Shown here one piece after another: positions 1 through 64,000 of a stretch of 64,000 nt of DNA. Source of the stretch: an uncultured Roseovarius sp. (GTDB lineage Bacteria; Pseudomonadota; Alphaproteobacteria; Rhodobacterales; Rhodobacteraceae); NCBI GenBank assembly GCA_947499555.1, contig CANMOU010000002.1:62001-126000 (forward strand), read 5' to 3'. The stretch's first letter is position 1; each line of letters begins with the position of its first letter. Both the position numbers and the translations under genes were made by a program. Below the pieces are notes generated by a model. The model was not told the origin of the DNA. It worked only from the letters and a program-made list of their open reading frames with translations, and did not search any database.

Positions 1-150
1 TCGCGTGTCCGCGCCATGAACGGTGCGCAGAACACATGGTATTGCGGCGCCTGGATGCGCAATGGCTTTCATGAGGATGGCATTGCGACCGGTCTGGAGG
101 TTGCGGATGCGATTGTCGCGCAAAACAAGATAGCGCTGGCGGCGGAATGA
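1..150 (+). CDS. FAD-dependent amine oxidase-like protein, C-terminal end only
   Basis: The gene enters from the left edge, and only its last 49 codons are visible. The residues include GAWMRNGFHEDG followed by a helix with GLEVADAIV. This matches the C-terminal flavin-contacting segment of predicted NAD/FAD-binding amine oxidase-like proteins that sit beside DUF1365 and cyclopropane-synthase genes. The stop codon overlaps the start of the DUF1365 gene by four bases (ATGA), so the two are translationally coupled. From memory of Rhodobacter sphaeroides, such flavoproteins belong to the RpoE/ChrR singlet-oxygen regulon and to unsaturated or furan fatty acid modification. The exact reaction is inferred from neighbourhood only. 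Confidence 0.7.
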   Translation, partial: SRVRAMNGAQNTWYCGAWMRNGFHEDGIATGLEVADAIVAQNKIALAAE

Positions 151-902
151 GCCAGATCCACCATATCGCGGGCCATACATGGCATGGGCGCAAGGGCGGG
201 ATTGAGAACGCCTTTCGCTACGGCATTGACTATGTGCTGCTTGATGCCGAAGCGGCTGTTCGATCGAATTGGGTCTTTGGCCGTAACCGGCGGGGTCTTT
301 TCTCGTTGCGGGACCTCGATCATGGCGGCGCACCGGGCGCGGGACGCGGCGCTGCGTGGGTGCATGATGTTCTTGCGGCGCATCGGCTGGAGAAACCGGA
401 GCGGATCGAGATTCTGGCGCAGCCCCGCGTGATGGGGCATATCTTCAACCCTGTTTCCTTCTGGCTGTGCTATGACGCCGATGATGCGCTGCGGGTGGTG
501 ATCTCGGAAGTGACCAATACCTATGGCGACAGGCATTCCTACCTTTGTCTGCGCGACGATCACGGGCCTATCAGACCCGAAGACCGGCTTTTGGCGACAA
601 AGGTCCTTCACGTCTCGCCCTTTCAGGAAATCAGAGGTGATTACCAGTTCCGCTTCGATATCCGACCTGACCGTATCGGGATCTGGATTGACCACACAGG
701 CGGCAATGGCGGTGTGATAGCCACGCTTGTGGGCAAGCGCACCGTGCTGAGCACGGCTGGCGTCTTGAAGGCGCTTCTGCGGCGGCCACTGGGCTCTCGG
801 CGGGTGCTGGCGCTCATTCATTGGCAGGCGATGAAGCTTTGGTGGAAGGGCGCGCGGTTTCACAATCGGCCCGAACCGCCCGCGCAAGAGGTCAGCCGAT
901 GA
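147..902 (+). CDS. DUF1365 family protein
   Basis: A 251-residue protein of the DUF1365 family. Family hallmarks visible are an early HHIAGHTWHGR segment, then FNPVSFWLCYD at about residues 99-109 and EVTNTYGDRHSYLC shortly after. The function is not established. The family is almost always encoded between an FAD amine oxidase-like gene and a cyclopropane fatty acid synthase or transporter gene, so a role in membrane fatty-acid modification is inferred. The ATG overlaps the upstream stop and its own stop overlaps the next start, both by four bases, so it lies inside one operon. No signal peptide is evident. Confidence 0.85.
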   Translation: MSQIHHIAGHTWHGRKGGIENAFRYGIDYVLLDAEAAVRSNWVFGRNRRGLFSLRDLDHGGAPGAGRGAAWVHDVLAAHRLEKPERIEILAQPRVMGHIFNPVSFWLCYDADDALRVVISEVTNTYGDRHSYLCLRDDHGPIRPEDRLLATKVLHVSPFQEIRGDYQFRFDIRPDRIGIWIDHTGGNGGVIATLVGKRTVLSTAGVLKALLRRPLGSRRVLALIHWQAMKLWWKGARFHNRPEPPAQEVSR

Positions 903-2149
903 CCCTGTCTCCTGCCCCTCGTCTTCCGGCATTCGCGCTTTTTGCCGCAATGCTTGCCGCAGCTGGTCTGCCGCTTTACATGCACGCACCAAAGTTTTTC
1001 GTGGATGAGTATGGCGTATCGCTGGCCGCGCTTGGCACGGTGCTTTTCGTGCTGAGACTGCTGGATGTGGTGCAGGATCCTTTGCTGGGCAAACTGGCCG
1101 CCGCGATCCGCGCCTATCGGGGGATTTCGGTTGCCGTGGCCGTCGTGGTGATGGCGCTTGGTATGGTGGGGCTTTTTGGTGTCGCGGCCCCCATTGCGCC
1201 GCTCTGGTGGTTTGCGATCATGCTGACCTTGGTCTTCTCGGCCTTCAGCTATCTGACAATCTGCTTTTATGCCCAAGGCGTCTCAGCTGCGTCCGAGATT
1301 GGGCAGGCGGGGCATCTTAAGGTCGCGCGCTGGCGCGAAACGGGCGCCTTGCTTGGCATCTGCGCGGCTGCGGCAGCGCCGGTTGTTCTGGGCGGCTACG
1401 GTGCCTTTGCTTTGGGTTTTGTCGTTTTGGCAATCGCCGCGATCTGGGCCATGGGGCAGCAATGGACCGGCAAGGTGGTGCCGCAAACCGGCCTTGGTCC
1501 GGTTCTGGCAGACCCTGTCGCGCGCCGGTTGCTCCTGGTTGCGCTGGCGAATTCCGCGCCGGTCGCGGTCAGCTCGACGCTGTTTCTTTTCTTTGTGGAA
1601 GACCGTCTTGGCCTTACCGGCTGGGAAGGGCCGCTCTTGTTGCTTTTCTTCCTGTTTGCGGCCTTGTCAGCGCCCTTCTGGTCGCGCGCCGCCGAGCAAT
1701 ATGGCGCGCGCAATGTGCTTATCTTCGGGATGGTTCTGTCGATTGTCGCTTTTGCCTATGCCGTCCTGCTGGGCACCGGAGATCTTGTTGCTTTTGCCGT
1801 TATCTGCGCGGCGTCGGGCGTCGCACTTGGGGCGGATATGACGCTTTTGCCGGCCCTTTTTGCCAAGCGGATGGAGGAAATCTCACCGGGTGCGGCGGAA
1901 GGGTTCAGCCTGTGGTCCTTTGTCAGCAAGATGACCTTGGCCATCGCCGCCGTTGCCCTTTTGCCGCTCTTGCAAAGCTCGGGCTATGTGCCCGGCCAAA
2001 GCAATGATGAGGCGGCCCTCTGGATGCTGTCGCTGCTATATGGCGCGGTGCCCTGTCTTCTGAAATTTCTCGCGATTGCCTTGTTGGTGACGACGCCGAC
2101 GGACGCAATACAATCCGCAACGCCTATCAACAAAAGGAGGCTAACGTGA
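899..2149 (+). CDS. MFS transporter, Na+/melibiose symporter-like
   Basis: A 416-residue polytopic membrane protein with roughly 12 hydrophobic segments and the loop pattern of the glycoside-pentoside-hexuronide branch of the major facilitator superfamily. That branch is often annotated as sodium/melibiose symporter-like. I chose the ATG at 899 because it forms an ATGA overlap with the DUF1365 stop; an in-frame start at 821 would lie deep in that gene. The substrate is unknown. In the comparable R. sphaeroides cluster an equivalent transporter sits between the DUF1365 and SDR genes, so a link to lipid modification or photo-oxidative stress is more likely than sugar uptake. Confidence 0.8.
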   Translation: MTLSPAPRLPAFALFAAMLAAAGLPLYMHAPKFFVDEYGVSLAALGTVLFVLRLLDVVQDPLLGKLAAAIRAYRGISVAVAVVVMALGMVGLFGVAAPIAPLWWFAIMLTLVFSAFSYLTICFYAQGVSAASEIGQAGHLKVARWRETGALLGICAAAAAPVVLGGYGAFALGFVVLAIAAIWAMGQQWTGKVVPQTGLGPVLADPVARRLLLVALANSAPVAVSSTLFLFFVEDRLGLTGWEGPLLLLFFLFAALSAPFWSRAAEQYGARNVLIFGMVLSIVAFAYAVLLGTGDLVAFAVICAASGVALGADMTLLPALFAKRMEEISPGAAEGFSLWSFVSKMTLAIAAVALLPLLQSSGYVPGQSNDEAALWMLSLLYGAVPCLLKFLAIALLVTTPTDAIQSATPINKRRLT

Positions 2150-2712
2150 TGTCAGCACTGACTTATATCGGGATAGGTGCCGGTCTGATCATCCTGTTTT
2201 TCTACCTCAAAAAGAGGTACGCAAGTTTTTCGGCACAAAAGATCGGCGATTATACCGATGGCAAACCTGATATGGATTTGCGCGAGCATCTGAATGGGCC
2301 CATTCGCTGTGAAGGCATAATCTACGGTCCGTTGGGGCGTGTTACCTCGCGGTTTTCGGCCGATTTCCACGCGAACTGGAACGGCAACAAGGGCGTGATG
2401 AAAGAGCATTTCCGCTATGACAGTGGGAACACGCAAGATCGCGAGTGGCGTCTTGAGCTTGGCAATGACGGTGCGATCAAGGCCGATGCCGATGATCTTG
2501 TGGGTGAAGGGCGCGGGCAGCAATCGGGCTCTAGCGTGCAGTTGCATTACCGCATTCGCTTGCCGCAAGAGGCGGGTGGGCATGTGCTCAATGTGGTGGA
2601 CTGGATGTACCTGACGCCCAGCGGCACGATTGTGAACCGCAGCCAGTTCCGCAAATTTGGTGTGAAAGTGGCCGAGCTTGTCGCGACCATGCAAAGACTG
2701 GATGCCGCGTGA
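2149..2712 (+). CDS. DUF3833 family membrane-anchored protein
   Basis: A 187-residue protein with one N-terminal transmembrane segment (about residues 3-18) followed by a basic stretch. A lipocalin-like beta-rich domain follows, with GPLGRVTSRFSADF and DWMYLTPSGTIVNRS segments typical of DUF3833. A strong AGGAGG lies eight bases upstream of the ATG at 2149; a GTG at 2146 would be only five bases away and is less likely. The family co-occurs with DUF1365, CFA synthase-like and SDR genes. A role in handling modified lipids at the membrane is inferred, not shown. Confidence 0.8.
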   Translation: MSALTYIGIGAGLIILFFYLKKRYASFSAQKIGDYTDGKPDMDLREHLNGPIRCEGIIYGPLGRVTSRFSADFHANWNGNKGVMKEHFRYDSGNTQDREWRLELGNDGAIKADADDLVGEGRGQQSGSSVQLHYRIRLPQEAGGHVLNVVDWMYLTPSGTIVNRSQFRKFGVKVAELVATMQRLDAA

Positions 2713-3443
2713 GTGATTTGACGGGCAAGAGATACTGGCTTGTCGGCGCGAGCGAAGGTTTGGGAGCCGCTTTGGCCGCGAAGCTTAGCGGCGTGGGGGC
2801 CGATGTTGTCCTGTCCGCCCGCAACAAGGCGGGGCTTGAAGAGGTCGCGGCGGGTTTGCCGCGCCAGGCCGAAGTTGTCACGGTCGATATTGCGGATGAC
2901 GACAGCGTGGCAAAGGCCGCCAAAGAAGTGGGCGATGTCGACGGTGTCGTTCTTCTGGCCGGTGTCTACTGGCCCATGGCTGCCACGGAGTGGAAAGCGG
3001 ACGAAGCAGTGACAATGGCAGATGTCAATTTCACCGGCTTCCTTCGTGTTCTGGGCCATATGGTGCCGCAGATGGTTGAGAAAGACGACGGCCATATCGT
3101 GATCACCGGTTCGCTTTCGGGGTTCCGGGGTTTGCCGGGCGCGATTGGGTACGGGGCGACGAAGGCGGGTGTCATGTCACTTGCCGAAAGCATGCGGGCG
3201 GATTTGCGCAAGACGGGCGTTCGTGTGCAGCTTGCAAATCCCGGGTTTATCAAGACCCGGCTGACCGACAAGAACGCGTTCAAAATGCCTTTTTTAATGA
3301 CCCCGGAAGAGGCCGCGCAGGAAATGCTTGAACTTATGTTTGACGAAGATGCGTTCGACCGGCATTTCCCCCGTGTCTTCAGCTGGGTGTTCCGGCTGTC
3401 GCGGTTTTTGCCGAACTGGCTCTATTATCGTATATTTGCGTGA
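2709..3443 (+). CDS. SDR family oxidoreductase
   Basis: A 244-residue classical short-chain dehydrogenase/reductase. The cofactor-binding motif GASEGLG lies at about residues 13-19, catalytic Ser near 135-137, and Tyr148 and Lys152 in YGATK. It starts with GTG overlapping the DUF3833 stop, with no ATG nearby, so it is the last gene of a tightly overlapped set beginning upstream of the window. The substrate is unknown. By analogy with the singlet-oxygen-induced cluster of R. sphaeroides it may act on an oxidised or modified acyl group, which is an inference from position. Confidence 0.85.
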   Translation: MSDLTGKRYWLVGASEGLGAALAAKLSGVGADVVLSARNKAGLEEVAAGLPRQAEVVTVDIADDDSVAKAAKEVGDVDGVVLLAGVYWPMAATEWKADEAVTMADVNFTGFLRVLGHMVPQMVEKDDGHIVITGSLSGFRGLPGAIGYGATKAGVMSLAESMRADLRKTGVRVQLANPGFIKTRLTDKNAFKMPFLMTPEEAAQEMLELMFDEDAFDRHFPRVFSWVFRLSRFLPNWLYYRIFA

Positions 3444-3509
3444 GATCAAAGACGCGGTCGTGCTTTGTGGTGATTCTGCAGAAGGGAGTCGCCTGAAGGG
3501 AGGGCTGTC

Positions 3510-3836
3510 ATGCTTGAAATCAGCACACGGAAAGTCGCGCAAATCATACTGATGGCGCGCGAGCTGGGGCGCGCGGAGGGGGAATTGCGCGCCTTTATCG
3601 ACCAACTGGCCGAAGAGGAGCAGGTGAGCCTGGTCGCTTTGATGTGGGTCGGGCGTGGCAGCTTTTCCGCAGAGGAGTGGGAGGAGGCCGTTCGGACGGC
3701 CGAGGCGGAAGCCACAACGCCCACGGCGGACTACCTGATCGGCACACCGCATATGTCAGATCATCTGGAAAACGGTCTGGATGAGCTTGGCATATCGGTG
3801 GTCGATGACGAAGACGATCTGGTCAGGGGCGGCTAG
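3510..3836 (+). CDS. DUF3775 domain-containing protein
   Basis: A 108-residue acidic cytoplasmic protein without signal peptide or membrane segment. The region VSLVALMWVGRGSFSAEEW and the later TADYLIGTPHMSDHLENGLDELG fit DUF3775, a small family found mainly in alphaproteobacteria. The ending LIGTPHMSDHLENGLD is a recurring feature of that family. It follows the SDR gene after 66 bases on the same strand, with GGAGGG eight bases before the start. Nothing in the sequence indicates a reaction; no catalytic motif was recognised. Confidence 0.75.
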   Translation: MLEISTRKVAQIILMARELGRAEGELRAFIDQLAEEEQVSLVALMWVGRGSFSAEEWEEAVRTAEAEATTPTADYLIGTPHMSDHLENGLDELGISVVDDEDDLVRGG

Positions 3837-3935
3837 GCGTCGCGACCTTCGACAATAGATTTTGCACCTGCAGAAAATGCGCTAGATCATGCATCAGGCG
3901 GACGGGCCCTTTGGCCCGCGACGAAGGAGCATAGG

Positions 3936-4694
3936 ATGCCGCGCTTTTCAGCAAATCTTGGTTTTCTGTGGACCGAGCTGGACCTGCCCGACGCGATCCT
4001 GGCCGCGGCTAGCGCCGGGTTTGACGCGGTGGAATGTCACTGGCCCTATGGCGCAGACCCTGACATCGTCCATGCCGCCTTGCTGGAAACGCAGCTTCCG
4101 ATGCTTGGGCTGAACACGCGGCGTGGCGACGTGGCTGCAGGCGAAAACGGGCTGAGCGCCTTGCCGGGCCGTGAGATCGAGGCCCGTGCCGCAATTGACG
4201 AAGCCTTTGACTATGCCGAGGCCGTGGGCGCGGAAGCGGTACATGTGATGGCTGGCGTGACGGATGCCCCGGTTGCGGCAGAGGTCTTCGAGACAAACCT
4301 GCGATATGCGGTTGCACGGGCCGGGCGCCGGATGGTTCTGATCGAACCTCTCAACCGGTTTGATACACCGGGATATTTCCTGTCGAATCTGAGCCAGGCC
4401 CGAGACATCATCGAGAGGATCGGCGCGCCGAACCTGAAGCTGATGTTTGATTGCTATCATGTCGGCCGCACCGAAGGAGATGTGGCGGCCGAGCTCAAGG
4501 CGCTGTTGCCGCATATCGGGCATATTCAGTTTGCCTCGGTTCCTGACCGAGGTGCGCCGCAAGGGGGCACGCTTGATTACGGGGCGGTCTTCGAGACGAT
4601 AGACACCCTTGGCTGGCAGCGTCCGTTGGGGGCCGAGTATCGGCCAGGCGGACCAACAGAGGCGTCGCTTGGTTGGATGACCAACTTGCGGTAA
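3936..4694 (+). CDS. hydroxypyruvate isomerase-like TIM-barrel protein
   Basis: A 252-residue protein of the xylose isomerase-like (AP endonuclease 2) TIM-barrel superfamily, closest in pattern to hydroxypyruvate isomerase and OtnI-type sugar isomerases. Visible elements are the FDAVECHWPYGAD opening strand, the metal-ligand region VLIEPLNRFDTPGYFL (about residues 131-146) and LKLMFDCYHVGRTEGD (about 168-183). Glu and Asp in these segments are the usual divalent-metal ligands. A GAAGGAG sequence sits about six bases before the ATG. It may interconvert hydroxypyruvate and tartronate semialdehyde, but no glyoxylate carboligase or reductase is adjacent, so the substrate is uncertain. Confidence 0.8.
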   Translation: MPRFSANLGFLWTELDLPDAILAAASAGFDAVECHWPYGADPDIVHAALLETQLPMLGLNTRRGDVAAGENGLSALPGREIEARAAIDEAFDYAEAVGAEAVHVMAGVTDAPVAAEVFETNLRYAVARAGRRMVLIEPLNRFDTPGYFLSNLSQARDIIERIGAPNLKLMFDCYHVGRTEGDVAAELKALLPHIGHIQFASVPDRGAPQGGTLDYGAVFETIDTLGWQRPLGAEYRPGGPTEASLGWMTNLR

Positions 4695-4786
4695 CCAAAT
4701 CTTGTTCTGCTGCCACCCTTCGCGCCACTGACAATTTTCGCAAAAAGCTCTATCTTGGGAGAAATCGGTTTTCGTGAGAGATCAGA

Positions 4787-5260
4787 ATGAGCGAACAGGC
4801 GAAATCTTCTTTCCTGACACGTCGTGCGGTGCTGGGTGCCGGAGCTTTGGGCGTTGCGGGCGTTGCCGCAGGCGGGTGGGTGATGTTTTCGCGCCCCAGT
4901 TTTGCCGGGCAGGCCCTGAGCGTGGCAGAGGCGCATAAATCCGCGACGGGAGGACAGATTTTCCTCATCGACATCCGGCGACCTGATGAGTGGCAGAGCA
5001 CCGGTGTCGGCGAAGGCGCATATCCGATTGATATGCGGCGCAAGGATTTCGTCGATGCTCTGGATCAGGTGACGGGCGGCGACAAGTCTGCGCCGGTGGC
5101 CCTGATCTGTGCGCGTGGCGTACGCTCGGCGCGGATGAGCAACCTGCTGACCGAGGCAGGATACACCAACATCATCGATGTGCCCGAGGGCATGCTCGGC
5201 TCATCCGCCGGGCCGGGATGGCTTAACACGGGTCTGCCGGTTCGTGATTTCGAAGGTTAA
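4787..5260 (+). CDS. exported rhodanese-like protein
   Basis: A 157-residue protein with an N-terminal twin-arginine-type signal (TRRAVLGAG, residues 11-19, followed by a hydrophobic stretch to about 40). A single rhodanese domain follows. The DIRRPDEW segment (about 62-69) and the active-site loop CARGVRSARM with Cys108 are intact, so sulfur transfer or redox activity is plausible. It likely acts in the periplasm or is anchored in the inner membrane. It lies four bases upstream of a secreted esterase gene, suggesting co-transcription, although no functional link between them is apparent. Confidence 0.82.
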   Translation: MSEQAKSSFLTRRAVLGAGALGVAGVAAGGWVMFSRPSFAGQALSVAEAHKSATGGQIFLIDIRRPDEWQSTGVGEGAYPIDMRRKDFVDALDQVTGGDKSAPVALICARGVRSARMSNLLTEAGYTNIIDVPEGMLGSSAGPGWLNTGLPVRDFEG

Positions 5261-5264
5261 GGCC

Positions 5265-6089
5265 ATGCTGCGGGCTTTGGCGGGTGCCTCTTTGGCACTG
5301 GGTGTCACAGCGGGTACGTCGCACGCCTCTTGCGGGCCGGATTCCGGAGCCTGTGAGATCCAGAGCGGATCTTACCATATCAAGCTGCCCGATACGCCAA
5401 GAGATGACATGCCGGTTGTTGTGTTCCTGCATGGGTTTGGCGGCAGTGGTCTGGGGGCGATATCAAGAGACGTGATGGTAGAGCCGCTGCGCGCCCGCGG
5501 TTACGCTGTGATCGCGCCCGACGGTGTGCCCCGCGCCGAAGGGCGTCCGGCAAGCTGGACGTTTTATCCCGGTTGGCCGGGCCGCGATGAGGCGGCATTC
5601 CTCAAAGACGTCGTCGCTGATGCCGCCGACAGGTTCGGCACAAGCGCCGACACGGTCCTTTTGTCCGGCTTCTCGGCGGGCGGGTTCATGGTGAATTACC
5701 TGGCCTGCGACGCACCGGAGACCTTTACCGCCTATGCCCCTGTTTCAGGAGGGTTCTGGCGACCTCACCCAGCGGAATGCAACGGTCCGGTCAAGCTTTT
5801 CCATACACATGGCTGGTCAGATGGCACGGTGCCGCTTGAGGGCCGGAAGCTTGCCGGTGGGCGGTTTCAGCAGGGCGATATTTTTGCGGGACTGGAAATC
5901 TGGCGGGCGGCCAACCAGTGCAATGACGAAAAACCCACGGGGTTTGGGCGGGCTGGCAATTTTATGCTGCGCGTCTGGAGCAATTGCGCCGAAGGCGGTG
6001 CGCTTGAGATGGCCTTGTTCCCCGGCGGTCATACGGTGCCGGAAGGCTGGGCGGATCTGGCGCTGGATTGGTTCGAAGGTCTGGAATAG
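5265..6089 (+). CDS. secreted polyhydroxybutyrate depolymerase/esterase-like hydrolase
   Basis: A 274-residue alpha/beta hydrolase with a Sec-type signal peptide (residues 1-21) and several cysteines, of the LpqC / PHB depolymerase-like esterase family. The oxyanion region HGFGG is at about 56-60. The catalytic triad appears as Ser137 in GFSAGG, Asp186 in GWSDGT and His256 in GGHTVP. The start at 5265 leaves four bases after the rhodanese stop and produces the signal peptide. No substrate-binding or type-specific linker domain is present. It could be a periplasmic feruloyl or short-chain esterase rather than a polymerase-degrading enzyme. A distant paralogue is encoded at 29330. Confidence 0.75.
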   Translation: MLRALAGASLALGVTAGTSHASCGPDSGACEIQSGSYHIKLPDTPRDDMPVVVFLHGFGGSGLGAISRDVMVEPLRARGYAVIAPDGVPRAEGRPASWTFYPGWPGRDEAAFLKDVVADAADRFGTSADTVLLSGFSAGGFMVNYLACDAPETFTAYAPVSGGFWRPHPAECNGPVKLFHTHGWSDGTVPLEGRKLAGGRFQQGDIFAGLEIWRAANQCNDEKPTGFGRAGNFMLRVWSNCAEGGALEMALFPGGHTVPEGWADLALDWFEGLE

Positions 6090-6092
6090 ACC

Positions 6093-7964
6093 TTATTCAG
6101 CCGCAGTTGGCTGGCTTTCGCCATCCAGGGCCGATTTCAATTCTTTGCGATAGTGCCGCGCGGCGCGTGTAACCTGTGGTTCGCGCCACATCTCACGCGT
6201 ACCCATGAGCTTGGAGACGAGGCCCCGCAAGGATACACCGCTGAGCGCAGAAAGAGGCACGGCAAGGGCAAGACTGACGGCAATGGGCAGAAGCCAGAGC
6301 GACACGAGGCCCGCGATCATGCCCGCGATCAGGGCGATGCCGCTGATGGTCTCAAGTGCATGGCATATCATCAGCGTACGCAGGCCATAGCGCCCGCCAT
6401 TGCGCAGTTGCGGTGTCCAGCCTTTCTGGATGCCCAGCATTGTGCGGAAGACGGCGATCATCTGCTGCACCATAAGGATCGGGGCATAAGCCACGGACAG
6501 GATCAATTCCGAGAAAAACGACAGCACGAAGCGGCCCGGCCCGCCATAGTCTGCAAAGCGCGTGCGGGTGAGCGGAATGGCAATGATACCCATGAGTTTG
6601 GGCGCAAGCAGCAGCGAATACATCAAGGCGATGATCAGCACATGCCGACCTTCGGTCATTTCGGGCCAGGTCGGCATCAGCGGATTGTCCGGGGAGAAGT
6701 AGGTCAGGACCGAAGCGTCACCGCCCTGCCCCATCAGCGCCCACATCACCAGCAGGGCAAACCATATGGGCGAGGCCAGATAGCTCATCGCCCCGTGGAA
6801 CATGTGAAAGCGCGAGGCGGGGCGCAGGCCCCTTGTGGCGAGAAGGCGCAGGTGTTGCAGGTTGCCCTGGCACCAGCGGCGGTCGCGCAGAATATGGTCG
6901 ATGAGCGTGGGCGGCGTTTCCTCGTAGGAGCCGCGAATGCGCGGCAGCACACGCACGCTCCAGCCGGCGCGGCGCAGAAGACCGGCCTCGACAAAGTCGT
7001 GGCTCATGATCAGCTTGTCTTCACGGCCCGAAAGCGACCGCATGAGCGGCAGGCCCGCCGAAGAGGCAAAGGCGCGTGTGCGGATGATGGCGTTGTGACC
7101 CCAGTAGTTGCCTTCCTGCCCTGTCCAGCGGGCAAGACCCTCGGACAGCGCCGTGCCATAGACGCCATTGGCGAACTGTTGCATTCGCGAGAAGACGGTT
7201 TGCGCGCCGATAAGTTGCGGGCAGCTTTGGATCAGACCGGCGCCGGGGTCACTGGCCATTGCATCTGAAAGGCGGGCAATGGCGCGCCCGGTCATCAGAC
7301 TGTCGGCATCCAGAACGAGCATAGCAGGCCAGTCCGCCCCCCAGCGGGTCACCCAGTCCGCGATATTGCCGACCTTGCGCCCGGTGTTGTTTGCACGCCG
7401 GCGGTAGTAAATCTTCAGACCCGGCGACAGCGTTGCCTGCAGCGCGCGAATGCTGTCCTGTTCGGCGCGGGCAATCTCTGGGTCCTGCGTGTCACTGAGG
7501 ATGAACATGGCATAGTCGTGCCGTCCGCCATGGGCGCGCAGCTCTTCGAGCATCGAGTGGGCATTGCCCAGCACATACCACGGCACCTCGTTGTAGATCG
7601 GCATCAGGAGCGCCACTTTCAGCCGCTCGCTGGTGAGCGTGCGCGGTGATGTCCGCGTCAGAGAGTGAAGGCCAAGACCAACCGTGCTGACCGTGAGGCA
7701 CAGCCAGAAGAAGTTGAACGCCATGAGGCCCAGCAAAATGCCCTCAACGGTGTTGAGGCCATCCATGCCGAACCAGCTCCACATGAACCAGCCAAAACCA
7801 AGGGTGGCCAGAATTGCCGGTACGAATACGATGGCACGCCACAGAAGGGTCTTGCTGTCGGCGCGCAGTTCCGGTGCCTTTGGATCTTCGTAGAAGACAT
7901 CAAAGTTCTGTGCTGGCATCGCCAGCGGGGCCTCTGGCGGCATGATATGCAGATCCTGCGTCAT
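6093..7964 (-). CDS. opgH: glucans biosynthesis glucosyltransferase OpgH
   Basis: About 623 residues; an inner-membrane GT2 glucosyltransferase that polymerises the beta-1,2-linked backbone of osmoregulated periplasmic glucans from UDP-glucose. Visible are hydrophobic segments near 35-95, the cytoplasmic catalytic domain with PIYNE, VLDADSLM and the acceptor-site HDFVEAGLL and RDRRWCQGN motifs, and several C-terminal membrane segments. It is much shorter than E. coli OpgH and matches the shorter Rhodobacter form. I chose the ATG at 7964 because it overlaps the opgG stop as ATGA; a GTG at 7973 is the alternative. It is the last gene of opgC-opgG-opgH. Only three bases separate its stop from the converging esterase gene. 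Confidence 0.93.
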   Translation of the reverse strand: MTQDLHIMPPEAPLAMPAQNFDVFYEDPKAPELRADSKTLLWRAIVFVPAILATLGFGWFMWSWFGMDGLNTVEGILLGLMAFNFFWLCLTVSTVGLGLHSLTRTSPRTLTSERLKVALLMPIYNEVPWYVLGNAHSMLEELRAHGGRHDYAMFILSDTQDPEIARAEQDSIRALQATLSPGLKIYYRRRANNTGRKVGNIADWVTRWGADWPAMLVLDADSLMTGRAIARLSDAMASDPGAGLIQSCPQLIGAQTVFSRMQQFANGVYGTALSEGLARWTGQEGNYWGHNAIIRTRAFASSAGLPLMRSLSGREDKLIMSHDFVEAGLLRRAGWSVRVLPRIRGSYEETPPTLIDHILRDRRWCQGNLQHLRLLATRGLRPASRFHMFHGAMSYLASPIWFALLVMWALMGQGGDASVLTYFSPDNPLMPTWPEMTEGRHVLIIALMYSLLLAPKLMGIIAIPLTRTRFADYGGPGRFVLSFFSELILSVAYAPILMVQQMIAVFRTMLGIQKGWTPQLRNGGRYGLRTLMICHALETISGIALIAGMIAGLVSLWLLPIAVSLALAVPLSALSGVSLRGLVSKLMGTREMWREPQVTRAARHYRKELKSALDGESQPTAAE

Positions 7965-9502
7965 GCGGTCCACCGATAGAGCCAGACCTCGGACGCCTTT
8001 TTGCCGTCCTTGCGCAGTTGCGCGCGCAGCTCGACATGGCGCCGTTCACCGGGATCGAAGGAAAAGGCCAGGCGCAGGCCGCCCGTGGCCGGATTGCGCT
8101 GAAGAACGCCTTCGCTTGTTTCGACATGAGGCGAGCGCGTGTGCACATCGATGGCTTCAGGTCCGTCATCGAAAAGCGGACTGTCCTCAAAATCGATGAC
8201 AACCACGCGTCCTTCGCCAAAGAGCTTTCGGCCCATGGCCGTGTTCAGCACCTTGGGCAGCTTGTCCTGGATCGGTGCCTCTGCCCCCCAAGTCAGGCGA
8301 TAGGCGAGATCAACTTGCTGCCCTGCTTGCATCGGTTCAGCCGGACGCCAGTAGGCGACAATATTGTCGTAAATTTCTTCCGCTGTGGGGATCTCGACCA
8401 GGGTGACTGCGCCTTTGCCCCAATCGCCCTTGGGTTCGACCCAAAGGCCCGGGCGGTTGTGGTAAAGCGCTTCGAGATCGGCGTAGTCCGCAAGCTCTCG
8501 CGCACGCTGCATCAGGCCGAAACCGCGAGGGTTGTTGTCCACAAAGCTTGAAATCTGAAGTTGAAGCGGGTTGGCCAAAGGCCGCCAGATGACCTCTCCA
8601 TTGCCGTTCCACATCATCAAGCCATCGTTGTCATGGACCGCCGGGCGGAAATCATCAAACCGGTGGCGGTTCGTCTCGTCGAAAAGGAACATCGACGTCA
8701 GCGGGCCGATACCAACATTGTCCAGCTCGACACGCGGGAAAAGCGTTGCTTCGACGTCCATGATGCAATCGGGCCCGGGGGTAATATCAAACCGATAAGC
8801 CCCGGTGACGCTGGGGCTGTCCATCAGGGCATGCACGACCATGTTCTTCTGGTCCGATCCCGGCGCTTCCAGCCAGAATTTCACGAAATCGGGGAACTCT
8901 TCGCCCTCGGGGGCGCCCGTGCGCAAGGCCAGGCCGCGACCCGAAAGACCGTAGGTTTGCCCGATGCCAATGGCACGGAAGTAGCTGGCACCCTGGAAAA
9001 CGCAGAACTCGGTCTTGAATTCGGGATGCCCCAGATCTGTGCGCAGGCGCAGGCCGGAATAGCCCAAGGTTTCTGCCGTTTTGATCAGGTCGGGAACCAG
9101 CTTGCCCTTGTTGAAATTGTCGAGTGTGAACGGCACCGGTTCGGCCATGTCGCTCTCGACGGAATAGATTTTGGTGGCGCGCGCGAAGTACAGGCCCGGC
9201 GCAAAGAAATCGACCTCGTAGGAGCGATCCGTGCCTGCCCAGAGCGCGTTTTTGCGCGGGAAGCGGATATCGCGGTACTGATCATAGGTCAGGTTTTGCC
9301 AGTCTTCCGGCACCATATCGCGGGGTTTGTAGGCGCGAGAGGCCAGATCACGGGCCATGTCGATCAGAGCGTCACGAGAAAATTCTGATCCGGCCGTGGC
9401 CCAGGCCGGATTTGGCGCAAGACCTTGAAGCAGCGCGGCAGCGGCAGCCCCGCCAAGAAGTGAGCGGCGCGTCATGCGCGCAGAGATGGCAGAGCGCGTC
9501 AT
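7961..9502 (-). CDS. opgG: glucan biosynthesis protein OpgG/OpgD (Tat-exported)
   Basis: About 513 residues; a periplasmic member of the OpgG/OpgD (MdoG) family needed to build or branch osmoregulated periplasmic glucans. The N-terminus has a twin-arginine signal (MTRRSLLGG followed by alanine-rich hydrophobic residues). That is more typical of OpgD than of Sec-exported enterobacterial OpgG. The family core is visible in FRAIGIGQTYGLSGRGLALRTG and in the C-terminal WRP.EPM.AG.Q.DLAYRLTWG region. The ATG at 9502 overlaps the opgC stop (ATGA). It lies between opgC and opgH, so the whole synthesis set is co-transcribed. Confidence 0.92.
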   Translation of the reverse strand: MTRSAISARMTRRSLLGGAAAAALLQGLAPNPAWATAGSEFSRDALIDMARDLASRAYKPRDMVPEDWQNLTYDQYRDIRFPRKNALWAGTDRSYEVDFFAPGLYFARATKIYSVESDMAEPVPFTLDNFNKGKLVPDLIKTAETLGYSGLRLRTDLGHPEFKTEFCVFQGASYFRAIGIGQTYGLSGRGLALRTGAPEGEEFPDFVKFWLEAPGSDQKNMVVHALMDSPSVTGAYRFDITPGPDCIMDVEATLFPRVELDNVGIGPLTSMFLFDETNRHRFDDFRPAVHDNDGLMMWNGNGEVIWRPLANPLQLQISSFVDNNPRGFGLMQRARELADYADLEALYHNRPGLWVEPKGDWGKGAVTLVEIPTAEEIYDNIVAYWRPAEPMQAGQQVDLAYRLTWGAEAPIQDKLPKVLNTAMGRKLFGEGRVVVIDFEDSPLFDDGPEAIDVHTRSPHVETSEGVLQRNPATGGLRLAFSFDPGERRHVELRAQLRKDGKKASEVWLYRWTA

Positions 9503-10815
9503 GCCTGGCCTCCGACAACAGCGCGCTTGGGCTTCCATGGTGATGATTTAAACCAGCCCGCGACATAGGCGCATACGACAAGCAATGCGAAGCCGACAAG
9601 GTTCACAAGCGCATTGATCCACGGATCACGAACGAACCGGGTGCCTTCCAGCGTTGACGTTTCATCAAGCCAGACACCCAGGAACCGCGCCAGAAGCATC
9701 GAGAAGACAAACACGGCAAGAGATTGTTGTCCGACCTTCATGATGATGTTGTTGACCACCCAGGACCAGATGCGTCCGACCTTCAGATACTTGCCGCCCT
9801 CGCCAACAGCCGCCCAGGCCAGATACCCCAGGGACAACATGTGCAGGTAGCGGAAGATGCCGAAATCCGTCTTGCCGCGCAAAGGGGCCATGTCGCGGAA
9901 TGTCTGGCGTTGCCAACTGCGAATGTTGTCGTCCCACCATTCCGACTGCCAGCTGAAATTGCGGACACCCACGGCGGAGAACACAAAAGAGAAGAGGACA
10001 AAGGCCAAGGCCAGCCCGATCAGCCATTTGTTAACCGGTGGGCGTGGGATCCAGCCGATCATGAGGGCAAAGCCTGTGAAGAAGCAAAGCTGCCAGCCGA
10101 ACGGGTTGAAGAACCATGGCCGGGTGTCTTTGCCTTCGGGAAACCAATATTGCGCAGGCAATTGCAGCGGCGTGATGTCAGCGTCGGTGAAAAGCTCGCC
10201 AATTTCCATATTGGCAAAGCCCCAAAGCACAAGACAGGCGCCGAGCGCGACGAAAGGATGGATCCGCGACAGCGCCATGACCAACGGGATCATGACAAGG
10301 ATCACCATATACATCGGCAGAATATCGAAATAGTTCGGCACATAGGTCAGCGTCATCAGGCCGATCAGGTTGCCTTCGATATTGTTCAGGAATGGTGCAA
10401 GATTGAGCTGATCCGTGTAGCTGCGCAGGGTGAAGCCCATATGCGCGAGACCCAACATGCACATGGTGGTGATCAGAAAGAGCCCGATATGCGCCCAGTA
10501 GACCTGCCAGGTGCGAAAGGCGATGCGGGCCGTGCCCATGCCAAGACCCTGCGTCTGGAACAGTTTTCCGAAAGCGATGGCAGAGGCCATGCCCGAGCAG
10601 AACACGAACATCTCTGTTGCATCGGAAAAGCCCCAGCGCGCCGGGATCCATCTGGTCCATAGATTGCCGGGGGTATGTGCCACCAGGATGATGAACATCG
10701 CAATGCCGCGAAAGAAATCGAGGCGCGGGTCACGCACCTTCGCTCCGGGCTGCGCCGGAGCATCCGAGCGCGCCACCGTGGCTTCAAAATCTGATGATGG
10801 CGAAATGGTCGCCAT
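9499..10815 (-). CDS. opgC: OpgC succinyltransferase-like membrane protein
   Basis: About 438 residues; a polytopic inner-membrane acyltransferase of the OpgC family that substitutes periplasmic glucans, typically with succinyl groups. The start of the first membrane segment carries RDPRLDFFRGIAMFIILVAHTPG, which contains the conserved R-LDFFRG motif. About ten hydrophobic stretches follow. I chose the ATG at 10815; an open frame extends further upstream but overlaps the TPR gene and lacks family similarity. It is the first gene of the opg operon, starting about 40 bases before the end of the TPR gene located upstream on the same strand. Confidence 0.88.
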   Translation of the reverse strand: MATISPSSDFEATVARSDAPAQPGAKVRDPRLDFFRGIAMFIILVAHTPGNLWTRWIPARWGFSDATEMFVFCSGMASAIAFGKLFQTQGLGMGTARIAFRTWQVYWAHIGLFLITTMCMLGLAHMGFTLRSYTDQLNLAPFLNNIEGNLIGLMTLTYVPNYFDILPMYMVILVMIPLVMALSRIHPFVALGACLVLWGFANMEIGELFTDADITPLQLPAQYWFPEGKDTRPWFFNPFGWQLCFFTGFALMIGWIPRPPVNKWLIGLALAFVLFSFVFSAVGVRNFSWQSEWWDDNIRSWQRQTFRDMAPLRGKTDFGIFRYLHMLSLGYLAWAAVGEGGKYLKVGRIWSWVVNNIIMKVGQQSLAVFVFSMLLARFLGVWLDETSTLEGTRFVRDPWINALVNLVGFALLVVCAYVAGWFKSSPWKPKRAVVGGQA

Positions 10816-10855
10816 GGTCGTCGTCTTTCTATTCAACAGGCAGTTGGTTCGGTTC

Positions 10856-12223
10856 TTATTCGGCGGGAACGGATGCCGTATCGTAATCGCCACGGCCAGT
10901 CGCGATCAGGGTACGGCGGGCGGCCGTATATCCGTCCTCGTGGCCGGCACGTTTCGCTTGACGGTCATCTAGGATGGCTTCGGCCTGATCCAAGAGGCCT
11001 GCGCGAATTCCTGCGTCAATTGTCATACGCTCAAAGACGTCTCGTTGAGCGTGGCTTCCGCCCGCGCGCTGCATGCCACCCCGGGCCTGTGCGAGCTTGT
11101 GGAAGGCTTCGGCATACCGCGCCTCGCCAAAGGCTTCGAGGCCTTCGGCCGCGGCAATGCCGGGATCACTCATCCGGCTACCCATTTCGCAGTTGGATTT
11201 GGCATCACGCGCGATACGCTGGAGCATCTTGCCGGTCGCCTCCGGTTTACGCTCACCTGTGAGGGCCAGCATGTAGTGCAGATCCGCAAAGATCAGGCAG
11301 CCATCTTCGGTGCGCGCCGCGCTGAGCTCTGCCAGTTCGTCCCAGCGGTCTCCGACATTGACGCCATCCAGTTCGAGCCGCATCAAAAGAGACGTGGCAT
11401 TGGAGATGTCGCGGTAATCGTCCGTCTGATCCTTGCGGATTTCGGTGTCATAAAGATCAAGCACCTGATCGACCTGACCAAGGTCGAGATGCATCAGGGC
11501 CTTGTGCCACCAGACATGGTAGCGGAAATTGTTGCAATGCGCCCAGGCGTCTTCCCGACCTGAGAGCCATGCAAGGCCCTTTTCGGCATTTGCCGTCATG
11601 TCGTGAACATGGGCCACAGCATGCAGGCCCCAGGCGTCATCCGGCGCCATCCACAGCGCCTGCCGCCCGGCAATCTCGGCCTTTTCGTATTCGCCGGTTT
11701 CTTCGAGCGCGAAGGAATGACATCCAAGGAGATAGCCACGGCCTTTGTGGTCCGGGGCATAGGCGGGCATCACATGTTCGACCGACTCGCGCATTCCCCT
11801 GGCATCGCCCAGCACGAACCGGATCGCGTGGCTGAGCTTCATCGCCAGCGTATCATCAGGATGATCACGCAGGATGTCTTCAAGCAGAGCAATGGCACCG
11901 CTCGGCTGACCTTCCAGCCAGATGCCAAGCGCGTCGACATAGCGCTTCTCGCGGGATGTGATCTGACCTTGGGCGCTTGCTGTCGTCGCCGCGGTATAGG
12001 CGTCTTGCGCGGTTTGCATCAACTCGCGTCGGCCAAGCAGGATGTAGAACATACCCTTGACGGCGTGACCAAGCGCGAAGTCAGGTTCTGCTTCTAGAAC
12101 ATCACCAAGATGCTTTGGAGTAACCGCCGCATGGGCGAGAAAGCCCAGCAAGGTATCGTTCCACGCCTCAAGCGCGCGCGGCTGGGTCAAGCTGGTCGGC
12201 TGACCAAAAACATCAAACTGCAT
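10856..12223 (-). CDS. tetratricopeptide repeat protein, TTC38 family
   Basis: About 455 residues of helical repeats with no signal peptide, in the pattern of the tetratricopeptide repeat protein 38 family. Examples are a FALGHAVKGMFYILLG repeat, SREKRYVDALGIWLEG, HPDDTLAMKLSHAI and the histidine-rich AHCNNFRYHVWWHKALMHLDLG. The family is common in proteobacteria and animals and has no firm function. An in-frame ATG at 12235 directly abuts the AAGGA sequence, so the ATG at 12223 with better spacing is preferred. It lies upstream of opgC on the same strand, 40 bases away, and could be co-transcribed with the glucan genes. Confidence 0.8.
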   Translation of the reverse strand: MQFDVFGQPTSLTQPRALEAWNDTLLGFLAHAAVTPKHLGDVLEAEPDFALGHAVKGMFYILLGRRELMQTAQDAYTAATTASAQGQITSREKRYVDALGIWLEGQPSGAIALLEDILRDHPDDTLAMKLSHAIRFVLGDARGMRESVEHVMPAYAPDHKGRGYLLGCHSFALEETGEYEKAEIAGRQALWMAPDDAWGLHAVAHVHDMTANAEKGLAWLSGREDAWAHCNNFRYHVWWHKALMHLDLGQVDQVLDLYDTEIRKDQTDDYRDISNATSLLMRLELDGVNVGDRWDELAELSAARTEDGCLIFADLHYMLALTGERKPEATGKMLQRIARDAKSNCEMGSRMSDPGIAAAEGLEAFGEARYAEAFHKLAQARGGMQRAGGSHAQRDVFERMTIDAGIRAGLLDQAEAILDDRQAKRAGHEDGYTAARRTLIATGRGDYDTASVPAE

Positions 12224-12403
12224 TCTTACATCCATTCCTTACGCGGTCAGGCCCGCTGCTTGTAACTAGCAAACAGATAGGTCTAGCGCATAACGGTATC
12301 GGTGGGTCTGACGAATTGGTGAAGACGCGTGTGAAGTTTCGTTATCTTTCGTGCGGGTTTTTGCCGAAAACGGTAACAAAATAGGCCGATTGACCTTAAA
12401 AGT

Positions 12404-12421
12404 CAGTGTCTTGTGACACTG
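12404..12421. promoter_or_regulatory. perfect inverted repeat, possible operator
   Basis: CAGTGTC and GACACTG flank a 4-base TTGT spacer, giving a perfect 7+7 dyad. It lies about 180 bases upstream of the TPR gene start on the minus strand. It could be a repressor or activator site for the TPR-opgCGH direction, or a small hairpin. No T-run follows it. Functional assignment is inference only. Confidence 0.35.
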
Positions 12422-12500
12422 CGCTGGCCCGAAGTTGGCCTCAAAATGCTGCACTGCAACATTCGAATCACGAAACAGACCCGATTCCACTGACGCTGAT

Positions 12501-12538
12501 CTGCCTAATTTTTGGCGCTTCGCTCAAAAAACGGGCAG
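12501..12538 (-). terminator. terminator-like hairpin after the TPP enzyme gene
   Basis: An outer CTGCC/GGCAG pair encloses TTTTTG-GCG-CTT-CGC-T-CAAAAA, which can fold into a long stem with one bulged base. It begins 12 bases after the stop of the TPP enzyme gene on the minus strand. The A/T part lies within the stem rather than after it, so it is not a textbook intrinsic terminator. Confidence 0.4.
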
Positions 12539-12549
12539 TATAAGATTGC

Positions 12550-14172
12550 CTAGATGCGCCCGTCGTAGCCGCCCTGATCGATCTCGGCAGCGATAACGGT
12601 AAAGCGATCGGCCTTCAGTGCCTCTTTCAGTGCCGCGCGCAATTCGGATCGGGACGTCACGGTATGGCCATACCCGCCGAAAGCGCGCCCCATCGCGGCA
12701 AAATCATGCCGCACAAAATCGACCCCACGATTTGTCAGCTGTCTTTGGCGCTGCTTCAGTTCGATCAGGGCAAGACTGGCATCGACAAAGACGAGAAAAA
12801 TGGGGGCAACATCCATTTCTGCGGCACTGGCCAGTTCACCGGCCACCATAAGAAATCCAGCGTCACCCGAGAAGCTGATCACCGGTCGGTCGGGTTCTGC
12901 CAATTTGAGGCCCATGGCCATCGGCACTGCGCATCCCATCGTGCAAAGAGCAGAGGATTGGATCAAGCCCCGGGGCTCGTCACACCGCCACATCTGACTG
13001 AGCAGGATACGATGCGCCCCGCTATCCGCCGTGGCCAGTGTCGTCTTGGGCATCACCGCGCGCGTTTCGGCAATGACCGCCGCCGGGCCCCAGTCATCAT
13101 CTTGCGGGAAAGCATCGGCGAGCGCTTCTTGCACCTTCAGCGGCTCACCACCAGCCCATGTTGCGCGCGTGGGTGTCGTATTGGCCAGCATCTCAAGCGT
13201 CTCGCACGTGTCGGCCACGAAATTCAGCGTCGCCTGGTGCATGTAATGCGTGTTTGGCACGGCGGCGATATCAATCACCATCTGCTTTGCCGGGTCGAAC
13301 GCATCGCGCCAGCCCACGCGCATTTCTATCGGATCATAGCCGATGCAAAGTACGAGATCCGCTTGTGCGACCAGTGGCAAAAGATGTTTGTCCGCCAGTG
13401 GCGACAGCCCGGCACCGCCAAGACAAAGCGGGTGGTCCTCGGGCAAGATCCCCTTTGCCTTGTAGGTCGTGATGAAGGGGATGTTGAACTGTTCCAGAAA
13501 GGCCTGCAGCACGGTTTGAGAGTCGTCATAGAGCACATCAAGACCGATAATGGCGATCGGGCGGTCCGTTTTGGCCAGCGCATCGCGCGCTTTGGCAGCA
13601 TCACCACCGCGCGGCGCGACGGTGCTTGCCACCGGCCGCATCGGGCACGCGGCATCGGCTGGCACGGGCTGGTCGGCAACACTGATCGGCACATCGATAT
13701 GCACAGGTCCGCAGCGTGGCTCGGTCGCAATGGCCACGGCCTTGTCAGCAATGATCCCGGCGCCCGCAGCGGTCAGGCGAAAGCTTTGCTTGGTGATCGG
13801 TCGCAAGACCTGTTGGTGATCGAGAACCTGATGTGTGTAGGTCAGCGCCTCGTCGGCATCAACACAGCCCGAGAGCACGATCATCGGCACGCGATCCTGT
13901 TCAGCATTGGCAATGACATTGACGCCGTTCATTGCGCCGGGGCCAACGGTTGCCAACAGGATCGCCGGGGCACCATCGCGGTGGTGCACGCCCTCGGCCA
14001 TGAAGCCACCGGCATTTTCATGCTTGATCAGGTGAAACCGAATGCCAGCCTGCTCCAGCGCATCGACAAGCGTCAGGACCTCTCCGCCGGGCATACCGAA
14101 CGCGTGGCGGCAACCGGCTTGATAAAGCCGCTCAGCAAGAACATCCGCGGCGCGCTTGGGTCTTGAGGTCAT
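12550..14172 (-). CDS. thiamine pyrophosphate-dependent enzyme, acetolactate synthase-like
   Basis: A 540-residue three-domain ThDP enzyme. The N-terminal PYR domain has the catalytic Glu52 in LIKHENAGG, a central domain follows, and the C-terminal PP domain has GDAGFLM as the start of the metal/ThDP-binding motif (residues near 435). The ATG at 14172 has AAGGA about six bases upstream; longer in-frame extension lacks similarity. It resembles acetolactate synthase large subunits, but no small subunit (ilvH) is adjacent. A catabolic 2-oxoacid decarboxylase or carboligase is therefore as likely as branched-chain amino acid synthesis. The neighbouring DUF302 gene gives no clue to substrate. Confidence 0.82.
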   Translation of the reverse strand: MTSRPKRAADVLAERLYQAGCRHAFGMPGGEVLTLVDALEQAGIRFHLIKHENAGGFMAEGVHHRDGAPAILLATVGPGAMNGVNVIANAEQDRVPMIVLSGCVDADEALTYTHQVLDHQQVLRPITKQSFRLTAAGAGIIADKAVAIATEPRCGPVHIDVPISVADQPVPADAACPMRPVASTVAPRGGDAAKARDALAKTDRPIAIIGLDVLYDDSQTVLQAFLEQFNIPFITTYKAKGILPEDHPLCLGGAGLSPLADKHLLPLVAQADLVLCIGYDPIEMRVGWRDAFDPAKQMVIDIAAVPNTHYMHQATLNFVADTCETLEMLANTTPTRATWAGGEPLKVQEALADAFPQDDDWGPAAVIAETRAVMPKTTLATADSGAHRILLSQMWRCDEPRGLIQSSALCTMGCAVPMAMGLKLAEPDRPVISFSGDAGFLMVAGELASAAEMDVAPIFLVFVDASLALIELKQRQRQLTNRGVDFVRHDFAAMGRAFGGYGHTVTSRSELRAALKEALKADRFTVIAAEIDQGGYDGRI

Positions 14173-14263
14173 GAGAGTTCCTTGGCAATTCGTTTGCCCC
14201 GACATTGCTGGGATTGCGGCAGGAGGCAAGCCCCGATCACGCCACTGTTATGCCCGACCCCGC

Positions 14264-14740
14264 CTATTGTGTTGCCGCAACAGCAACGCGGGCGAAGATT
14301 TCATCAAGCTCCTTGGCCAGCACGGCAAGCGCATCACCGCCTTCCGGCGCATAGGGCGCGAAAACGAAACTTGGACGTTTGTAAGACAAGGTCGCTGTGC
14401 CGTCTTGGTTCTCGGTGACGTAAAACCGAATAGGCGCTTCGATCATGGCCGCTGTGGATGTGGCAAGCACCTTGACCGCAAAATCGTTGTTGAAGGCGCC
14501 GATGACCACATTGCCCGGGATTGTGATCCCGCGACTGGCTGCGGCCTTTGTTGGTCCGGCCTGGGTCACGACGATCAGACCGTTGGCCTTGATCGCCGCA
14601 CGGGTGTCGCTGACAAGCGCCTCATGCGTTTTGGATGTTGGCAAGACCTCAAAGCCATCCTGCGCCGCCATGTCAGCGGCCAATGCCTGAGCGCAAAGCA
14701 GAAACACGCTGAGGCAGGCCGACAGTAACCTGAAAAACAT
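14264..14740 (-). CDS. exported DUF302 protein
   Basis: A 158-residue protein with a clear Sec signal peptide (about residues 1-21, ending in ALAAD). A DUF302 domain follows: a phase of strands with GLIVVTQAGPTKAAASRG and the conserved later segment PGNVVIGAFNNDFAVKVLATS. It then has PIRFYVTENQDGTATLSY, also typical. DUF302 proteins are small periplasmic or cytoplasmic alpha/beta domains of unknown function. The gene precedes the TPP enzyme gene in transcription by about 90 bases and could share its promoter. Confidence 0.82.
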   Translation of the reverse strand: MFFRLLSACLSVFLLCAQALAADMAAQDGFEVLPTSKTHEALVSDTRAAIKANGLIVVTQAGPTKAAASRGITIPGNVVIGAFNNDFAVKVLATSTAAMIEAPIRFYVTENQDGTATLSYKRPSFVFAPYAPEGGDALAVLAKELDEIFARVAVAATQ

Positions 14741-14840
14741 CTAAACCCCCTTTAATGTTGTCACATGCAAGTCTTACGAAGTTGCGCGGGTCAGCGGGGT
14801 CACGTTTGCTTGTTGGGCGCGAATCTGCCGGACGGACACG

Positions 14841-14868
14841 AAAAAGGCCCCGAAAAATTGGGGCCTTA
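14841..14868 (-). terminator. intrinsic terminator of mcl1
   Basis: AAGGCCCC (14844-14851) and GGGGCCTT (14860-14867) form a perfect 8-base stem with an 8-base loop. Read on the minus strand it is followed by a run of five T. It lies about 22 bases after the stop codon of the malyl-CoA lyase gene, a classic position for rho-independent termination. Confidence 0.9.
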
Positions 14869-14889
14869 ATCGCTTTTCCTTCATCGTGA

Positions 14890-15849
14890 TCAACCTTTGG
14901 CGATCATCTCGGCGGATTTCACGATCACCTCGGCTTGCTTAATCGACGCAATGTCGATCAAACGGCCTTTGTAGGTGGTGGCCCCGAGGCCCTTGGCCTT
15001 GGCATCTTCCATCGCAGCAAGGATTTCGCGCGCTTCCTGCACCGACTCTTCTGATGGCGTGAAGATCGCGTTACAGGCGTCGACCTGATTGGGGTGAATG
15101 GCCCATTTACCGACCATGCCCAGAGTCAGTGACCGCAGCGCTTGCGCCTTGAAGCCCTCGGGGTCGGAGAAATCACCAAAGGGTCCGTCGACAGGCAAAA
15201 GACCATGGGTCCGGCAGGCCGCGACGATGTTGGCGGTGGCCCAGTGCCATGGGTCACCCCAGTAGTTTTCGCCATTGCGATGCATGTAATAGTTTTCCTG
15301 CGTTCCGCCGATGCCGGTGGTTTGCATGCCCATATAGGCCGCGAAATCCGCCGCGCCGAGGCTCATGGCCTGCATGCGTGGGCTGCCCTTGGCGATGTCT
15401 TCCACATGCGCTATGCCCATCGCGGTTTCGATAATGCACTCAAAAGCGAGGCGCTTTTTGTGGCCCATCGCAATCTCGATCGAGCTGACGAGCGCGTCGA
15501 CCGCATAGATATCGTCACCAGAGCCCGCCTTTGGGATCATGATCATATCCAGACGGCCATTGGTTTGCTCAAGCAGATCCACAACGTCCTTGTACCAGTA
15601 TTGCGTATCAAGCCCGTTGATCCGCACGCTGAGCGTCTTGTTGCCCCAGTCAATGTCATTGATCGCTTCAATGGCATTCTTGCGGGCGATGTCCTTGTCC
15701 GAGGGCGCGACCGCATCTTCGAGGTCGAGGTTGATCACATCCGCTTTGGAGGCAGCCATTTTCTCGAACAGAGCCGGATTGGATGCCGGGCCAAAGAGCT
15801 GGCATCGGTTGGGACGAGCCGGTGCAGGTGGTTGTGGGCGGAAACTCAT
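14890..15849 (-). CDS. mcl1: L-malyl-CoA/beta-methylmalyl-CoA lyase
   Basis: A 319-residue CitE-like lyase that cleaves beta-methylmalyl-CoA into glyoxylate and propionyl-CoA, and L-malyl-CoA into acetyl-CoA and glyoxylate, in the ethylmalonyl-CoA pathway. It closely follows the Rhodobacter Mcl1 sequence as I remember it: the start RPNRCQLFGP, the acidic VINLDLEDAVAP, MIMIPKAG, the metal/CoA region FECIIETAMGIAHVE, MSLGAADFAAYMGM and MVGKWAIHPNQV. Length equals the family norm. It is monocistronic, with a strong terminator downstream and an inverted repeat (15906-15923) in its upstream region. The gene points to C2 assimilation without the classical glyoxylate shunt. Confidence 0.95.
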   Translation of the reverse strand: MSFRPQPPAPARPNRCQLFGPASNPALFEKMAASKADVINLDLEDAVAPSDKDIARKNAIEAINDIDWGNKTLSVRINGLDTQYWYKDVVDLLEQTNGRLDMIMIPKAGSGDDIYAVDALVSSIEIAMGHKKRLAFECIIETAMGIAHVEDIAKGSPRMQAMSLGAADFAAYMGMQTTGIGGTQENYYMHRNGENYWGDPWHWATANIVAACRTHGLLPVDGPFGDFSDPEGFKAQALRSLTLGMVGKWAIHPNQVDACNAIFTPSEESVQEAREILAAMEDAKAKGLGATTYKGRLIDIASIKQAEVIVKSAEMIAKG

Positions 15850-15905
15850 TTTCAGGACCTCTTTGTTAAATTCTTGCCGAAAGGCGCTGCGCGACAGCTA
15901 TAAAA

Positions 15906-15923
15906 TTGCGCGCAGACGCGCAA
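15906..15923. promoter_or_regulatory. mcl1: inverted repeat upstream of mcl1, possible operator
   Basis: TTGCGCG and CGCGCAA flank a 4-base CAGA spacer, a perfect 7+7 dyad lying 57-74 bases upstream of the mcl1 start. Short-chain acyl-CoA-responsive RamB/PccR-type (ScfR) regulators bind TTTGC...GCAAA-like dyads near genes of this pathway. The outer TTGC/GCAA match is suggestive, but the core is GC-rich, so the assignment is tentative. Confidence 0.4.
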
Positions 15924-15962
15924 GATGGTCGAAACATTCGGTGCAATCCAGTGCGCGCATCA

Positions 15963-15995
15963 GATTATTTCGGAGATTATTCGAAGATTATCGGA
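15963..15995 (+). repeat. three short direct repeats (GATTAT-TCGRA) between mcl1 and dgcN
   Basis: Three imperfect copies of GATTAT(T)TCGGA/GATTATTCGAA/GATTATCGGA begin at 15963, 15975 and 15986. The spacing of 12 and 11 bases places them on the same face of the helix. They sit in the divergent region between mcl1 and the D-glutamate genes and could be a cooperative regulator-binding array. No regulator gene is adjacent. Confidence 0.45.
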
Positions 15996-16023
15996 TACCC
16001 GCGAAGAATTTTGCGAAATCAAC

Positions 16024-16031
16024 TGTATACA
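16024..16031. promoter_or_regulatory. TGTATACA palindrome upstream of dgcN
   Basis: An 8-base perfect palindrome, CTGTATACAT in context, located 80 bases upstream of the dgcN start. The GT-AT-AC core fits the loose consensus of FadR-type GntR regulators. It could be the operator for the D-glutamate operon. A single short palindrome is weak evidence. Confidence 0.3.
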
Positions 16032-16110
16032 TTGGTATTTTCACGATGAAATCGCATGAATTTCGACGCAAACTGCGCCCGATTCTAAATCCTGGGTTGG
16101 GAGACGCGTC

Positions 16111-17112
16111 ATGATCGAGACACCTTATCTTTTGTTCCTTGGGGATGCCCCCGACATGCTGGCAGCCAAAGTGGCAATCGGGATTCGGGACTGGCGGCCC
16201 GATCACGCGCTTGGTCAAATTCGTCTGCCCGGATGCGGGGCTGATCTGGGCCTGAAGGATTTGACATTGGCGGAGGCCAAAGCGGCAGGCGCGAAGACCC
16301 TTGTTATCGGTGTGGCAAACCGAGGCGGTGTGATAAGCCGGGCCTGGAAAGAGGTGCTCATTGAAGCGCTTGAGATGGGCTATGATCTGGCCTCTGGTCT
16401 GCACAATCTTTTGCGCGATGAAGGTGATCTTGTGGCTGCCGCGCAGACATATGGCGGTACGCTGCATGACGTGCGCGTGCCAACGGTGGGCTATCCGATC
16501 GCAAACGGCGTGAAACGCAGTGGCAAGCGCTGCCTGGCCGTAGGCACCGATTGCTCGGTGGGCAAAATGTACACGGCCATGGCAATGGAACGCGACATGG
16601 TTGCGCGCGGCATGAAGGCAACCTTCCGGGCCACTGGGCAGACCGGTATCCTGATCACCGGGCATGGTGTGCCGCTTGATGCGGTGGTTGCGGATTTCAT
16701 GGCGGGATCGATTGAATACCTGACACCCGACAATGACGAGGAGCACTGGGACCTGATCGAAGGTCAGGGTAGCCTCTTTCACGTCTCTTATTCTGGTGTC
16801 ACGATGGCGCTGGTGCATGGGGGGCAGCCTGATGCGCTGATCCTGTGTCATGAGCCAACACGCGCGCATATGCGCGGATTGCCGGACTACACGTTGCCCA
16901 GCCTGGCGCGCCTGCGCGATACGGCCCTTCCGTTGGCGCAGGTGGCCAACCCGGCCTGTCAGGTGGTCGGCGTATCGGTCAACACGCAACACATGAGCGA
17001 AGCCGACGCCAAAGCCTATCTGGCCGAGGTCGAGGCGGAGCTTGGCCTGCCTGCAACGGATCCGTATCGCTTTGGGTCAGACAAACTGGTGGACGCGCTG
17101 GCCGCAATCTGA
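16111..17112 (+). CDS. dgcN: N-acetyltransferase DgcN (DUF1611 family), D-glutamate catabolism
   Basis: A 333-residue DUF1611 protein. The P-loop-like CLAVGTDCSVGKMYTAMAM (about residues 151-169) and RATGQTGILITGHGVPLDAVVADF segments are conserved in this family. From published work on marine bacteria, DgcN acetylates D-glutamate to N-acetyl-D-glutamate, which DgcA then racemises. The assignment rests on the family and on the adjoining DgcA-like epimerase gene. The start is ATG at 16111, and GGGTTGGGAG lies about eight bases upstream. The stop is followed at once by a dispersed repeat before dgcA. It likely feeds peptidoglycan-derived D-Glu into central metabolism. Confidence 0.85.
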   Translation: MIETPYLLFLGDAPDMLAAKVAIGIRDWRPDHALGQIRLPGCGADLGLKDLTLAEAKAAGAKTLVIGVANRGGVISRAWKEVLIEALEMGYDLASGLHNLLRDEGDLVAAAQTYGGTLHDVRVPTVGYPIANGVKRSGKRCLAVGTDCSVGKMYTAMAMERDMVARGMKATFRATGQTGILITGHGVPLDAVVADFMAGSIEYLTPDNDEEHWDLIEGQGSLFHVSYSGVTMALVHGGQPDALILCHEPTRAHMRGLPDYTLPSLARLRDTALPLAQVANPACQVVGVSVNTQHMSEADAKAYLAEVEAELGLPATDPYRFGSDKLVDALAAI

Positions 17113-17126
17113 TGAGTCTTGCGTCC

Positions 17127-17180
17127 GGTGGCGGCTTTAGGGTGCCTTCGGCGAGGATATTTTTGGCAAAAAGAAAGGTC
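17127..17180 (+). repeat. dispersed Rhodobacteraceae-type intergenic repeat
   Basis: The stretch containing GTGCCTTCGGCGAGGATATT and TTTTGGCAAAAAGAAAGG resembles a short sequence that I recall recurring many times in Rhodobacteraceae genomes just after genes. Its presence between dgcN and dgcA argues against starting dgcA at the overlapping ATG (17112) and for the GTG at 17187. Only one copy was noticed in this window, so repeat status rests on memory, not on a count here. Confidence 0.5.
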
Positions 17181-17186
17181 AGAGCC

Positions 17187-18152
17187 GTGCAGGTTTCCGT
17201 GACACGCGATGTCTTCAAGCTGGCGCAGGTATTCACTATCTCGCGCGGCTCGCGCACCGAGGCCAAGGTGCTGACGGTGCGCGTGGAAAAGGATGGCGTG
17301 ATCGGTTGGGGCGAGTGTGTGCCCTACGCGCGCTATGATGAAACCCTGGAGAGTGTAACGGCGGAGATTGAAGGGCTGCCGAACAGCTTTGACCGCGCAG
17401 CGCTTTATGACCTGCTACCTGCAGGCGCCGCACGCAATGCGGTTGATTGCGCGCTTTGGGACTTGGAGGCCAAGACGGCAGGCAAGCGGGTTTGGGATCT
17501 CGCCGGGCTGGCGACACCCGGACCTGAGATCACGGCTTATACCCTGTCGCTCGACACGCCCGAGAAGATGCAGGCGCAGGCGGCAGAGCATGCGCATCGT
17601 CCCCTCCTGAAGATCAAGCTCGGCACACCCGACGACATGCCGCGGCTTGAGGCGGTGCGCGCAGGTGCGCCCAAGGCGCGGATCATCGTCGATGCCAATG
17701 AAGGATGGAGCGCCGCGGTTTACGCCGATCTTGCGCCGCATCTGGTGCGACTGGGCGTGCAGCTTGTGGAACAGCCGCTGCCCGCCGGGGAAGATGATGC
17801 GCTGATTGGCATGGTGCGCCCTGTCCCGGTTTGCGCCGATGAGAGCTGCCATGACCGCTCAAGCCTGCCAGCCCTGAAAGGCAAGTATGACGTGGTCAAC
17901 ATCAAGCTCGACAAAACCGGCGGCCTGACCGAGGCGCTGGCTTTGCGGCAGCAGGCGCTTGCAGAGGGCTATGACGTGATGGTGGGCTGCATGGTGGGCT
18001 CTTCGCTGGCCATGGCACCGGCCACATTGGTCGCGCAGGGTGCGACGGTCACCGATCTTGACGGCCCGCTGCTTCTGGCCGAAGACCGGGAGACGCCTTT
18101 GATTTTTGACACTGCCGGGGTGCACCCACCTTCGGCTGAGCTATGGGGTTGA
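17187..18152 (+). CDS. dgcA: N-acetyl-D-glutamate racemase DgcA (dipeptide epimerase-like enolase superfamily)
   Basis: About 321 residues of the enolase superfamily, muconate-lactonizing/dipeptide epimerase subgroup. It has an N-terminal capping domain with GWGECVPYARYDET. The barrel carries the first catalytic Lys in LLKIKLG (about 157-163), metal ligands in IIVDANEGW and in VEQPLP, and the second catalytic Lys in VVNIKLDKTGGLTEA. All are intact. With DgcN it forms the two-step route from D-glutamate to N-acetyl-L-glutamate. The GTG at 17187 has a GAAAGG upstream and gives the family's normal length; an ATG at 17112 would add 25 residues encoded by a repeat. Confidence 0.85.
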   Translation: MQVSVTRDVFKLAQVFTISRGSRTEAKVLTVRVEKDGVIGWGECVPYARYDETLESVTAEIEGLPNSFDRAALYDLLPAGAARNAVDCALWDLEAKTAGKRVWDLAGLATPGPEITAYTLSLDTPEKMQAQAAEHAHRPLLKIKLGTPDDMPRLEAVRAGAPKARIIVDANEGWSAAVYADLAPHLVRLGVQLVEQPLPAGEDDALIGMVRPVPVCADESCHDRSSLPALKGKYDVVNIKLDKTGGLTEALALRQQALAEGYDVMVGCMVGSSLAMAPATLVAQGATVTDLDGPLLLAEDRETPLIFDTAGVHPPSAELWG

Positions 18153-18156
18153 GCGC

Positions 18157-19014
18157 ATGAGAACCGTTTACGTGAATGGAGACTACCTTCCAGAGGGTGA
18201 AGCGAAGGTGTCGATCTTTGACCGAGCTTTTCTGATGGGCGACGGTGTCTATGAGGTGACGTCTGTTCTGGGTGGCAAGCTGATTGATTTTGACGGCCAT
18301 CGCGCGCGGCTGGAACGGTCCTTGAATGAGCTGGATATGCCGCATCCGTCGGTCATGGATGATCTGCTCGACATCCACCGCGAATTGGTGCGCGTCAATG
18401 AGATCACCGACGGGCTTGTTTATCTGCAAATCACGCGTGGCGCACCGGGGGACCGGGACTTTGCCTTTCCGGACCGCGACACGCCGCCAACGGTTGTCCT
18501 GTTCACCCAAAACAAACCCGGCCTCGCCGACAGCCCGGCCGCCAAACAAGGCCTCAAGATTGTCAGCATCGAGGATCTGCGCTGGGGCCGTCGCGACATC
18601 AAGACAACGCAGCTTCTCTATCCCTCGATGGGCAAGATGATGGCCAAGAAGGCCGGGTGCGATGACGCCTGGATGGTGCAGGACGGGCATGTCACCGAAG
18701 GCACATCCAACAACGCCTATATCGTGAAGGGCAACAAGATCATCACGCGCGCGCTTTCCAATGACATCCTGCACGGGATTACACGCGCCGCGGTGTTGCG
18801 CTTTGCCAAAGAAGCACAGATGCAGGTCGAAGAGCGCAACTTCACCATTGAAGAAGCCAAGGACGCCGATGAGGCCTTTGTCACCTCGGCCAGCGCCTTT
18901 GTGATGCCCGTGGTCGAGATTGACGGCGCATCCATTGGCAGCGGCGCGCCGGGCACTCTGGTGACACGGTTGCGCGAGATTTACCTGGAAGAAAGCCTGA
19001 AAGTCGCGATCTGA
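18157..19014 (+). CDS. dat: D-amino acid aminotransferase (PLP fold type IV)
   Basis: A 285-residue class IV aminotransferase. VNGDYLPEGEAKVSIFDRAFLMGDGVYEV is the usual N-terminal signature, and the PLP lysine is in GRRDIKTTQLL (about residues 142-152). The acceptor loop EGTSNNAYIVKG and the ITR.AVLR.A segment follow. Length and motifs fit D-alanine/D-amino acid transaminase, which moves amino groups between D-amino acids and 2-oxoglutarate, producing D-glutamate. It starts four bases after dgcA, so D-Glu made here could be drained by DgcN/DgcA. Branched-chain aminotransferase or 4-amino-4-deoxychorismate lyase are alternatives within the fold but fit less well. Confidence 0.85.
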   Translation: MRTVYVNGDYLPEGEAKVSIFDRAFLMGDGVYEVTSVLGGKLIDFDGHRARLERSLNELDMPHPSVMDDLLDIHRELVRVNEITDGLVYLQITRGAPGDRDFAFPDRDTPPTVVLFTQNKPGLADSPAAKQGLKIVSIEDLRWGRRDIKTTQLLYPSMGKMMAKKAGCDDAWMVQDGHVTEGTSNNAYIVKGNKIITRALSNDILHGITRAAVLRFAKEAQMQVEERNFTIEEAKDADEAFVTSASAFVMPVVEIDGASIGSGAPGTLVTRLREIYLEESLKVAI

Positions 19015-19072
19015 ATTTCATTGCCAGAATCCTTTCTTGTGGCAGAGTGAGTGCCGCAAGGAGAAAGACGCG

Positions 19073-20101
19073 ATGAAATTCAGCATTCAGCTCTCGGCGG
19101 ATTACCCGGACAAATCCTATGGCGGCGACCGGGTCTATGCCGACATGCTTGATCAGGCGCGGCTGGCTGACAGGCTGGACTTTGATGCAGTGTCATTGAC
19201 CGAGCATCACCTGATGAATTGCCTCATGATGCCGGCCCCTTTGCAGTTTGCGGTGCATATCGCCGGGCAGACGCGTCAGATCAGGATCATGACCTCGGTC
19301 GTGGTCTTGCCTTTGCATGACATGCGAACCTATGCCGGTGAGGTGGTCGTAGCCGATATCTTTACGGAGGGTCGGCTGATGCTGGGCGTGGGCCGGGGCG
19401 CGTTTCGTTATGAGATGGAGCGGCTTGGCGTGCCGATGGACGAGACGCGCGCGCGGTTTGATGAATCTCTTGATGTGCTGAAGGCGCTTTTGACCGAGGA
19501 AGAGGTGAGCTGGGACGGAGAGTTTTACCAGTTCGAGCCGCTCACCATCATGCCCCGCCCGGTCCGGCCTATTCAGATGATGATGGCGGTGATGAACCCC
19601 GAAGGCATTTACCATTGTACCAAGCGGGGCTTTCATATCCAGACGACACCACTTTCCGGCAATCATCAGCTTTTGGTCGATCAGGTCAGCGCCTTCACCC
19701 GCGCCAAGAGCGAGATGGGGGCCGAGGGTATTGGCCTGACGCTCAGCCTTTCACGCGTGGCGCATCTTGCGCGCAATGAGGTTGAGAAACAGCGCAAGAT
19801 TGAAGCAGCGCATTACTATTACGGACGCTTTGACAATGTGTTCACCGGACCAGGCATGGTGCAGAACGGCATGATCGAGGAACTGCCCTGCGCCACGCCG
19901 ATGGATGAGCTGGGCGAGAGCCTTCTGATTTGCACACCGCAAGAGATGATTGATCGGCTAGCGCCCTATGCCGAGCTTGGGATTGACCGGGTGATCCTCA
20001 ACGTGAATTTCGGGCTGGCCGCCCAAGATACCCTGGACACGATCCAGATGTTTGCCGAAGAGGTCATGCCCGCGTTTGAAGCACAGGTGGCGGCACAATG
20101 A
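19073..20101 (+). CDS. LLM-class (luciferase-like) flavin-dependent oxidoreductase
   Basis: A 342-residue bacterial luciferase-like TIM barrel. The features are the opening FSIQLSAD, the early LTEHHLMNCLMMPAPLQF, VVVADIFTEGRLMLGVGRGAFRYEMERLGV (F420/FMN binding barrel segment) and the RPIQMMMAV strand. AAGGAG lies ten bases upstream of the ATG at 19073. The stop overlaps the following hydrolase start (ATGA), so the pair is co-translated. A flavin reductase is not adjacent. Substrate is unknown; related proteins act as monooxygenases on small organic molecules. Confidence 0.83.
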   Translation: MKFSIQLSADYPDKSYGGDRVYADMLDQARLADRLDFDAVSLTEHHLMNCLMMPAPLQFAVHIAGQTRQIRIMTSVVVLPLHDMRTYAGEVVVADIFTEGRLMLGVGRGAFRYEMERLGVPMDETRARFDESLDVLKALLTEEEVSWDGEFYQFEPLTIMPRPVRPIQMMMAVMNPEGIYHCTKRGFHIQTTPLSGNHQLLVDQVSAFTRAKSEMGAEGIGLTLSLSRVAHLARNEVEKQRKIEAAHYYYGRFDNVFTGPGMVQNGMIEELPCATPMDELGESLLICTPQEMIDRLAPYAELGIDRVILNVNFGLAAQDTLDTIQMFAEEVMPAFEAQVAAQ

Positions 20102-20877
20102 GCGACGTAATCGATTGCGAATTCAGCGTTGAGGGCAGCGGCCCGCCTTTGTTCCTCATCCATGGTATCGGCGCGGCGCGGGATACATGGCGCAAGGCTC
20201 TGCCCGTGCTGACGCCCCATTTCACCGTGGTGAGTTATGATCTGCGCGGGCATGGGGCATCACCCATGCCCAAGGGCGAATTTGGCCTCGACGAACTGGT
20301 GAATGACCTTGAACGCGTGCGCGCGCGGACAGGGTTTGAGCGGGCGCATTTTGCAGGCCACTCGCTGGGCGGCATGATTGGCCCGGCCTATGCGCGGCGG
20401 TTTCCCGACAAGGTCTTGTCGCTGGGGCTTTTGTCCACTGCCGCTTTCCGCACCGAGGATGACAGCAGCAAGGTCTGGGCCGTGGTCAAGGCCATGGAAG
20501 ACAAAGGCATCCCGCAGGTTCTGGGCACCCTGACGGACCGCTGGTTCACGGATGGATTTATTGCAGAACATGGCGATGTAGTGGAACGGCGTCTGGCGCA
20601 GGTAATCGGCACGGATGCAAATGTGTTCCTCAACGTCTTCCGCATATACGCAGGCACCGAAATGGCCCCTTGGTTGCATGAGGTCACGGCGCCGTCGCTG
20701 GTGCTGACCGGTGAGAATGATGGCGGGTGTAACCCACGCCTCAACCGATTGATTGATGAGGCCTTGCCGAATTCAGAGCTGGTGATCTTGGAGGGGTACA
20801 AACATTCGCTGCTGCTCGAAGCCGGAGATGTGGTGGCCCGGCATATTGTGGAGTTTGTGCAGGGGTTGCGGTCGTAG
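20098..20877 (+). CDS. alpha/beta hydrolase
   Basis: A 259-residue cytoplasmic alpha/beta hydrolase. The oxyanion-hole HGIGAARDTW, YDLRGHGAS and the nucleophile elbow GHSLGG (Ser near residue 90) are present. The late Asp lies in TGENDGGCN and the catalytic His in EGYKHSLLLEA. The pattern is like 3-oxoadipate enol-lactonase and haloperoxidase-type hydrolases. It is coupled to the luciferase-like oxidoreductase by a four-base overlap. This suggests the hydrolase acts on the oxygenated product, which is an inference. Confidence 0.82.
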   Translation: MSDVIDCEFSVEGSGPPLFLIHGIGAARDTWRKALPVLTPHFTVVSYDLRGHGASPMPKGEFGLDELVNDLERVRARTGFERAHFAGHSLGGMIGPAYARRFPDKVLSLGLLSTAAFRTEDDSSKVWAVVKAMEDKGIPQVLGTLTDRWFTDGFIAEHGDVVERRLAQVIGTDANVFLNVFRIYAGTEMAPWLHEVTAPSLVLTGENDGGCNPRLNRLIDEALPNSELVILEGYKHSLLLEAGDVVARHIVEFVQGLRS

Positions 20878-20900
20878 GCTGGGATTTCATTCTGGGATGT

Positions 20901-21000
20901 GCAACGGCGGATTGGCGGGGTGGAACCCCGCGCTACGGCCTATGTCTCAACAAAAGAAACGCTCCAAATTTTGCGGTAGGCCGGGGTTTCACGCCGGCAC
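20901..21000. repeat. two inverted copies of a GC-rich hairpin element between convergent genes
   Basis: Copy 1 has GCGGGGT (20915-20921) and ACCCCGC (20925-20931) around a 3-base loop, then GCTACGG. Copy 2 (about 20974-21000) is the same element in reverse orientation (GCGGTAGGCCGGGGTTTCACGCCGG). Each can fold, and the two can pair with each other. The pair fills the gap between the converging hydrolase and aminotransferase genes and may serve as a bidirectional terminator. A related element lies at 28784. Confidence 0.6.
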
Positions 21001-21002
21001 TT

Positions 21003-22175
21003 TCAAATCCCCGCCACAGCATCCACAAACCGCTCAATCTCATCCTCGGTGTTGTAATAGTGCACCGACGCCCGGGCGAGGTAATCAATCCCGCGCGGGC
21101 CCAGATCAAGCTGCGCGCTGGTGCGGTTTGAGACGGAGATATTCATACCCTGCGCGTTTAGCTTGGCAGTGATATCCTGCGGTGTCACACCATCCTTGGT
21201 GAAGGTGACGATCCCGCACTTGCGTGTGCCAAGGTCCTGCATCGTCACACCCGGCACGTCGCCGAGTGCCGTGCGCAACGTCGCGCCAAGCGCCTCTACA
21301 CGCGCCTCAATCGCAGGCAGGCCCACAGAGCGTGCATACCCCACAGCAGCACCCAGCCCAATCTGCCCCGCCACAAACCGTTCCCAGTTCTCAAACCGCA
21401 GCGCATCGGGGGCCAGCTCATAGGTGTCTGCACTGGTCCAGGTGGCCGAGAAGAGGTCAATGAACGGCGGTTCAAGCTCTGCAATGAGCGCTCCTCGCAC
21501 ATAAAGAAACCCTGTGCCACGCGGGCCACGCAGATATTTGCGCCCTGTCCCCGAGAGCATGTCGCAGCCCAGCTTTTCGACATCCAGATCAATCTGACCC
21601 ACCGACTGGCACGCATCGAGCAGGTAGAACAGCCCATGTTCCTTGGCGATGCGTCCAACCTCTTCGGCAGGGTTCACAAGGCCGCCCTGCGTGGGCACAT
21701 GCGTGAGCGCAATCAGCCGCGTCCTCGGCCCGATCATCCCCGCAATCGCATCCACATCCACCTGACCGCTGTCGTCGGATGGGATGAGGTCAATCTCAAG
21801 TCCGCGTCGTTCCGCCTGAAGCATGAGACCCAGATAGTTGGACACATATTCCGAGGCGTGCGTCAGGATCCGGTCGCCCGGCTCAAGCGGCAGGCTGAAA
21901 AACGCCATGTCCCAGGCGCGCGTGGCGTTCTCAATAAAGGCGATCTCACCGGGCTTGGCGTTCAAGAGCCCCGCCATCTCGGTATAAAACGCCTCGCAGG
22001 CGTCATGTGCCGCCGCATGCGCCTCATACCCGCCAATCCGCGCCTCCAGCTCCAGGTGCCCCATCACCGCGTTCTGCACTGGCAATGGCATCAGCCCTGC
22101 ACCGGCATTGTTGAAATGCAGCACGGTTTCACAGGTGGGCGTGTCGGCACGCAGTTGGGCGATGTCGAGTTTCAC
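21003..22175 (-). CDS. class V aminotransferase-fold PLP enzyme
   Basis: A 390-residue fold-type I PLP enzyme of the class V group, similar in layout to isopenicillin-N epimerase and cysteine desulfurase-like proteins. The features are [12 protein letters not shown] at the N-terminus, [35 protein letters not shown] and the PLP-lysine loop [19 protein letters not shown] (Lys near residue 213). No catalytic desulfurase cysteine loop was recognised. The GTG at 22175 has AAGGA upstream and lies three bases after the DUF1244 stop. The substrate cannot be told from context. Confidence 0.82.
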
Positions 22176-22178
22176 GGA

Positions 22179-22493
22179 TCAGTCCTTCTTGCCCACATTC
22201 TCGGCGAAGGATTTGTCGAACGCCGCCTTCTGGTCGCCTGAGGCGTCGGTTTGGTAATTGGCTTTCCACTCATGCATGGTCATGCCGTAGAAAATCTCGC
22301 GCGCCTCATCCTTCGACATCTCGATCCCGCGCTCGTTCGCGGCCTCCTGATACCAGCGGCTCAGGCAATTGCGGCAGAAACCGGCGAGGTTCATCATGTC
22401 GATATTCTGCACATCGGTGCGCTTTTCCATCAGATGCTCACGCAAGGTGCGAAAGGCGGCGGCCTCTAGTTCAATACGGGTCTGATTGTCCAT
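22179..22493 (-). CDS. DUF1244 family protein
   Basis: A 104-residue DUF1244 protein. The conserved core NMMNLAGFCRNCLSRWY-like segment (here NIDMMNLAGFCRNCL) and the later EAREIFYGMTMHEWKANYQ are present. The CxxC-like FCRNC pair may bind metal. The start at 22493 is supported by GGAGGA five bases upstream; a longer frame exists but extends into the next gene's leader. The function is unknown. It sits between the CHMI-like isomerase and aminotransferase genes on the minus strand, probably in one operon. Confidence 0.88.
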   Translation of the reverse strand: MDNQTRIELEAAAFRTLREHLMEKRTDVQNIDMMNLAGFCRNCLSRWYQEAANERGIEMSKDEAREIFYGMTMHEWKANYQTDASGDQKAAFDKSFAENVGKKD

Positions 22494-22506
22494 GGGTTCC
22501 TCCATC

Positions 22507-22848
22507 TCAAAGCATACGCTTGATATAGGGTTGTTCGATCGCATCAAGACGCACAGTCAGGCTGCCGACATCCGGCAGATGTGCGTCAAGCGTATCGAGA
22601 ATGATCTGGGCCAGCTCGGCGCGGGTCTCTTCGCTGCGTCCGGGCATGAGCAGCAGGGTGGCATGGGCAAAGCTTTGCGGCTCTACGCCGATCCGGCTGG
22701 CATTGGCGGCGATGGTGCGGGTGCGCACGGTGTCGGGTCCATTGATGACCGGGTGATGGGCAAACGCCTCCCACAACGCATCGCAAAGCGCCTGAAGATC
22801 GTGGCTTTCCTCCAACCCTCTGGAATGTTCAATGATGATATGAGGCAT
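22507..22848 (-). CDS. 5-carboxymethyl-2-hydroxymuconate isomerase-like protein
   Basis: A 113-residue tautomerase-superfamily protein like 5-carboxymethyl-2-hydroxymuconate isomerase (HpaF). The Met is followed by Pro (MPHIIIEHS), so removal of Met would expose the catalytic Pro1 of this family. The length is close to the usual 110-130. No other homoprotocatechuate pathway gene is nearby. It may therefore act on another substrate or be a stray copy. It is 13 bases upstream of DUF1244 on the same strand. Confidence 0.78.
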   Translation of the reverse strand: MPHIIIEHSRGLEESHDLQALCDALWEAFAHHPVINGPDTVRTRTIAANASRIGVEPQSFAHATLLLMPGRSEETRAELAQIILDTLDAHLPDVGSLTVRLDAIEQPYIKRML

Positions 22849-22920
22849 GGTTGTTTCTCCCGGTGCGATTAGGCGCAAACAAAACGGGCTGTGCAACCCG
22901 AAACAACCATCTTGATGCCA

Positions 22921-23661
22921 TCAAATCCCGGCTGCCTCAGCGGCCTCTTCGAGCATCGGGGCCAGTCTTCCGGCCCAATCCAGTTGATCTTCAGGTCGCT
23001 CAATCAGATCGTTGCGCAATTCTATCAGGGCATTTGGCCGTTGATGCGCAATGGCATGTCGGGCAATCGCATCTCCGGGCAGATGACCGGAATAAGGTTC
23101 ATTTGCACCGACGCAGATATCATTCTCTGCCTTCAGTCGGGTGATAAACGGATCGGTCAGACGTGTGTCGGCGGCATAAAGCACCCCAACATGCCACGGC
23201 CGCGGCGGCTGGCTTCGCAATTGCCGCGTGAAGCTATGGACAGACACAATGATCGTGTCACTGCGCCGGGCCGCAAGGGCGGCGAGCGCAGAATGATAGG
23301 GCCGGTAGCACCGATTGAGACGCAGGTTCAGCTCCGCCTCATCCAGATGCCGATTGGCGGGAATGATCGTGCCGTCATAGAGCTTCATCACGAGGGTTGG
23401 ATCATCTTCCCCCCTGTTGGGGTCGATCACCAGGCGAGAAAAATTCGATGTGATGCAAGCTGCGCCCAGCGCCTCGGCAAGCGCCACGGACACGCCCGCC
23501 GCCCCGGGGTCAAACGCGATGTGCCGGCACATATCCACCGCAGACAGGCCCAACGTTCCGCCGCCAACGAAACTGGGCACCGTATTGGTTGCGTGATCGC
23601 ATGTGACAAGCCAGCGCGATGCACGGTCTTCGCCAGTTATGTAATATGGATGATACGTCAT
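22921..23661 (-). CDS. N-formylglutamate amidohydrolase
   Basis: A 246-residue member of the N-formylglutamate amidohydrolase family, which releases formate and glutamate in the last step of one histidine degradation route. Visible are LVTCDHATNTVP at the metal site (about residues 18-29), DMCRHIAFDPGAAGV, NFSRLVIDPNRGEDDPTL (about 73-90) and VSVHSFTRQL. Histidine utilisation genes are not adjacent, and orphan copies of this family are common in Rhodobacteraceae, so the physiological substrate may differ. It diverges from pyk. Confidence 0.87.
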   Translation of the reverse strand: MTYHPYYITGEDRASRWLVTCDHATNTVPSFVGGGTLGLSAVDMCRHIAFDPGAAGVSVALAEALGAACITSNFSRLVIDPNRGEDDPTLVMKLYDGTIIPANRHLDEAELNLRLNRCYRPYHSALAALAARRSDTIIVSVHSFTRQLRSQPPRPWHVGVLYAADTRLTDPFITRLKAENDICVGANEPYSGHLPGDAIARHAIAHQRPNALIELRNDLIERPEDQLDWAGRLAPMLEEAAEAAGI

Positions 23662-23785
23662 TGTGGTTTATTGGTTCCAACCGACGCTCTAGACCAGATG
23701 CAAGAGAAAGGGAATTGCTCAAAAAGAGCGTGACTTTGTTAGCGATAACGCCATATAGAAGGCCGCGCACTGGGACAGGACGACT

Positions 23786-25231
23786 ATGAGACGGCACCGT
23801 AACGTTAAGATCGTGGCCACGCTGGGGCCAGCCTCGGAAACTTATGAAACGATACGTGCCTTGCACGAAGCAGGTGCCGACGTCTTTCGCCTGAACATGA
23901 GCCATGGCACCCATGACTCAATCCGCGAGAAACACGAGATTATTCGCAAACTCGAAGCTGAACTCGACAGCCCGATTGCCATTCTGGCCGATCTCCAGGG
24001 CCCAAAACTACGCGTGGGAGAGTTCGCCAATGGAGAGGAAGAGCTGGTTGAGGGCGCTTCTTTTCGCATGGACCTCGATAACAAGCCGGGCACCATCGAC
24101 CGCGTGCATCTTCCGCATCCGGAGATTTTCCAGGCGCTGGAGCCGGGTGCGACGCTGCTGGTCAATGACGGGAAAATCCGGCTGAAGGTAAAATCCTGCG
24201 GTGCTGATTTTGCCGAGACCGAAGTGGTTACGGGCGGCACGATTTCCAACCGCAAGGGCGTCAATGTGCCAGATGTTGTGCTGCCGCTGGCGGCGCTGAC
24301 CGATAAAGACCGCGAAGACCTGGAATTTGCGTGTTCATTGGGTGTCGACTGGCTGGCACTCAGCTTCGTGCAACGTCCGCGCGATGTGATCGAAGCAAGC
24401 GCCCTGGTGCGCGACCGCGCGGCGATCATGGTGAAGATCGAAAAGCCCGCCGCAGTGACGGACTTTGACGCCATCCTCGAAGAAGTCGACGGCATCATGG
24501 TGGCGCGTGGTGATCTCGGCGTGGAACTTCCTGTACAGAACGTTCCACCCCTGCAAAAGCGGATGGTCCGCAAGTGCCGTGCGGCGGCCAAGCCTGTGAT
24601 CGTTGCAACGCAGATGCTGGAATCAATGATCGAAAGCCCAATGCCGACACGTGCCGAGGTGTCGGACGTCGCCACGGCAATCTATGAGGGCGCCGATGCC
24701 ATTATGCTGTCTGCGGAATCCGCTGCCGGGGACTATCCGGTCGAGGCGGTCACAACGATGGACAACGTGGCCCGCGAGGTCGAAAGCGACCCCACCTATC
24801 GCGAGGTGATCGAGGCCTCGCGCCGGGCGGTGCGAATTTCTGTCGCCGATGGCATTGTCGCGGCGGCTCGCGAGATCGCCGAGACAACCGACATCAAGGT
24901 GATCTGCTGCTTCACGCAGTCGGGCACGACGGCGCTTTTGACAGCACGCGAACGCCCGCGCGTGCCGATCATCGCCATGACAAACATGCGAGATACGGCA
25001 CGGCGCATGGCGCTGACCTGGGGCGTGAACTGCGTGATGACGCCACAACTCTCACGATTCAAGATGGCCGTGGTCAACGCCGCGAAAGCCGCACGTGAAC
25101 AAGGTTATGCAGAAGCCGATGACCAGATCGTTGTGACGGCGGGTGTGCCCTTCAATGTGCCCGGCACGACCAACATTCTTCGCGTAGCGCCTTGTCAAGA
25201 AAGCTTAATTTATTCCACTGATCCCGAATAA
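23786..25231 (+). CDS. pyk: pyruvate kinase
   Basis: A 481-residue pyruvate kinase converting phosphoenolpyruvate and ADP to pyruvate and ATP. The features are the N-terminal KIVATLGPAS, FRLNMSHG, the active-site MVKIEKPAAV with the catalytic Lys (about 216-225), DGIMVARGDLGVELP (metal and PEP contacts) and EVSDVATAIYEGADAIMLSAESAAGDYPVEAV. The C-terminal domain is complete. AGGACG lies upstream of the ATG. It is followed after 45 bases by a small membrane protein gene and then rpmI-rplT on the same strand. Confidence 0.97.
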   Translation: MRRHRNVKIVATLGPASETYETIRALHEAGADVFRLNMSHGTHDSIREKHEIIRKLEAELDSPIAILADLQGPKLRVGEFANGEEELVEGASFRMDLDNKPGTIDRVHLPHPEIFQALEPGATLLVNDGKIRLKVKSCGADFAETEVVTGGTISNRKGVNVPDVVLPLAALTDKDREDLEFACSLGVDWLALSFVQRPRDVIEASALVRDRAAIMVKIEKPAAVTDFDAILEEVDGIMVARGDLGVELPVQNVPPLQKRMVRKCRAAAKPVIVATQMLESMIESPMPTRAEVSDVATAIYEGADAIMLSAESAAGDYPVEAVTTMDNVAREVESDPTYREVIEASRRAVRISVADGIVAAAREIAETTDIKVICCFTQSGTTALLTARERPRVPIIAMTNMRDTARRMALTWGVNCVMTPQLSRFKMAVVNAAKAAREQGYAEADDQIVVTAGVPFNVPGTTNILRVAPCQESLIYSTDPE

Positions 25232-25276
25232 ACTGGTCTATACTGCCGCAGCGAGCAGCCACGGAGGATCAGTCAA

Positions 25277-25501
25277 ATGGATCCCGACCTTGTTTTCACT
25301 TTGGGCGTCGTCATTGGCGTCTTTTCCCTTCCTGCAATGCTGTCCGCATTTTCAGAGCGCCGCGCGCCTCGTGTCGCGGCCTTAACGGTGATCCTGGCCG
25401 GGGTCATGATCTTGTGGTCCGTGCGGGAAAACCCTGGACGCTATTCTTTGGGCGCTATTCCGGATATCTTCGTGAAGGTTGTTGCCGATTACCTGACCTA
25501 G
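25277..25501 (+). CDS. small membrane protein of unknown function
   Basis: A 74-residue protein with two hydrophobic segments (about residues 5-24 and 33-50) and a short C-terminal tail. ACGGAGGATC provides a good ribosome binding site about nine bases before the ATG. I do not recognise a named family. Position between pyk and rpmI on the same strand, along with clean codon structure and membrane topology, supports a real gene. Confidence 0.7.
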   Translation: MDPDLVFTLGVVIGVFSLPAMLSAFSERRAPRVAALTVILAGVMILWSVRENPGRYSLGAIPDIFVKVVADYLT

Positions 25502-25656
25502 GGATTTGCCGACCACAAAAGTAGCAGCGAAACACCGCACCTGAATCTTCTTGCCATGATTGGCTTCGCGGCGTATACGGCGCGCTCAGTCGCGCGTCCG
25601 GCCAATGTGGCATGCCGAGTCGCGTAAATGATGACCGACCTTTAAAGGAGCCGGAA

Positions 25657-25857
25657 ATGCCCAAGATGAAGACCAAGTCGAGCTGCAAGAAGCGGTTCAA
25701 AGTGACCGCCAATGGCAAGATCAAGACCGCGCAGGCGGGCAAGCGCCATGGCATGATCAAACGCACCAACAAATTCATCCGCAACGCGCGTGGCACCACG
25801 ACGCTGAGCAAGGCTGATGAGCAGATCATCAAGCCGATGATGCCTTATTCGCGCTGA
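25657..25857 (+). CDS. rpmI: 50S ribosomal protein L35
   Basis: A 66-residue highly basic protein of normal L35 length. It opens [20 protein letters not shown] and has [19 protein letters not shown] and the C-terminal MMPYSR. AAAGGAG lies six bases before the ATG at 25657. rplT follows 12 bases later, the usual pair. infC, which often precedes rpmI in other bacteria, is not present here. Confidence 0.98.
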
Positions 25858-25869
25858 GGAGTTTGAGAC

Positions 25870-26235
25870 ATGTCGAGAGTTAAAGGTGGAACCGTCACCC
25901 ACGCCCGTCACAAGAAAGTCGTCAAAGCCGCCAAAGGCTATTACGGCCGCCGCAAGAACACCTTCAAGGTGGCGCGGCAAGCCGTCGACAAAGCAAACCA
26001 ATACGCGACACGCGACCGTAAGAACCGCAAGCGGAACTTCCGTGCGCTTTGGATTCAGCGCATCAATGCGGCTGTCCGTGCACATGACGAGGCGCTGACA
26101 TATTCGCGCTTTATCAATGGCCTGACACTTGCCGGCGTCGAAGTGGACCGCAAGGTTCTGGCTGATCTGGCAGTACACGAGCCCGCAGCATTCGCTGCGA
26201 TCGTTGATCAGGCAAAAGGTGCTCTGGCACAATAA
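25870..26235 (+). CDS. rplT: 50S ribosomal protein L20
   Basis: A 121-residue L20, an early-binding 23S rRNA protein needed for large-subunit assembly. The conserved N-terminus with [19 protein letters not shown] and [16 protein letters not shown]-like segment (here [16 protein letters not shown]) and the [11 protein letters not shown] core are intact. GAGGAG precedes the start. A strong terminator lies 26 bases after the stop, separating the pair from the downstream SUKH-like gene and pheS. Confidence 0.98.
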
Positions 26236-26260
26236 AGCCAGTCGCCCGAGGGACAATCAA

Positions 26261-26293
26261 AGCGCCGTTGGTTCAGGCCAGCGGCGTTTTTTT
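26261..26293 (+). terminator. intrinsic terminator after rplT
   Basis: CGCCGTTGG (26263-26271) pairs with CCAGCGGCG (26278-26286) around a 6-base loop with one wobble pair, followed by seven T. It ends the rpmI-rplT transcript. pheS and the genes before it therefore need their own promoter. Confidence 0.92.
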
Positions 26294-26388
26294 GTGTCTG
26301 GTCCTGTTTCCGCCGCTCTTAGGAATTTTCGCAAATCTGCCCAATTTTAATCGCATTTCCATGCGAATCGTTAACGCGAGCCAAAAGG

Positions 26389-26550
26389 ATGGCGGAAAAC
26401 AGAGACTGGGTGAAAGACATGGTCAGAACGATCTTGCAGGGCAATCGGGACGAAAATCGTCTGAGCGAAAAAGCTCTGAAACTTCTTGCAGCACATGATC
26501 GCGAAGTCGAAAGTGCCAAGTCGAAAGACACCACTCTCCTCAATGCATAA
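26389..26550 (+). CDS. short hypothetical reading frame (53 aa)
   Basis: A 53-codon open frame beginning ATG-GCG-GAA with a helical, charged product (NRDENRLSEKALKLLAAHDR in its middle). The AAGG upstream abuts the ATG, so initiation there would be poor; an internal ATG at 26419 is an alternative. I do not recognise it. It lies in an A/T-richer patch between rplT and pheS and may be a remnant of inserted DNA rather than a working gene. Confidence 0.3.
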   Translation: MAENRDWVKDMVRTILQGNRDENRLSEKALKLLAAHDREVESAKSKDTTLLNA

Positions 26551-26601
26551 GCCTGGCGCATGCCTCTGGCCGAAGTCATGGCAATGCCATAACCTGCACG
26601 C

Positions 26602-26685
26602 ATGGACGAAATCGCTCTATTCCGACAAATCGCCCAGAAAAACATCAGCAATGTCGGCCTGATTGGCCAGGTCCTTGCGCGATGA
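26602..26685 (+). CDS. very short reading frame (27 aa) coupled to the SUKH-like gene
   Basis: A 27-codon frame whose TGA overlaps the ATG of the following gene (ATGA), the arrangement of a leader peptide or translationally coupled small protein. The product is IALFRQIAQKNISNVGLIGQ-like. No clear ribosome binding site is seen before its ATG and a stop lies 12 bases upstream. It may be a remnant of a longer gene. Evidence for expression is weak. Confidence 0.25.
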   Translation: MDEIALFRQIAQKNISNVGLIGQVLAR

Positions 26686-27620
26686 GTAGCTCGACTTTCT
26701 CTCAAGAGCTGGAAAAACGCCTCCCTCCAAGTCTGTCATTACCGGCTGTCCTAATCAAAGCCATGGACTGGCTTGAAGCAAATGGCGGCAGGCAAACGGA
26801 ACGCAATGGGAAGAGCCTGGATTTCGAAGATCAGTCTCTTGCGCTTTATCCGATAGACGATTGGACACAACCTGGAACAACCTTGTCTGCTTTCGACTAC
26901 TACGGACCATTTTACCTAAACGGGGGGCCACGGCCCGTTGCCGATGAAGATCAACGGGTGTTCCTTTTTTTGCGCACGGGTGGGGATGGATCTTATGCCG
27001 GTCTGTGGCTCGATGATGCCGGAAAGCAGCAAATCGTGCACCACGGGTCGGGCTCGGGATCGGATTGGTGGGGCGTGATATCAGACGATCCGGCAGATCT
27101 TTTGCGGCTCATTGCCATCGGATACGAAGAACCGGCCTTTCGCGAGATACACACCAAAACGGCCCAAGAAGCCGCGCTTGAAATGGCAGGGTTCGACAGC
27201 CTGTTTGAGATGGCGCATATCATGGCCGAGGCCCAAAGTGCCGGAGCGGAAGACCCAGAAATGTTCCATCGACGGAAAGAGCAGTTGGCACAGGAGTTCG
27301 CGGCAAGGCTCGAACGCGGCGAAGACATTCTCGGCGACACCGCCCCCTGCGTTCCGCCAAAAGCATTCGAGGCTTTCCTTAGGTGCGAGCTTGGCATCGA
27401 CACGCCTGACAGGGCCAGTGATGTCCTAAAGCCGCGGCCAGACCATCAGGACCCCTTCGCTCTCTGGCTTCAGACGATCGCGCCTCCGATGGATGCCGAA
27501 GCGCAAGCGCAGCTTGACGAAATGGTCCGCAACGCAGAGACGATGGCGTCAGATCTGGACGGGATCACGTCAGATCAGGCGCCCACTCTGATGAACCGTC
27601 TCAAAGGTTTGTTCGGCTGA
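26682..27620 (+). CDS. SUKH (SMI1/KNR4)-like hypothetical protein
   Basis: A 312-residue soluble protein. Residues about 10-160 resemble the SUKH/SMI1-KNR4 fold, with [23 protein letters not shown]-like start, [19 protein letters not shown] and a conserved-looking [19 protein letters not shown] helix. The C-terminal half is helical and acidic. SUKH proteins often act as immunity proteins to toxins, but no toxin gene is adjacent. The gene sits between rplT and pheS, where pheS usually follows rplT directly, so it looks inserted. The fold assignment is moderate and the role is unknown. Confidence 0.55.
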
Positions 27621-27693
27621 TCGCCCTACGCCGCCTTGCGCTAACGCTTCAGGCGAGGTAACCCGAGCGCGACTATTTTCCAGGTGCATGATC

Positions 27694-28767
27694 ATGGACG
27701 ATCTGAGAGAAAAATACCTTTCCGCAATCGCCAGTGCGAGCGATGAGGCGGCGCTTGAGGATCTGCGCGTGCAGGCCGTGGGCAAAAAGGGCGAAGTCGC
27801 GCTTCAGATGCGCGAGTTAGGCAAGATGACACCCGAAGAGCGGCAGGTCATGGGCCCCAGGCTCAACGCGCTCAAGGATGAGATCAATTCGGCGTTGGTT
27901 GCCAAGAAGGTCGCTCTTGAAGATGCCGCGTTGGATGCGCGCCTGCGCGATGAATGGCTTGACGTAACATTGCCAGCGCGCCCGCAGCGTGAAGGTACGA
28001 TCCATCCCATCAGCCAGGTGACCGAAGAAGTCACGGCAATTTTCTCGGACATGGGATTCTCTGTCGCCGAAGGCCCGCAGATTGAAAGCGACTGGTACAA
28101 CTTCGACGCACTGAACATTCCCTCGCACCACCCGGCGCGAGCCGAGATGGATACATTCTACACTCACCGCGCCGACGGCGATGACCGCCCGCCGCATGTG
28201 TTGCGGACCCACACCTCGCCGGTACAAATCCGGGCCATGCAAGCACAAGGCGCGCCCATTCGGGTGATCGCGCCGGGTCGCGTCTACCGCGCGGATTATG
28301 ACCAGACCCACACGCCCATGTTCCATCAGGTCGAGGGGCTTGCCATCGACAAGGATATCTCGATGGCCAACCTGAAATGGGTGCTGGAAGAGTTTGTGAA
28401 GTCCTTCTTCGAGGTGGACGAGGTCGAGCTGCGCTTTCGCGCCTCGCATTTCCCCTTCACGGAACCCTCCGCCGAGGTTGATATCCGCTGTTCCTGGGAA
28501 GGCGGCACGCTCAAGATTGGTGAAGGCAATGATTGGCTTGAAATTCTGGGGTCGGGCATGGTCCACCCAAAGGTGCTTGAGGCCGGCAATATCGATCCAA
28601 GCCAATGGCAGGGCTTTGCCTTTGGCGTCGGCATCGACCGCATCGCCATGCTGAAATACGGCATCCCCGACCTGCGCGCCTTCTTCGACAGCGACCTGCG
28701 CTGGCTGCGCCACTACGGGTTCGCCGCGCTGGACGTGCCGACACTGCATGGTGGGTTGTCCAGATAG
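27694..28767 (+). CDS. pheS: phenylalanine--tRNA ligase alpha subunit
   Basis: A 357-residue PheRS alpha chain that charges tRNA-Phe as an alpha2beta2 tetramer. It has the N-terminal coiled coil, then [19 protein letters not shown], the motif 2 region [14 protein letters not shown] and [20 protein letters not shown]. Motif 3 is [23 protein letters not shown] chose the ATG at 27694 for ribosome-binding-site spacing; 27688 is also possible. pheT does not follow; a repeat and a BLUF gene come next, and no pheT occurs elsewhere in the window. Confidence 0.96.
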
Positions 28768-28783
28768 ACTCCTTAAAAAAAGA

Positions 28784-28806
28784 GGTGGGTTGAAAACCCA
28801 CCCTAC
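28784..28806 (+). repeat. short hairpin repeat after pheS
   Basis: GGTGGGTT (28784-28791) and AACCCACC (28795-28802) form a perfect 8-base stem with a 3-base GAA loop, followed by CTACGG. The stem, 3-base loop and trailing CTACGG match the design of the elements at 20901-21000. This type of GGTGGGTT-AACCCACCCTACGG sequence is, from memory, widely dispersed in Rhodobacteraceae. No T-run follows, so it is not an obvious terminator. Confidence 0.6.
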
Positions 28807-28834
28807 GGTATCCTTCTCGGGCAAGGAGTCCGTC

Positions 28835-29251
28835 ATGCCCCTCATCCAACTCATCTACGCCTCGCAGCCCTTTGGTTTTGATGAGGCGACGCTGGCGGGC
28901 ATTTTGCTTGATGCCCGGCGGTGCAACGAGCGGGATGGTATTACGGGCGCGCTCATCGTGCGGCGAGATTTGTACCTTCAGTTGCTCGAAGGCCCGCAAA
29001 AGGACGTGACAGCCTGTTACGCGCGCATTTGCCGGGATGATCGCCATATCGAGCCAAAGAAGCTTGTCCAACGCAACATCAAGACTCGGCTCTTTCCAGG
29101 CTGGGCAATGCTGGATGACCCCGCGCAGTCCTGGGTCTGGAGCATGGACGACGTGCGCGCAGGCGCCATTGACGAGACCACGGATGACGAGGTTCTGGGC
29201 TTTTTCAACCGTTTGGCCGCGGAAAAGGTGCGCCCCTTTCCCAAGGGGTAA
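28835..29251 (+). CDS. BLUF domain blue-light photoreceptor
   Basis: A 138-residue single-domain BLUF protein, sensing blue light through FAD. The three residues of the photoactive hydrogen-bond network are visible: Tyr8 in LIQLIYAS, Asn31 in RRCNERDGITG and Gln49 in YLQLLEG. The rest (RICRDDRHIEPKKLV, FPGWAMLDD with the semi-conserved Trp) is typical. There is no effector domain, so it must signal by protein contact. GCAAGGAG lies eight bases before the ATG. Neighbours are pheS and a secreted esterase, giving no target. Confidence 0.9.
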   Translation: MPLIQLIYASQPFGFDEATLAGILLDARRCNERDGITGALIVRRDLYLQLLEGPQKDVTACYARICRDDRHIEPKKLVQRNIKTRLFPGWAMLDDPAQSWVWSMDDVRAGAIDETTDDEVLGFFNRLAAEKVRPFPKG

Positions 29252-29329
29252 CAAAGAGTTACGCATTCGTGACATGACATCGGCGGGCCTGTGACTATTT
29301 TCGGTCGCATAGTGTTACGGAGCTTGCAC

Positions 29330-30136
29330 ATGCGTCGCCTAGTCATGATCTGTCTGTGTGTTATCGGCCTTCCAGCGTTTGCCTCGCCCCCATCGGAAAC
29401 CTGCCATGCGCAGGTGCCCTGTGAGATCGGCAAGCGATCCTATCACGTGCTGGAACCGGATGGATGGGATGGCAAAACGCCTTTGCCGGTCTTGATGCAT
29501 TTCCACGGCTGGCAAAGACAGGGCACGCTGATTGTCAAGCATGGGCGGATCGCAGCGGCGACACGCAAACGCGGCGTGCTGCTTGTCGCTCCCAATGGTG
29601 CGCGAAAAACCTGGGATTTCTGGCACCCCGGCACGCCTGACGTGGATTTCGGCCGCGCGGTTCTGGAGGATATCAAGAAACGATATCCGGTGGATGAGAC
29701 CCGTGTATACGTCTCGGGCTACAGCTGGGGCAGCAACATGGCCTGGCGCTTTGTCTGCGAGGACGGTGCCGATGTGACAGCCTTGCTGGCCATTTCTGGT
29801 GTTCTTGATCAGTCTGAAGAGTGCGGCACGGCACCAGGCGAAGTGCGCCAGGTTTACGGCCTGAAAGATACCGTGCTGGAATTCCCGTACGGCCCGGGCG
29901 GCGACACCACTTACCCCGTGCAGCTTTGGCGCGAACGTTTGGGATGCGCGCCAGCGGGCGAAGAAGCCGGTGAATGGCGGATCACGAAACATGATCTCTT
30001 CACTCGCACGGTCTGGGAAGACTGCAGCGAAGGTCGCGTCAGCATTGACATCCACCCACGCGGCCATTTCATCCCGCGCGGATGGATTGCGCGCCAGCTT
30101 GATCAGATTCTGGGCCTGCCTTATTCCTATCCCTGA
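29330..30136 (+). CDS. secreted PHB depolymerase/esterase-like hydrolase (second copy)
   Basis: A 268-residue alpha/beta hydrolase with a signal peptide (residues 1-18, ending FASPP). It is organised like the protein at 5265. The CEIGKRSYHV entry, HFHGW oxyanion region, Ser132 in SGYSWGS, a likely Asp in YGLKDTV and the His in PRGHFIPRGW are present. The nucleophile motif GYSWGS differs from GFSAGG in the other copy, so specificity probably differs. No polymer-binding domain is present. A periplasmic or secreted ester hydrolase is the safe description. Confidence 0.72.
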   Translation: MRRLVMICLCVIGLPAFASPPSETCHAQVPCEIGKRSYHVLEPDGWDGKTPLPVLMHFHGWQRQGTLIVKHGRIAAATRKRGVLLVAPNGARKTWDFWHPGTPDVDFGRAVLEDIKKRYPVDETRVYVSGYSWGSNMAWRFVCEDGADVTALLAISGVLDQSEECGTAPGEVRQVYGLKDTVLEFPYGPGGDTTYPVQLWRERLGCAPAGEEAGEWRITKHDLFTRTVWEDCSEGRVSIDIHPRGHFIPRGWIARQLDQILGLPYSYP

Positions 30137-30206
30137 CCGGTCGCTGGTTCGGCTTGACTTGTCGGTCACTCCGGCTCAGCCTTTCGAAACTTGCGGAGGG
30201 CCTGCC

Positions 30207-31139
30207 ATGAAAGACCAATCAGCTGATAATTTCACCCTGAGGGCACGCCGGGATGGCGGCGGCACACCTCAACTCAATGCCTGGGGGGCCAATTCGGACT
30301 ACGGAACGCTGCGCTCCGTCCTTTTGGGACCTATTGAGAATTACAAATGGTTACAAACATCCTCGGTGTCCAAAAAAACCTTGCGCCGGGGTGTTCCCTT
30401 TGATGCTGATGTCGCGAAGCGGCAGCATGCCGAGATGGTCAGCGCCTATCAAAGCGCTGGTGTTGAGGTGCACACCCACGCACCGGACCCGCATCTGCAT
30501 TACCAGGTTTATGCCCGCGACAGCTCTGTCATGACACCGTTTGGTGCGATCATCACGCACATGGCGCAATGGTGGCGTCGGGGGGAAAATTTCCGCGCAA
30601 TCGAGACCTACCAATCTCTTGGCATCCCGATTTACGATTTTGTCACGGCTGGCACATTCGAAGGCGGGGATTTCAACGTGATCGAACCTGGCTGCGTGTT
30701 GATTGGCTGGGAAGGCGATGAAGGGCGAACCCAAGAACAAGGCGCCCGACAGGTCGCCGGGTGGATGGAGGCCGAAGGCTGGGAAGTGAAGCTGGCCGAT
30801 ATTGACCCTTTTTATGTTCATATTGACCTGATGGTCGTGATGCTCGCCCCCAAACTGGCGGCGGTTTGCACGGATTGCACCGATCCCGACATAGTCGACT
30901 GGCTGCGTGGCAAAGGAATTGAGATTGTCGACGTGCCATTTCAGGAAACCATCGCATTGGGCTGCAATGTCGTGGCCTTAGGAGAAGATCGGGTGCTTCT
31001 GCCGGAAGGGTCAAAGACGCTCAAGGACAAGCTTAAGGCCTTGGGTTTTGCAATATATGATCCCGATCTGAGCATGATCACGCAAGGCGGTGGCGGCGTG
31101 CATTGCATGTGCCAAAGCCTTATCCGCGATCCCGTTTGA
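30207..31139 (+). CDS. dimethylarginine dimethylaminohydrolase/arginine deiminase-like protein
   Basis: A 310-residue guanidine-modifying enzyme superfamily member (beta-propeller pentein fold). Visible are the YARDSSVM segment (about 102-109), EGGDF at 152-156, the catalytic His205 in YVHIDLMV and the nucleophile Cys300 in GGVHCMCQSL. These match DDAH, arginine deiminase and amidinotransferases. Possible reactions are hydrolysis of methylated arginines or of arginine, or amidino transfer. CGGAGGG lies upstream of the ATG at 30207. It is followed on the same strand by a polytopic membrane protein and the ABC importer operon. Confidence 0.82.
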   Translation: MKDQSADNFTLRARRDGGGTPQLNAWGANSDYGTLRSVLLGPIENYKWLQTSSVSKKTLRRGVPFDADVAKRQHAEMVSAYQSAGVEVHTHAPDPHLHYQVYARDSSVMTPFGAIITHMAQWWRRGENFRAIETYQSLGIPIYDFVTAGTFEGGDFNVIEPGCVLIGWEGDEGRTQEQGARQVAGWMEAEGWEVKLADIDPFYVHIDLMVVMLAPKLAAVCTDCTDPDIVDWLRGKGIEIVDVPFQETIALGCNVVALGEDRVLLPEGSKTLKDKLKALGFAIYDPDLSMITQGGGGVHCMCQSLIRDPV

Positions 31140-31235
31140 CTCTCGTGACCCCATATCGGGACGGCCCGACACTGTTCAATCTGAGTAAGGCTTCGCCCCA
31201 TACGACGGGGTATTCTTGACAAGAAAGACGCACGA

Positions 31236-32627
31236 ATGACGCACCGGGTTGTTTTGTGGATTGCTGGTGCGGCACTGCTCTGTCCGTCAAAGGCGGCGGC
31301 CCACGCCGCAGAGCAGGGCTTTGTTCTGCTTTTGCCGACAGACGTCTATATTGCGGCCGGAGTGGCCACTGTCGCATTGACCGTTCTGGTGCTTGCGATG
31401 CTGCCGGCGCAAGCCGGTGAAACCATATTCCGCACCAGGAGTCTTCGCCTGATGCCAAGCGTCAGGCTGCGCCATCTCACCAGCCTCGTCTCGACGGCTA
31501 TTCTCGGATTTCTGATCTGGCGTGGTTTTACAGGTCCGGGCGATCCTTTGTCCAACCCGATGCCGCTTTTTGTCTGGACGGTCTGGTGGGTGGGCCTCGT
31601 GTCCCTGCAGGGGCTCTTCGGAAATCACTGGCGTTGGACAAACCCCTGGACCGGAGCCGCCAAGCTGATGGCATTTGCAACTGGCCTGCGCGCACCCTTC
31701 AGGTATCCACGATGGTTTGGCTCCTGGCCCGGGGTCTTTGTCTTTATGGGCTTCGCTGGATTTCTGCTGACGGATCCGGCACCGGCTGATCCGGCCCGGC
31801 TGGCGGCGTTTGTCGGGTTCTATTGGTACACCGCCTTTCTTGGCCTGGCGCTTTTTGGCCCGGCGTGGCTCTTGCGGGCCGAGGCGTTGACTATGCTGAT
31901 GCGCGCCTATGGCAAAATGGGGATATTTGGACGCGCAAGGGGCCGCCTCGCGATGGGTCTTTGGGGCTGGCAGGCTCTTCGCCAGGCGCCACCCGGCCTT
32001 GGTTTGGCGGTCTTGATCATAGCGCTGCTGGGCACCGGCAGCTTTGACGGGCTAAACGAAACCTTCTGGTGGCTGGGCCAATTGGGCATCAACCCACTTG
32101 AATTCCCCGGCAGATCGGTTGTTGTGGCCCAGAATCTCGTTGGGCTGCTTGCCTCCAACATTGCGCTGATTTCTGTGTTCGCAGGATGCCTTTGGGTCGG
32201 AGACCGCCTGGCAGGTTTGCAACGCTCCTTGCGTGAAACCTTTTGCCTTTATGCCCCTTCGATCCTGCCGATTGCCCTGGGCTACCACATTGCCCATTAT
32301 CTGACGTCTTTCATGGTAGACGGGCAATATGTGATCAAGGTGATCAACGACCCCCTTGGCGACGGATCTGCCTTTCTCGGCCTAAGGGATTTCTACGTGA
32401 CAACCGGGTTCTTCAATACGCCTGCCACAGTGAAAGTGATCTGGCTTAGTCAGGCAGGAGCCGTCGTAGCAGGGCATGTGGTCGCTATCCTTCTGGCCCA
32501 TGCCATCGCAATGCGCGGCGGTGTCGGACGCCGGCAGGCCGTTATTGCACAGGCACCCCTTGCTGCTTTCATGGTGGCTTACACTTTCTTTGGTCTTTGG
32601 CTTCTGGCATCGCCGCGCGGGCTCTAA
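31236..32627 (+). CDS. polytopic membrane protein of unknown function
   Basis: A 463-residue protein with a cleavable-looking N-terminal hydrophobic stretch (ending near KAAAHAAEQG) followed by roughly ten further membrane segments. Loops carry the aromatic-rich motifs WRWTNPWTG and FYWYTAFLGLALFGPAWLLRAEAL. I do not recognise a characterised family. It might be a transporter-like or energy-linked membrane protein. It lies 96 bases after the DDAH-like gene and 86 bases before the ABC substrate-binding protein gene, all on the plus strand, so it may belong to the same metabolic unit. Confidence 0.75.
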   Translation: MTHRVVLWIAGAALLCPSKAAAHAAEQGFVLLLPTDVYIAAGVATVALTVLVLAMLPAQAGETIFRTRSLRLMPSVRLRHLTSLVSTAILGFLIWRGFTGPGDPLSNPMPLFVWTVWWVGLVSLQGLFGNHWRWTNPWTGAAKLMAFATGLRAPFRYPRWFGSWPGVFVFMGFAGFLLTDPAPADPARLAAFVGFYWYTAFLGLALFGPAWLLRAEALTMLMRAYGKMGIFGRARGRLAMGLWGWQALRQAPPGLGLAVLIIALLGTGSFDGLNETFWWLGQLGINPLEFPGRSVVVAQNLVGLLASNIALISVFAGCLWVGDRLAGLQRSLRETFCLYAPSILPIALGYHIAHYLTSFMVDGQYVIKVINDPLGDGSAFLGLRDFYVTTGFFNTPATVKVIWLSQAGAVVAGHVVAILLAHAIAMRGGVGRRQAVIAQAPLAAFMVAYTFFGLWLLASPRGL

Positions 32628-32713
32628 AACACTGGACAAACCCCGTTTTGCTTCGCAGGATTAACCCAAGAAGGCGCTCGACAGCCTCAGATACGCACCA
32701 GGGAGAATTTACG

Positions 32714-34000
32714 ATGACCAAACTGATCAAAGGAACAACACGTCGGGGCGCGCTCAAGACCCTGGCCGGTGCCGCCGCGGGTACAGCCGCCCTGCCGCTT
32801 TGGGCGCGCTATGCGCAGGCGCAAAGTTCGGAGCCGATTAAGATCGGTTTTCAGCAGCACAGCACTGGCATCGGCGCGGCCTATGGCCGTTGGTACGGCC
32901 GCACGACTGAAGCAGCGGTCAAAGTGATCAATGATGGCGGTGGCATCAATGGCCGGATGATCGAGGTGATTGCAGAAGATGACGGCACCGATCCCAAGCG
33001 CGGGGCCGAGGTGGTTGAGAAATTCGCCAATCAACACAATTGCGATGTGGCTTTCGGCACTCTTTTCAGCCATGTGGTCATCGGCTCCAGCCCCCGCGCA
33101 GGAGAGCTGAAACTGCCGTATTTTGTGGTCTCTGAGGGCCACCATGTCGCTTCGGGCATGCTCAATCGCTACACGCTGCAGCCCGGCATCACGGATGTGA
33201 AAAGCCAGGTCCAGGCGATGGCGCCTTACGTTTCGGAGAACCTCGGCAAAAAGGTCACCATGATCTTCCCTGACTTTGCCTTTGGCCATGACCACCGTGA
33301 CTTCTTCTCGGCTGCGATCGAGGCGCAGGGCGGTGAGGTGCTCGAAAAGATCGCCATCCCACCGACTGAGACATCCTTCACCAAGTATTTCCCCCGTATT
33401 CCGCGCGACACAGAGGTTCTGTATCACGTCATGGTCGGGCCTGCGGTTCTGACCTTTGTCAAAGAACTGGGCGAGTTTTTTGGCCCCTCAAGCCCTGCCA
33501 TATTTGGCTTTATCGACAGCCTTGAGGCTGTGGACATTGCCAGCCCTGGGCTCGAATTCCTGGAAGGGACGTATTTCTGGGAGGGCAATCCGCGATACGC
33601 TCAGGCCGATCAGACCGAGTATGACAAGGCCTTCCGCGCGGCTGTGGGTGTTGATGACAACGGAGCATCCATCAGCGACCCAACAGATGTGTCCACCTAT
33701 GCTCATATGTTCGGCTGCTGGGAGACGCTGCATGTGATCAAACATGGCTTAGAGCACTCTGGCTACCAAGGTCCGGGCGACCGCGCCAAACTGATCGAGG
33801 CGGTTGAGGCGTTGACAGATTTTCCAGAAGGACATGCCCATCCACAAGGTGCTAAGATATTCAACGGCAAGACACACCAGGTCTTTGGCCATCAATATAT
33901 CAGCCGCGTCGAAAACGGTAAGCTGGTACGCGTGCATACGACATCGATCGAGGACACGCTTTATCCCGATGAGGTCGATTACACCACTCAACCCCTTTAA
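32714..34000 (+). CDS. ABC transporter substrate-binding protein, branched-chain amino acid/amide type
   Basis: A 428-residue periplasmic binding protein with a twin-arginine signal (TTRRGALKTLAGAAAG, cleavage near ARYAQAQSS). A type I LivJ/FmdD/UrtA-like fold follows: IKIGFQQHSTGIGAAYGRWYGR, DDGTDPKRGAEVVEKF and SEGHHVASGMLNRYTLQPG. This branch binds amino acids, amides, urea or aromatic carboxylates. Its position at the head of a molybdenum hydroxylase and 6-hydroxynicotinate reductase-like operon suggests an N-heteroaromatic ligand. AGGGAGA precedes the ATG at 32714. The gene ends 73 bases before livH, with a hairpin in the gap. Confidence 0.88.
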   Translation: MTKLIKGTTRRGALKTLAGAAAGTAALPLWARYAQAQSSEPIKIGFQQHSTGIGAAYGRWYGRTTEAAVKVINDGGGINGRMIEVIAEDDGTDPKRGAEVVEKFANQHNCDVAFGTLFSHVVIGSSPRAGELKLPYFVVSEGHHVASGMLNRYTLQPGITDVKSQVQAMAPYVSENLGKKVTMIFPDFAFGHDHRDFFSAAIEAQGGEVLEKIAIPPTETSFTKYFPRIPRDTEVLYHVMVGPAVLTFVKELGEFFGPSSPAIFGFIDSLEAVDIASPGLEFLEGTYFWEGNPRYAQADQTEYDKAFRAAVGVDDNGASISDPTDVSTYAHMFGCWETLHVIKHGLEHSGYQGPGDRAKLIEAVEALTDFPEGHAHPQGAKIFNGKTHQVFGHQYISRVENGKLVRVHTTSIEDTLYPDEVDYTTQPL

Positions 34001-34009
34001 TCTTATTGC

Positions 34010-34046
34010 CTGTGGGGGCCTAGCGCGTTCGTGCTGATCCCCGCAG
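34010..34046 (+). promoter_or_regulatory. intergenic hairpin between binding-protein and permease genes
   Basis: CTGTGGGG (34010-34017) pairs with CCCCGCAG (34039-34046), and the loop itself contains GCG-TTCG-TGC. There is no T-run. Such hairpins after binding-protein genes often stabilise the upstream message and lower expression of the permease genes. That role is inferred here. Confidence 0.5.
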
Positions 34047-34073
34047 CGCACAAAGCCTGGTGCCAGTCTAGTC

Positions 34074-35000
34074 ATGGAATTTGGACCCCACCTTTTGTTG
34101 GCCACGCTTGAGGGCGCGGTGACGGCGGCTGTACTGGCGCTCACCGCCGTCGGGCTAAGCCTCGTATTCGGCGTTATGCGGGTGGTCAACATCGCCCATG
34201 GCGAGTTTTACATGCTCGGCGCGGTGATTGCCTGGTATGTGGCGCACATGATGGGAGGCCATCCCGCGCTCGGCTTTTTCCTGGCGCTCGTATTGGCACC
34301 TCTGCTGGTCGGGGCGATTGCGGTTTTGGCCGATGTCATCATTCTCAAGCGGGTTGACTATGATCCCGAGCGGACAATCGTGGCCACAATCGGCCTGCTA
34401 TACATCATCCAGCAACTGACGCTGATGACCTATGGGCCCGAGGCGCGGCCCGTCGAGGCGCCTTTCAATTCCCGCATCGCGCTGCCCTGGTTTGAATGGG
34501 GCGAGAACGGGTTTCAATTCTACTATCCCTGGGGCCTTTCGACGACCTCTTACAAACTGGCGGTCATCGGTGCGGCGGGCGTCGTGCTTTTGGGTGTCTG
34601 GGCGATGATGACGCGCACCAAAGTGGGCTTGCTTATGCGTGCAACCCAAGCTGACCGGGACATGGCGCTGGCCTTTGGTATCCCTGTCGAAAGGGTCTAT
34701 GCTCTCGTCTTCGGGATTGGCGCGGCCTTGGCCGCCCTTGGTGCCGTGCTGATCGTGCCTATCCAGCAAGCGCATTACCTGATGGGCGCCGACCCGCTTC
34801 TGCTGGCCTTTATTGTTGTCATCATCGGCGGTCTCGGGAGCCTTCCGGGCACGGTCCTTGCTGCGCTCTTCATCGGTTTGTCCGACGGGATCATATCCGT
34901 CTTCTTCTCGCCCACGCTGGCCAAAATACTGGCCACACTTCTTGTCGGCCTGGTCCTGGTCTGGCGACCACAAGGCCTGTTTGGGACACGCACCGCATGA
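34074..35000 (+). CDS. ABC transporter permease, LivH type
   Basis: A 308-residue inner-membrane permease of the LivH family with about eight membrane segments. Hallmarks are LTAVGLSLVFGVMRVVNIAHGEFYMLGA near the N-terminus, MRATQADRDMALAFGIPVERVYALVFGIGAALAALGAVL and VVIIGGLGSLPGTVLAALFIGLSDG. It forms the translocation pore with the LivM-type partner encoded next, overlapping by four bases. The four transporter genes after the binding protein are fully overlapped with one another, consistent with one co-translated unit. Confidence 0.92.
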   Translation: MEFGPHLLLATLEGAVTAAVLALTAVGLSLVFGVMRVVNIAHGEFYMLGAVIAWYVAHMMGGHPALGFFLALVLAPLLVGAIAVLADVIILKRVDYDPERTIVATIGLLYIIQQLTLMTYGPEARPVEAPFNSRIALPWFEWGENGFQFYYPWGLSTTSYKLAVIGAAGVVLLGVWAMMTRTKVGLLMRATQADRDMALAFGIPVERVYALVFGIGAALAALGAVLIVPIQQAHYLMGADPLLLAFIVVIIGGLGSLPGTVLAALFIGLSDGIISVFFSPTLAKILATLLVGLVLVWRPQGLFGTRTA

Positions 35001-35941
35001 CGGCCTCGTCGCGCGTCATCGTCCTGCATCTGGGATTGCTGGCGTTGCTCTTTGGCCTGCAATTCATCCTGCCTGCCTATCATCACGGCAACCTGGCACG
35101 GATCATGGTGCTGGCCTCTTATGCTGTGGGGTACAACATACTCTTTGGCTATACCGGATTGCTGAGCCTGGGCCATGCCTTGTTCTTCGCCGCCGGCATG
35201 TACGGCATGGGCTTGACGATCCAGCACATGGGCTTCACACCTGCCCCGGCGCTGATTGTCGGCATTGTTGCCGGGGCTTTCGTGGCTGGTGCGCTGGCCC
35301 TTCTGGCGCTGCGGACTGTTGGCGTTTCTTTCATGATCGTCACGCTCATGTTCGCGCAGGCAGGCTATCTCACGGTGCTTTACTTTGGAGAATACACACG
35401 AGGCGACGAAGGGTTTGTCATTCAACAGGCTCAACGCGTGCTTTGGGGTGTCGACCTGAGCAATGCGACCAACCGATACTTCGCGGCATGGGGATTGTTC
35501 TCTGTGTCATTCGGGCTGTCGCTCTGGCTGGTGCGAAGCTCTTTCGGGCGCACGCTCATCGCCATTCGTGAAAACGAAGAACGGGTGCGCATGCTTGGCT
35601 ATGACACCTATAAGCACAAGCTCACCGCGATGATCATTTCCGGGACGATTTCGGCAGCCGCCGGGGCGTTTTACGGTCTGCTTTTTGGCTATGCCGGCGC
35701 AAGCTTTGCCTCTGTGCAATATTCCATCTTCCCGTTGCTCTGGGTGCTGTTGGGCGGGGCCGGAACCGTGCTCGGACCCTTTGTCGGGACGCTCTTCATG
35801 TTTTACCTGATTGATCTCAGTTCGGGCATCACGTCCGCCTATCTGCTGATCGCGGGTCTGGCGCTTGTCTTGCTGACGCTTTTTGCACCTCAAGGGTTGA
35901 TTGGCGAGATCAGGCGGCGCTTCTGGAAGAACCTGCCATGA
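34997..35941 (+). CDS. ABC transporter permease, LivM type
   Basis: A 314-residue LivM-family permease with about nine membrane segments. Features are LASYAVGYNILFGYTGLLSLGHALFFAAGMYG, the cytoplasmic coupling loop GRTLIAIRENEERVRMLGYDTYKHKL and VLLGGAGTVLGPFVGT. It pairs with the LivH-type protein. Both ends overlap neighbours by ATGA, so stoichiometric expression with the other subunits is expected. Confidence 0.92.
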   Translation: MTASSRVIVLHLGLLALLFGLQFILPAYHHGNLARIMVLASYAVGYNILFGYTGLLSLGHALFFAAGMYGMGLTIQHMGFTPAPALIVGIVAGAFVAGALALLALRTVGVSFMIVTLMFAQAGYLTVLYFGEYTRGDEGFVIQQAQRVLWGVDLSNATNRYFAAWGLFSVSFGLSLWLVRSSFGRTLIAIRENEERVRMLGYDTYKHKLTAMIISGTISAAAGAFYGLLFGYAGASFASVQYSIFPLLWVLLGGAGTVLGPFVGTLFMFYLIDLSSGITSAYLLIAGLALVLLTLFAPQGLIGEIRRRFWKNLP

Positions 35942-36645
35942 TGATCCTGTCGACCCGCGGCCTCAGCAAATCGTTTGACGGGCTGCAGGCCGTGACAAAG
36001 GTCGATTTCGACCTGCCAAAAGGCGAAGTGCGCGCGCTCATAGGTCCCAACGGCGCAGGAAAGACCACGCTTGTCGGCATGATCTGTGGGCGGATTGAGC
36101 CGACATCCGGTCATGTGCAGTTCGACGGCGAAGACATCACGCGCCTGCCTGCGCATGCCAGGATCATGCGCGGCATGGCATATACTTTTCAGATAACGTC
36201 GGTCTTTGCCCGACTGCCAGTCACGGAAAACGTCGCCCTCGCCGCGCGGCGGCGCCTTTCCGGTGACGCCATTGATCGCGCAGTGGCAGATGCCCTGGCG
36301 CGGGTTGGTCTGTCGAATGAGGCCCATGAGGACGCCGGTAACCTCAGCTATGGGCACCAGCGCCTGCTCGAAATTGCCATGGGTCTTGCACAATCACCCC
36401 GCCTTCTGATCCTCGACGAACCAACACAAGGGCTTTCGGAAGGCGAGATTGCCGATTTCAAGACGCTGGTGCGGGAACTGGCGGGCGACACCACTATTCT
36501 GCTGATTGAGCATAATATGGATGTGGTGATGGAAACCGCCGATCGGGTCAGCGTGCTCAATTTCGGAGAAATACTTGCCGAAGGTACGCCCACCGAGATC
36601 CGCGAAAACGCAGCCGTTCAGGCGGCCTATCTGGGAACGGGATGA
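35938..36645 (+). CDS. ABC transporter ATP-binding protein, LivG type
   Basis: A 235-residue ATPase of the LivG family. The Walker A GPNGAGKTT lies at about residues 38-46, the Q-loop/LivG-specific QITSVFARLPVTENVALAARRR follows, then the ABC signature LSYGHQR, Walker B LLILDEPTQGLS and the H-loop IEHNMDVV. Start is ATG at 35938 (a second ATG follows directly). It overlaps livM and livF by four bases. Confidence 0.93.
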   Translation: MMILSTRGLSKSFDGLQAVTKVDFDLPKGEVRALIGPNGAGKTTLVGMICGRIEPTSGHVQFDGEDITRLPAHARIMRGMAYTFQITSVFARLPVTENVALAARRRLSGDAIDRAVADALARVGLSNEAHEDAGNLSYGHQRLLEIAMGLAQSPRLLILDEPTQGLSEGEIADFKTLVRELAGDTTILLIEHNMDVVMETADRVSVLNFGEILAEGTPTEIRENAAVQAAYLGTG

Positions 36646-37340
36646 TGCTGGAACTGCGCAAGATCAATTCCGGCTACGGGGCGGCGCAGGTTCTGCGCGA
36701 CGTTTCTCTCTCGGTCGCACCCGGCGAAATTCTTTGTCTGCTTGGCCGCAATGGTGCTGGCAAGACTACGACGATGCAGACGATCATGGGCCTTCTTCCC
36801 TTGATGTCTGGAAAGATCCTGCTTGACGGCAGGGATGTCGGCGCGCTGCCCACGCACGAAGTTCCGCGCGCAGGGATCGGCTATATCCCACAGGGGCGGC
36901 GCCTTTTCACCGGTCTGAGCGTGGCACAGAATCTCGAGATCGGGCTGCAGGTCCGGAATTCGGGCCGCGAGGTGCTTGACGAGGTGCTCGATCTTTTTCC
37001 GCGGCTGCGCGAACGAATGAGCCAACCGGCGCAAACCCTCTCGGGTGGAGAGCAGCAGATGCTGGCCACGGCACGCGCCTTGTGCATCAAACCCAAGGTG
37101 CTCTTGCTGGATGAGCCGACAGAAGGGCTGCAACCTTCAATGATCGAAGCGATCCGGCAGGTGATCGTCAAGATGCGCGAGGCTGGCGTGGCCATCTTGC
37201 TTGTTGAACAACGGATAGAGGCTGTTTTGTCGGTGGCGGACCGGGTGGCATTCATCGAAAACGGGCGAAACGGCGAAACCATGACGGTGGCAGAAATGCG
37301 AGCCAATCCCCATGTGGTGGATCGCTATGTCGGCGTTTGA
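36642..37340 (+). CDS. ABC transporter ATP-binding protein, LivF type
   Basis: A 232-residue LivF-family ATPase. Walker A is GRNGAGKTTTMQ, then IGYIPQGRRLFTGLSVAQNL, the signature LSGGEQQMLATARAL, Walker B VLLLDEPTEGLQPSM and the H-loop region VEQRIEAVL. It is the last transporter gene. The FAD-subunit gene of the molybdenum hydroxylase starts 83 bases later, and no terminator is visible between them. Confidence 0.93.
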   Translation: MMLELRKINSGYGAAQVLRDVSLSVAPGEILCLLGRNGAGKTTTMQTIMGLLPLMSGKILLDGRDVGALPTHEVPRAGIGYIPQGRRLFTGLSVAQNLEIGLQVRNSGREVLDEVLDLFPRLRERMSQPAQTLSGGEQQMLATARALCIKPKVLLLDEPTEGLQPSMIEAIRQVIVKMREAGVAILLVEQRIEAVLSVADRVAFIENGRNGETMTVAEMRANPHVVDRYVGV

Positions 37341-37423
37341 CGCGCTCTGTGCGACCAAACTTGCCGAGTTGACACCCGCAAGCCCGTTGCCGCACGATTA
37401 TCTGAAAGGAACAGGATAAAGCG

Positions 37424-38281
37424 TTGCCGGAAATCGCCTACCACCGACCAGATACGTTGGCCCAGGCGCTCTCGCTTTTGCAGAGCGGCCAGCATCGTAT
37501 AGCCGCCGGGTGCACCGATCTTTTTCCCGCGACGCAAGCCCCTGCTTTGGACGGGCCAGTTCTCGACATTACCGGGATTGACGATCTCCGGGGCATTTCC
37601 AGGACAGATGACGGCCTGCGCATGGGCGCGACGACGCGTTGGGCAGACGTCATCAAGGCCAATCTGCCACCGGCTTTCGACATGCTCAAAGCAGCGGCGC
37701 GCGAGGTTGGCTCGGTCCAGATTCAGAACTCGGCGACGCTGGCCGGCAATCTTTGCAATGCATCACCGGCAGCCGATGGTGTCCCCTGTCTTCTTGCACT
37801 TGATGCGCAGGTCGAGCTGGCTTCGGAAAATGGGCATCGAATCCTGCCCTTATCCGAATTCCTGACAGGCCCCCGCCGGACCGCCTTACGCCCAGACGAG
37901 ATACTCACCGCAATCGAAGTGCCTGCTCAAGCCTGTCAGGGTCGCTCATCCTTTCGGAAACTCGGTGCGCGCAAGTATCTTGTGATCTCAATTGCCATGG
38001 TGGCGACACGCCTGGTTGTCCAAGATGACAAAGTGGCTGAGGCCGCGATATCCGTTGGATCGTGCAGTGCCGTCGCAACCCGCCTGCCGGAACTGGAGCA
38101 AGCCCTTGTCGGAAGGACGGCGGATCGCGCCTTGCCCGACATCGCGACACCAGATGTCATCGCCCGTCGCCTGTCACCTATCGACGATATCCGCGCTGAC
38201 GCAGGCTACCGCACCCGTGCAGCCGCTGAACTGGTCAAACGCACATTACGGGATATCGCAACGCGCGAGGTGCCGGCATGA
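37424..38281 (+). CDS. molybdenum hydroxylase FAD-binding subunit (xanthine dehydrogenase family)
   Basis: A 285-residue CoxM/FAD_binding_5 subunit that passes electrons between the 2Fe-2S centres and an external acceptor via FAD. The AAGCTDLFP motif (about 26-34) and QNSATLAGNLCNASPAADGVPCLLALDAQVEL (around 105-135) are the FAD-binding signatures. The start is TTG at 37424 with AGGA seven bases upstream; no suitable ATG is near. Its stop overlaps the start of the fused 2Fe-2S/Mo subunit. With that protein it forms a hydroxylase of the nicotinate/xanthine dehydrogenase type. Confidence 0.9.
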   Translation: MPEIAYHRPDTLAQALSLLQSGQHRIAAGCTDLFPATQAPALDGPVLDITGIDDLRGISRTDDGLRMGATTRWADVIKANLPPAFDMLKAAAREVGSVQIQNSATLAGNLCNASPAADGVPCLLALDAQVELASENGHRILPLSEFLTGPRRTALRPDEILTAIEVPAQACQGRSSFRKLGARKYLVISIAMVATRLVVQDDKVAEAAISVGSCSAVATRLPELEQALVGRTADRALPDIATPDVIARRLSPIDDIRADAGYRTRAAAELVKRTLRDIATREVPA

Positions 38282-40965
38282 ATCGTCCGGTTGGCACGAT
38301 GACCCTGACGGTCAATGGCTCAGAAGTCAGCCTTCCGGCTGATCCCGCAAGACGGCTAAGCGAAGTGCTGCGCGAGCAGTTGGGATTGCGCGGAACGAAG
38401 GTTGGCTGTGACGCCGGTGATTGCGGGGCCTGCACCGTCTTGTTGGATGGCGCGCCGACCTGTGCTTGCCTCACCCCCTTGGCACAGGCTGCGGGACGCT
38501 CGGTCGAAACAGTAGAAGGGCTTGGGAATTCCCCCCTGCAACAGGCGTTTCTGCGCCACGGCGCCGCCCAATGCGGTATCTGCACGCCGGGGATGCTGAT
38601 GACCGCCACGGGGTTCTTGCGGGAAATGCCATCGCCGACACGCACGGATGTGGAAGAGGCACTGGGCGGGGTCTTGTGCCGGTGCACCGGCTATACAAAG
38701 ATCATCGACGCCATTCTGGATGCAGCTCCGGGTGCCCCAGAGGCCATGCCCGCCTCGGGCCATGCCGTGGGTGCGCATGTGGCACGTCTGGATGGCGCTC
38801 CCAAAGTCGCGGGGTGCGAAGTTTTTGGCGCAGACCACATTCGCGAGGATGCCTTGCTTGTCCGCGCTGTTCGCGCGCCTGGAGCGCCATTGACCTTTGA
38901 GTTCGGCCCTCTTTCCGACTGGGCGGACAGCAAGGGCGTTGAGGTCCTCACATCACGCGACATTCCTGGGCGAAACCGCTTCGGGGTCATTCCAGCCTTT
39001 GTCGATCAACCCGCCCTGGCCGAGGGCTATGCGCGATTGAAAGGCGAAGCCGTTGCATTGGTGGCGGGTCCGGCGGAAATCGTGTCGGCCCTTGATCTGA
39101 AGGATTTCCCGATCAAGTGGGCACAGGCTGATGTTGATGCGCCTGTTCATGCCAGCCATCCTGACAACCGGCTCATTTCGGGCAAGGTGCGTCGAGGCGA
39201 TGTGCTGTCAGCGATGGAGCGTGCCGCTTTTGTCGCTGAAGGCTCGATGGAAACGCCTTATGTCGAACACGCCTATATCGAACCCGAAGCTGGCATTGCC
39301 TGGATGGAAGGCGATACGCTGGTCATCCAGGCCTGCACCCAGGCCCCGATCATGGATCGCGACGATACCGCAGCCATACTGGGCCTGCCCAATGAGAACG
39401 TCCGCATCATTCCAGCCGCCACCGGTGGCGGCTTTGGCGCAAAGCTGGATCTCTCGCTTCAACCGCTGATCGGCCTTGTCGCACTCAAGACCGGTCGGGC
39501 CGCCCGCATGATCTACACGCGCGCGGAAAGCATGGCCTCAACAACCAAGCGGCATCCCTCAAGAATGTCCGGCCGTGTGAGTGCCGATGCGCAAGGCCGC
39601 ATCACAGGCATGGAGTTTGACGGAGATTTCAACACAGGCGCTTATGCAAGCTGGGGCCCGACCGTCTCTGGCCGCGTCCCTGTCCATGCCTCTGGCCCAT
39701 ATTACATCCCCAATTACCATGCCGAAGCGCGGGCAAACTATTCTTATGAGCCAATCTCGGGCGCATTTCGTGGGTTTGGCGTGCCACAGGCCGCGATCCT
39801 GCAGGAAACCATTTTCGATGATCTGGCAATGCAAATCGGAATGGACCGACTGGCGTTTCGCCATCTGAACGCGCTTCGGGATGGTTTGGATACGGTCTGC
39901 GGGCAGGTCTTGCAAGGCGTGGGTATTGCCCAGTGTCTTGATGCGCTCAAGGACCCTTGGGAAAAGGCTTGCGCGCGGGCCCAGGCGGCGAACGACCGTG
40001 CAGATGCTCAGCGCCACGGCGTCGGCGTTGCCTCTTGCTGGTACGGTTGCGGCAACACCGCCATTGCCAACCCGTCGACCATTCGCGTCGGCCTGACCGC
40101 GCAGGGCAGGCTTTTCCTGCATCAGGGGGCGGTCGATATCGGCCAGGGCTCCAACACCGTCATCCCGCAGATCTGCGCGGATGCACTTGGACTACCGCTG
40201 GCACAGATGGAAATTATCGGCGCAGACACTGCCTTGACGCCTGATTGTGGCAAGACATCCGGCTCGCGCCAGACCTATGTCACCGGAAGCGCCGCTCTCA
40301 GGGCGGGGCAATCGCTGCGCGCGCAAATCCTGGCTCTGACCAATATGGGAGCAGAGGCAACACTGAGCTTGGAACCGGGCAGCCTCATCGTCAGCGATGG
40401 CCATGTTGAAAGGCGTATTCAACTCGCCGACCTGAAAGAACAGGCAAACGGTTATGTTCTGTCAGCAGAAGAAACCTATGATCCGCCAACAAAGCCTCTG
40501 GATGAGAACGGTCAGGGGGCGCCCTATGCCGTTTACGGCTATGGTGCGCAGATGGTGGAACTTTCGGTTGATGTGAAGCTCGGCACCGTCAAGGTTCACA
40601 AGATCACCGCAGCGCATGATCTGGGCCGCGTGATCAATCCGGCATTGGCCGAAGGGCAGGTTCATGGGGGCATCGCTCAGGGGCTTGGTCTTGCCTTGAT
40701 GGAAGAGTTCATCCCCGGGCGCACCGAAAACCTGCATGACTACCTCATTCCCACCACCGGCGACATGCCTGAGATCGAAACGCTTTTCATCGAGGTCCCC
40801 GACCCGGAAGGCCCGATGGGCGCAAAAGGTTTGGGCGAACATGTCCTGATCCCGACGGCACCAGCCATTCTGAATGCGATCCGTCACGCCACGGGTGCAC
40901 TGGTCACGCAGCTTCCGGCCCTGCCCCACAGGGTCTTGGCCGCCATCGAACAGGCACAACGCTGA
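38278..40965 (+). CDS. fused 2Fe-2S and molybdopterin subunit of a xanthine-dehydrogenase-family hydroxylase
   Basis: An 895-residue protein joining two subunits that are often separate. Residues 8-80 hold a plant-type 2Fe-2S domain (Cys44, Cys49, Cys52, Cys64). Residues 85-150 hold the second 2Fe-2S domain (Cys99, Cys102, Cys134, Cys136). From about 165 on come the hammerhead and molybdopterin domains (TGGGFGAKLDLS, GAFRGFGVPQA, GQGSNTVIPQICADALG). The likely active-site Glu854 lies in AKGLGEH. The size is close to that of the Desulfovibrio aldehyde oxidoreductase Mop, but here an FAD subunit is encoded beside it. Water-derived hydroxylation of an N-heterocycle is the inferred reaction, since a 6-hydroxynicotinate reductase-like gene follows directly. 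Confidence 0.9.
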   Translation: MNRPVGTMTLTVNGSEVSLPADPARRLSEVLREQLGLRGTKVGCDAGDCGACTVLLDGAPTCACLTPLAQAAGRSVETVEGLGNSPLQQAFLRHGAAQCGICTPGMLMTATGFLREMPSPTRTDVEEALGGVLCRCTGYTKIIDAILDAAPGAPEAMPASGHAVGAHVARLDGAPKVAGCEVFGADHIREDALLVRAVRAPGAPLTFEFGPLSDWADSKGVEVLTSRDIPGRNRFGVIPAFVDQPALAEGYARLKGEAVALVAGPAEIVSALDLKDFPIKWAQADVDAPVHASHPDNRLISGKVRRGDVLSAMERAAFVAEGSMETPYVEHAYIEPEAGIAWMEGDTLVIQACTQAPIMDRDDTAAILGLPNENVRIIPAATGGGFGAKLDLSLQPLIGLVALKTGRAARMIYTRAESMASTTKRHPSRMSGRVSADAQGRITGMEFDGDFNTGAYASWGPTVSGRVPVHASGPYYIPNYHAEARANYSYEPISGAFRGFGVPQAAILQETIFDDLAMQIGMDRLAFRHLNALRDGLDTVCGQVLQGVGIAQCLDALKDPWEKACARAQAANDRADAQRHGVGVASCWYGCGNTAIANPSTIRVGLTAQGRLFLHQGAVDIGQGSNTVIPQICADALGLPLAQMEIIGADTALTPDCGKTSGSRQTYVTGSAALRAGQSLRAQILALTNMGAEATLSLEPGSLIVSDGHVERRIQLADLKEQANGYVLSAEETYDPPTKPLDENGQGAPYAVYGYGAQMVELSVDVKLGTVKVHKITAAHDLGRVINPALAEGQVHGGIAQGLGLALMEEFIPGRTENLHDYLIPTTGDMPEIETLFIEVPDPEGPMGAKGLGEHVLIPTAPAILNAIRHATGALVTQLPALPHRVLAAIEQAQR

Positions 40966-42416
40966 TGGAAAAGCGACGCCAACAGGACGAGAAGATCCGC
41001 TGCGATGCCTGTCCGGTGATGTGTTATATTGCGCCGGGCAAAGTCGGCGCTTGCGATCGCTACGCCAATCAGGACGGTCGCATCATCCGCTGTGATCCTC
41101 TGACGCTTCTGGACCGGCGCATCGAAGCCGGTGGAGAGATACGTCCCTTTCTGAAAACGGACTGGGATGGCGGCGTGATTGGCACGGACGATGTTTTTGT
41201 CTCGGGCGTCGGATCCGGCACCACTTACCCCGATTACAAACCCGCGCCCTTTATTGTCAGCCGCGAGATTGAAGGCGCGGACGTGGTGACCGTGGTGACA
41301 GAGGCCATCTTTTCCTACTGCGGCGTCAAAGTAAAAATCGACACCGACCGCCATCTTGGCCATGAGACCGCGCTTGTCCGTGCCAATGGCGAAGCAATCG
41401 GGCATGTGACAACCTCGGAATATGGCTCACAGATGCTGTCTTTGGGTGGTGTCGATCATCTCACGGGCGGCTCAAAAGCCGAAGGCCGCGTGACCTGCGA
41501 TGCTCTCCTGCGGCTCTGTAATCGGGAGGCTGTTGAGCTGGCAATCGATGACGGCGCAATCGTTGTCGTGCAGGCTGGTCAGCCTCCAATCGTTGACGGT
41601 CAGAAGGAAGAGCGAATGCGAGTCGGTTGCGGCTCGGCCACGATCGGCATGTTCGCCTCACAATGGCAGGGGCTTGTGAATGAGGTAGTCGTGGTCGACG
41701 ACCACATCACCGGCGTTGTCAGCGAGCATCAGGCAGGCAAAGTGCTCGACTGGCCCGACACCGGCATCCGGATCAAAGGGCACCGCTCGACCCCGGGACG
41801 GTATTTCAAAGTGGCGCAACCGGGCCAGGGCTGGGGTGGAACGGACATTGATGACCCGCTCAGCATCCTCAATCCCTGGCTGGAAAAGAAGGGCGCGCGA
41901 CCTGGCCTTAGCCTTCTGATGGTCTCTACCACCGGAGAGCATGCCGGATACTACGTGCTTGATGACGATCTGGTTCCGCAAAAACACCCCATGCCCGCAC
42001 CGCTGCAAGCGTCAGTCGATCTGATTGCCGAGAATTGCGAGCCAGCCCTTTGCACCGTAATGTTTCAGGCCGGCGCAGGCGGCTCTTTGCGCTCGGGTGT
42101 CACGGAAAATCCGGTCAAACTGACCCGCTCGGTCCAATCCATGCACACCGCTGTCACCTGCGGTGGCGTGCCTGCCTATGTCTGGCCGGGCGGCGGGATC
42201 ACCCTGATGGTCGACGTGCTGGACATGCCCGACGGGTCCTTTGGATATGTCCCGACCCCGGCGCTCGTGGCGCCGCTTGAATTCACATTGCGCCGCGACG
42301 ACTACCGCGCGTTAGGAGGGCATGACGCAGCGATCCGCACGGTTGAAGACGTCATTCAGAAGGGCGGCGAATACGGTGCCGAGATCCGGGCGGTTCCGCC
42401 AAAGGGACAAGCTTGA
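40965..42416 (+). CDS. 6-hydroxynicotinate reductase-like iron-sulfur protein
   Basis: A 483-residue protein that I recognise as the 6-hydroxynicotinate reductase family. The N-terminus has Cys13-x2-Cys16-x3-Cys20-x9-Cys30 (IRCDACPVMCYIAPGKVGAC), which probably holds an Fe-S cluster. A large beta-rich domain follows with IVSREIEGADVVTVVTEAIF, TSEYGSQMLSLGGVDHLTGGSKAEGR and VGCGSATIGMFA. In the anaerobic nicotinate pathway this enzyme reduces 6-hydroxynicotinate to 1,4,5,6-tetrahydro-6-oxonicotinate. The start overlaps the hydroxylase stop by one base (TGATG). The substrate here is inferred from family and context. Confidence 0.82.
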   Translation: MEKRRQQDEKIRCDACPVMCYIAPGKVGACDRYANQDGRIIRCDPLTLLDRRIEAGGEIRPFLKTDWDGGVIGTDDVFVSGVGSGTTYPDYKPAPFIVSREIEGADVVTVVTEAIFSYCGVKVKIDTDRHLGHETALVRANGEAIGHVTTSEYGSQMLSLGGVDHLTGGSKAEGRVTCDALLRLCNREAVELAIDDGAIVVVQAGQPPIVDGQKEERMRVGCGSATIGMFASQWQGLVNEVVVVDDHITGVVSEHQAGKVLDWPDTGIRIKGHRSTPGRYFKVAQPGQGWGGTDIDDPLSILNPWLEKKGARPGLSLLMVSTTGEHAGYYVLDDDLVPQKHPMPAPLQASVDLIAENCEPALCTVMFQAGAGGSLRSGVTENPVKLTRSVQSMHTAVTCGGVPAYVWPGGGITLMVDVLDMPDGSFGYVPTPALVAPLEFTLRRDDYRALGGHDAAIRTVEDVIQKGGEYGAEIRAVPPKGQA

Positions 42417-43258
42417 TGCAGGGGCCGCAAATCTCATTTCTGCCGGATGGCAAACGCCTGCATCTGCATCATGGCCCGATTGACATGATCGTGGATGTGG
42501 AAGGTCCGGGGCGGGTCGACGCGCTCCGCATTGCTGTAGCGCGGTTTGAGACGCTATTGCAGGAACTTGTGGATGATCTGCCGCGTCTGCGCGCGCCCTC
42601 GGGCCCTTCCCCACATTCCGAAACAGGCAAAGCCATGGTTCGCGCCACAGATCCGTTTGCCTCTGACTTCATCACACCCATGGCCGCCGTTGCCGGGGCC
42701 GGCGCGGATAAGATCCTGAAGGCCATCTGTGACGCAGCAGAGGTGACCAAGGCCTACGTCAACAACGGTGGAGACATCGCATTCCACCTCGCAGCGGGAC
42801 AAACGCTAACCGCGCTTCTCGCATCCGAGCCAATGGCCAAAACGGTCATTGAGGCCGCTCAGCCAAGCCGCGGCATCGCCACCTCGGGATGGCGCGGTCG
42901 AAGCCAGTCACTGGGTATTGCCGACACCGTCACGGTTCTCGCCACTAATGCCGCAGCGGCCGACGCCGCCGCAACGATGATTGCCAATTCTGTCGACCTT
43001 CCGGGTCATCCTTCTGTCCTGCGGCAAGCCGCGTGCGAGATTTCACCCGATAGCGACCTGAGAGATCGCGAGGTAACCATCCGGGTTGGCACGCTGAGCG
43101 TACCGGACATTGACCGCGCGCTCGCCTGCGGCATCTGCTATGCGGACGGCCTTCTTAAGAGCGGCCTCATTCACGGAGCGTATCTCGCTCTTCAGGGTCA
43201 GTTTCGTACTCTAGGTGCCCTGCCCCTTAGCCAACAGAAAGTTCTTCAAAATGCCTGA
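42416..43258 (+). CDS. UPF0280 family protein
   Basis: A 280-residue UPF0280 protein, a family distantly related to the flavin transferase ApbE. Visible are FLPDGKRLHLHHGPIDMIVD, FASDFITPMAAVAGAGADKIL, KAYVNNGGDIAFHLAAGQ and the RGIATSGWRGRSQSLGIADTVTV segment, which resembles the nucleotide/flavin-binding part of ApbE. AAGGGA lies eight bases before the ATG at 42416; the stop of the previous gene overlaps it. The function is unknown. Placement after the reductase-like gene suggests a catalytic or flavin-related role in the same pathway. Confidence 0.85.
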   Translation: MQGPQISFLPDGKRLHLHHGPIDMIVDVEGPGRVDALRIAVARFETLLQELVDDLPRLRAPSGPSPHSETGKAMVRATDPFASDFITPMAAVAGAGADKILKAICDAAEVTKAYVNNGGDIAFHLAAGQTLTALLASEPMAKTVIEAAQPSRGIATSGWRGRSQSLGIADTVTVLATNAAAADAAATMIANSVDLPGHPSVLRQAACEISPDSDLRDREVTIRVGTLSVPDIDRALACGICYADGLLKSGLIHGAYLALQGQFRTLGALPLSQQKVLQNA

Positions 43259-43832
43259 GTTCAAACTGCGCAAGACTGCTCTTTTCGTTGAAGAAATCCA
43301 CCACGATGGCGGTCCGGCCAATGAAAAGCCCCGCCGCAGGGCCGCCCTTGCGGCGCTGGTGAGCAACCCTTTTGCCGGGACATATGTTGATGATCTGCAA
43401 TCGGCTATGGATGATCTGAAGCCTTTGGGCCTGATGATGACAGACCGCCTTGTCGACGCGATGGGCGGTCTTGAAGGGATCGATGGTTACGGCAAGGCTG
43501 CGATGGCCGGTGAGGCCGGTGAGTTGGAGCACACAGCGCTCTGGCATGTGCCGGGAGGCTACGCGATGCGCGCCCGGCTTGGCGAAGCGAAGGCGATCGT
43601 GCCGTCCTCCATGAAACAGGGCGGGCCGGGCACACGTATCGACGTGCCTCTGGGCCATATCAACGCCGCCTATGTGCGCAGCCATTTTGATGGCATGGAG
43701 GTGGGCCTGCCCGATGGCCCGCGCGCCGATGAATTGCTTTTTATCCTCGCGATGAGCCGCGGCGGACGCATCCATGATCGCATGGGCGGGCTGACGGTCG
43801 GCGACGTCAAGGGCGAGGATGGTTTGCGATAA
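43251..43832 (+). CDS. DUF1185 (amino acid synthesis family) protein
   Basis: A 193-residue member of the DUF1185 'amino acid synthesis' family. The EEIHHDGGPANEKPRRRAALAALVSNPFAGTYVDDL opening and the DVPLGHINAAYVRSHFDG and EVGLPDGPRADELLFILAMSRGGR regions are typical. The catalytic role is unknown despite solved structures of relatives. The gene overlaps UPF0280 by eight bases and ends the operon. In this context it might act on the reduced or opened ring, for example as a hydrolase or isomerase. That is speculation from position. Confidence 0.85.
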   Translation: MPEFKLRKTALFVEEIHHDGGPANEKPRRRAALAALVSNPFAGTYVDDLQSAMDDLKPLGLMMTDRLVDAMGGLEGIDGYGKAAMAGEAGELEHTALWHVPGGYAMRARLGEAKAIVPSSMKQGGPGTRIDVPLGHINAAYVRSHFDGMEVGLPDGPRADELLFILAMSRGGRIHDRMGGLTVGDVKGEDGLR

Positions 43833-43916
43833 CGCAATGTCACACAACGGGCTGACCTTTGGCGCAGAACCCTCTATAGGCTGCAAGAACATGGTCATCA
43901 CCCGGATTGCACCTTC

Positions 43917-45728
43917 ATGAGCACGCCCAAAACCAAGACGCGCGAGCCGCTTTACTCTGAAGCGGACAAGGACAATCTGCGCTGGTTCTGGCGCGATTAC
44001 CTGCGCAAGCATTTGGGCATGCTCTTTGTTGTGCTGGCCCTCATTCTTGTGCAGGGATTGGTGTATCAGCAATTCCTTGCAATGACCGAAAGTGGCCTGA
44101 GGGTTATCTTCGAAGCAGGCGCAATGCGCGAGCTCATCACGGTTTGTATTGTCGTGTTCTTGCTTTTCACCGTGCGCGGGATCGTGTCCTTTCTGGCGCC
44201 GATGATCACAGTCAAGATATCAAATCAGGCCATCTATGAAATGCGTCGCGACCTGATCGGTCATCTGATGTCGCTTGATCTTGCGTATTTTGAGCGCACG
44301 AAGTCCGGTGAAATTATCCAGAAACTGGTCACTCAAACCCAGCAGATCGGTGTTTTTGTTGGGTTTGGCGTAGCCAATGCCATCCGCGACGCGGTCACTG
44401 TGATCGTTGTCTCAGGCTACCTTATTTGGAAAAACCCCATCCTCTTTGCCTCGGCGGTCATCGTGCTGCCCTTCATCATCATGGTGATGAATTTCGTATC
44501 TGACAGGGTCAAACGCGGGCAAGCGGACGCCGAACAGGCGCTGGGCGACTACATGAATGGGATCGAAGAGACGGTGAACGGCATGCGCACCGTCAAGATT
44601 TCCAGTCAGGAAGAGGTTGAGAAAGAGCGCTTGTTCAAAGGCACGAAATCTCTCCGTCACCTCATGAACCGGGTGCAGATCACCCAGGCTCTTGTCCTGC
44701 CCTCAATCGATCTCAGTTCCGCGTTTGTCTACGTGCTGGTGATCGGTGGCGGCGGCTACATGGTGCTCAGCCCAGATTTCGATGTCGACGGGGCCGCGAT
44801 AATCACCTTCCTTCTGGGCATGGTCATGGTGTTCGATCCCGCGCGTCTTCTGGCTCAGTTCTTTGGCGCTTTGCAATCAAACCTCGTGCTGCTCGACAGG
44901 GTACGATCTCTTTACTCTGAGACACCCAGCATCAATGACGCACCTGGGGCGATCCCTGACTTCGACACGGGCGGTGACATCGAATTGCGCGATGTCGCGT
45001 TCTCGTATGACCCCGAACAGCCGCTTTTTGAGAGGCTCAACATGGCGTTCAAAGGCGGGCATGTCTCAGCCATCGTGGGGGCAACCGGCTCTGGCAAGAC
45101 CACGATCCTGTCCTTGCTTTCCCGGCTATATGACGTGCAATCGGGCGAAATCACCTTTGGGGGCACACCTGTCCGCGATCTGCAAGTCGCGCGCCTGCGC
45201 GGAGCTTTCTCGGTGGTTGCGCAAGACATTGTCATCTTCAATGCCTCGATCTGGGACAATATTCGCTACGTGAACCCCGAGGCCAGCGAGGAAGATATCT
45301 GGCGCGCGGCGGAAAATGCCGAGATTGCAGATCTCGTCCGGCGGCGCGGCGACACACCTGTCGGCCCCAAAGGCGCGCAACTGTCGGGCGGTCAGAAACA
45401 ACGTATCGCTATCGCCCGGGCATTTTTGCGCGATGCGCCAATCCTGCTCTTGGATGAGGCCACGTCGGCGCTTGATCAGGCCACGGAAGAGCGCATCAAG
45501 ACAGCTTTGGAACGGCTGACCAAAGGCAAAACCACCATCATCGTTGCCCACCGTCTTAGCTCAATCGCGCATGCAGACCGCATTTTCGTACTCGAAGGCG
45601 GCCAGCTTGTAGAGCAAGGCAGGCATGACGATCTTCTAGGCCAAAACGGGCTTTATGCGCAGCTATATCAGGCGCAGAAGAAGGGCTACGACGAGAGCAA
45701 GACCGCTAAGGAGCAGAGCCTTAGGTGA
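43917..45728 (+). CDS. ABC transporter, fused permease and ATPase
   Basis: A 603-residue ABC half-transporter of the exporter type. An N-terminal six-helix domain spans about residues 30-330, with the coupling MSLDLAYFERTKSGEIIQKL. The nucleotide-binding domain follows, with Walker A GATGSGKTT, Q-loop VAQDIVIFNASIWDNI, signature LSGGQKQRIAIARAF, Walker B ILLLDEATSALD and H-loop VAHRLSS. It would work as a homodimer and could export lipids, peptides or drugs. It follows the DUF1185 gene by 84 bases. Its stop overlaps the moeA-fusion stop on the other strand by eight bases. Confidence 0.9.
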   Translation: MSTPKTKTREPLYSEADKDNLRWFWRDYLRKHLGMLFVVLALILVQGLVYQQFLAMTESGLRVIFEAGAMRELITVCIVVFLLFTVRGIVSFLAPMITVKISNQAIYEMRRDLIGHLMSLDLAYFERTKSGEIIQKLVTQTQQIGVFVGFGVANAIRDAVTVIVVSGYLIWKNPILFASAVIVLPFIIMVMNFVSDRVKRGQADAEQALGDYMNGIEETVNGMRTVKISSQEEVEKERLFKGTKSLRHLMNRVQITQALVLPSIDLSSAFVYVLVIGGGGYMVLSPDFDVDGAAIITFLLGMVMVFDPARLLAQFFGALQSNLVLLDRVRSLYSETPSINDAPGAIPDFDTGGDIELRDVAFSYDPEQPLFERLNMAFKGGHVSAIVGATGSGKTTILSLLSRLYDVQSGEITFGGTPVRDLQVARLRGAFSVVAQDIVIFNASIWDNIRYVNPEASEEDIWRAAENAEIADLVRRRGDTPVGPKGAQLSGGQKQRIAIARAFLRDAPILLLDEATSALDQATEERIKTALERLTKGKTTIIVAHRLSSIAHADRIFVLEGGQLVEQGRHDDLLGQNGLYAQLYQAQKKGYDESKTAKEQSLR

Positions 45729-47844
45729 AACTGGCAAACGGGATGTAGCGTACGGGCGTTCCGGCCTTGATCGTGACCGCGCCATCGGGCAGCTCCACCA
45801 GCCCCTCGGCCCAGCTCAGCCCGCTGATCCGCCCGGACCCCTCGGATTTGAAGACCTCAACCTGTCCGTCCCGCACCCGTGCCCGCAGATATTCGCGCCG
45901 GCCCGGTTTCTTCTTTTTCTCGAAGGCTGCCGGAAGCAAATACCCTTGCGGATCCTGCCAGTCCTGACCCGACAGCACCCGCATCGCGGGACGTGCGAAA
46001 ATCAAGGTGCAGACAAGCGCCGCCACCGGATTGCCCGGCAACCCAAAGACCGGCGTGTCCTGCCACAGACCAAGCGCAAGGGGCCGCCCGGGTTTCAGTG
46101 CTATGCGCCACTGCGCCATCGCACCCGCATCGGTCAACAGCGCCGAAACATGATCCTCATCACCTGCCGACGCGCCGCCCGAGGTCAGGATCACATCCGC
46201 CTCCCGCGCCGCCTCATCCAAAGCCGCGCGCAGGTTCTCACGATCATCCGGTACCCGACCCAGATCTACGGCGTCATATCCAAACTGCCGCACAAGGCCG
46301 AGAAGCATGGGGCGGTTGGCGTCATAAATCTGCCCCGGCGCGGCATCCTGCCCGGCCTCGACCAACTCATCTCCGGTCGAAATCACCGCAACCCGCAGCC
46401 TTTCGCGCGCAGTCATCTCCGACTGGCCCGTGGCCGCAGCCAAGGCAAGATCGGCCGGTGTCAGGCGCCGCCCGGCAGGCAGAATAGTGTCCCCCACCTC
46501 AACATCCTCACCGGCCCTCCGCGTGTTGGCACCCGGTTTAAGACCTGCGCGAAACGCAATCTCGCCCGTGCCCAGTGTCACATCCTCTTCAAGGATGACG
46601 GTGTCGACGCCTTCGGGCAAGGCCGCGCCGGTCAGCACACGGATCGCATGCCCCTTGGGCACAGTGCCGGCAAACGGCACTCCCGCGGCAGAGCGTCCTT
46701 CCACCAATGGCAAAACCTGATCACCCTCGCCCAGGCTCTCATAGGCAAACCCATAGCCATCCACGGCGGTATTGGCCTCTGGCGGGTTGGCCCTCTTGGC
46801 CGCCAAGGGCGCAGCGAGCACCCGGCCCAAGCCGTCCCGCAACGCGATGCCTTCGGTCCCGACAACAGGGCTCAGCCTGTCGCGCAGCATGCCGAGTGCT
46901 GCATCCACCGGCGTCCAATCCACGCCCGCGGGAAGAGCGAAACAATCATCCCGCAAGGGCGGCGGTTGCAGCCTGAATGTCGCCAGTTCTACCAATCTAT
47001 CTTTGTGTCCGGCTCCTAAAATCCAAGCTTCTTCTTGTGCGTCCTCAGGCGGTTCCGCCATAAGCCGGGCCAATTCGTCAGCAGGCATTCGCGATATCGC
47101 TGTTGCAAGCAAAAGCACCTGTTCGCGATCTCGGATAAAACCATCCGGTGCTCTTCTGAGACGGTCTTTTACGGCAGGCTCAATCAGGCCTGGCCATATC
47201 TCTGCCAGAACAATTGCAGAGGATGATGTGTTTTCGAACGGCCAGACCGCTGCACCGGTGCCTCGTCGCAGTCTGGAAAGTGTTGGTAAGCCCATTAAGA
47301 TTTGTCCACCAACGGTCGGTGGGAAAGCGAGTTGAAAACAGGATGAGGACGCAGCGGCGGCATGATCGCAGGTTCGACGCTCTGCTACCTTTTCGTAAAC
47401 AATTCCAGATTTTCGATAAGGGATTTCGGGCCAATCTGTTTGGTTCGGCTTCCCCCAGAATGGGCCTGGCCCATCAAACAACCCGTTTATCTCTGCTGCT
47501 ATGTCGTAGCGATTATTCGCACCATCTGGTGCATCAGTGATCCGCGCTTCAAGCCAGTCCCACAGATCGAATGGATCGTCCGAACCAGTAATGCGCGCGG
47601 CAAAGCCCTTTGGATACCCAAAAGGAAAGTCGAAACCTGCCAGCACCCGTCTGCCTGCAGCGGCCTCAGATTTTAGAAACGTTGCAAGCCACGATTCAGC
47701 GTCGGCTCGTGTCCTGCAATAGACGGGTTCTTCCGGTACGCCCTGTCGTGCAATACCAAGCCAAATCGCGTCCTTCGACGGCTTCTGTGGGGCACGTTTG
47801 CCCGCCGACCAATCAGCAATCAATATGGTGTCGAAGCCAATCAC
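45721..47844 (-). CDS. moeA: molybdopterin molybdenumtransferase MoeA with extra N-terminal domain
   Basis: A 707-residue fusion. Residues about 1-300 form an uncharacterised domain with FDTILIADWSAGKRAP, RRVLAGFDFPFGYPKGF and YRKSGIVYEKVAERRTCD, which looks RNase H-like (DUF429-like) but is not confidently classified. Residues about 315-700 are a full MoeA: NTAVDGYGFAYE, TGAALPEGVDTVILEEDV, VAVISTGDELVEAG, VILTSGGASAGDEDHV and FGLPGNPVAALV. MoeA inserts molybdate into adenylylated molybdopterin. The GTG start overlaps the mobB stop. Normal MoeA is about 400 residues, so the extra 300 are unusual. Confidence 0.88.
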   Translation of the reverse strand: MIGFDTILIADWSAGKRAPQKPSKDAIWLGIARQGVPEEPVYCRTRADAESWLATFLKSEAAAGRRVLAGFDFPFGYPKGFAARITGSDDPFDLWDWLEARITDAPDGANNRYDIAAEINGLFDGPGPFWGKPNQTDWPEIPYRKSGIVYEKVAERRTCDHAAAASSSCFQLAFPPTVGGQILMGLPTLSRLRRGTGAAVWPFENTSSSAIVLAEIWPGLIEPAVKDRLRRAPDGFIRDREQVLLLATAISRMPADELARLMAEPPEDAQEEAWILGAGHKDRLVELATFRLQPPPLRDDCFALPAGVDWTPVDAALGMLRDRLSPVVGTEGIALRDGLGRVLAAPLAAKRANPPEANTAVDGYGFAYESLGEGDQVLPLVEGRSAAGVPFAGTVPKGHAIRVLTGAALPEGVDTVILEEDVTLGTGEIAFRAGLKPGANTRRAGEDVEVGDTILPAGRRLTPADLALAAATGQSEMTARERLRVAVISTGDELVEAGQDAAPGQIYDANRPMLLGLVRQFGYDAVDLGRVPDDRENLRAALDEAAREADVILTSGGASAGDEDHVSALLTDAGAMAQWRIALKPGRPLALGLWQDTPVFGLPGNPVAALVCTLIFARPAMRVLSGQDWQDPQGYLLPAAFEKKKKPGRREYLRARVRDGQVEVFKSEGSGRISGLSWAEGLVELPDGAVTIKAGTPVRYIPFASFT

Positions 47845-48332
47845 AGACCCACATCCGAAAGAATAAAATCGGCAATGGCGACGGTATCATCGAGATCAAA
47901 TACCGGCCTGTCGATCTCAAGGTCCACGTCGCTGGCCACGGCACGGATCGTCGGATCCTCCGGCGCAATAAGCGGATTGCCCGGCTCCTGCCGATGCGCC
48001 TCGACCTTGGGGTGCGCATCGCGCTTGTATCCCTCGATCAGGACAAGATCGACCTGCACCAGCTTGCCCAACAACGCCTCCAGCTTGGGTTCCTCCTCAT
48101 CACGCAACTCGTGCATGAGCGCAAACCGGTTGCGCGACGCCAAAAGCACCTCGGTCGCCCCTGCGACACGGTGGCGGTGGCTGTCCTTGCCTTCATGATC
48201 AACATCAAAGCTGTGATGCGCATGTTTGACTGTCGAAACCGAATATCCTCGCCCGGTGATCTCGGCGACGAGCCGTTCCATCAGCCCGGTCTTTCCGGCA
48301 TTCTTCCAGCCCACAACGCCGTAAACCCTCAT
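47841..48332 (-). CDS. mobB: molybdopterin-guanine dinucleotide biosynthesis protein B
   Basis: A 163-residue MobB, a GTP-binding partner of MobA. The P-loop-containing start VYGVVGWKNAGKTGLMERLV (about residues 3-22), KHAHHSFDVDHEGKDSHRHRVAGA and VDLVLIEGYKRDAHPKVE are the family signatures. It lies within the fdhD-mobA-mobB-moeA operon with four-base overlaps at both ends. It supports the MGD cofactor for enzymes such as formate dehydrogenase. Confidence 0.95.
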   Translation of the reverse strand: MRVYGVVGWKNAGKTGLMERLVAEITGRGYSVSTVKHAHHSFDVDHEGKDSHRHRVAGATEVLLASRNRFALMHELRDEEEPKLEALLGKLVQVDLVLIEGYKRDAHPKVEAHRQEPGNPLIAPEDPTIRAVASDVDLEIDRPVFDLDDTVAIADFILSDVGL

Positions 48333-48970
48333 GCCTGCTCTCCCAGCATTGCCTGCGCCTGCGCCAGATCCTCCGCCGTATTGACGTTGAAAAACGGATC
48401 ACCGTCGGCCTCGAAAACCGCCTCGCGACCGCCGTGTTTCTCTGTCCAGATCACCACCTTGCGCAAGCCGTCGGTCAGGGCCGCTCGCAGATCATCCCGC
48501 AAGGCCACGGGCCAAAGCCCGAAAGTCGGATGCCGGACAAGGCCCGAGCGGCTCATCGACTTGGTGTCCTCGGTCCCGCGAGGTGTCGCGGCAAGCACAA
48601 GCGGATGCGTCATCCCCTTCGCTGCACTTTCAAGCTGCGCCGCCAGATCTGTGGGAAAAAACGGCGTGTCCGCGGCCACGCTGATCACGCCTTGCGCGCC
48701 GCGCTCTGCCGCCCAGTCCAAACCGGCCAGCACTCCGGCCAAAGGCCCCGGAAACTCAGCAATGGAATCCGGTACAATCGGCAGACCGAACCTTTCAAAC
48801 CGCGCGGGATCTCCATTGGCATTGAGCGCAATTTCTCCAACCTGTGGTCGCAGGCGTGCAATCACCTGCTCCAGAAGCGTGCTATGCCCAAGCGGCAAAA
48901 GACACTTGTCCCCGCCACCCATCCGCGTGGCCAGCCCGCCAGCAAGGATGATGCCCACAAGAGACGTCAT
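48329..48970 (-). CDS. mobA: molybdenum cofactor guanylyltransferase
   Basis: A 213-residue MobA, attaching GMP to molybdopterin to form the MGD cofactor. The nucleotide-binding signature is GIILAGGLATRMGGGDKCLLPLG, followed by FPGPLAGVLAGLDWA and VAADTPFFPTDLA. I chose the ATG at 48970; a longer frame runs into fdhD. It starts 19 bases after the fdhD stop. MGD is used by DMSO reductase-family enzymes, not by the xanthine-dehydrogenase-type hydroxylase encoded at 37-41 kb. Confidence 0.94.
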   Translation of the reverse strand: MTSLVGIILAGGLATRMGGGDKCLLPLGHSTLLEQVIARLRPQVGEIALNANGDPARFERFGLPIVPDSIAEFPGPLAGVLAGLDWAAERGAQGVISVAADTPFFPTDLAAQLESAAKGMTHPLVLAATPRGTEDTKSMSRSGLVRHPTFGLWPVALRDDLRAALTDGLRKVVIWTEKHGGREAVFEADGDPFFNVNTAEDLAQAQAMLGEQA

Positions 48971-48989
48971 TGCGCGTACCGCCCTTGCA

Positions 48990-49880
48990 TCACGTCCCGG
49001 CACCCGCACTCTTGCGGCGATGCTTCTTGTCTTCCTCAGGCACATTGGCGGGATCAACATCCCGATCCAACCGCTCCTCACCCGAAAGACAAACAAACCG
49101 TTTGCCGCGCATCCGCCCGATCAGGGTCAGTCCCACCTCGCGGGCGATCTCAACACCCCAGGCCGTGAACCCCGATCGTGAGGCCAGTACCGGAATGCCC
49201 ATCAGCGCGGTCTTGATCACCATTTCCGAGGTCAGCCGCCCGGTGGTGTAAAGCAGCTTGTCCTCCGGCGAAACACCCTCCGACAGCATCCATCCCGCGA
49301 TCTTGTCAACTGCATTATGGCGTCCGACATCCTCCATATACACAAGCGGCCGCGCGCCTTGACAAAGCACAGTCCCATGGATGGCCCCGGCTTCAAGGTA
49401 AAGCGAGGGCGTGCGGTTTATCTTTGAGGCCAGTTGATAGAGGTCGGAGGTTCTGACCGACACTTCAGGCAGGACCATGTCTTCCAGCCCCTCCATCATG
49501 TCGCCGAAAACAGTCCCCACCGCGCATCCGCTTGTGCGGGTCTTTTTCTTCAGCTTCTCTTCATATGTGGTCTGCCCGTCTGTTCGGACCACGACGGTTT
49601 CAAGGTCCTCATCGTAATCGACGCCAGTGACGGTTTCGTCATCCTTGAGCATGCCCTGATTGCGCAGAAAGCCCAGCGCCAGGTAGTCGGGATAATCCCC
49701 GATGGTCATGGCGGTGACAATTTCCTGTCCATTCAGGAAAATTGTAAGCGGGCGCTCTTCCACCACGGATATCTCCGTTGAATGTCCGTCATGATCATGC
49801 CCGACAACAGATCGGGTCAGCCGCGCGGCTTTCGGGTCTGGCGCGATGATATACTCAGACAGAGGCTCTTCGACTGCCAC
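48990..49880 (-). CDS. fdhD: formate dehydrogenase accessory sulfurtransferase FdhD
   Basis: About 296 residues; an FdhD that passes sulfur from the IscS desulfurase to the molybdenum cofactor of formate dehydrogenase. Visible are FLNGQEIVTAMTIGDYPDYLALGFL, the loop KTRTSGCAVGTVFG, YQLASKIN-type and LVYMEDVGRHNAVDKIAGW. The loop has one cysteine where E. coli has two (Cys-x2-Cys), a variation worth noting. The GTG at 49880 has a strong GGAGG seven bases upstream; an upstream TTG (49955) has none. It is the first gene of fdhD-mobA-mobB-moeA. No formate dehydrogenase structural gene lies in the window. Confidence 0.92.
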   Translation of the reverse strand: MAVEEPLSEYIIAPDPKAARLTRSVVGHDHDGHSTEISVVEERPLTIFLNGQEIVTAMTIGDYPDYLALGFLRNQGMLKDDETVTGVDYDEDLETVVVRTDGQTTYEEKLKKKTRTSGCAVGTVFGDMMEGLEDMVLPEVSVRTSDLYQLASKINRTPSLYLEAGAIHGTVLCQGARPLVYMEDVGRHNAVDKIAGWMLSEGVSPEDKLLYTTGRLTSEMVIKTALMGIPVLASRSGFTAWGVEIAREVGLTLIGRMRGKRFVCLSGEERLDRDVDPANVPEEDKKHRRKSAGAGT

Positions 49881-50003
49881 CTTCTCTCCTCCAACGGTCA
49901 GGGTCGCCGCCTGTTCAAAACGCAGGCAGTCTAAGGCTTTGGTCCAGCGACGCAATCCATCAATTTCGCAGGGTCACACCCGCGCTTTGCAGGCTGTGCG
50001 CAC

Positions 50004-50627
50004 CTATGGCAGCAGCGCATTGCGGGCAACCGCACCGGGGGTCCATTCCCGAAGAACCCTGGAATTGTCGTCACTGTCATATTCATGCAGCCGCTGCTCT
50101 CGTACACCCGGCACACGCGCGAACTGGTCGGCGAGTCTCACAGGGTAGAAGGTGCGCGACACCTGTCCCGGAAAGGCTTGTGCCAGAATGGCCGACGTGG
50201 CGTGGGCGCAAAATGCATTTGGCACCGCACCATTTCCCTGCGCAAGACGCATCACGCGTTCCGCCATCTGAGGGCTCACATCGATTTCCTGAATGCGGAC
50301 ATGCCAGGTCTCGCGCGCATGATAGCGCGTATAGACATCTGCCACCTGCGGCGTGATCCCGAAGATCACGTCATCCCGCTCTGGAATCGTCTCATGTTTG
50401 AATGAGCCGGCAGGATCGAAAATCACACGCTGCGATCCGTTGATCATCAGCGATGTGTGCCCGCCGCTGCCCGTACGGTTGTTCACCATCGTAAACAGCG
50501 TCAGGCGTGGGGGACCGTCATGACGGTATGCGGCCCTGGCAACAGCCTCATCGGGTGCCCAGACAGATGTTGCGGCGCATGCGGCAAGCACAAATGCCGA
50601 AATCAAGCACAGCAACAAGGCGCGCAT
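50004..50627 (-). CDS. lipoprotein with permuted papain-like (NlpC/P60 or LRAT type) domain
   Basis: A 207-residue lipoprotein with a signal and lipobox LAAC (Cys17). The mature part has GGHTSLMINGSQRVIFDPAG with His57 and, further on, NAFCAHATSAIL with Cys140. This His-before-Cys order is typical of the permuted papain-fold hydrolases related to NlpC/P60, LRAT and YiiX. A cell-wall or lipid amidase role is inferred, not shown. It could also be an inactive relative. It lies downstream of the oxidase subunit IV gene on the same strand, 31 bases away. Confidence 0.6.
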   Translation of the reverse strand: MRALLLCLISAFVLAACAATSVWAPDEAVARAAYRHDGPPRLTLFTMVNNRTGSGGHTSLMINGSQRVIFDPAGSFKHETIPERDDVIFGITPQVADVYTRYHARETWHVRIQEIDVSPQMAERVMRLAQGNGAVPNAFCAHATSAILAQAFPGQVSRTFYPVRLADQFARVPGVREQRLHEYDSDDNSRVLREWTPGAVARNALLP

Positions 50628-50658
50628 CGCCGTTGTCCTTTGACGAAAATTGCCTGCG

Positions 50659-50793
50659 TCAGCCGTTGATCATCGCGATGAAAAGCAACAGCCCGATGGA
50701 TATCGAAACAACGTAAATGGCGGCTTTGACAAATCCATCAAAGGTCTTTTTCTGCACCTCGATGTTCATTTCGCCATGTTTGTGATCTGCCAT
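50659..50793 (-). CDS. aa3-type cytochrome c oxidase subunit IV
   Basis: A 44-residue membrane peptide. It opens MADHKHGEMNIEVQKKTFDG and has one transmembrane helix (about residues 23-42), ending MING. This is the bacterial aa3 oxidase subunit IV seen in Rhodobacter and Paracoccus, a helix that packs against the oxidase core and is dispensable for activity. GAGGATC lies about eight bases upstream of the ATG. The other oxidase subunit genes are not in this window. Such small genes are easily missed by annotation. Confidence 0.88.
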   Translation of the reverse strand: MADHKHGEMNIEVQKKTFDGFVKAAIYVVSISIGLLLFIAMING

Positions 50794-50883
50794 GATTCCG
50801 ATCCTCATGTTCGCAAAAATGTCTGTTGAGCCTGTGGATACTGGATTCCCCGGGCACTGTCACGCCCCTCAACGTCGCAGGCC

Positions 50884-51333
50884 CTAGCTCTTTTCCAGAT
50901 CCTCAGCCAGCCGAAATCCGATCCGGTTGGCTTCCTTTTGCTCTTCCTGCTTCGGCAAGGCCCTCAGAAGCACGTTCAGCTGACCGACATGCTGAATCAG
51001 CTGGGTTTTCGTCCCCGCTGGGTCGCTGCCGTAAAAGGTCACGATATCGGGATCAAAATACCCCATCCCTTCGATCCGAAGCACACCCGCCTGCGCGCCG
51101 GTAAAGCCCATCGCGATCTCATGCTGGCTGTCGAGCGTCTTTTCAAAGTTCTGGATGTACAGGATCAGCCGCTCATAGGCCCATTGGGCTGGGCTTTTCT
51201 GCTCTATCGGCTTTTCGCCCACAGCGGCCGGGACATCCGTCGCCTCTTTGTTGGGGTCCGTGTGGACCTCATGACATCTGGGCAAAGCCGCCGCCTCCGC
51301 CGCTTCAGCCGATGTTTCGATCTTATCGTCCAT
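50884..51333 (-). CDS. DUF6173-like cytoplasmic protein
   Basis: A 149-residue acidic protein. The N-terminal third is low in order. The core has SPAQWAYERLILYIQNFEKTLD, EIAMGFTGAQAGVLRIEGMGYFDPDIVTFYGSD and QLIQHVGQLNVLLRALPK, a pattern I associate with DUF6173 proteins of Rhodobacteraceae. The function is unknown. Two bases separate its stop region from being directly upstream of nothing on this strand but the MBL-fold gene's 3' side, whose stop begins the preceding transcription unit; both run on the minus strand. Confidence 0.7.
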   Translation of the reverse strand: MDDKIETSAEAAEAAALPRCHEVHTDPNKEATDVPAAVGEKPIEQKSPAQWAYERLILYIQNFEKTLDSQHEIAMGFTGAQAGVLRIEGMGYFDPDIVTFYGSDPAGTKTQLIQHVGQLNVLLRALPKQEEQKEANRIGFRLAEDLEKS

Positions 51334-51335
51334 CT

Positions 51336-52379
51336 TTATTCCTCACTCTGCCAAAGCCACGCGCCATCCTCGCGCAAAGAACGGCGAACCTGTCCAGCCT
51401 GATGCAGATGATTGAGATGCGCAACCGCTTCAACAAGCGCCAGACCGTAGGTTCCTGGATCAATTTTCCTTTTGAAGAGCGGCGCAAAACACTCCGACGC
51501 CGTCTTGGGACTGGTCAAATGCGCCTCAAGCCGCCGCAGCGCCCCATGATGATTGTCGATCAACTGCTGCATACGGAAAGGCAGCCCGACGAAAGGCAGC
51601 TTATGTCCGGACAAGACGAGTTGGCTCTCGTCAGCCAGTTGCGCCAGACGTCCGCAGGCCTCAAGCCAATCCGCCACCGGGTCCGCCTCCGGCTCGGTGG
51701 GGTAGACCCCGATATTCGGGCTGATCGAAGAAATGATCTGGTCCCCGGCCACCACCAGCTCATCATCCCGGCTCCAAAGTGTCAGGTGCTCTGGCGCATG
51801 GCCATTGCCCATATGCACATCCCAGCGCCGCCCCCCCATCTCGAACACGTCGCCCTGTCGAAGCCGCGTATAGCCCACCGGAAGTGGCGCGCAGATGTCT
51901 GCAAAATTGTAGGGACGTTCGCCCTTGCGGGTCTCGAACACATCCGCGTCCATCCCCGCGCGCCGCCAGAACTGCAGCGCCTGAGGCGTCGGCACGTCCT
52001 GCACATCAAGAATAAGCATGCGCGCCATAAGATACGCCGTCCGGCTCATGATCAGCTCGGCATCAAAGCGCTCCATAAGCATCCCGGCCATGCCAATATG
52101 GTCCGGGTGATGATGCGTCAGAACAACGCGAGAGACAGGCTTGCCTCGAAGCGGACCGGCAAGGATCGTCTCCCACAAAGCCTGCGCACGTTTCGAGCGG
52201 ATACCGGTATCAACAACGCTCCAGCTGTCGCCATCATCGAAGGCGTAGATATTCACATGATCCAGCGCCATGGGAAGCGGCAGGCGAATCCAGAGCACAC
52301 CGGGCGCGACCTCAATCGCCTGCCCGTGCTCCGGCGGCGCGTCCCACGGCGTCCGGATCTTGCCACCGGCTGCGGGCAT
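51336..52379 (-). CDS. MBL-fold metallo-hydrolase
   Basis: A 347-residue metallo-beta-lactamase-fold enzyme. The zinc motif is intact in LTHHHPDHIGMAG (His89, His91, Asp93, His94), with MGNGHAPEHLTLW and VAGDQIISSISPNIGVYPTE as later metal ligands. A C-terminal winged-helix-like region (HLTSPKTASECFAPLFKR) resembles LACTB2-type thioesterase/hydrolases. It starts at the last base of the acyl-CoA dehydrogenase gene, so it is co-transcribed with it, and a thioesterase-like role on acyl-CoA or a glyoxalase II-like role is plausible. Confidence 0.85.
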   Translation of the reverse strand: MPAAGGKIRTPWDAPPEHGQAIEVAPGVLWIRLPLPMALDHVNIYAFDDGDSWSVVDTGIRSKRAQALWETILAGPLRGKPVSRVVLTHHHPDHIGMAGMLMERFDAELIMSRTAYLMARMLILDVQDVPTPQALQFWRRAGMDADVFETRKGERPYNFADICAPLPVGYTRLRQGDVFEMGGRRWDVHMGNGHAPEHLTLWSRDDELVVAGDQIISSISPNIGVYPTEPEADPVADWLEACGRLAQLADESQLVLSGHKLPFVGLPFRMQQLIDNHHGALRRLEAHLTSPKTASECFAPLFKRKIDPGTYGLALVEAVAHLNHLHQAGQVRRSLREDGAWLWQSEE

Positions 52380-54097
52380 CAGGCCGCGAAATCCTCAAGC
52401 GAGAGCGCATATAGCGGATCTGGACCGGCCGTGGCCTGCGCCAAAAACCCCTGCGTCTCTGGCAGGAGTTGCGAGATATAGTATCGCGCAAGCTCTGCCC
52501 GTGGGCCGACACCGTCCATCGCGACGGCGCCGATAAGGTGGAAATGTCCGCCCAGCACACGCGCAAAGGCCTTGGCAAAGGGCAACGCACCGGCAAAACG
52601 CGCGTTCATATCCTCTTGCGCCACCATCCATTCGGTGGCTTCTCTCAGGCTTTCTGTCGCCTGCCAGACGGGCTCGGCGAGGTCCGGCAAACTGTGGCGC
52701 GCAGCTTCAGCCTTTTCCTCGATCTCATCGAGAATGGCATAGGCGGCTTCACCCCCATCGGCCAGCTTCCGACCTGTCAGATCCATGCCTTGAATTCCAT
52801 TGGTGCCCTCATAGATGGCGGTCACCCGGACATCGCGCAGATATTGCGCCGCGCCGGTCTCCTCGACATAGCCCATACCGCCGTGCACTTGCACGCCGAT
52901 ATTGCTCATCGATATCCCGGTTTCGGTACCAAAGATTTTTGCAATCGGCGTCAGGAATGCGGCCCTTGCGGCCCACTCGGCCTCACCTGTTGCGGTTTCC
53001 ATGTCAATTGCGGCTGCCAGCGTCAAGGAAAGTGCGCGCGCGGCAAAAATCTCGGCCTTCATGGTCGTCAGCATCCGCCGCACATCGGCATGATCAAAAA
53101 TCGTGCCGGTTGGCTGCGGCGCAAGGCTGCGCCCCTGCGTGCGATCCGACGCATAGGCCAGCGCGTGTTGCATCGCGCCCTCAGCCGCCGATATGCCCTG
53201 AATGCTCACACCAAGCCGCGCGTTGTTCATCATCGTAAACATGGCGCGCATGCCCTCATTTTCCTTACCCACAAGCCAGCCGGTCGCCCCGTCATACTGC
53301 ATGACAGCAGTGGGGCTGCCATGCAGGCCCAGCTTGTGTTCAAGGCTGACCACCTTCAGATCATTGGCCTTGCCCGGATTGCCGTCGGCGTCGGGGATAA
53401 ACTTCGGCACAAGAAACAGACTGATCCCCTTTGTGCCCGGACCGGCATCGGGCAAGCGCGCCAGCACAAGATGGCAGACATTCTCGGTGAAGTCGTTATC
53501 GCCCCAGCTGATGAAAATCTTTTGACCGGTGACGGCGTAGGTTCCATCTCCGTTGGGCTCTGCCTTGCTGCGCAGGGCCCCGACATCACTTCCGGCATGA
53601 GCTTCGGTCAGGTTCATTGTGCCTGACCACGCACCACTGACCAGTTTGGGAAGATACACAGCCTTGATCTCATCACTTGCATGATGCTCCAGCGCCTCGA
53701 TCTGGCCTTGGGTCATCAGCGGGCTGACCTGCAAGCTCAGGCAGGCACTTCCCATCATTTCATTGACTGCCGATGTCACCGTCATCGGCAGGCCCATCCC
53801 GCCATGTTCAGGGCTTGCGGCAATCGAAACCCAGCCGCCTTCGGCAATCGCCTGGTATCCTTCGCCAAACCCAGGGCTGGTGCGCACGACGCCATTCTCA
53901 AGACGGGCGGGATGCAGGTCTCCGGCACGTTGCAGCGGCGCAAGCACCTCTTCGCTCAGCTTCGCCGCTTCGGTCAGAATCGCCTGAACCACATCGGGCG
54001 ATGCATCAGAAAACCGTTCGGTGGCAACGATCCGGTCCAGATCGACGACGTTATCAAACAAGAACTGAAAATCTGCGACAGGGGCACGATAGGGCAT
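52379..54097 (-). CDS. acyl-CoA dehydrogenase, DmdC-like (3-methylmercaptopropionyl-CoA dehydrogenase family)
   Basis: A 572-residue acyl-CoA dehydrogenase with the extra C-terminal domain of the DmdC branch. The core has MNLTEAHAGSDVGALRSKA, KIFISWGDNDFTENV and RLGVSIQGISAAEGAMQHALAYA. The FAD/CoA region is GGMGYVEETGAAQYLRDVRVTAIYEGTNGIQ. In marine roseobacters DmdC oxidises 3-methylmercaptopropionyl-CoA during DMSP demethylation, but the same branch also acts on other acyl-CoAs. dmdA, dmdB and dmdD are not nearby. AGGAGA precedes the ATG at 54097. Confidence 0.85.
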   Translation of the reverse strand: MPYRAPVADFQFLFDNVVDLDRIVATERFSDASPDVVQAILTEAAKLSEEVLAPLQRAGDLHPARLENGVVRTSPGFGEGYQAIAEGGWVSIAASPEHGGMGLPMTVTSAVNEMMGSACLSLQVSPLMTQGQIEALEHHASDEIKAVYLPKLVSGAWSGTMNLTEAHAGSDVGALRSKAEPNGDGTYAVTGQKIFISWGDNDFTENVCHLVLARLPDAGPGTKGISLFLVPKFIPDADGNPGKANDLKVVSLEHKLGLHGSPTAVMQYDGATGWLVGKENEGMRAMFTMMNNARLGVSIQGISAAEGAMQHALAYASDRTQGRSLAPQPTGTIFDHADVRRMLTTMKAEIFAARALSLTLAAAIDMETATGEAEWAARAAFLTPIAKIFGTETGISMSNIGVQVHGGMGYVEETGAAQYLRDVRVTAIYEGTNGIQGMDLTGRKLADGGEAAYAILDEIEEKAEAARHSLPDLAEPVWQATESLREATEWMVAQEDMNARFAGALPFAKAFARVLGGHFHLIGAVAMDGVGPRAELARYYISQLLPETQGFLAQATAGPDPLYALSLEDFAA

Positions 54098-54231
54098 GTC
54101 TGTCTCCTGGGTTAATGACCGAGGCGCCGCTTGGAATTGCAAGGGCGCTTCTGTATCTGTGTGAGTCTCAAACTGGTGTCAGAGTATTCCAAGCATCTGG
54201 ACCAGCAACAAAAACGCGGCGTCAAACTCTT

Positions 54232-55182
54232 ATGACCTCTTCAACAGAGCGACTATTGGCCGATCCGGATGGTATTGCGCAGGCAGCCGCGCTCTTGCGC
54301 GCGGGCGGCCTCGTCGCGCTTCCCACCGAGACGGTTTACGGCCTGGGCGCTGATGCGCGCAACAACCATGCGGTGGCGCGTATCTTCGAGGCCAAAGAGC
54401 GCCCGCAGTTCAATCCCCTGATTGTCCATGTGCCCGACGCCCAAAGCGCGCGGGCCTATGTTGAATGGTCCGATGCCGCCGATATTCTCGCCTCCGCCTT
54501 CTGGCCCGGTCCACTGACACTGGTGCTGCCACTGCGGCCCGATGCCGGATTGTCGCCCCTTGTCACCTCGAACCTGCCCAGCCTGGCCATCCGCATGCCT
54601 GCCCACCCGGTGGGGCATGCGCTTCTTGCGGCCTTTGGCGGCCCGGTCGCGGCACCCTCTGCCAACCCCTCAGGCCGGATCAGCCCCACGAACGCGGATC
54701 ACGTGCTCTCGGGGCTTGCGGGCCGGATCGACGCGGTCCTTGACGGCGGCGTTTGCGAGGTGGGCCTTGAATCCACCATCATAGGCCTGACTGGCGCGCC
54801 CACCCTCCTGCGGCCCGGCGGCCTGCCACTTGAGGCTGTTGAAGCCGCGTTGGGCCATCCGCTGGAGCAACACGTCGGAACCGGACCAATCTCAGCCCCC
54901 GGTCAGCTTGCTTCGCATTATGCGCCGGGCGCGCAGGTCCGCCTGAACGCGCAAGACACGCGCCCCGGCGAGCGTCTTTTGGGCTTTGGCAAAGTCACCT
55001 GTGATCTCAACCTCTCCGAGGCCGGCGACCTGACCGAGGCCGCAGCCAATCTCTTTGGTCATCTGCATAGCCTCGACGCCGCGGGGGCCGAAACCATCGC
55101 CGTCTCGCCCATTCCCGACGTCGGGCTGGGCCGCGCCATCAATGACAGACTGCGTCGCGCTGCCGCCCCGCGCGACGCCTAG
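54232..55182 (+). CDS. tsaC: L-threonylcarbamoyladenylate synthase (Sua5/TsaC)
   Basis: A 316-residue Sua5-type enzyme making threonylcarbamoyl-AMP for the t6A37 modification of tRNAs that read ANN codons. The YrdC-like domain (1-205) has GLVALPTETVYGLGADA, EAKERPQFNPLIVHV, WPGPLTLVLP, SLAIRMPAHP and APSANPSGRISPT. The C-terminal Sua5 domain (about 215-316) is present, so it is the long form. It diverges from the DmdC-like gene; the 134-base gap should hold both promoters. Confidence 0.94.
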   Translation: MTSSTERLLADPDGIAQAAALLRAGGLVALPTETVYGLGADARNNHAVARIFEAKERPQFNPLIVHVPDAQSARAYVEWSDAADILASAFWPGPLTLVLPLRPDAGLSPLVTSNLPSLAIRMPAHPVGHALLAAFGGPVAAPSANPSGRISPTNADHVLSGLAGRIDAVLDGGVCEVGLESTIIGLTGAPTLLRPGGLPLEAVEAALGHPLEQHVGTGPISAPGQLASHYAPGAQVRLNAQDTRPGERLLGFGKVTCDLNLSEAGDLTEAAANLFGHLHSLDAAGAETIAVSPIPDVGLGRAINDRLRRAAAPRDA

Positions 55183-55199
55183 TGCCTCGTCAATCCAAG

Positions 55200-55727
55200 T
55201 TACTGGCAGCGCTTCTCGGCTTCATCCAATGCTGCCGTAAAGCCCAAAAGCGAGAACGTATCCTTCGTCACCGTTCCCCGCCCGGATCGCGCCGTCAGAA
55301 CGGCGTCCGAGCCGCGCTTCATCGCCGCGATGATCTTGGCATCATCTGACGTGCTCGCCGGCCAGGCCCATTCGCCTTCGGTGAACATCTCGAATTCCTG
55401 GCCGCTAATATTGACGTTCACCGTGGACCCGCCGGCAAAAGGATAGCCGCCCGTGAACGTCACCTGACCTTGCACACCCGCGCCCGGCCGGAAAAACGTC
55501 ATGAACAGAATATCCCCCCGGCGCACCGCAACAACACGGCCATCCTTGGTATTCACCGTCTCGGTCGGCGACGAAACCGCCCAGCATTCCTTCGGATCGG
55601 TATCCTCAAAAACGCTCCACGCGGTCTTTGCCGCAACCTGATTGGTACTTTGTTCTTGTGCTGAAACACCCGTAACCGCCAGCGCAACAAACGCTCCGGC
55701 CATGCCGATTGCTTTCAGTGATCCCAT
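55200..55727 (-). CDS. exported IalB (invasion associated locus B)-like protein
   Basis: A 175-residue periplasmic protein with a Sec signal (about residues 1-23, ending GVSAQEQ). It then has the IalB-family core WSVFEDTDPKECWAVSSP with its cysteine, VRRGDILFMTFFRPG and the C-terminal FSLLGFTAALDEAEKRCQ with a second cysteine, likely a disulfide. The ATG at 55727 was chosen to give the signal peptide. The family is widespread in non-pathogenic alphaproteobacteria, and its role outside Bartonella is not established. It converges on tsaC with 17 bases between stops. Confidence 0.8.
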   Translation of the reverse strand: MGSLKAIGMAGAFVALAVTGVSAQEQSTNQVAAKTAWSVFEDTDPKECWAVSSPTETVNTKDGRVVAVRRGDILFMTFFRPGAGVQGQVTFTGGYPFAGGSTVNVNISGQEFEMFTEGEWAWPASTSDDAKIIAAMKRGSDAVLTARSGRGTVTKDTFSLLGFTAALDEAEKRCQ

Positions 55728-55906
55728 CTGAGCAGCCTCCAAGCTGTTCTTAGCCTCAATTTTCTCAAGCCAACCGCATTCCTTGTCGGAAATCTTATCA
55801 AATTGGCCAATTCGGTCTCGACATTGCAATAATAGCCTGAAACACGCGAGACATGAAAGGATCAATTGGCGAAATTTCGCGCGTAAAAACAGGTCGGAGT
55901 CACAAG

Positions 55907-56905
55907 ATGAACAGCCCAGTCCCCCTGACAGAAATCTGGCGTGGACCCATCATCGAAAGCCTGCATCACGGCCACGCCCTGATTTGCGATGATCACGGCG
56001 AAATTCTGGAGTGCTGGGGCGATCCCGATGCAATCGTCTACCCGCGAAGCTCGGCCAAGATGATCCAGGCCCTGCCACTTGTCGAATCCGGTGCCGCAGA
56101 CGCGTTCAAGCTCACATCTGAACATCTCGCGCTGGCCTGCGCCTCGCATCAGGGGGCCGCGGTTCACACAGACCGGGTCAGCGCCTGGATCACCGCGATG
56201 GGATACCAGGATGACGATTTCCGCTGTGGTCCGCAGATGCCGCAGGACCGCGCGGCCTTCAATGACTTGATCAAGACCGATGGCGCACCATGCCAGGTGC
56301 ATAACAACTGTTCGGGCAAACACGCGGGCTTCTTGACGGTCTCCAAACATCTCGGTGGCGGGTCTGAATACATTGACCCGGACCACCCCGCCCAACAGGC
56401 TGCCTTTGCCGCCTTTGAGGACGTGACCGGAGAGCCCAGCCCGGGCTTTGCCCCCGATGGCTGTTCCGCCCCCAACTCGATCACGACCATGCGTGGCATC
56501 GGGCGCGCCATGGGCTGGTTTTCTGGGGCGGTTGATGGCAAGAATGGACGCCACACAGCCGCTGTCAGGCTCGTGCAGGCCATGACCGAACATCCCTTAC
56601 TTGTGGCCGGTGAAAAACGCGCCTGCACCGAACTCATGCGCGCCTGCTCCGAGCCCGTGGCGCTGAAGACCGGCGCGGAAGGCTTTTTCGTTGCAATCGC
56701 GCCGTCGCGCAAACGGGGCATCGCGCTGAAAATCACAGATGGAACGACCCGCGCAGCCAATTGCACCATTGCGGCCCTTCTGGTGCGCATCGGCGTGCTC
56801 GACCCCGAGCATCCCGCCGCAAAACGCTTCATGAACGCCCCCATTCGCAATCGCCGGAAAATCGTGACCGGGCAGATCAAACCGGTGGCAGAACTGCTCG
56901 CCTGA
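55907..56905 (+). CDS. asparaginase (type II, rhizobial-like)
   Basis: A 332-residue member of the asparaginase_II family, related to Rhizobium L-asparaginase II and unrelated to the classical enterobacterial enzyme. Visible are GPIIESLHHGHALICD at the N-terminus, YPRSSAKMIQALPLVESGAAD (Ser and Lys of the active site region), CASHQGAAVHTDRVSAWI and HNNCSGKHAGFL with conserved cysteine and histidine. The ATG at 55907 has GTCGGAG upstream. It would hydrolyse asparagine to aspartate and ammonium in the cytoplasm. Confidence 0.88.
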   Translation: MNSPVPLTEIWRGPIIESLHHGHALICDDHGEILECWGDPDAIVYPRSSAKMIQALPLVESGAADAFKLTSEHLALACASHQGAAVHTDRVSAWITAMGYQDDDFRCGPQMPQDRAAFNDLIKTDGAPCQVHNNCSGKHAGFLTVSKHLGGGSEYIDPDHPAQQAAFAAFEDVTGEPSPGFAPDGCSAPNSITTMRGIGRAMGWFSGAVDGKNGRHTAAVRLVQAMTEHPLLVAGEKRACTELMRACSEPVALKTGAEGFFVAIAPSRKRGIALKITDGTTRAANCTIAALLVRIGVLDPEHPAAKRFMNAPIRNRRKIVTGQIKPVAELLA

Positions 56906-57182
56906 CCTGCCTCGGCAAAGCCTTGCCAAGACCAACCTCTTCCTGATTTCGTCCGGTTTTTTGCCGATTGCCCCGGGCGCCCTGCGCCAGTTTCCGCGCG
57001 TGGGCAAAGACCCGCCTTCTCCGTGCAAGGGGTCGCCGATTCTAAACGCCCCATTCAGCCTCTTTTCGCGAAAAATCCAGCGCGCGGTCCCACCCCCTAA
57101 CAATGCGCTTAACGCATCTTCATGTTGAGGGTCCGAGGGCACGATGCCCCGGATATCCAAACCCAACAAAGGGAAAGTCGAA

Positions 57183-57410
57183 ATGACTAAGGAACTGAAA
57201 ATCACTCTGTTCGCTATTGTAATGAGTGTGCCGGCCATTGCGCTGGCCATGGATGCCGATGGCGATGGCATGGTTTCACCTGAGGAATTCCAGGCTGTTA
57301 TGCCAGATGCGCCTGAAGGCACTTTTGAGACGTTGGATGCCGACGGCGATGGCCTCCTGAACGAAGCTGAAGTCCAGGCAGGCAAAGAAGCAGGAATCCT
57401 GCCGGCATAA
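57183..57410 (+). CDS. exported EF-hand calcium-binding small protein
   Basis: A 75-residue protein with a signal peptide (about 1-20, ending ALAMD) followed by two EF-hand loops, DADGDGMVSPEEF and DADGDGLLNEAEV. It likely binds calcium in the periplasm. AAAGGGAAAG lies upstream of the ATG at 57183. No partner gene is evident; it sits between the asparaginase gene and the FMN riboswitch. Confidence 0.8.
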   Translation: MTKELKITLFAIVMSVPAIALAMDADGDGMVSPEEFQAVMPDAPEGTFETLDADGDGLLNEAEVQAGKEAGILPA

Positions 57411-57584
57411 CCACCACTCCGAGGCGCGCGTTTTTACTAGATCCCAAGTCATGATGCGCGCCTCGTTTCGATTGTCGCGGTATGGCGGCCGAGGCCTGTT
57501 GCGAAACCTCTTCCCCAGAATGGTTGCGCAGACCTGTGACCTCCCCGGCTTGCCCATACCGCGACTTTCGTTCATTCTCCTTCA

Positions 57585-57728
57585 TGTTCTCAGGGCGGGG
57601 TGAAATTCCCCACCGGCGGTGACGGGCCACGGCCCGAAGCCCGCGAGCGGCCTCGGATTCGTCCGGGGTGTCAGCAGATCTGGTGCGATTCCAGAGCCGA
57701 CGGTCAAAGTCCGGATGGAAGAGAACGC
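57585..57728 (+). promoter_or_regulatory. FMN riboswitch (RFN element)
   Basis: All conserved RFN blocks are present in order: TTCTCAGGGCGGGGTGAAAT, TTCCCCACCGGCGGT, AAGCCCGCGAGCG, GTCAGCAGATCTGGTG, ATTCCAGAGCCGACGGT, and AGTCCGGATGGAAGAGAACG. It precedes the lumazine synthase gene by about 80 bases and should lower its expression when FMN is abundant. The expression platform appears to be translational; see the separate hairpin entry. Confidence 0.97.
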
Positions 57729-57750
57729 CAGGATTGGTCGCGCTCGGCGT

Positions 57751-57800
57751 CCTTTCCTGTCGTGCTGCGCCTTGGGTGAACGTGTCGCGACAAGGAAAGG
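57751..57800 (+). promoter_or_regulatory. candidate Shine-Dalgarno-sequestering hairpin of the FMN riboswitch
   Basis: CCTTTCCTGTCG (57751-57762) can pair with CGACAAGGAAAGG (57788-57800) with one bulged base. The second arm contains the AAGGAAAGGAG ribosome binding site of the downstream gene. This fits a translational OFF state controlled by the FMN aptamer. The anti-sequestering partner was not identified. Confidence 0.65.
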
Positions 57801-57808
57801 AGAATGCC

Positions 57809-58246
57809 ATGACACCCACCCGTTACGCCTTTATCAAAGCCAACTGGCACGCTGACATTGTTGATCGCGCGCTTGACGGCTTCTGCGAGGTCATCCCCCG
57901 CGCCGATGTCGACGTCTTCGATGTCCCCGGGGCATTCGAACTCCCCCTTCTGGCGCGCGATCTGGGGGCCACGGGGCATTACGCCGCCGTCACGGCTGCT
58001 GCGTTCGTCGTCGATGGTGGCATCTACCGGCATGATTTCGTGGCACAGGCGGTGGTCGATGGTCTGATGCGCGCCGGGCTCGAAACCGGAGTGCCTGTGC
58101 TGTCGGTTTCGCTTACGCCACATCACTACCAGGAAACGGCGCATCACACCGCAATCTTCGGCGACCATTTCGTGCTCAAGGGCCGCGAGGCGGCGCAAGC
58201 TGCTCTGCGGATCACCGAGACCCGCAGACACCTGCAAGCGGCCTAG
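57809..58246 (+). CDS. ribH: 6,7-dimethyl-8-ribityllumazine synthase, type II (RibH2-like)
   Basis: A 145-residue lumazine synthase that condenses 5-amino-6-ribitylaminouracil with dihydroxybutanone phosphate, the step before riboflavin synthase. Visible are FIKANWHADIVD, VFDVPGAFELPLLAR and the catalytic region VVDGGIYRHDFVAQAVVDGLM, then LSVSLTPHHYQE. The pattern is nearer to the RibH2 form of Brucella and Mesorhizobium than to RibH1. It stands alone, away from other riboflavin genes, with its own FMN riboswitch. AAGGAAAGGAG lies before the ATG at 57809. Confidence 0.9.
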   Translation: MTPTRYAFIKANWHADIVDRALDGFCEVIPRADVDVFDVPGAFELPLLARDLGATGHYAAVTAAAFVVDGGIYRHDFVAQAVVDGLMRAGLETGVPVLSVSLTPHHYQETAHHTAIFGDHFVLKGREAAQAALRITETRRHLQAA

Positions 58247-58610
58247 CAAGCATGGGGTGGGCCGTCTTGCCCACCTCGTCTTTCCATTGGACGGTCATCG
58301 CCGCCCGCGTCTCCGGCCACTCTATTTGAACACAGATTCAACCACACGGCCCCCACCGCCTTTCGCCAGGTCCGAGTCTTACCACAGCTCAGGCCGCTGT
58401 TGCGCGTTCGCTGCGTTAACATGTGCAGGTATTTCGCCGCCCGCCGATGCGCACCGACGTGATACCGACGCAATACCGACGCAATACCGACGTGATACCG
58501 ACGTGCCGATTTCAAAGATTTTCCTTGTTAACCAATGGCTTCTTTCTGTGCTGTTGCCGGATACTACTCTTTCGCGACCCAGGCCTTAAGAACTCGGTAA
58601 CGATGGCAAC
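58247..58610. other. gene-free stretch with tandem repeats
   Basis: No convincing coding sequence is seen between the ribH stop and the terminator of the LysM gene. The stretch contains five 11-base tandem repeats (58453-58507, listed separately) and otherwise unremarkable sequence. Apparent open frames through it are short and are created by the repeats. Confidence 0.6.
58453..58507 (+). repeat. five 11-base tandem repeats (ACCGACGYRAT)
   Basis: Units ACCGACGTGAT, ACCGACGCAAT, ACCGACGCAAT, ACCGACGTGAT and ACCGACGTGCC follow each other without gaps from 58453. The variant order TGAT-CAAT-CAAT-TGAT is symmetrical. The 11-base period equals about one helical turn, so all copies face the same side of the DNA. 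The function is unknown. Confidence 0.85.
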
Positions 58611-58640
58611 GAAAAAGGCCGGGCAACCGCCCGACCTTTC
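58611..58640 (-). terminator. intrinsic terminator of the LysM/BON gene
   Basis: AAAGGCCGGGC (58614-58624) pairs with GCCCGACCTTT (58629-58639) around a 4-base AACC loop with one mismatch. On the minus strand it is followed by a T-run. It starts 23 bases after the stop of the LysM-domain gene. Confidence 0.85.
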
Positions 58641-58662
58641 TAGGAACACCGCTCCTTTGCGC

Positions 58663-59076
58663 TCAGGCCGTCGTCCCGCCATCTTGCGGGATGCGCAAGC
58701 GTTGACCGGGATAGATCTTGTCAGGATCGCTCAGCATCGGCCGGTTCGCCTCGAAGATCTCAGTGTACCGCGCGCCGTTGCCCAGTGCCTTCTCGGCAAT
58801 CTTCCAAAGCGTGTCACCTTTGACGACTTCGTGGAAAACCGGATCGGCGCCACTGACATTGTCTTCTACCGCGGCCACACCCTTGGCGTTTCCAACGGCC
58901 ATGATAACCTTCTCCTTGGTCTCCTGATCCACGGCTTCGCCAGAAACCTTGACCACATCACCATCGACCGAAATGTTCAGCCCAGCGGTGTTAAGCCCAA
59001 GATCTTTAACATCTTTTTCCAATTCTTCCGCTTCTGGTGTCTCGTCTCCGCCCTTCCAGAAATTCCAAAAACCCAT
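58663..59076 (-). CDS. BON and LysM domain protein, Kbp (YgaU)-like
   Basis: A 137-residue protein with a short N-terminal region (GFWNFWKGGDET). A BON domain spans about 22-80 (ISVDGDVVKVSGEAVDQETKEKV, GVAAVEDNV) and a C-terminal LysM domain spans about 86-132 (VVKGDTLWKIAEKALGNGARYTEIFEANRPML, IYPGQRLRIP). This is the architecture and length of E. coli Kbp/YgaU, a cytoplasmic potassium-binding protein. No signal peptide is seen, which supports the cytoplasmic assignment. AAAGGG lies eight bases before the ATG at 59076. Confidence 0.88.
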   Translation of the reverse strand: MGFWNFWKGGDETPEAEELEKDVKDLGLNTAGLNISVDGDVVKVSGEAVDQETKEKVIMAVGNAKGVAAVEDNVSGADPVFHEVVKGDTLWKIAEKALGNGARYTEIFEANRPMLSDPDKIYPGQRLRIPQDGGTTA

Positions 59077-59254
59077 CTTAATGCCCTTTCGCATCCCTGT
59101 TGTTGTCGTGCGGACAGTGTCCTCCGAAAAGCAGTCAGATCAAAGGGGAATTCGCTGTCCTTACGCTCATCGCCACGCCGCAAATCTTCCCAATGCCTGC
59201 CGCGATTTGACCTTTGTGATACGCTAGTTTGTCGCTTGAGCAGAAGGAACGGCC

Positions 59255-60328
59255 ATGTCCCAACGCAGGACACAAATCACGCGCCTCGGCGCGCTCCTCG
59301 TGATCGCCATGGCGGCGGCATGGGTCATGCTCTCGCGCGGCGCGCCATCCGAGGAAGACGTGGTTGAAGCCTTTCTGGAAGCCACCGGCATACCCGGCGC
59401 GGTGCTGGCCTATGGCCCGGCGGTGGGCACGCCGGTCGTCAAGGCTTTCGGGGTCTCTGACCCCCTCACCGGCACCCCCATGCAGACCGACCAGATCCTG
59501 CCGCTCGCCTCTCTCACCAAACCCATCACCGCCGCCGCACTTCTGTCTTTGACAGTGGCCGGTCAGGGCAATCTCGACACCCCTCTTTCAGAGCAGACTT
59601 CGCTGCCCGGGCCAAAGGATTCCAGGGCGTTGGCCATCACGCCCCGCCATCTGCTCTCGCACCAGGGGGGCTTTGATCGAACCCTGTCATTCGACCCTGT
59701 TTTCTCTCCTGAAACCATGGGCTTGGACCGCACAAAGAGCTGCCATGAACTGGCACAGGCCGCCTGGGAGACCCTCCCGCTCGACCACGCGCCGGGTCAG
59801 ACAACCGCCTATTCCAACATTGGCATCTGCCTTTTGACCGACCTGCTGACGGCGAACGGCACGCGCGGTCTTGAGGACGTGCTGCAAGAGCAGGCGCTTG
59901 TCTCTCTGACTGGTCCCAGCGGCCCAAGCTGGGCGTTACTCGACGGCGCCTGGGTTCAGGTCCACAGCTCCGAGGATGACCGTGCCTGGATCGCGGGCCT
60001 CGGCGCTGCAGGAGGCGCTTTGGGGCGCGCAGAAGACGTCTGGCAGTTTGCGGCACGCGAGCCTGCCGCAGCCGATGCCTCCTCGCCTGCTGGAGAGGTG
60101 GCGGATTTCTATGCCTTGGGTTGGCGCATCTGGCCCGGGCCAGATGGCCGGCAGTTGACCCATTGGGGCGGATTGAGCGGCGTCTTCACCGCGATGTTCC
60201 GGTTTTCCGATGGTCAGGTCGTCGTCGTGTTGTTCAACGCCGCCCCGCCAAACTTCAGCGCCGGATTTGAAGCGCTTTATGATGCGTTTTGCCAGGCGCG
60301 CAACCTCGCGTGCCGACCGAAGACTTAG
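59255..60328 (+). CDS. serine hydrolase, beta-lactamase/class C family
   Basis: A 357-residue protein with one N-terminal membrane segment or signal (about 10-27). A penicillin-binding-protein-like serine hydrolase domain follows: SLTK holds the nucleophile and Lys (near residue 87-90), YSNIG is the Tyr-x-Asn motif, and THWGGLSG plays the KTG-like role. It could be an esterase or D-aminopeptidase rather than a beta-lactamase, as this family is broad. It is anchored or secreted to the periplasm. Confidence 0.8.
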   Translation: MSQRRTQITRLGALLVIAMAAAWVMLSRGAPSEEDVVEAFLEATGIPGAVLAYGPAVGTPVVKAFGVSDPLTGTPMQTDQILPLASLTKPITAAALLSLTVAGQGNLDTPLSEQTSLPGPKDSRALAITPRHLLSHQGGFDRTLSFDPVFSPETMGLDRTKSCHELAQAAWETLPLDHAPGQTTAYSNIGICLLTDLLTANGTRGLEDVLQEQALVSLTGPSGPSWALLDGAWVQVHSSEDDRAWIAGLGAAGGALGRAEDVWQFAAREPAAADASSPAGEVADFYALGWRIWPGPDGRQLTHWGGLSGVFTAMFRFSDGQVVVVLFNAAPPNFSAGFEALYDAFCQARNLACRPKT

Positions 60329-60414
60329 CAACGCCCTGCCCACAGCCGCGCGATTTGCCGCACGTCACGAACTCTTCTCTATCCACCATGATCAACCCTT
60401 GCTAACGTCGCGCC

Positions 60415-61092
60415 ATGCGTGTGATTTTGCTCTTCTGTATGGCCTTCTTGATGTCCTGCGGGCGTCCGTTGACGGAGACAGAGAAGAGTTTCGCCGAGCA
60501 GATACACGGCCCTTCCATCGACACCTCGCGCATTCGTTTCGTAGAGGGCGCCTTAATCGGAAAGGTAACCTACACACGCCAAAAACGACCGCGCTTGGCC
60601 TGCCGCGAACGGATTTTTCCGGAACCGACAACCGAGCAAGTCACCGTCGGCCCGGCCGCCTTTGTGCTCTTCAACAAGGTCTTCTTCTCACACGAGTGGT
60701 ATGACAAGGATTATCTCCCCGTCTACCCGGAACGTATGAGCCTGATACACGCGATGATCTTCGCCCACGAGATCACGCATGTCTGGCAGTGGCAAAACCG
60801 GGCCACAACCGGATACAGCCCACTCAAAGCGGTTTCCGAGCACGCTGCGCAGGACGACCCCTACCTCTTCGACATCTCAACAAACACCCGCTTTCTTGAC
60901 TATGCTTTTGAGCAGCAGGCGTCGATCGTCGAAGAATACGTGTGCTGTGCCGCGCTTGACCCGACCGCGCCGCGTACAAAACGTTTGAAGGCGCTCTTGC
61001 AAGACGGTTTCCCACTTCAGGAGCTGCGTATTCCCAATGAGGTGGTCCTGCCTTGGGACGGCGCACAGGTGCGAGGCATCTGCCGCGTCTGA
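60415..61092 (+). CDS. putative HExxH metalloprotease-like lipoprotein
   Basis: A 225-residue protein with a lipoprotein signal (LMSCG, Cys15). The zinc-binding motif HEITH (His118, Glu119, His122) lies in HAMIFAHEITHVWQWQ, and a likely third ligand Glu166 in YAFEQQASIVEEY follows about 44 residues later. This spacing is like gluzincin peptidases. I do not recognise a named family. An outer-membrane-associated peptidase is plausible; loss of activity cannot be excluded. It lies 86 bases after the serine hydrolase gene. Confidence 0.65.
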   Translation: MRVILLFCMAFLMSCGRPLTETEKSFAEQIHGPSIDTSRIRFVEGALIGKVTYTRQKRPRLACRERIFPEPTTEQVTVGPAAFVLFNKVFFSHEWYDKDYLPVYPERMSLIHAMIFAHEITHVWQWQNRATTGYSPLKAVSEHAAQDDPYLFDISTNTRFLDYAFEQQASIVEEYVCCAALDPTAPRTKRLKALLQDGFPLQELRIPNEVVLPWDGAQVRGICRV

Positions 61093-61095
61093 CGG

Positions 61096-61503
61096 CTACG
61101 GCTGTTGCTGGATGCTTTCAAGATATTCCAGAAGTGCGGCCAGCGGACGGGGCGTTGGTGTCAGCACGCCATCACCCACATCGACCGGAACAGTGTCACC
61201 GATCAGAAGCAAACCAAACTCCGGCATCTGGTGCCCGGGCAGGTCCGTGCGGTCATAGCCATCGATGATCGACAAAACGCGGGCCCGCGGAAATACGCCG
61301 CCTTCCGTCAATTGCGTCAAGTCGGCGGGAGGCGGATTGAAAGAGCCTGCCCAAGGCCCATTGCCTTTGCCCGACGTGCCATGACATTGCACGCAATTCT
61401 CGGAAAACAAACGTTCGCCTTCGCTTGGTTCCGGCATTGAAACCGGTGCGCATGCCCATAAGGCGACACCGCCAAGCGCGAAAAGAAGTGTTCTTATGAT
61501 CAT
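61096..61503 (-). CDS. lipoprotein-type cytochrome c
   Basis: A 135-residue monohaem cytochrome c with a signal and lipobox ALWAC (Cys18). The haem motif is Cys37-Val-Gln-Cys40-His41, and a probable axial Met lies in LPGHQMPEFG. The C-terminal helix PLAALLEYLESIQQ is typical of class I cytochromes. AGGAG lies eight bases before the ATG at 61503. It converges on the HExxH gene with three bases between stops. The redox partner is unknown; it may serve membrane-bound oxidases. Confidence 0.85.
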   Translation of the reverse strand: MIIRTLLFALGGVALWACAPVSMPEPSEGERLFSENCVQCHGTSGKGNGPWAGSFNPPPADLTQLTEGGVFPRARVLSIIDGYDRTDLPGHQMPEFGLLLIGDTVPVDVGDGVLTPTPRPLAALLEYLESIQQQP

Positions 61504-61563
61504 GGCCCTGCTCCTCTTTTGGGCCATGATCTCAAAGCCCGCGCGCGGGAGCCTTGATGTGGA

Positions 61564-63138
61564 TCAACTGAGCTTGCCAGCCAGAGCCTTGTCGATCAGC
61601 GCGACCGTCTCGTCGACGCCATAAAGCGCAATGAAGCCGCCAAAACGCGGTCCCTGACTTGCCCCCAACAAGACTTCGTAGATGGCTTTGAACCAGTCTC
61701 GCAGCGGATCAAACCGGTCACGCCCCACCGCATAGACAATGGATTGAAGCGCTTCATCCTCAATCGGGCCATCATAGCTGGCCAACTGGTCGCGCAAGTC
61801 CTGCAGCGCGTCGCGCTCAAGCGCCGTCGGGGTACGGTAGGTTTTTGCTGGTGCCACGAAATCTTCATAATATTTCACAGCAAAACCCGCTGCCGCATCG
61901 AGGTCCGGATGCGTCTCGGCGCTGGCCTCTGGCGCGTAGCGCCGGATAAAGCCCCAGAGCGTCTCTTTGTCCTGCGCGGAAGCCACCGACGCAAGGTTCA
62001 GAAGCATCGCAAACGGCACGACCATTTTGCTTTCCGGAACATCGCCATTGTGGATGTGGTGCACAGGATTGTTGAGCTGCTGTGCCGCATCTTGACCGGG
62101 ATAGGCGCGCAATTGCTGGTGATATTCGTCCACGGCACGGGGAATGACGTCGAAGTAAAGCCGCTTCGCCGTCTTGGGCTTCTGGTACATGAAATACGAC
62201 AGGCTTTCGGTGCTGGCATAGGTCAGCCATTCGTCAATGCTGATACCGTTGCCGGACGACTTGGATATCTTCTGGCCGTTTTCGTCGAGGAACAATTCAT
62301 AGGTGAAATGCTCGGGCGCCTTCTGGCCAAGGATTTCGCAAATGCGGTCATAGATCGGCGTGTTGGTAGAATGGTCTTTGCCATACATCTCGAAATCAAC
62401 ACCAAGGGCCGCCCATCGCGCACCGAAATCGGGCTTCCATTGCAGTTTCACGTTCCCGCCGGTGACCGGCAAAACCCATTCCCGCCCGTCCTCGTCATCA
62501 AAGGTGATCGTGCCGTCCGCGGCGTTGACCTCCTTCATCGGCACGTAGAGCACACGGCCGGTTTCGGGGTGCAGCGGCAGAAAAATGGAATAGGTCTGCT
62601 GTCGCTCTTCGCGGAGTGATTTCAGCATCACTTTCATGATATCGTCATAACGCTCGGCGGCACGGCGCAAGACCGTGTCGAACTGGCCCGAGCCATAGAA
62701 TTCGGTGGCCGAGATGAACTCGTATTCAAACCCGAACGTATCGAGAAACCGGCGCAGCATGGCGTTGTTGTGATGGCCGAAACTCTCATACTCGCCGAAT
62801 GGGTCCGGGACGCTTGTCAGAGGTTGCTGCAGATGTTCCTGTAGCATCTCGCCATTGGGCACATTCCCCGGCACCTTGCGCATGCCGTCAAGGTCATCGG
62901 AAAAGCAGATGAGCTTCGTCGGGATATCGCTGATTTGTTCAAAGGCGCGCCGGATCATCGTGGTGCGCAGCACCTCACCGAATGTGCCAATATGGGGCAA
63001 GCCGGACGGACCATAGCCTGTTTCAAAAAGAACATAGCCCTTTTCAGGCGGTGATTTCTCATAGCGCTTGAGCACGCGACGCGCTTCTTCAAAAGGCCAG
63101 GCTTTCGAAATCATTGCAGCGTCGAGAAAGTCAGACAT
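61564..63138 (-). CDS. lysS: lysine--tRNA ligase, class I
   Basis: A 524-residue class I lysyl-tRNA synthetase, the archaeal type kept by some alphaproteobacteria instead of the usual class II enzyme. The Rossmann HIGH motif appears as LPHIG (near residue 52-56) and the KMSKS loop as KISKSSGNG (near 289). Also typical are [20 protein letters not shown] and the C-terminal anticodon-binding helical domain. Length is normal. It diverges from the TerB-like gene. No class II lysS occurs in the window. Confidence 0.95.
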
Positions 63139-63251
63139 CTTATTCTCCGGTCAGCGGTCTTATCAAAGCAACAAGACCGTCCGCTTCCTATTGCCGAGGG
63201 GAGGGACAGTCAATATTCTGCGCTGCGACACGAAAGACCAAAGGACGGCAA

Positions 63252-63677
63252 ATGAGCGATCAGATATCACACCCCCTCAGCCACCAGGACTGTTTGATCC
63301 TTGTGATGATCGCCGTCTCGGCATCGGACGAAGATATCCGGACATCAGAGCTCGTGAAGATCGAGTCGGCCGTGAACAACCTGCCGGTCTTTGCTGATTA
63401 CGATGCCGACCGCATCAAGGTTGTCTCGCAGATCGTCTTTGATCTATTCAGCGTCGAGGACGGTCTGGACGCGTTGTTTGGACTGGTGCGCGACAATCTC
63501 GAAGAGCGCCTATATGAAACGGCTTATGCGCTGGCCTGTGACGTGGCCGCGGCCGACGGCACACTGGACGAGTCAGAATTGCGTATTCTCGAAGAGATCC
63601 GGTACGAGCTGAATATCGACCGCCTGCATGCCGCTGCAATCGAACGTGGTTCTCGGGCAAGGCACATACGCGCCTGA
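63252..63677 (+). CDS. TerB-like helical protein
   Basis: A 141-residue all-helical protein of the TerB/DjlA-like family. The acidic metal-binding pairs are visible in ASDEDIRTSELVKIE near the N-terminus and in CDVAAADGTLDESELRILEEI near the C-terminus. Such proteins are linked to tellurite or envelope stress but are mostly uncharacterised. AAAGGACG lies upstream of the ATG at 63252. The Lrp-like domain gene follows after 23 bases. Confidence 0.78.
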   Translation: MSDQISHPLSHQDCLILVMIAVSASDEDIRTSELVKIESAVNNLPVFADYDADRIKVVSQIVFDLFSVEDGLDALFGLVRDNLEERLYETAYALACDVAAADGTLDESELRILEEIRYELNIDRLHAAAIERGSRARHIRA

Positions 63678-63700
63678 CACCGCGCCGCAAGGAGAAGCTT

Positions 63701-63937
63701 ATGCGCCCAGTCTTCATCAACGTCCGCTGCAAACCGGGCACCTCTTACAAGGTTGCCGAGGCGATTGCCCTGCGGGAGATCCATTCCGAGCTTTACTCGA
63801 CCTCGGGACCGTTTGATCTTCTGCTGAAACTATACGTGCCGGATGACGAAGATACCGGCAAGTTCATCAACGACCATCTGCTCGATATTCCGGATATCGA
63901 GCGCACAGAGACAACGCTGACATTCAAGGCGTTCTGA
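63701..63937 (+). CDS. stand-alone Lrp/AsnC ligand-binding (RAM) domain protein
   Basis: A 78-residue protein consisting only of the Lrp/AsnC effector domain, without the DNA-binding helix-turn-helix. RPVFINVRCKPGTSYKVAEAI, VYSTSGPFDLL-like (here LYSTSGPFDLLLKLYV) and the C-terminal IERTETTLTF are typical. It may form rings or assemble with full-length Lrp proteins and bind amino acids. AAGGAG precedes the ATG at 63701. The gene after it starts 22 bases later. Confidence 0.88.
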   Translation: MRPVFINVRCKPGTSYKVAEAIALREIHSELYSTSGPFDLLLKLYVPDDEDTGKFINDHLLDIPDIERTETTLTFKAF

Positions 63938-63959
63938 CAAGATACATGGGAGGATACTT

Positions 63960-64000
63960 ATGAAACTAAAGACAATAGCGGCAGCCGCCGCGCTAACGGC
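63960..64000 (+). CDS. start of an exported protein, truncated by the window edge
   Basis: The first 13 codons of a gene starting at ATG 63960, preceded by GGGAGGA about seven bases upstream. The residues (lysine-rich start, then an alanine-rich hydrophobic stretch) look like a signal peptide. The product cannot be identified from this fragment. Confidence 0.6.
   Translation, partial: MKLKTIAAAAALT

Follow-up and report, generated by a model that had tools for sequence, protein, structure and literature searches.

In the window, by which we mean the whole 64,000-nucleotide stretch of uncultured Roseovarius sp. DNA that was analysed, family searches and the open reading frames recovered a run of ten genes on the forward strand (32714–43832), with the families and in the order given by a first-pass annotation made from the sequence alone (Table 1). 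The importer set is complete for the Liv/Urt type, with a substrate-binding protein (SBP), two BPD_transp_2 permeases and two ATPases, and the hydroxylase shows the features of the xanthine dehydrogenase family, i.e., FAD, 2Fe-2S and MoCo domains together with the GxKGxGE motif. Overlaps of 1–8 bases had been described within the importer block and from the hydroxylase to DUF1185, and they were measured as 1, 4, and 8 bases. The overlap is 4 bases at the permease/permease, permease/ATPase and ATPase/ATPase junctions and between the FAD and Mo subunits, 1 base between the Mo subunit and the 6-hydroxynicotinate reductase-like protein (HNR), 1 or 4 bases between HNR and UPF0280 depending on the start chosen, and 8 bases between UPF0280 and DUF1185 with an ATG start. 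The chain is broken by gaps of 73 bases between the SBP and permease genes and of 83 bases between the ATPase and FAD subunit genes. The earlier gene list was right for the ten genes and left out a membrane protein, which is part of the cluster; it is counted there because homologues were found in 35 of 125 mapped HNR loci (window included), mostly just before the SBP gene.

Table 1. Genes of the cluster, with positions in the window.
Feature	Position	Strand	Evidence and remarks
Predicted membrane protein, 463 aa	31236..32627	+	7 candidate membrane spans (simple hydropathy); no Pfam family; adjoins the SBP gene
ABC importer substrate-binding protein (SBP)	32714..34000	+	Peripla_BP_6
Liv/Urt-type permease 1	34074..35000	+	family search
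Liv/Urt-type permease 2	34997..35941	+	family search
Liv/Urt-type ATPase 1	35938..36645	+	family search
Liv/Urt-type ATPase 2	36642..37340	+	family search
Molybdenum hydroxylase, FAD subunit	37424..38281	+	PF00941, PF03450
Molybdenum hydroxylase, fused 2Fe-2S/Mo subunit, 895 aa	38278..40965	+	GxKGxGE motif at residue 848
HNR, 6-hydroxynicotinate reductase-like, 483 aa	40965..42416	+	seven cysteines invariant in 63 sequences
UPF0280 (COG2122)	42416 (or 42413)..43258	+	NCBIfam NF003322, 325.8 bits vs cut-off 290
DUF1185	43251 (or 43215)..43832	+	PF06684, 224.4 bits vs gathering score 27

HNR matched no family in Pfam or NCBIfam at E 0.001, and its predicted fold gave no clear match. It was single-copy in the genome at E 0.001, and the closest named proteins among the matches listed were from Roseovarius (82–83% identity). 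A published HNR identity of 42% to the Eubacterium barkeri sequence (PMC3511419, excerpt) concerns strain SG-6C and not the HNR of the window. HNR was detected in 69 of 385 genomes of a class sample, one of which was excluded as a weak match, leaving 68. A phylum sample of 299 genomes gave 21, of which 5 were already in the class sample and 16 were new. Besides, there were 26 plasmid matches; 20 of them were annotated under the match, and 17 of these 20 were named 6-hydroxynicotinate reductase. The HNR sequences belong to a single family, in which identities are about 60% or higher.

A locus map of 22 query proteins was made on 125 HNR loci. These were the window itself, one locus from each of 38 of the 84 genomes, six of the 26 plasmid matches, and the 80 named loci that ranked highest among at least 593 confirmed stretches. 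The gene order was shown to be shared beyond the window, as had been anticipated, with UPF0280 directly after HNR in 123 of the 125 loci, which is more than chance. The two exceptions were L089, with a MarR gene in between, and L112, a short contig in which UPF0280 was not found. DUF1185 directly followed UPF0280 in 99/125 loci. In the 110 loci that span 14 kb or more, the FAD and fused Mo subunits were present in 95, a NicB-type hydroxylase instead in eight, and neither type in seven; the one NicB-type member examined bears cytochrome c domains. The operon is real and widespread, and it is of a known kind that is apparently devoted to nicotinate uptake and breakdown. This upholds the first-pass reading as an uptake and reductive catabolism operon, with nicotinate as the best-supported substrate from evidence in relatives.

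This evidence comes from three sources, nicotinamidase, a MarR regulator and enamidase, none of which was found in the window's own cluster in the locus map. A nicotinamidase was present in 37/125 HNR loci, and all 37 proteins matched the NCBIfam nicotinamidase model NF008623 at E 1e-50; their alignment contained 56 invariant columns, among them the Asp, Lys and Cys that we take to be the catalytic triad. The MarR regulator was found in 86/125 loci. The best match of the query regulator was the uncharacterised regulator 2nnn, and the second was BpsR (E 6e-22), the structure of which has been solved with 6-hydroxynicotinate (PMC6837509, excerpt). All four BpsR pocket positions were covered in 85 of the 86 aligned regulators, and Tyr, Arg and His were kept in 81 of these 85. 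The fourth pocket residue (His) was Phe or Tyr in 82/86, however, which counts against the comparison, and the residues of BpsR that bind 6-hydroxynicotinate are, in the same excerpt, not conserved in Pseudomonas putida NicR. Finally, the entire amidohydrolase of sister clusters could be aligned with enamidase 2VUN (E 4.5e-105). Taken together, the nicotinamidase, the MarR pocket residues and the enamidase orthologue in relatives point to nicotinate and 6-hydroxynicotinate. The protein encoded at 32714 would have nicotinate or nicotinamide as its ligand, and the FAD and fused 2Fe-2S/Mo enzyme would be part of a nicotinate 6-hydroxylase.

Enamidase had been reported missing from the cluster in the first-pass annotation, and this could be extended to the whole genome (99.91% complete), where no match was found at E 0.001 with 6/6 candidates scored. 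The query was valid elsewhere, as it matched 29 other HNR genomes at 66% identity or more. All 68 HNR genomes of the 385-genome sample carried exactly one of two enzymes, either an enamidase orthologue (29 genomes; at least 66% identity) or HyuB (39 genomes; at least 64%), related genomes not being independent in these counts. The searches were repeated with every candidate scored. In the 30 enamidase genomes, 29 of them with HNR, the best HyuB among the matches listed showed 45% identity; for 38 HyuB genomes, the highest enamidase identity among the matches listed was 39%. Similarly, 14 of the 16 further HNR genomes of the second sample carried exactly one enzyme and two carried both (enamidase at 61%). 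On the 26 HNR plasmids, HNR was in every case accompanied by one of the two enzymes and not the other (16 enamidase, 10 HyuB). Counting against a strict association with HNR, enamidase was found in one and HyuB (62–63%) in four of the 317 other genomes of the class sample, and seven plasmids without HNR carried HyuB at 69% or more, judged from the plasmid sequences alone. On a 63-row HNR tree from a quick search with SH-aLRT support only, in which the ring-opener label of plasmid and named rows was taken from the locus alone, the ring-opener state needed five changes, at least three of them by starred branches, and the hydroxylase type needed four.

Enamidase and HyuAB are unrelated enzymes that are complementary across HNR genomes. 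Because one or the other, and almost never both, accompanies HNR, the simplest reading is that HyuAB performs the job of enamidase in HNR genomes. The window's genome carries HyuAB about 129 kb past the operon and unlinked to it (C2:234548-238271), with 66% (HyuA) and 79% (HyuB) identity to the HNR-linked pair; the next HyuA in the genome showed 35%. On one side this pair is flanked by sugar-nucleotide genes and on the other by an mscL-like gene, identified by visual inspection. The two proteins of the HNR-linked pair resemble subunits of N-methylhydantoinase, oxoprolinase and caprolactamase. They are nearest to caprolactamase in NCBIfam but, unlike CapAB, fall below the CapA and CapB cut-offs; a Neorhizobium pair scored 482.5 and 309.2 bits against an equivalog cut-off of 1000.

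With a probability of about 0.78 for the scheme as a whole, we infer the following from the genes. The Liv-type importer would take up nicotinate or its amide, the FAD/2Fe-2S/Mo enzyme would convert nicotinate to 6-hydroxynicotinate, and HNR would reduce the latter to 1,4,5,6-tetrahydro-6-oxonicotinate (THON), which is a six-membered lactam. This lactam would be opened by the distant HyuAB, in place of enamidase, as a putative ATP-dependent THON lactamase; UPF0280 would most probably mature HNR, perhaps with a covalent flavin, and DUF1185 may handle an intermediate downstream of ring reduction. HyuAB would in this respect be like CapAB and OplAB, two-subunit enzymes from a single superfamily that hydrolyse lactams at the expense of ATP (PMC11033972, PMC8453981, excerpts), and the oxoprolinase OplAB has been described to open delta-valerolactam, also a six-membered lactam, with ATP (PMC11033972, excerpt). 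A 5-oxoprolinase in an Aspergillus oryzae nicotine transcriptome was set aside, since the available part of that report assigns it to glutathione metabolism and not to ring opening (PMC6346535). No link of HyuAB to nicotinate ring opening was seen among the papers listed in searches of the open-access literature, within which most subscription journals do not fall.

UPF0280 was found with both ring openers (21/21 enamidase loci and 35/35 HyuAB loci), and it is therefore more probable that it serves HNR than that it takes part in opening the ring. A UPF0280 profile aligned with nine ApbE proteins, the known flavin transferases, over only 94 columns (probability 91%, E 8.9e-7). In this alignment Asp183 and Thr187, which do not vary among 66 UPF0280 members, coincide with two ApbE residues, Asp299 and Thr303, that are likewise constant across all nine proteins and are presumably metal ligands. 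The single UPF0280 sequence scored below the Pfam ApbE gathering score (9.4 vs 25.6 bits, E 0.94). By profile comparison UPF0280 is a distant relative of ApbE, and we therefore suggest a maturation factor of HNR as its most likely role. For this role, flavinylation and Fe-S or sulfur maturation have similar odds. Hnr of Eubacterium barkeri holds a covalent flavin, which together with the shared Asp and Thr speaks for flavinylation. That UPF0280, instead of transferring flavin, serves HNR in sulfur trafficking or as an Fe-S factor is given somewhat less than an even chance; this would agree with the seven invariant cysteines of HNR, with excerpts reporting that homocysteine synthesis depends on COG2122, whose ApbE homology stops short of the flavin-binding region (PMC5764234), and with the naming of the archaeal MA1715, the COG2122 member in that archaeon, as a sulfur-trafficking protein (PMC12068725, excerpt). 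A more far-reaching proposal, of an aerobic reductive route with two non-homologous, repeatedly exchanged ring openers in which UPF0280 represents a second flavin transferase family with HNR as its dedicated client, is considered rather unlikely in full. If true, a flavin transferase role of UPF0280 might also explain the need for COG2122 in homocysteine synthesis elsewhere.

It could also be that nicotinate is the substrate of the enamidase-type clusters alone, and that the HyuAB-type clusters act on another N-heterocycle with another lactam product. The HyuA superfamily has several substrates, N-methylhydantoinase and 5-oxoprolinase being among the relatives with solved structures, and the hydroxylase type varies between HNR clusters. 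Nicotinamidase, however, is found in the same locus as HyuAB 14 times and in the same locus as enamidase twice, the MarR pocket residues are retained as described above, and HNR is a single family on whose tree the enamidase and HyuAB states are interleaved, so that we assign a small probability to a separate substrate.

DUF1185 (PF06684) has a chorismate-mutase-like fold, with 3byq and 2qtp as solved relatives. The window's genome contains four copies, two others of which lie near genes for a luciferase-like monooxygenase, an aldehyde dehydrogenase and an alpha/beta hydrolase, a setting that we take to be known from trigonelline breakdown. The trigonelline gene TgnF was set aside as a DUF1185 relative, as this rests on one statement in the excerpt of PMC7913881. 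The first-pass annotation had placed UPF0280 and DUF1185 in the position of enamidase, and ring opening by one or both might be suggested by their location directly behind HNR and by the putative ring-cleavage genes adjoining other DUF1185 copies; this is very improbable, as the enamidase loci also hold UPF0280 (all 21) and DUF1185 (19/21), DUF1185 was not seen in 10 of the 35 HyuAB loci, and it is HyuAB that shows the complementary pattern with enamidase. Because DUF1185 occurs with both ring openers (25/35 HyuAB loci in addition to the enamidase loci), we would guess, with little confidence, that it acts on the ring-opened product.

In the nicotinate fermentation of E. barkeri, a molybdenum nicotinate dehydrogenase is followed by 6-hydroxynicotinate reductase. 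The window shows a like succession of a molybdenum hydroxylase and a 6-hydroxynicotinate reductase-like protein, but the E. barkeri enzyme (3hrd) has separate chains for a small Fe-S subunit and two Mo subunits where the window encodes a fused subunit, and the E. barkeri enamidase would be replaced by HyuAB in the window's organism. The reductive nicotinate pathway itself is not new, as an aerobic nicotinate pathway has been described for strain SG-6C, A. caulinodans and B. japonicum (PMC3511419, excerpt); the either/or observation on the ring openers is new. If the scheme holds, the set of genes for a route of vitamin B3 breakdown would be complete; the reductase of this route is present in 68/385 sampled genomes of a bacterial class. 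The scheme would also supply a natural substrate for proteins that currently carry the names hydantoinase or acetophenone carboxylase, and it would make two function-unknown proteins testable candidates. The either/or pattern is in itself a strong prediction and cheap to test. The cluster resembles the Azorhizobium caulinodans/Bradyrhizobiaceae pathway in its 6-hydroxynicotinate reductase homologue, its putative nicotinate ABC transporter, its two linked conserved function-unknown proteins and, as predicted for the window, an aerobic host that reduces the ring to THON (PMC3511419, excerpt). It differs in that five loci inferred to be Bradyrhizobium-like, all of one genus, use a NicA/NicB-type hydroxylase and enamidase, whereas the window's organism has the FAD and fused 2Fe-2S/Mo hydroxylase and HyuAB.

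The rule that genomes carrying the 6-hydroxynicotinate reductase-like protein (HNR) hold exactly one of two unrelated candidate ring-opening enzymes, enamidase or HyuAB, was found to be broken in only two of the HNR genomes searched. Both exceptions (G489 and G554), which belong to one genus and come from the 16 further HNR genomes, contained HyuB together with an enamidase at 61%. These candidate enzymes were also found in genomes lacking HNR: within the 385-genome sample, HyuB at 62–63% was present without HNR in four genomes from one family (G114, G217, G307, and G383), and enamidase without HNR in one genome (G082). Besides, in a search of plasmid sequences alone, seven Sinorhizobium/Rhizobium plasmids were found to carry HyuB at 69% or more and no HNR.

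The HNR reading was interrupted in two genomes, being split into two adjoining pieces in G028 (locus L091) and containing one internal stop in G187 (locus L069), which may reflect sequencing error or decay.

In the source genome of the window, two loci (L095 and L096) were each shown to contain one further copy of the DUF1185 gene close to genes encoding a luciferase-like monooxygenase, an aldehyde dehydrogenase and an alpha/beta hydrolase. L096 additionally encodes a Rieske oxygenase and a molybdenum hydroxylase. These two neighbourhoods perhaps represent further heterocycle pathways. The fourth copy (L097) adjoined a PhyH-type dioxygenase in what was judged by eye to be a ribosomal protein gene region.

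Within the window, the extra N-terminal residues of a MoeA-like protein gave no Pfam match at E 1e-5. The gene of this protein and two others in the window are listed below.

Three further genes of the window
Encoded protein	Position	Strand	Remark
BLUF blue-light sensor domain protein	28748–29251	+	
Dimethylarginine hydrolase/arginine deiminase-like protein	29970–31139	+	Directly upstream of the cluster
MoeA-like protein	45721–47844	-	Separated from the molybdenum hydroxylase operon by one gene, an ABC exporter; N-terminus longer by about 300 residues
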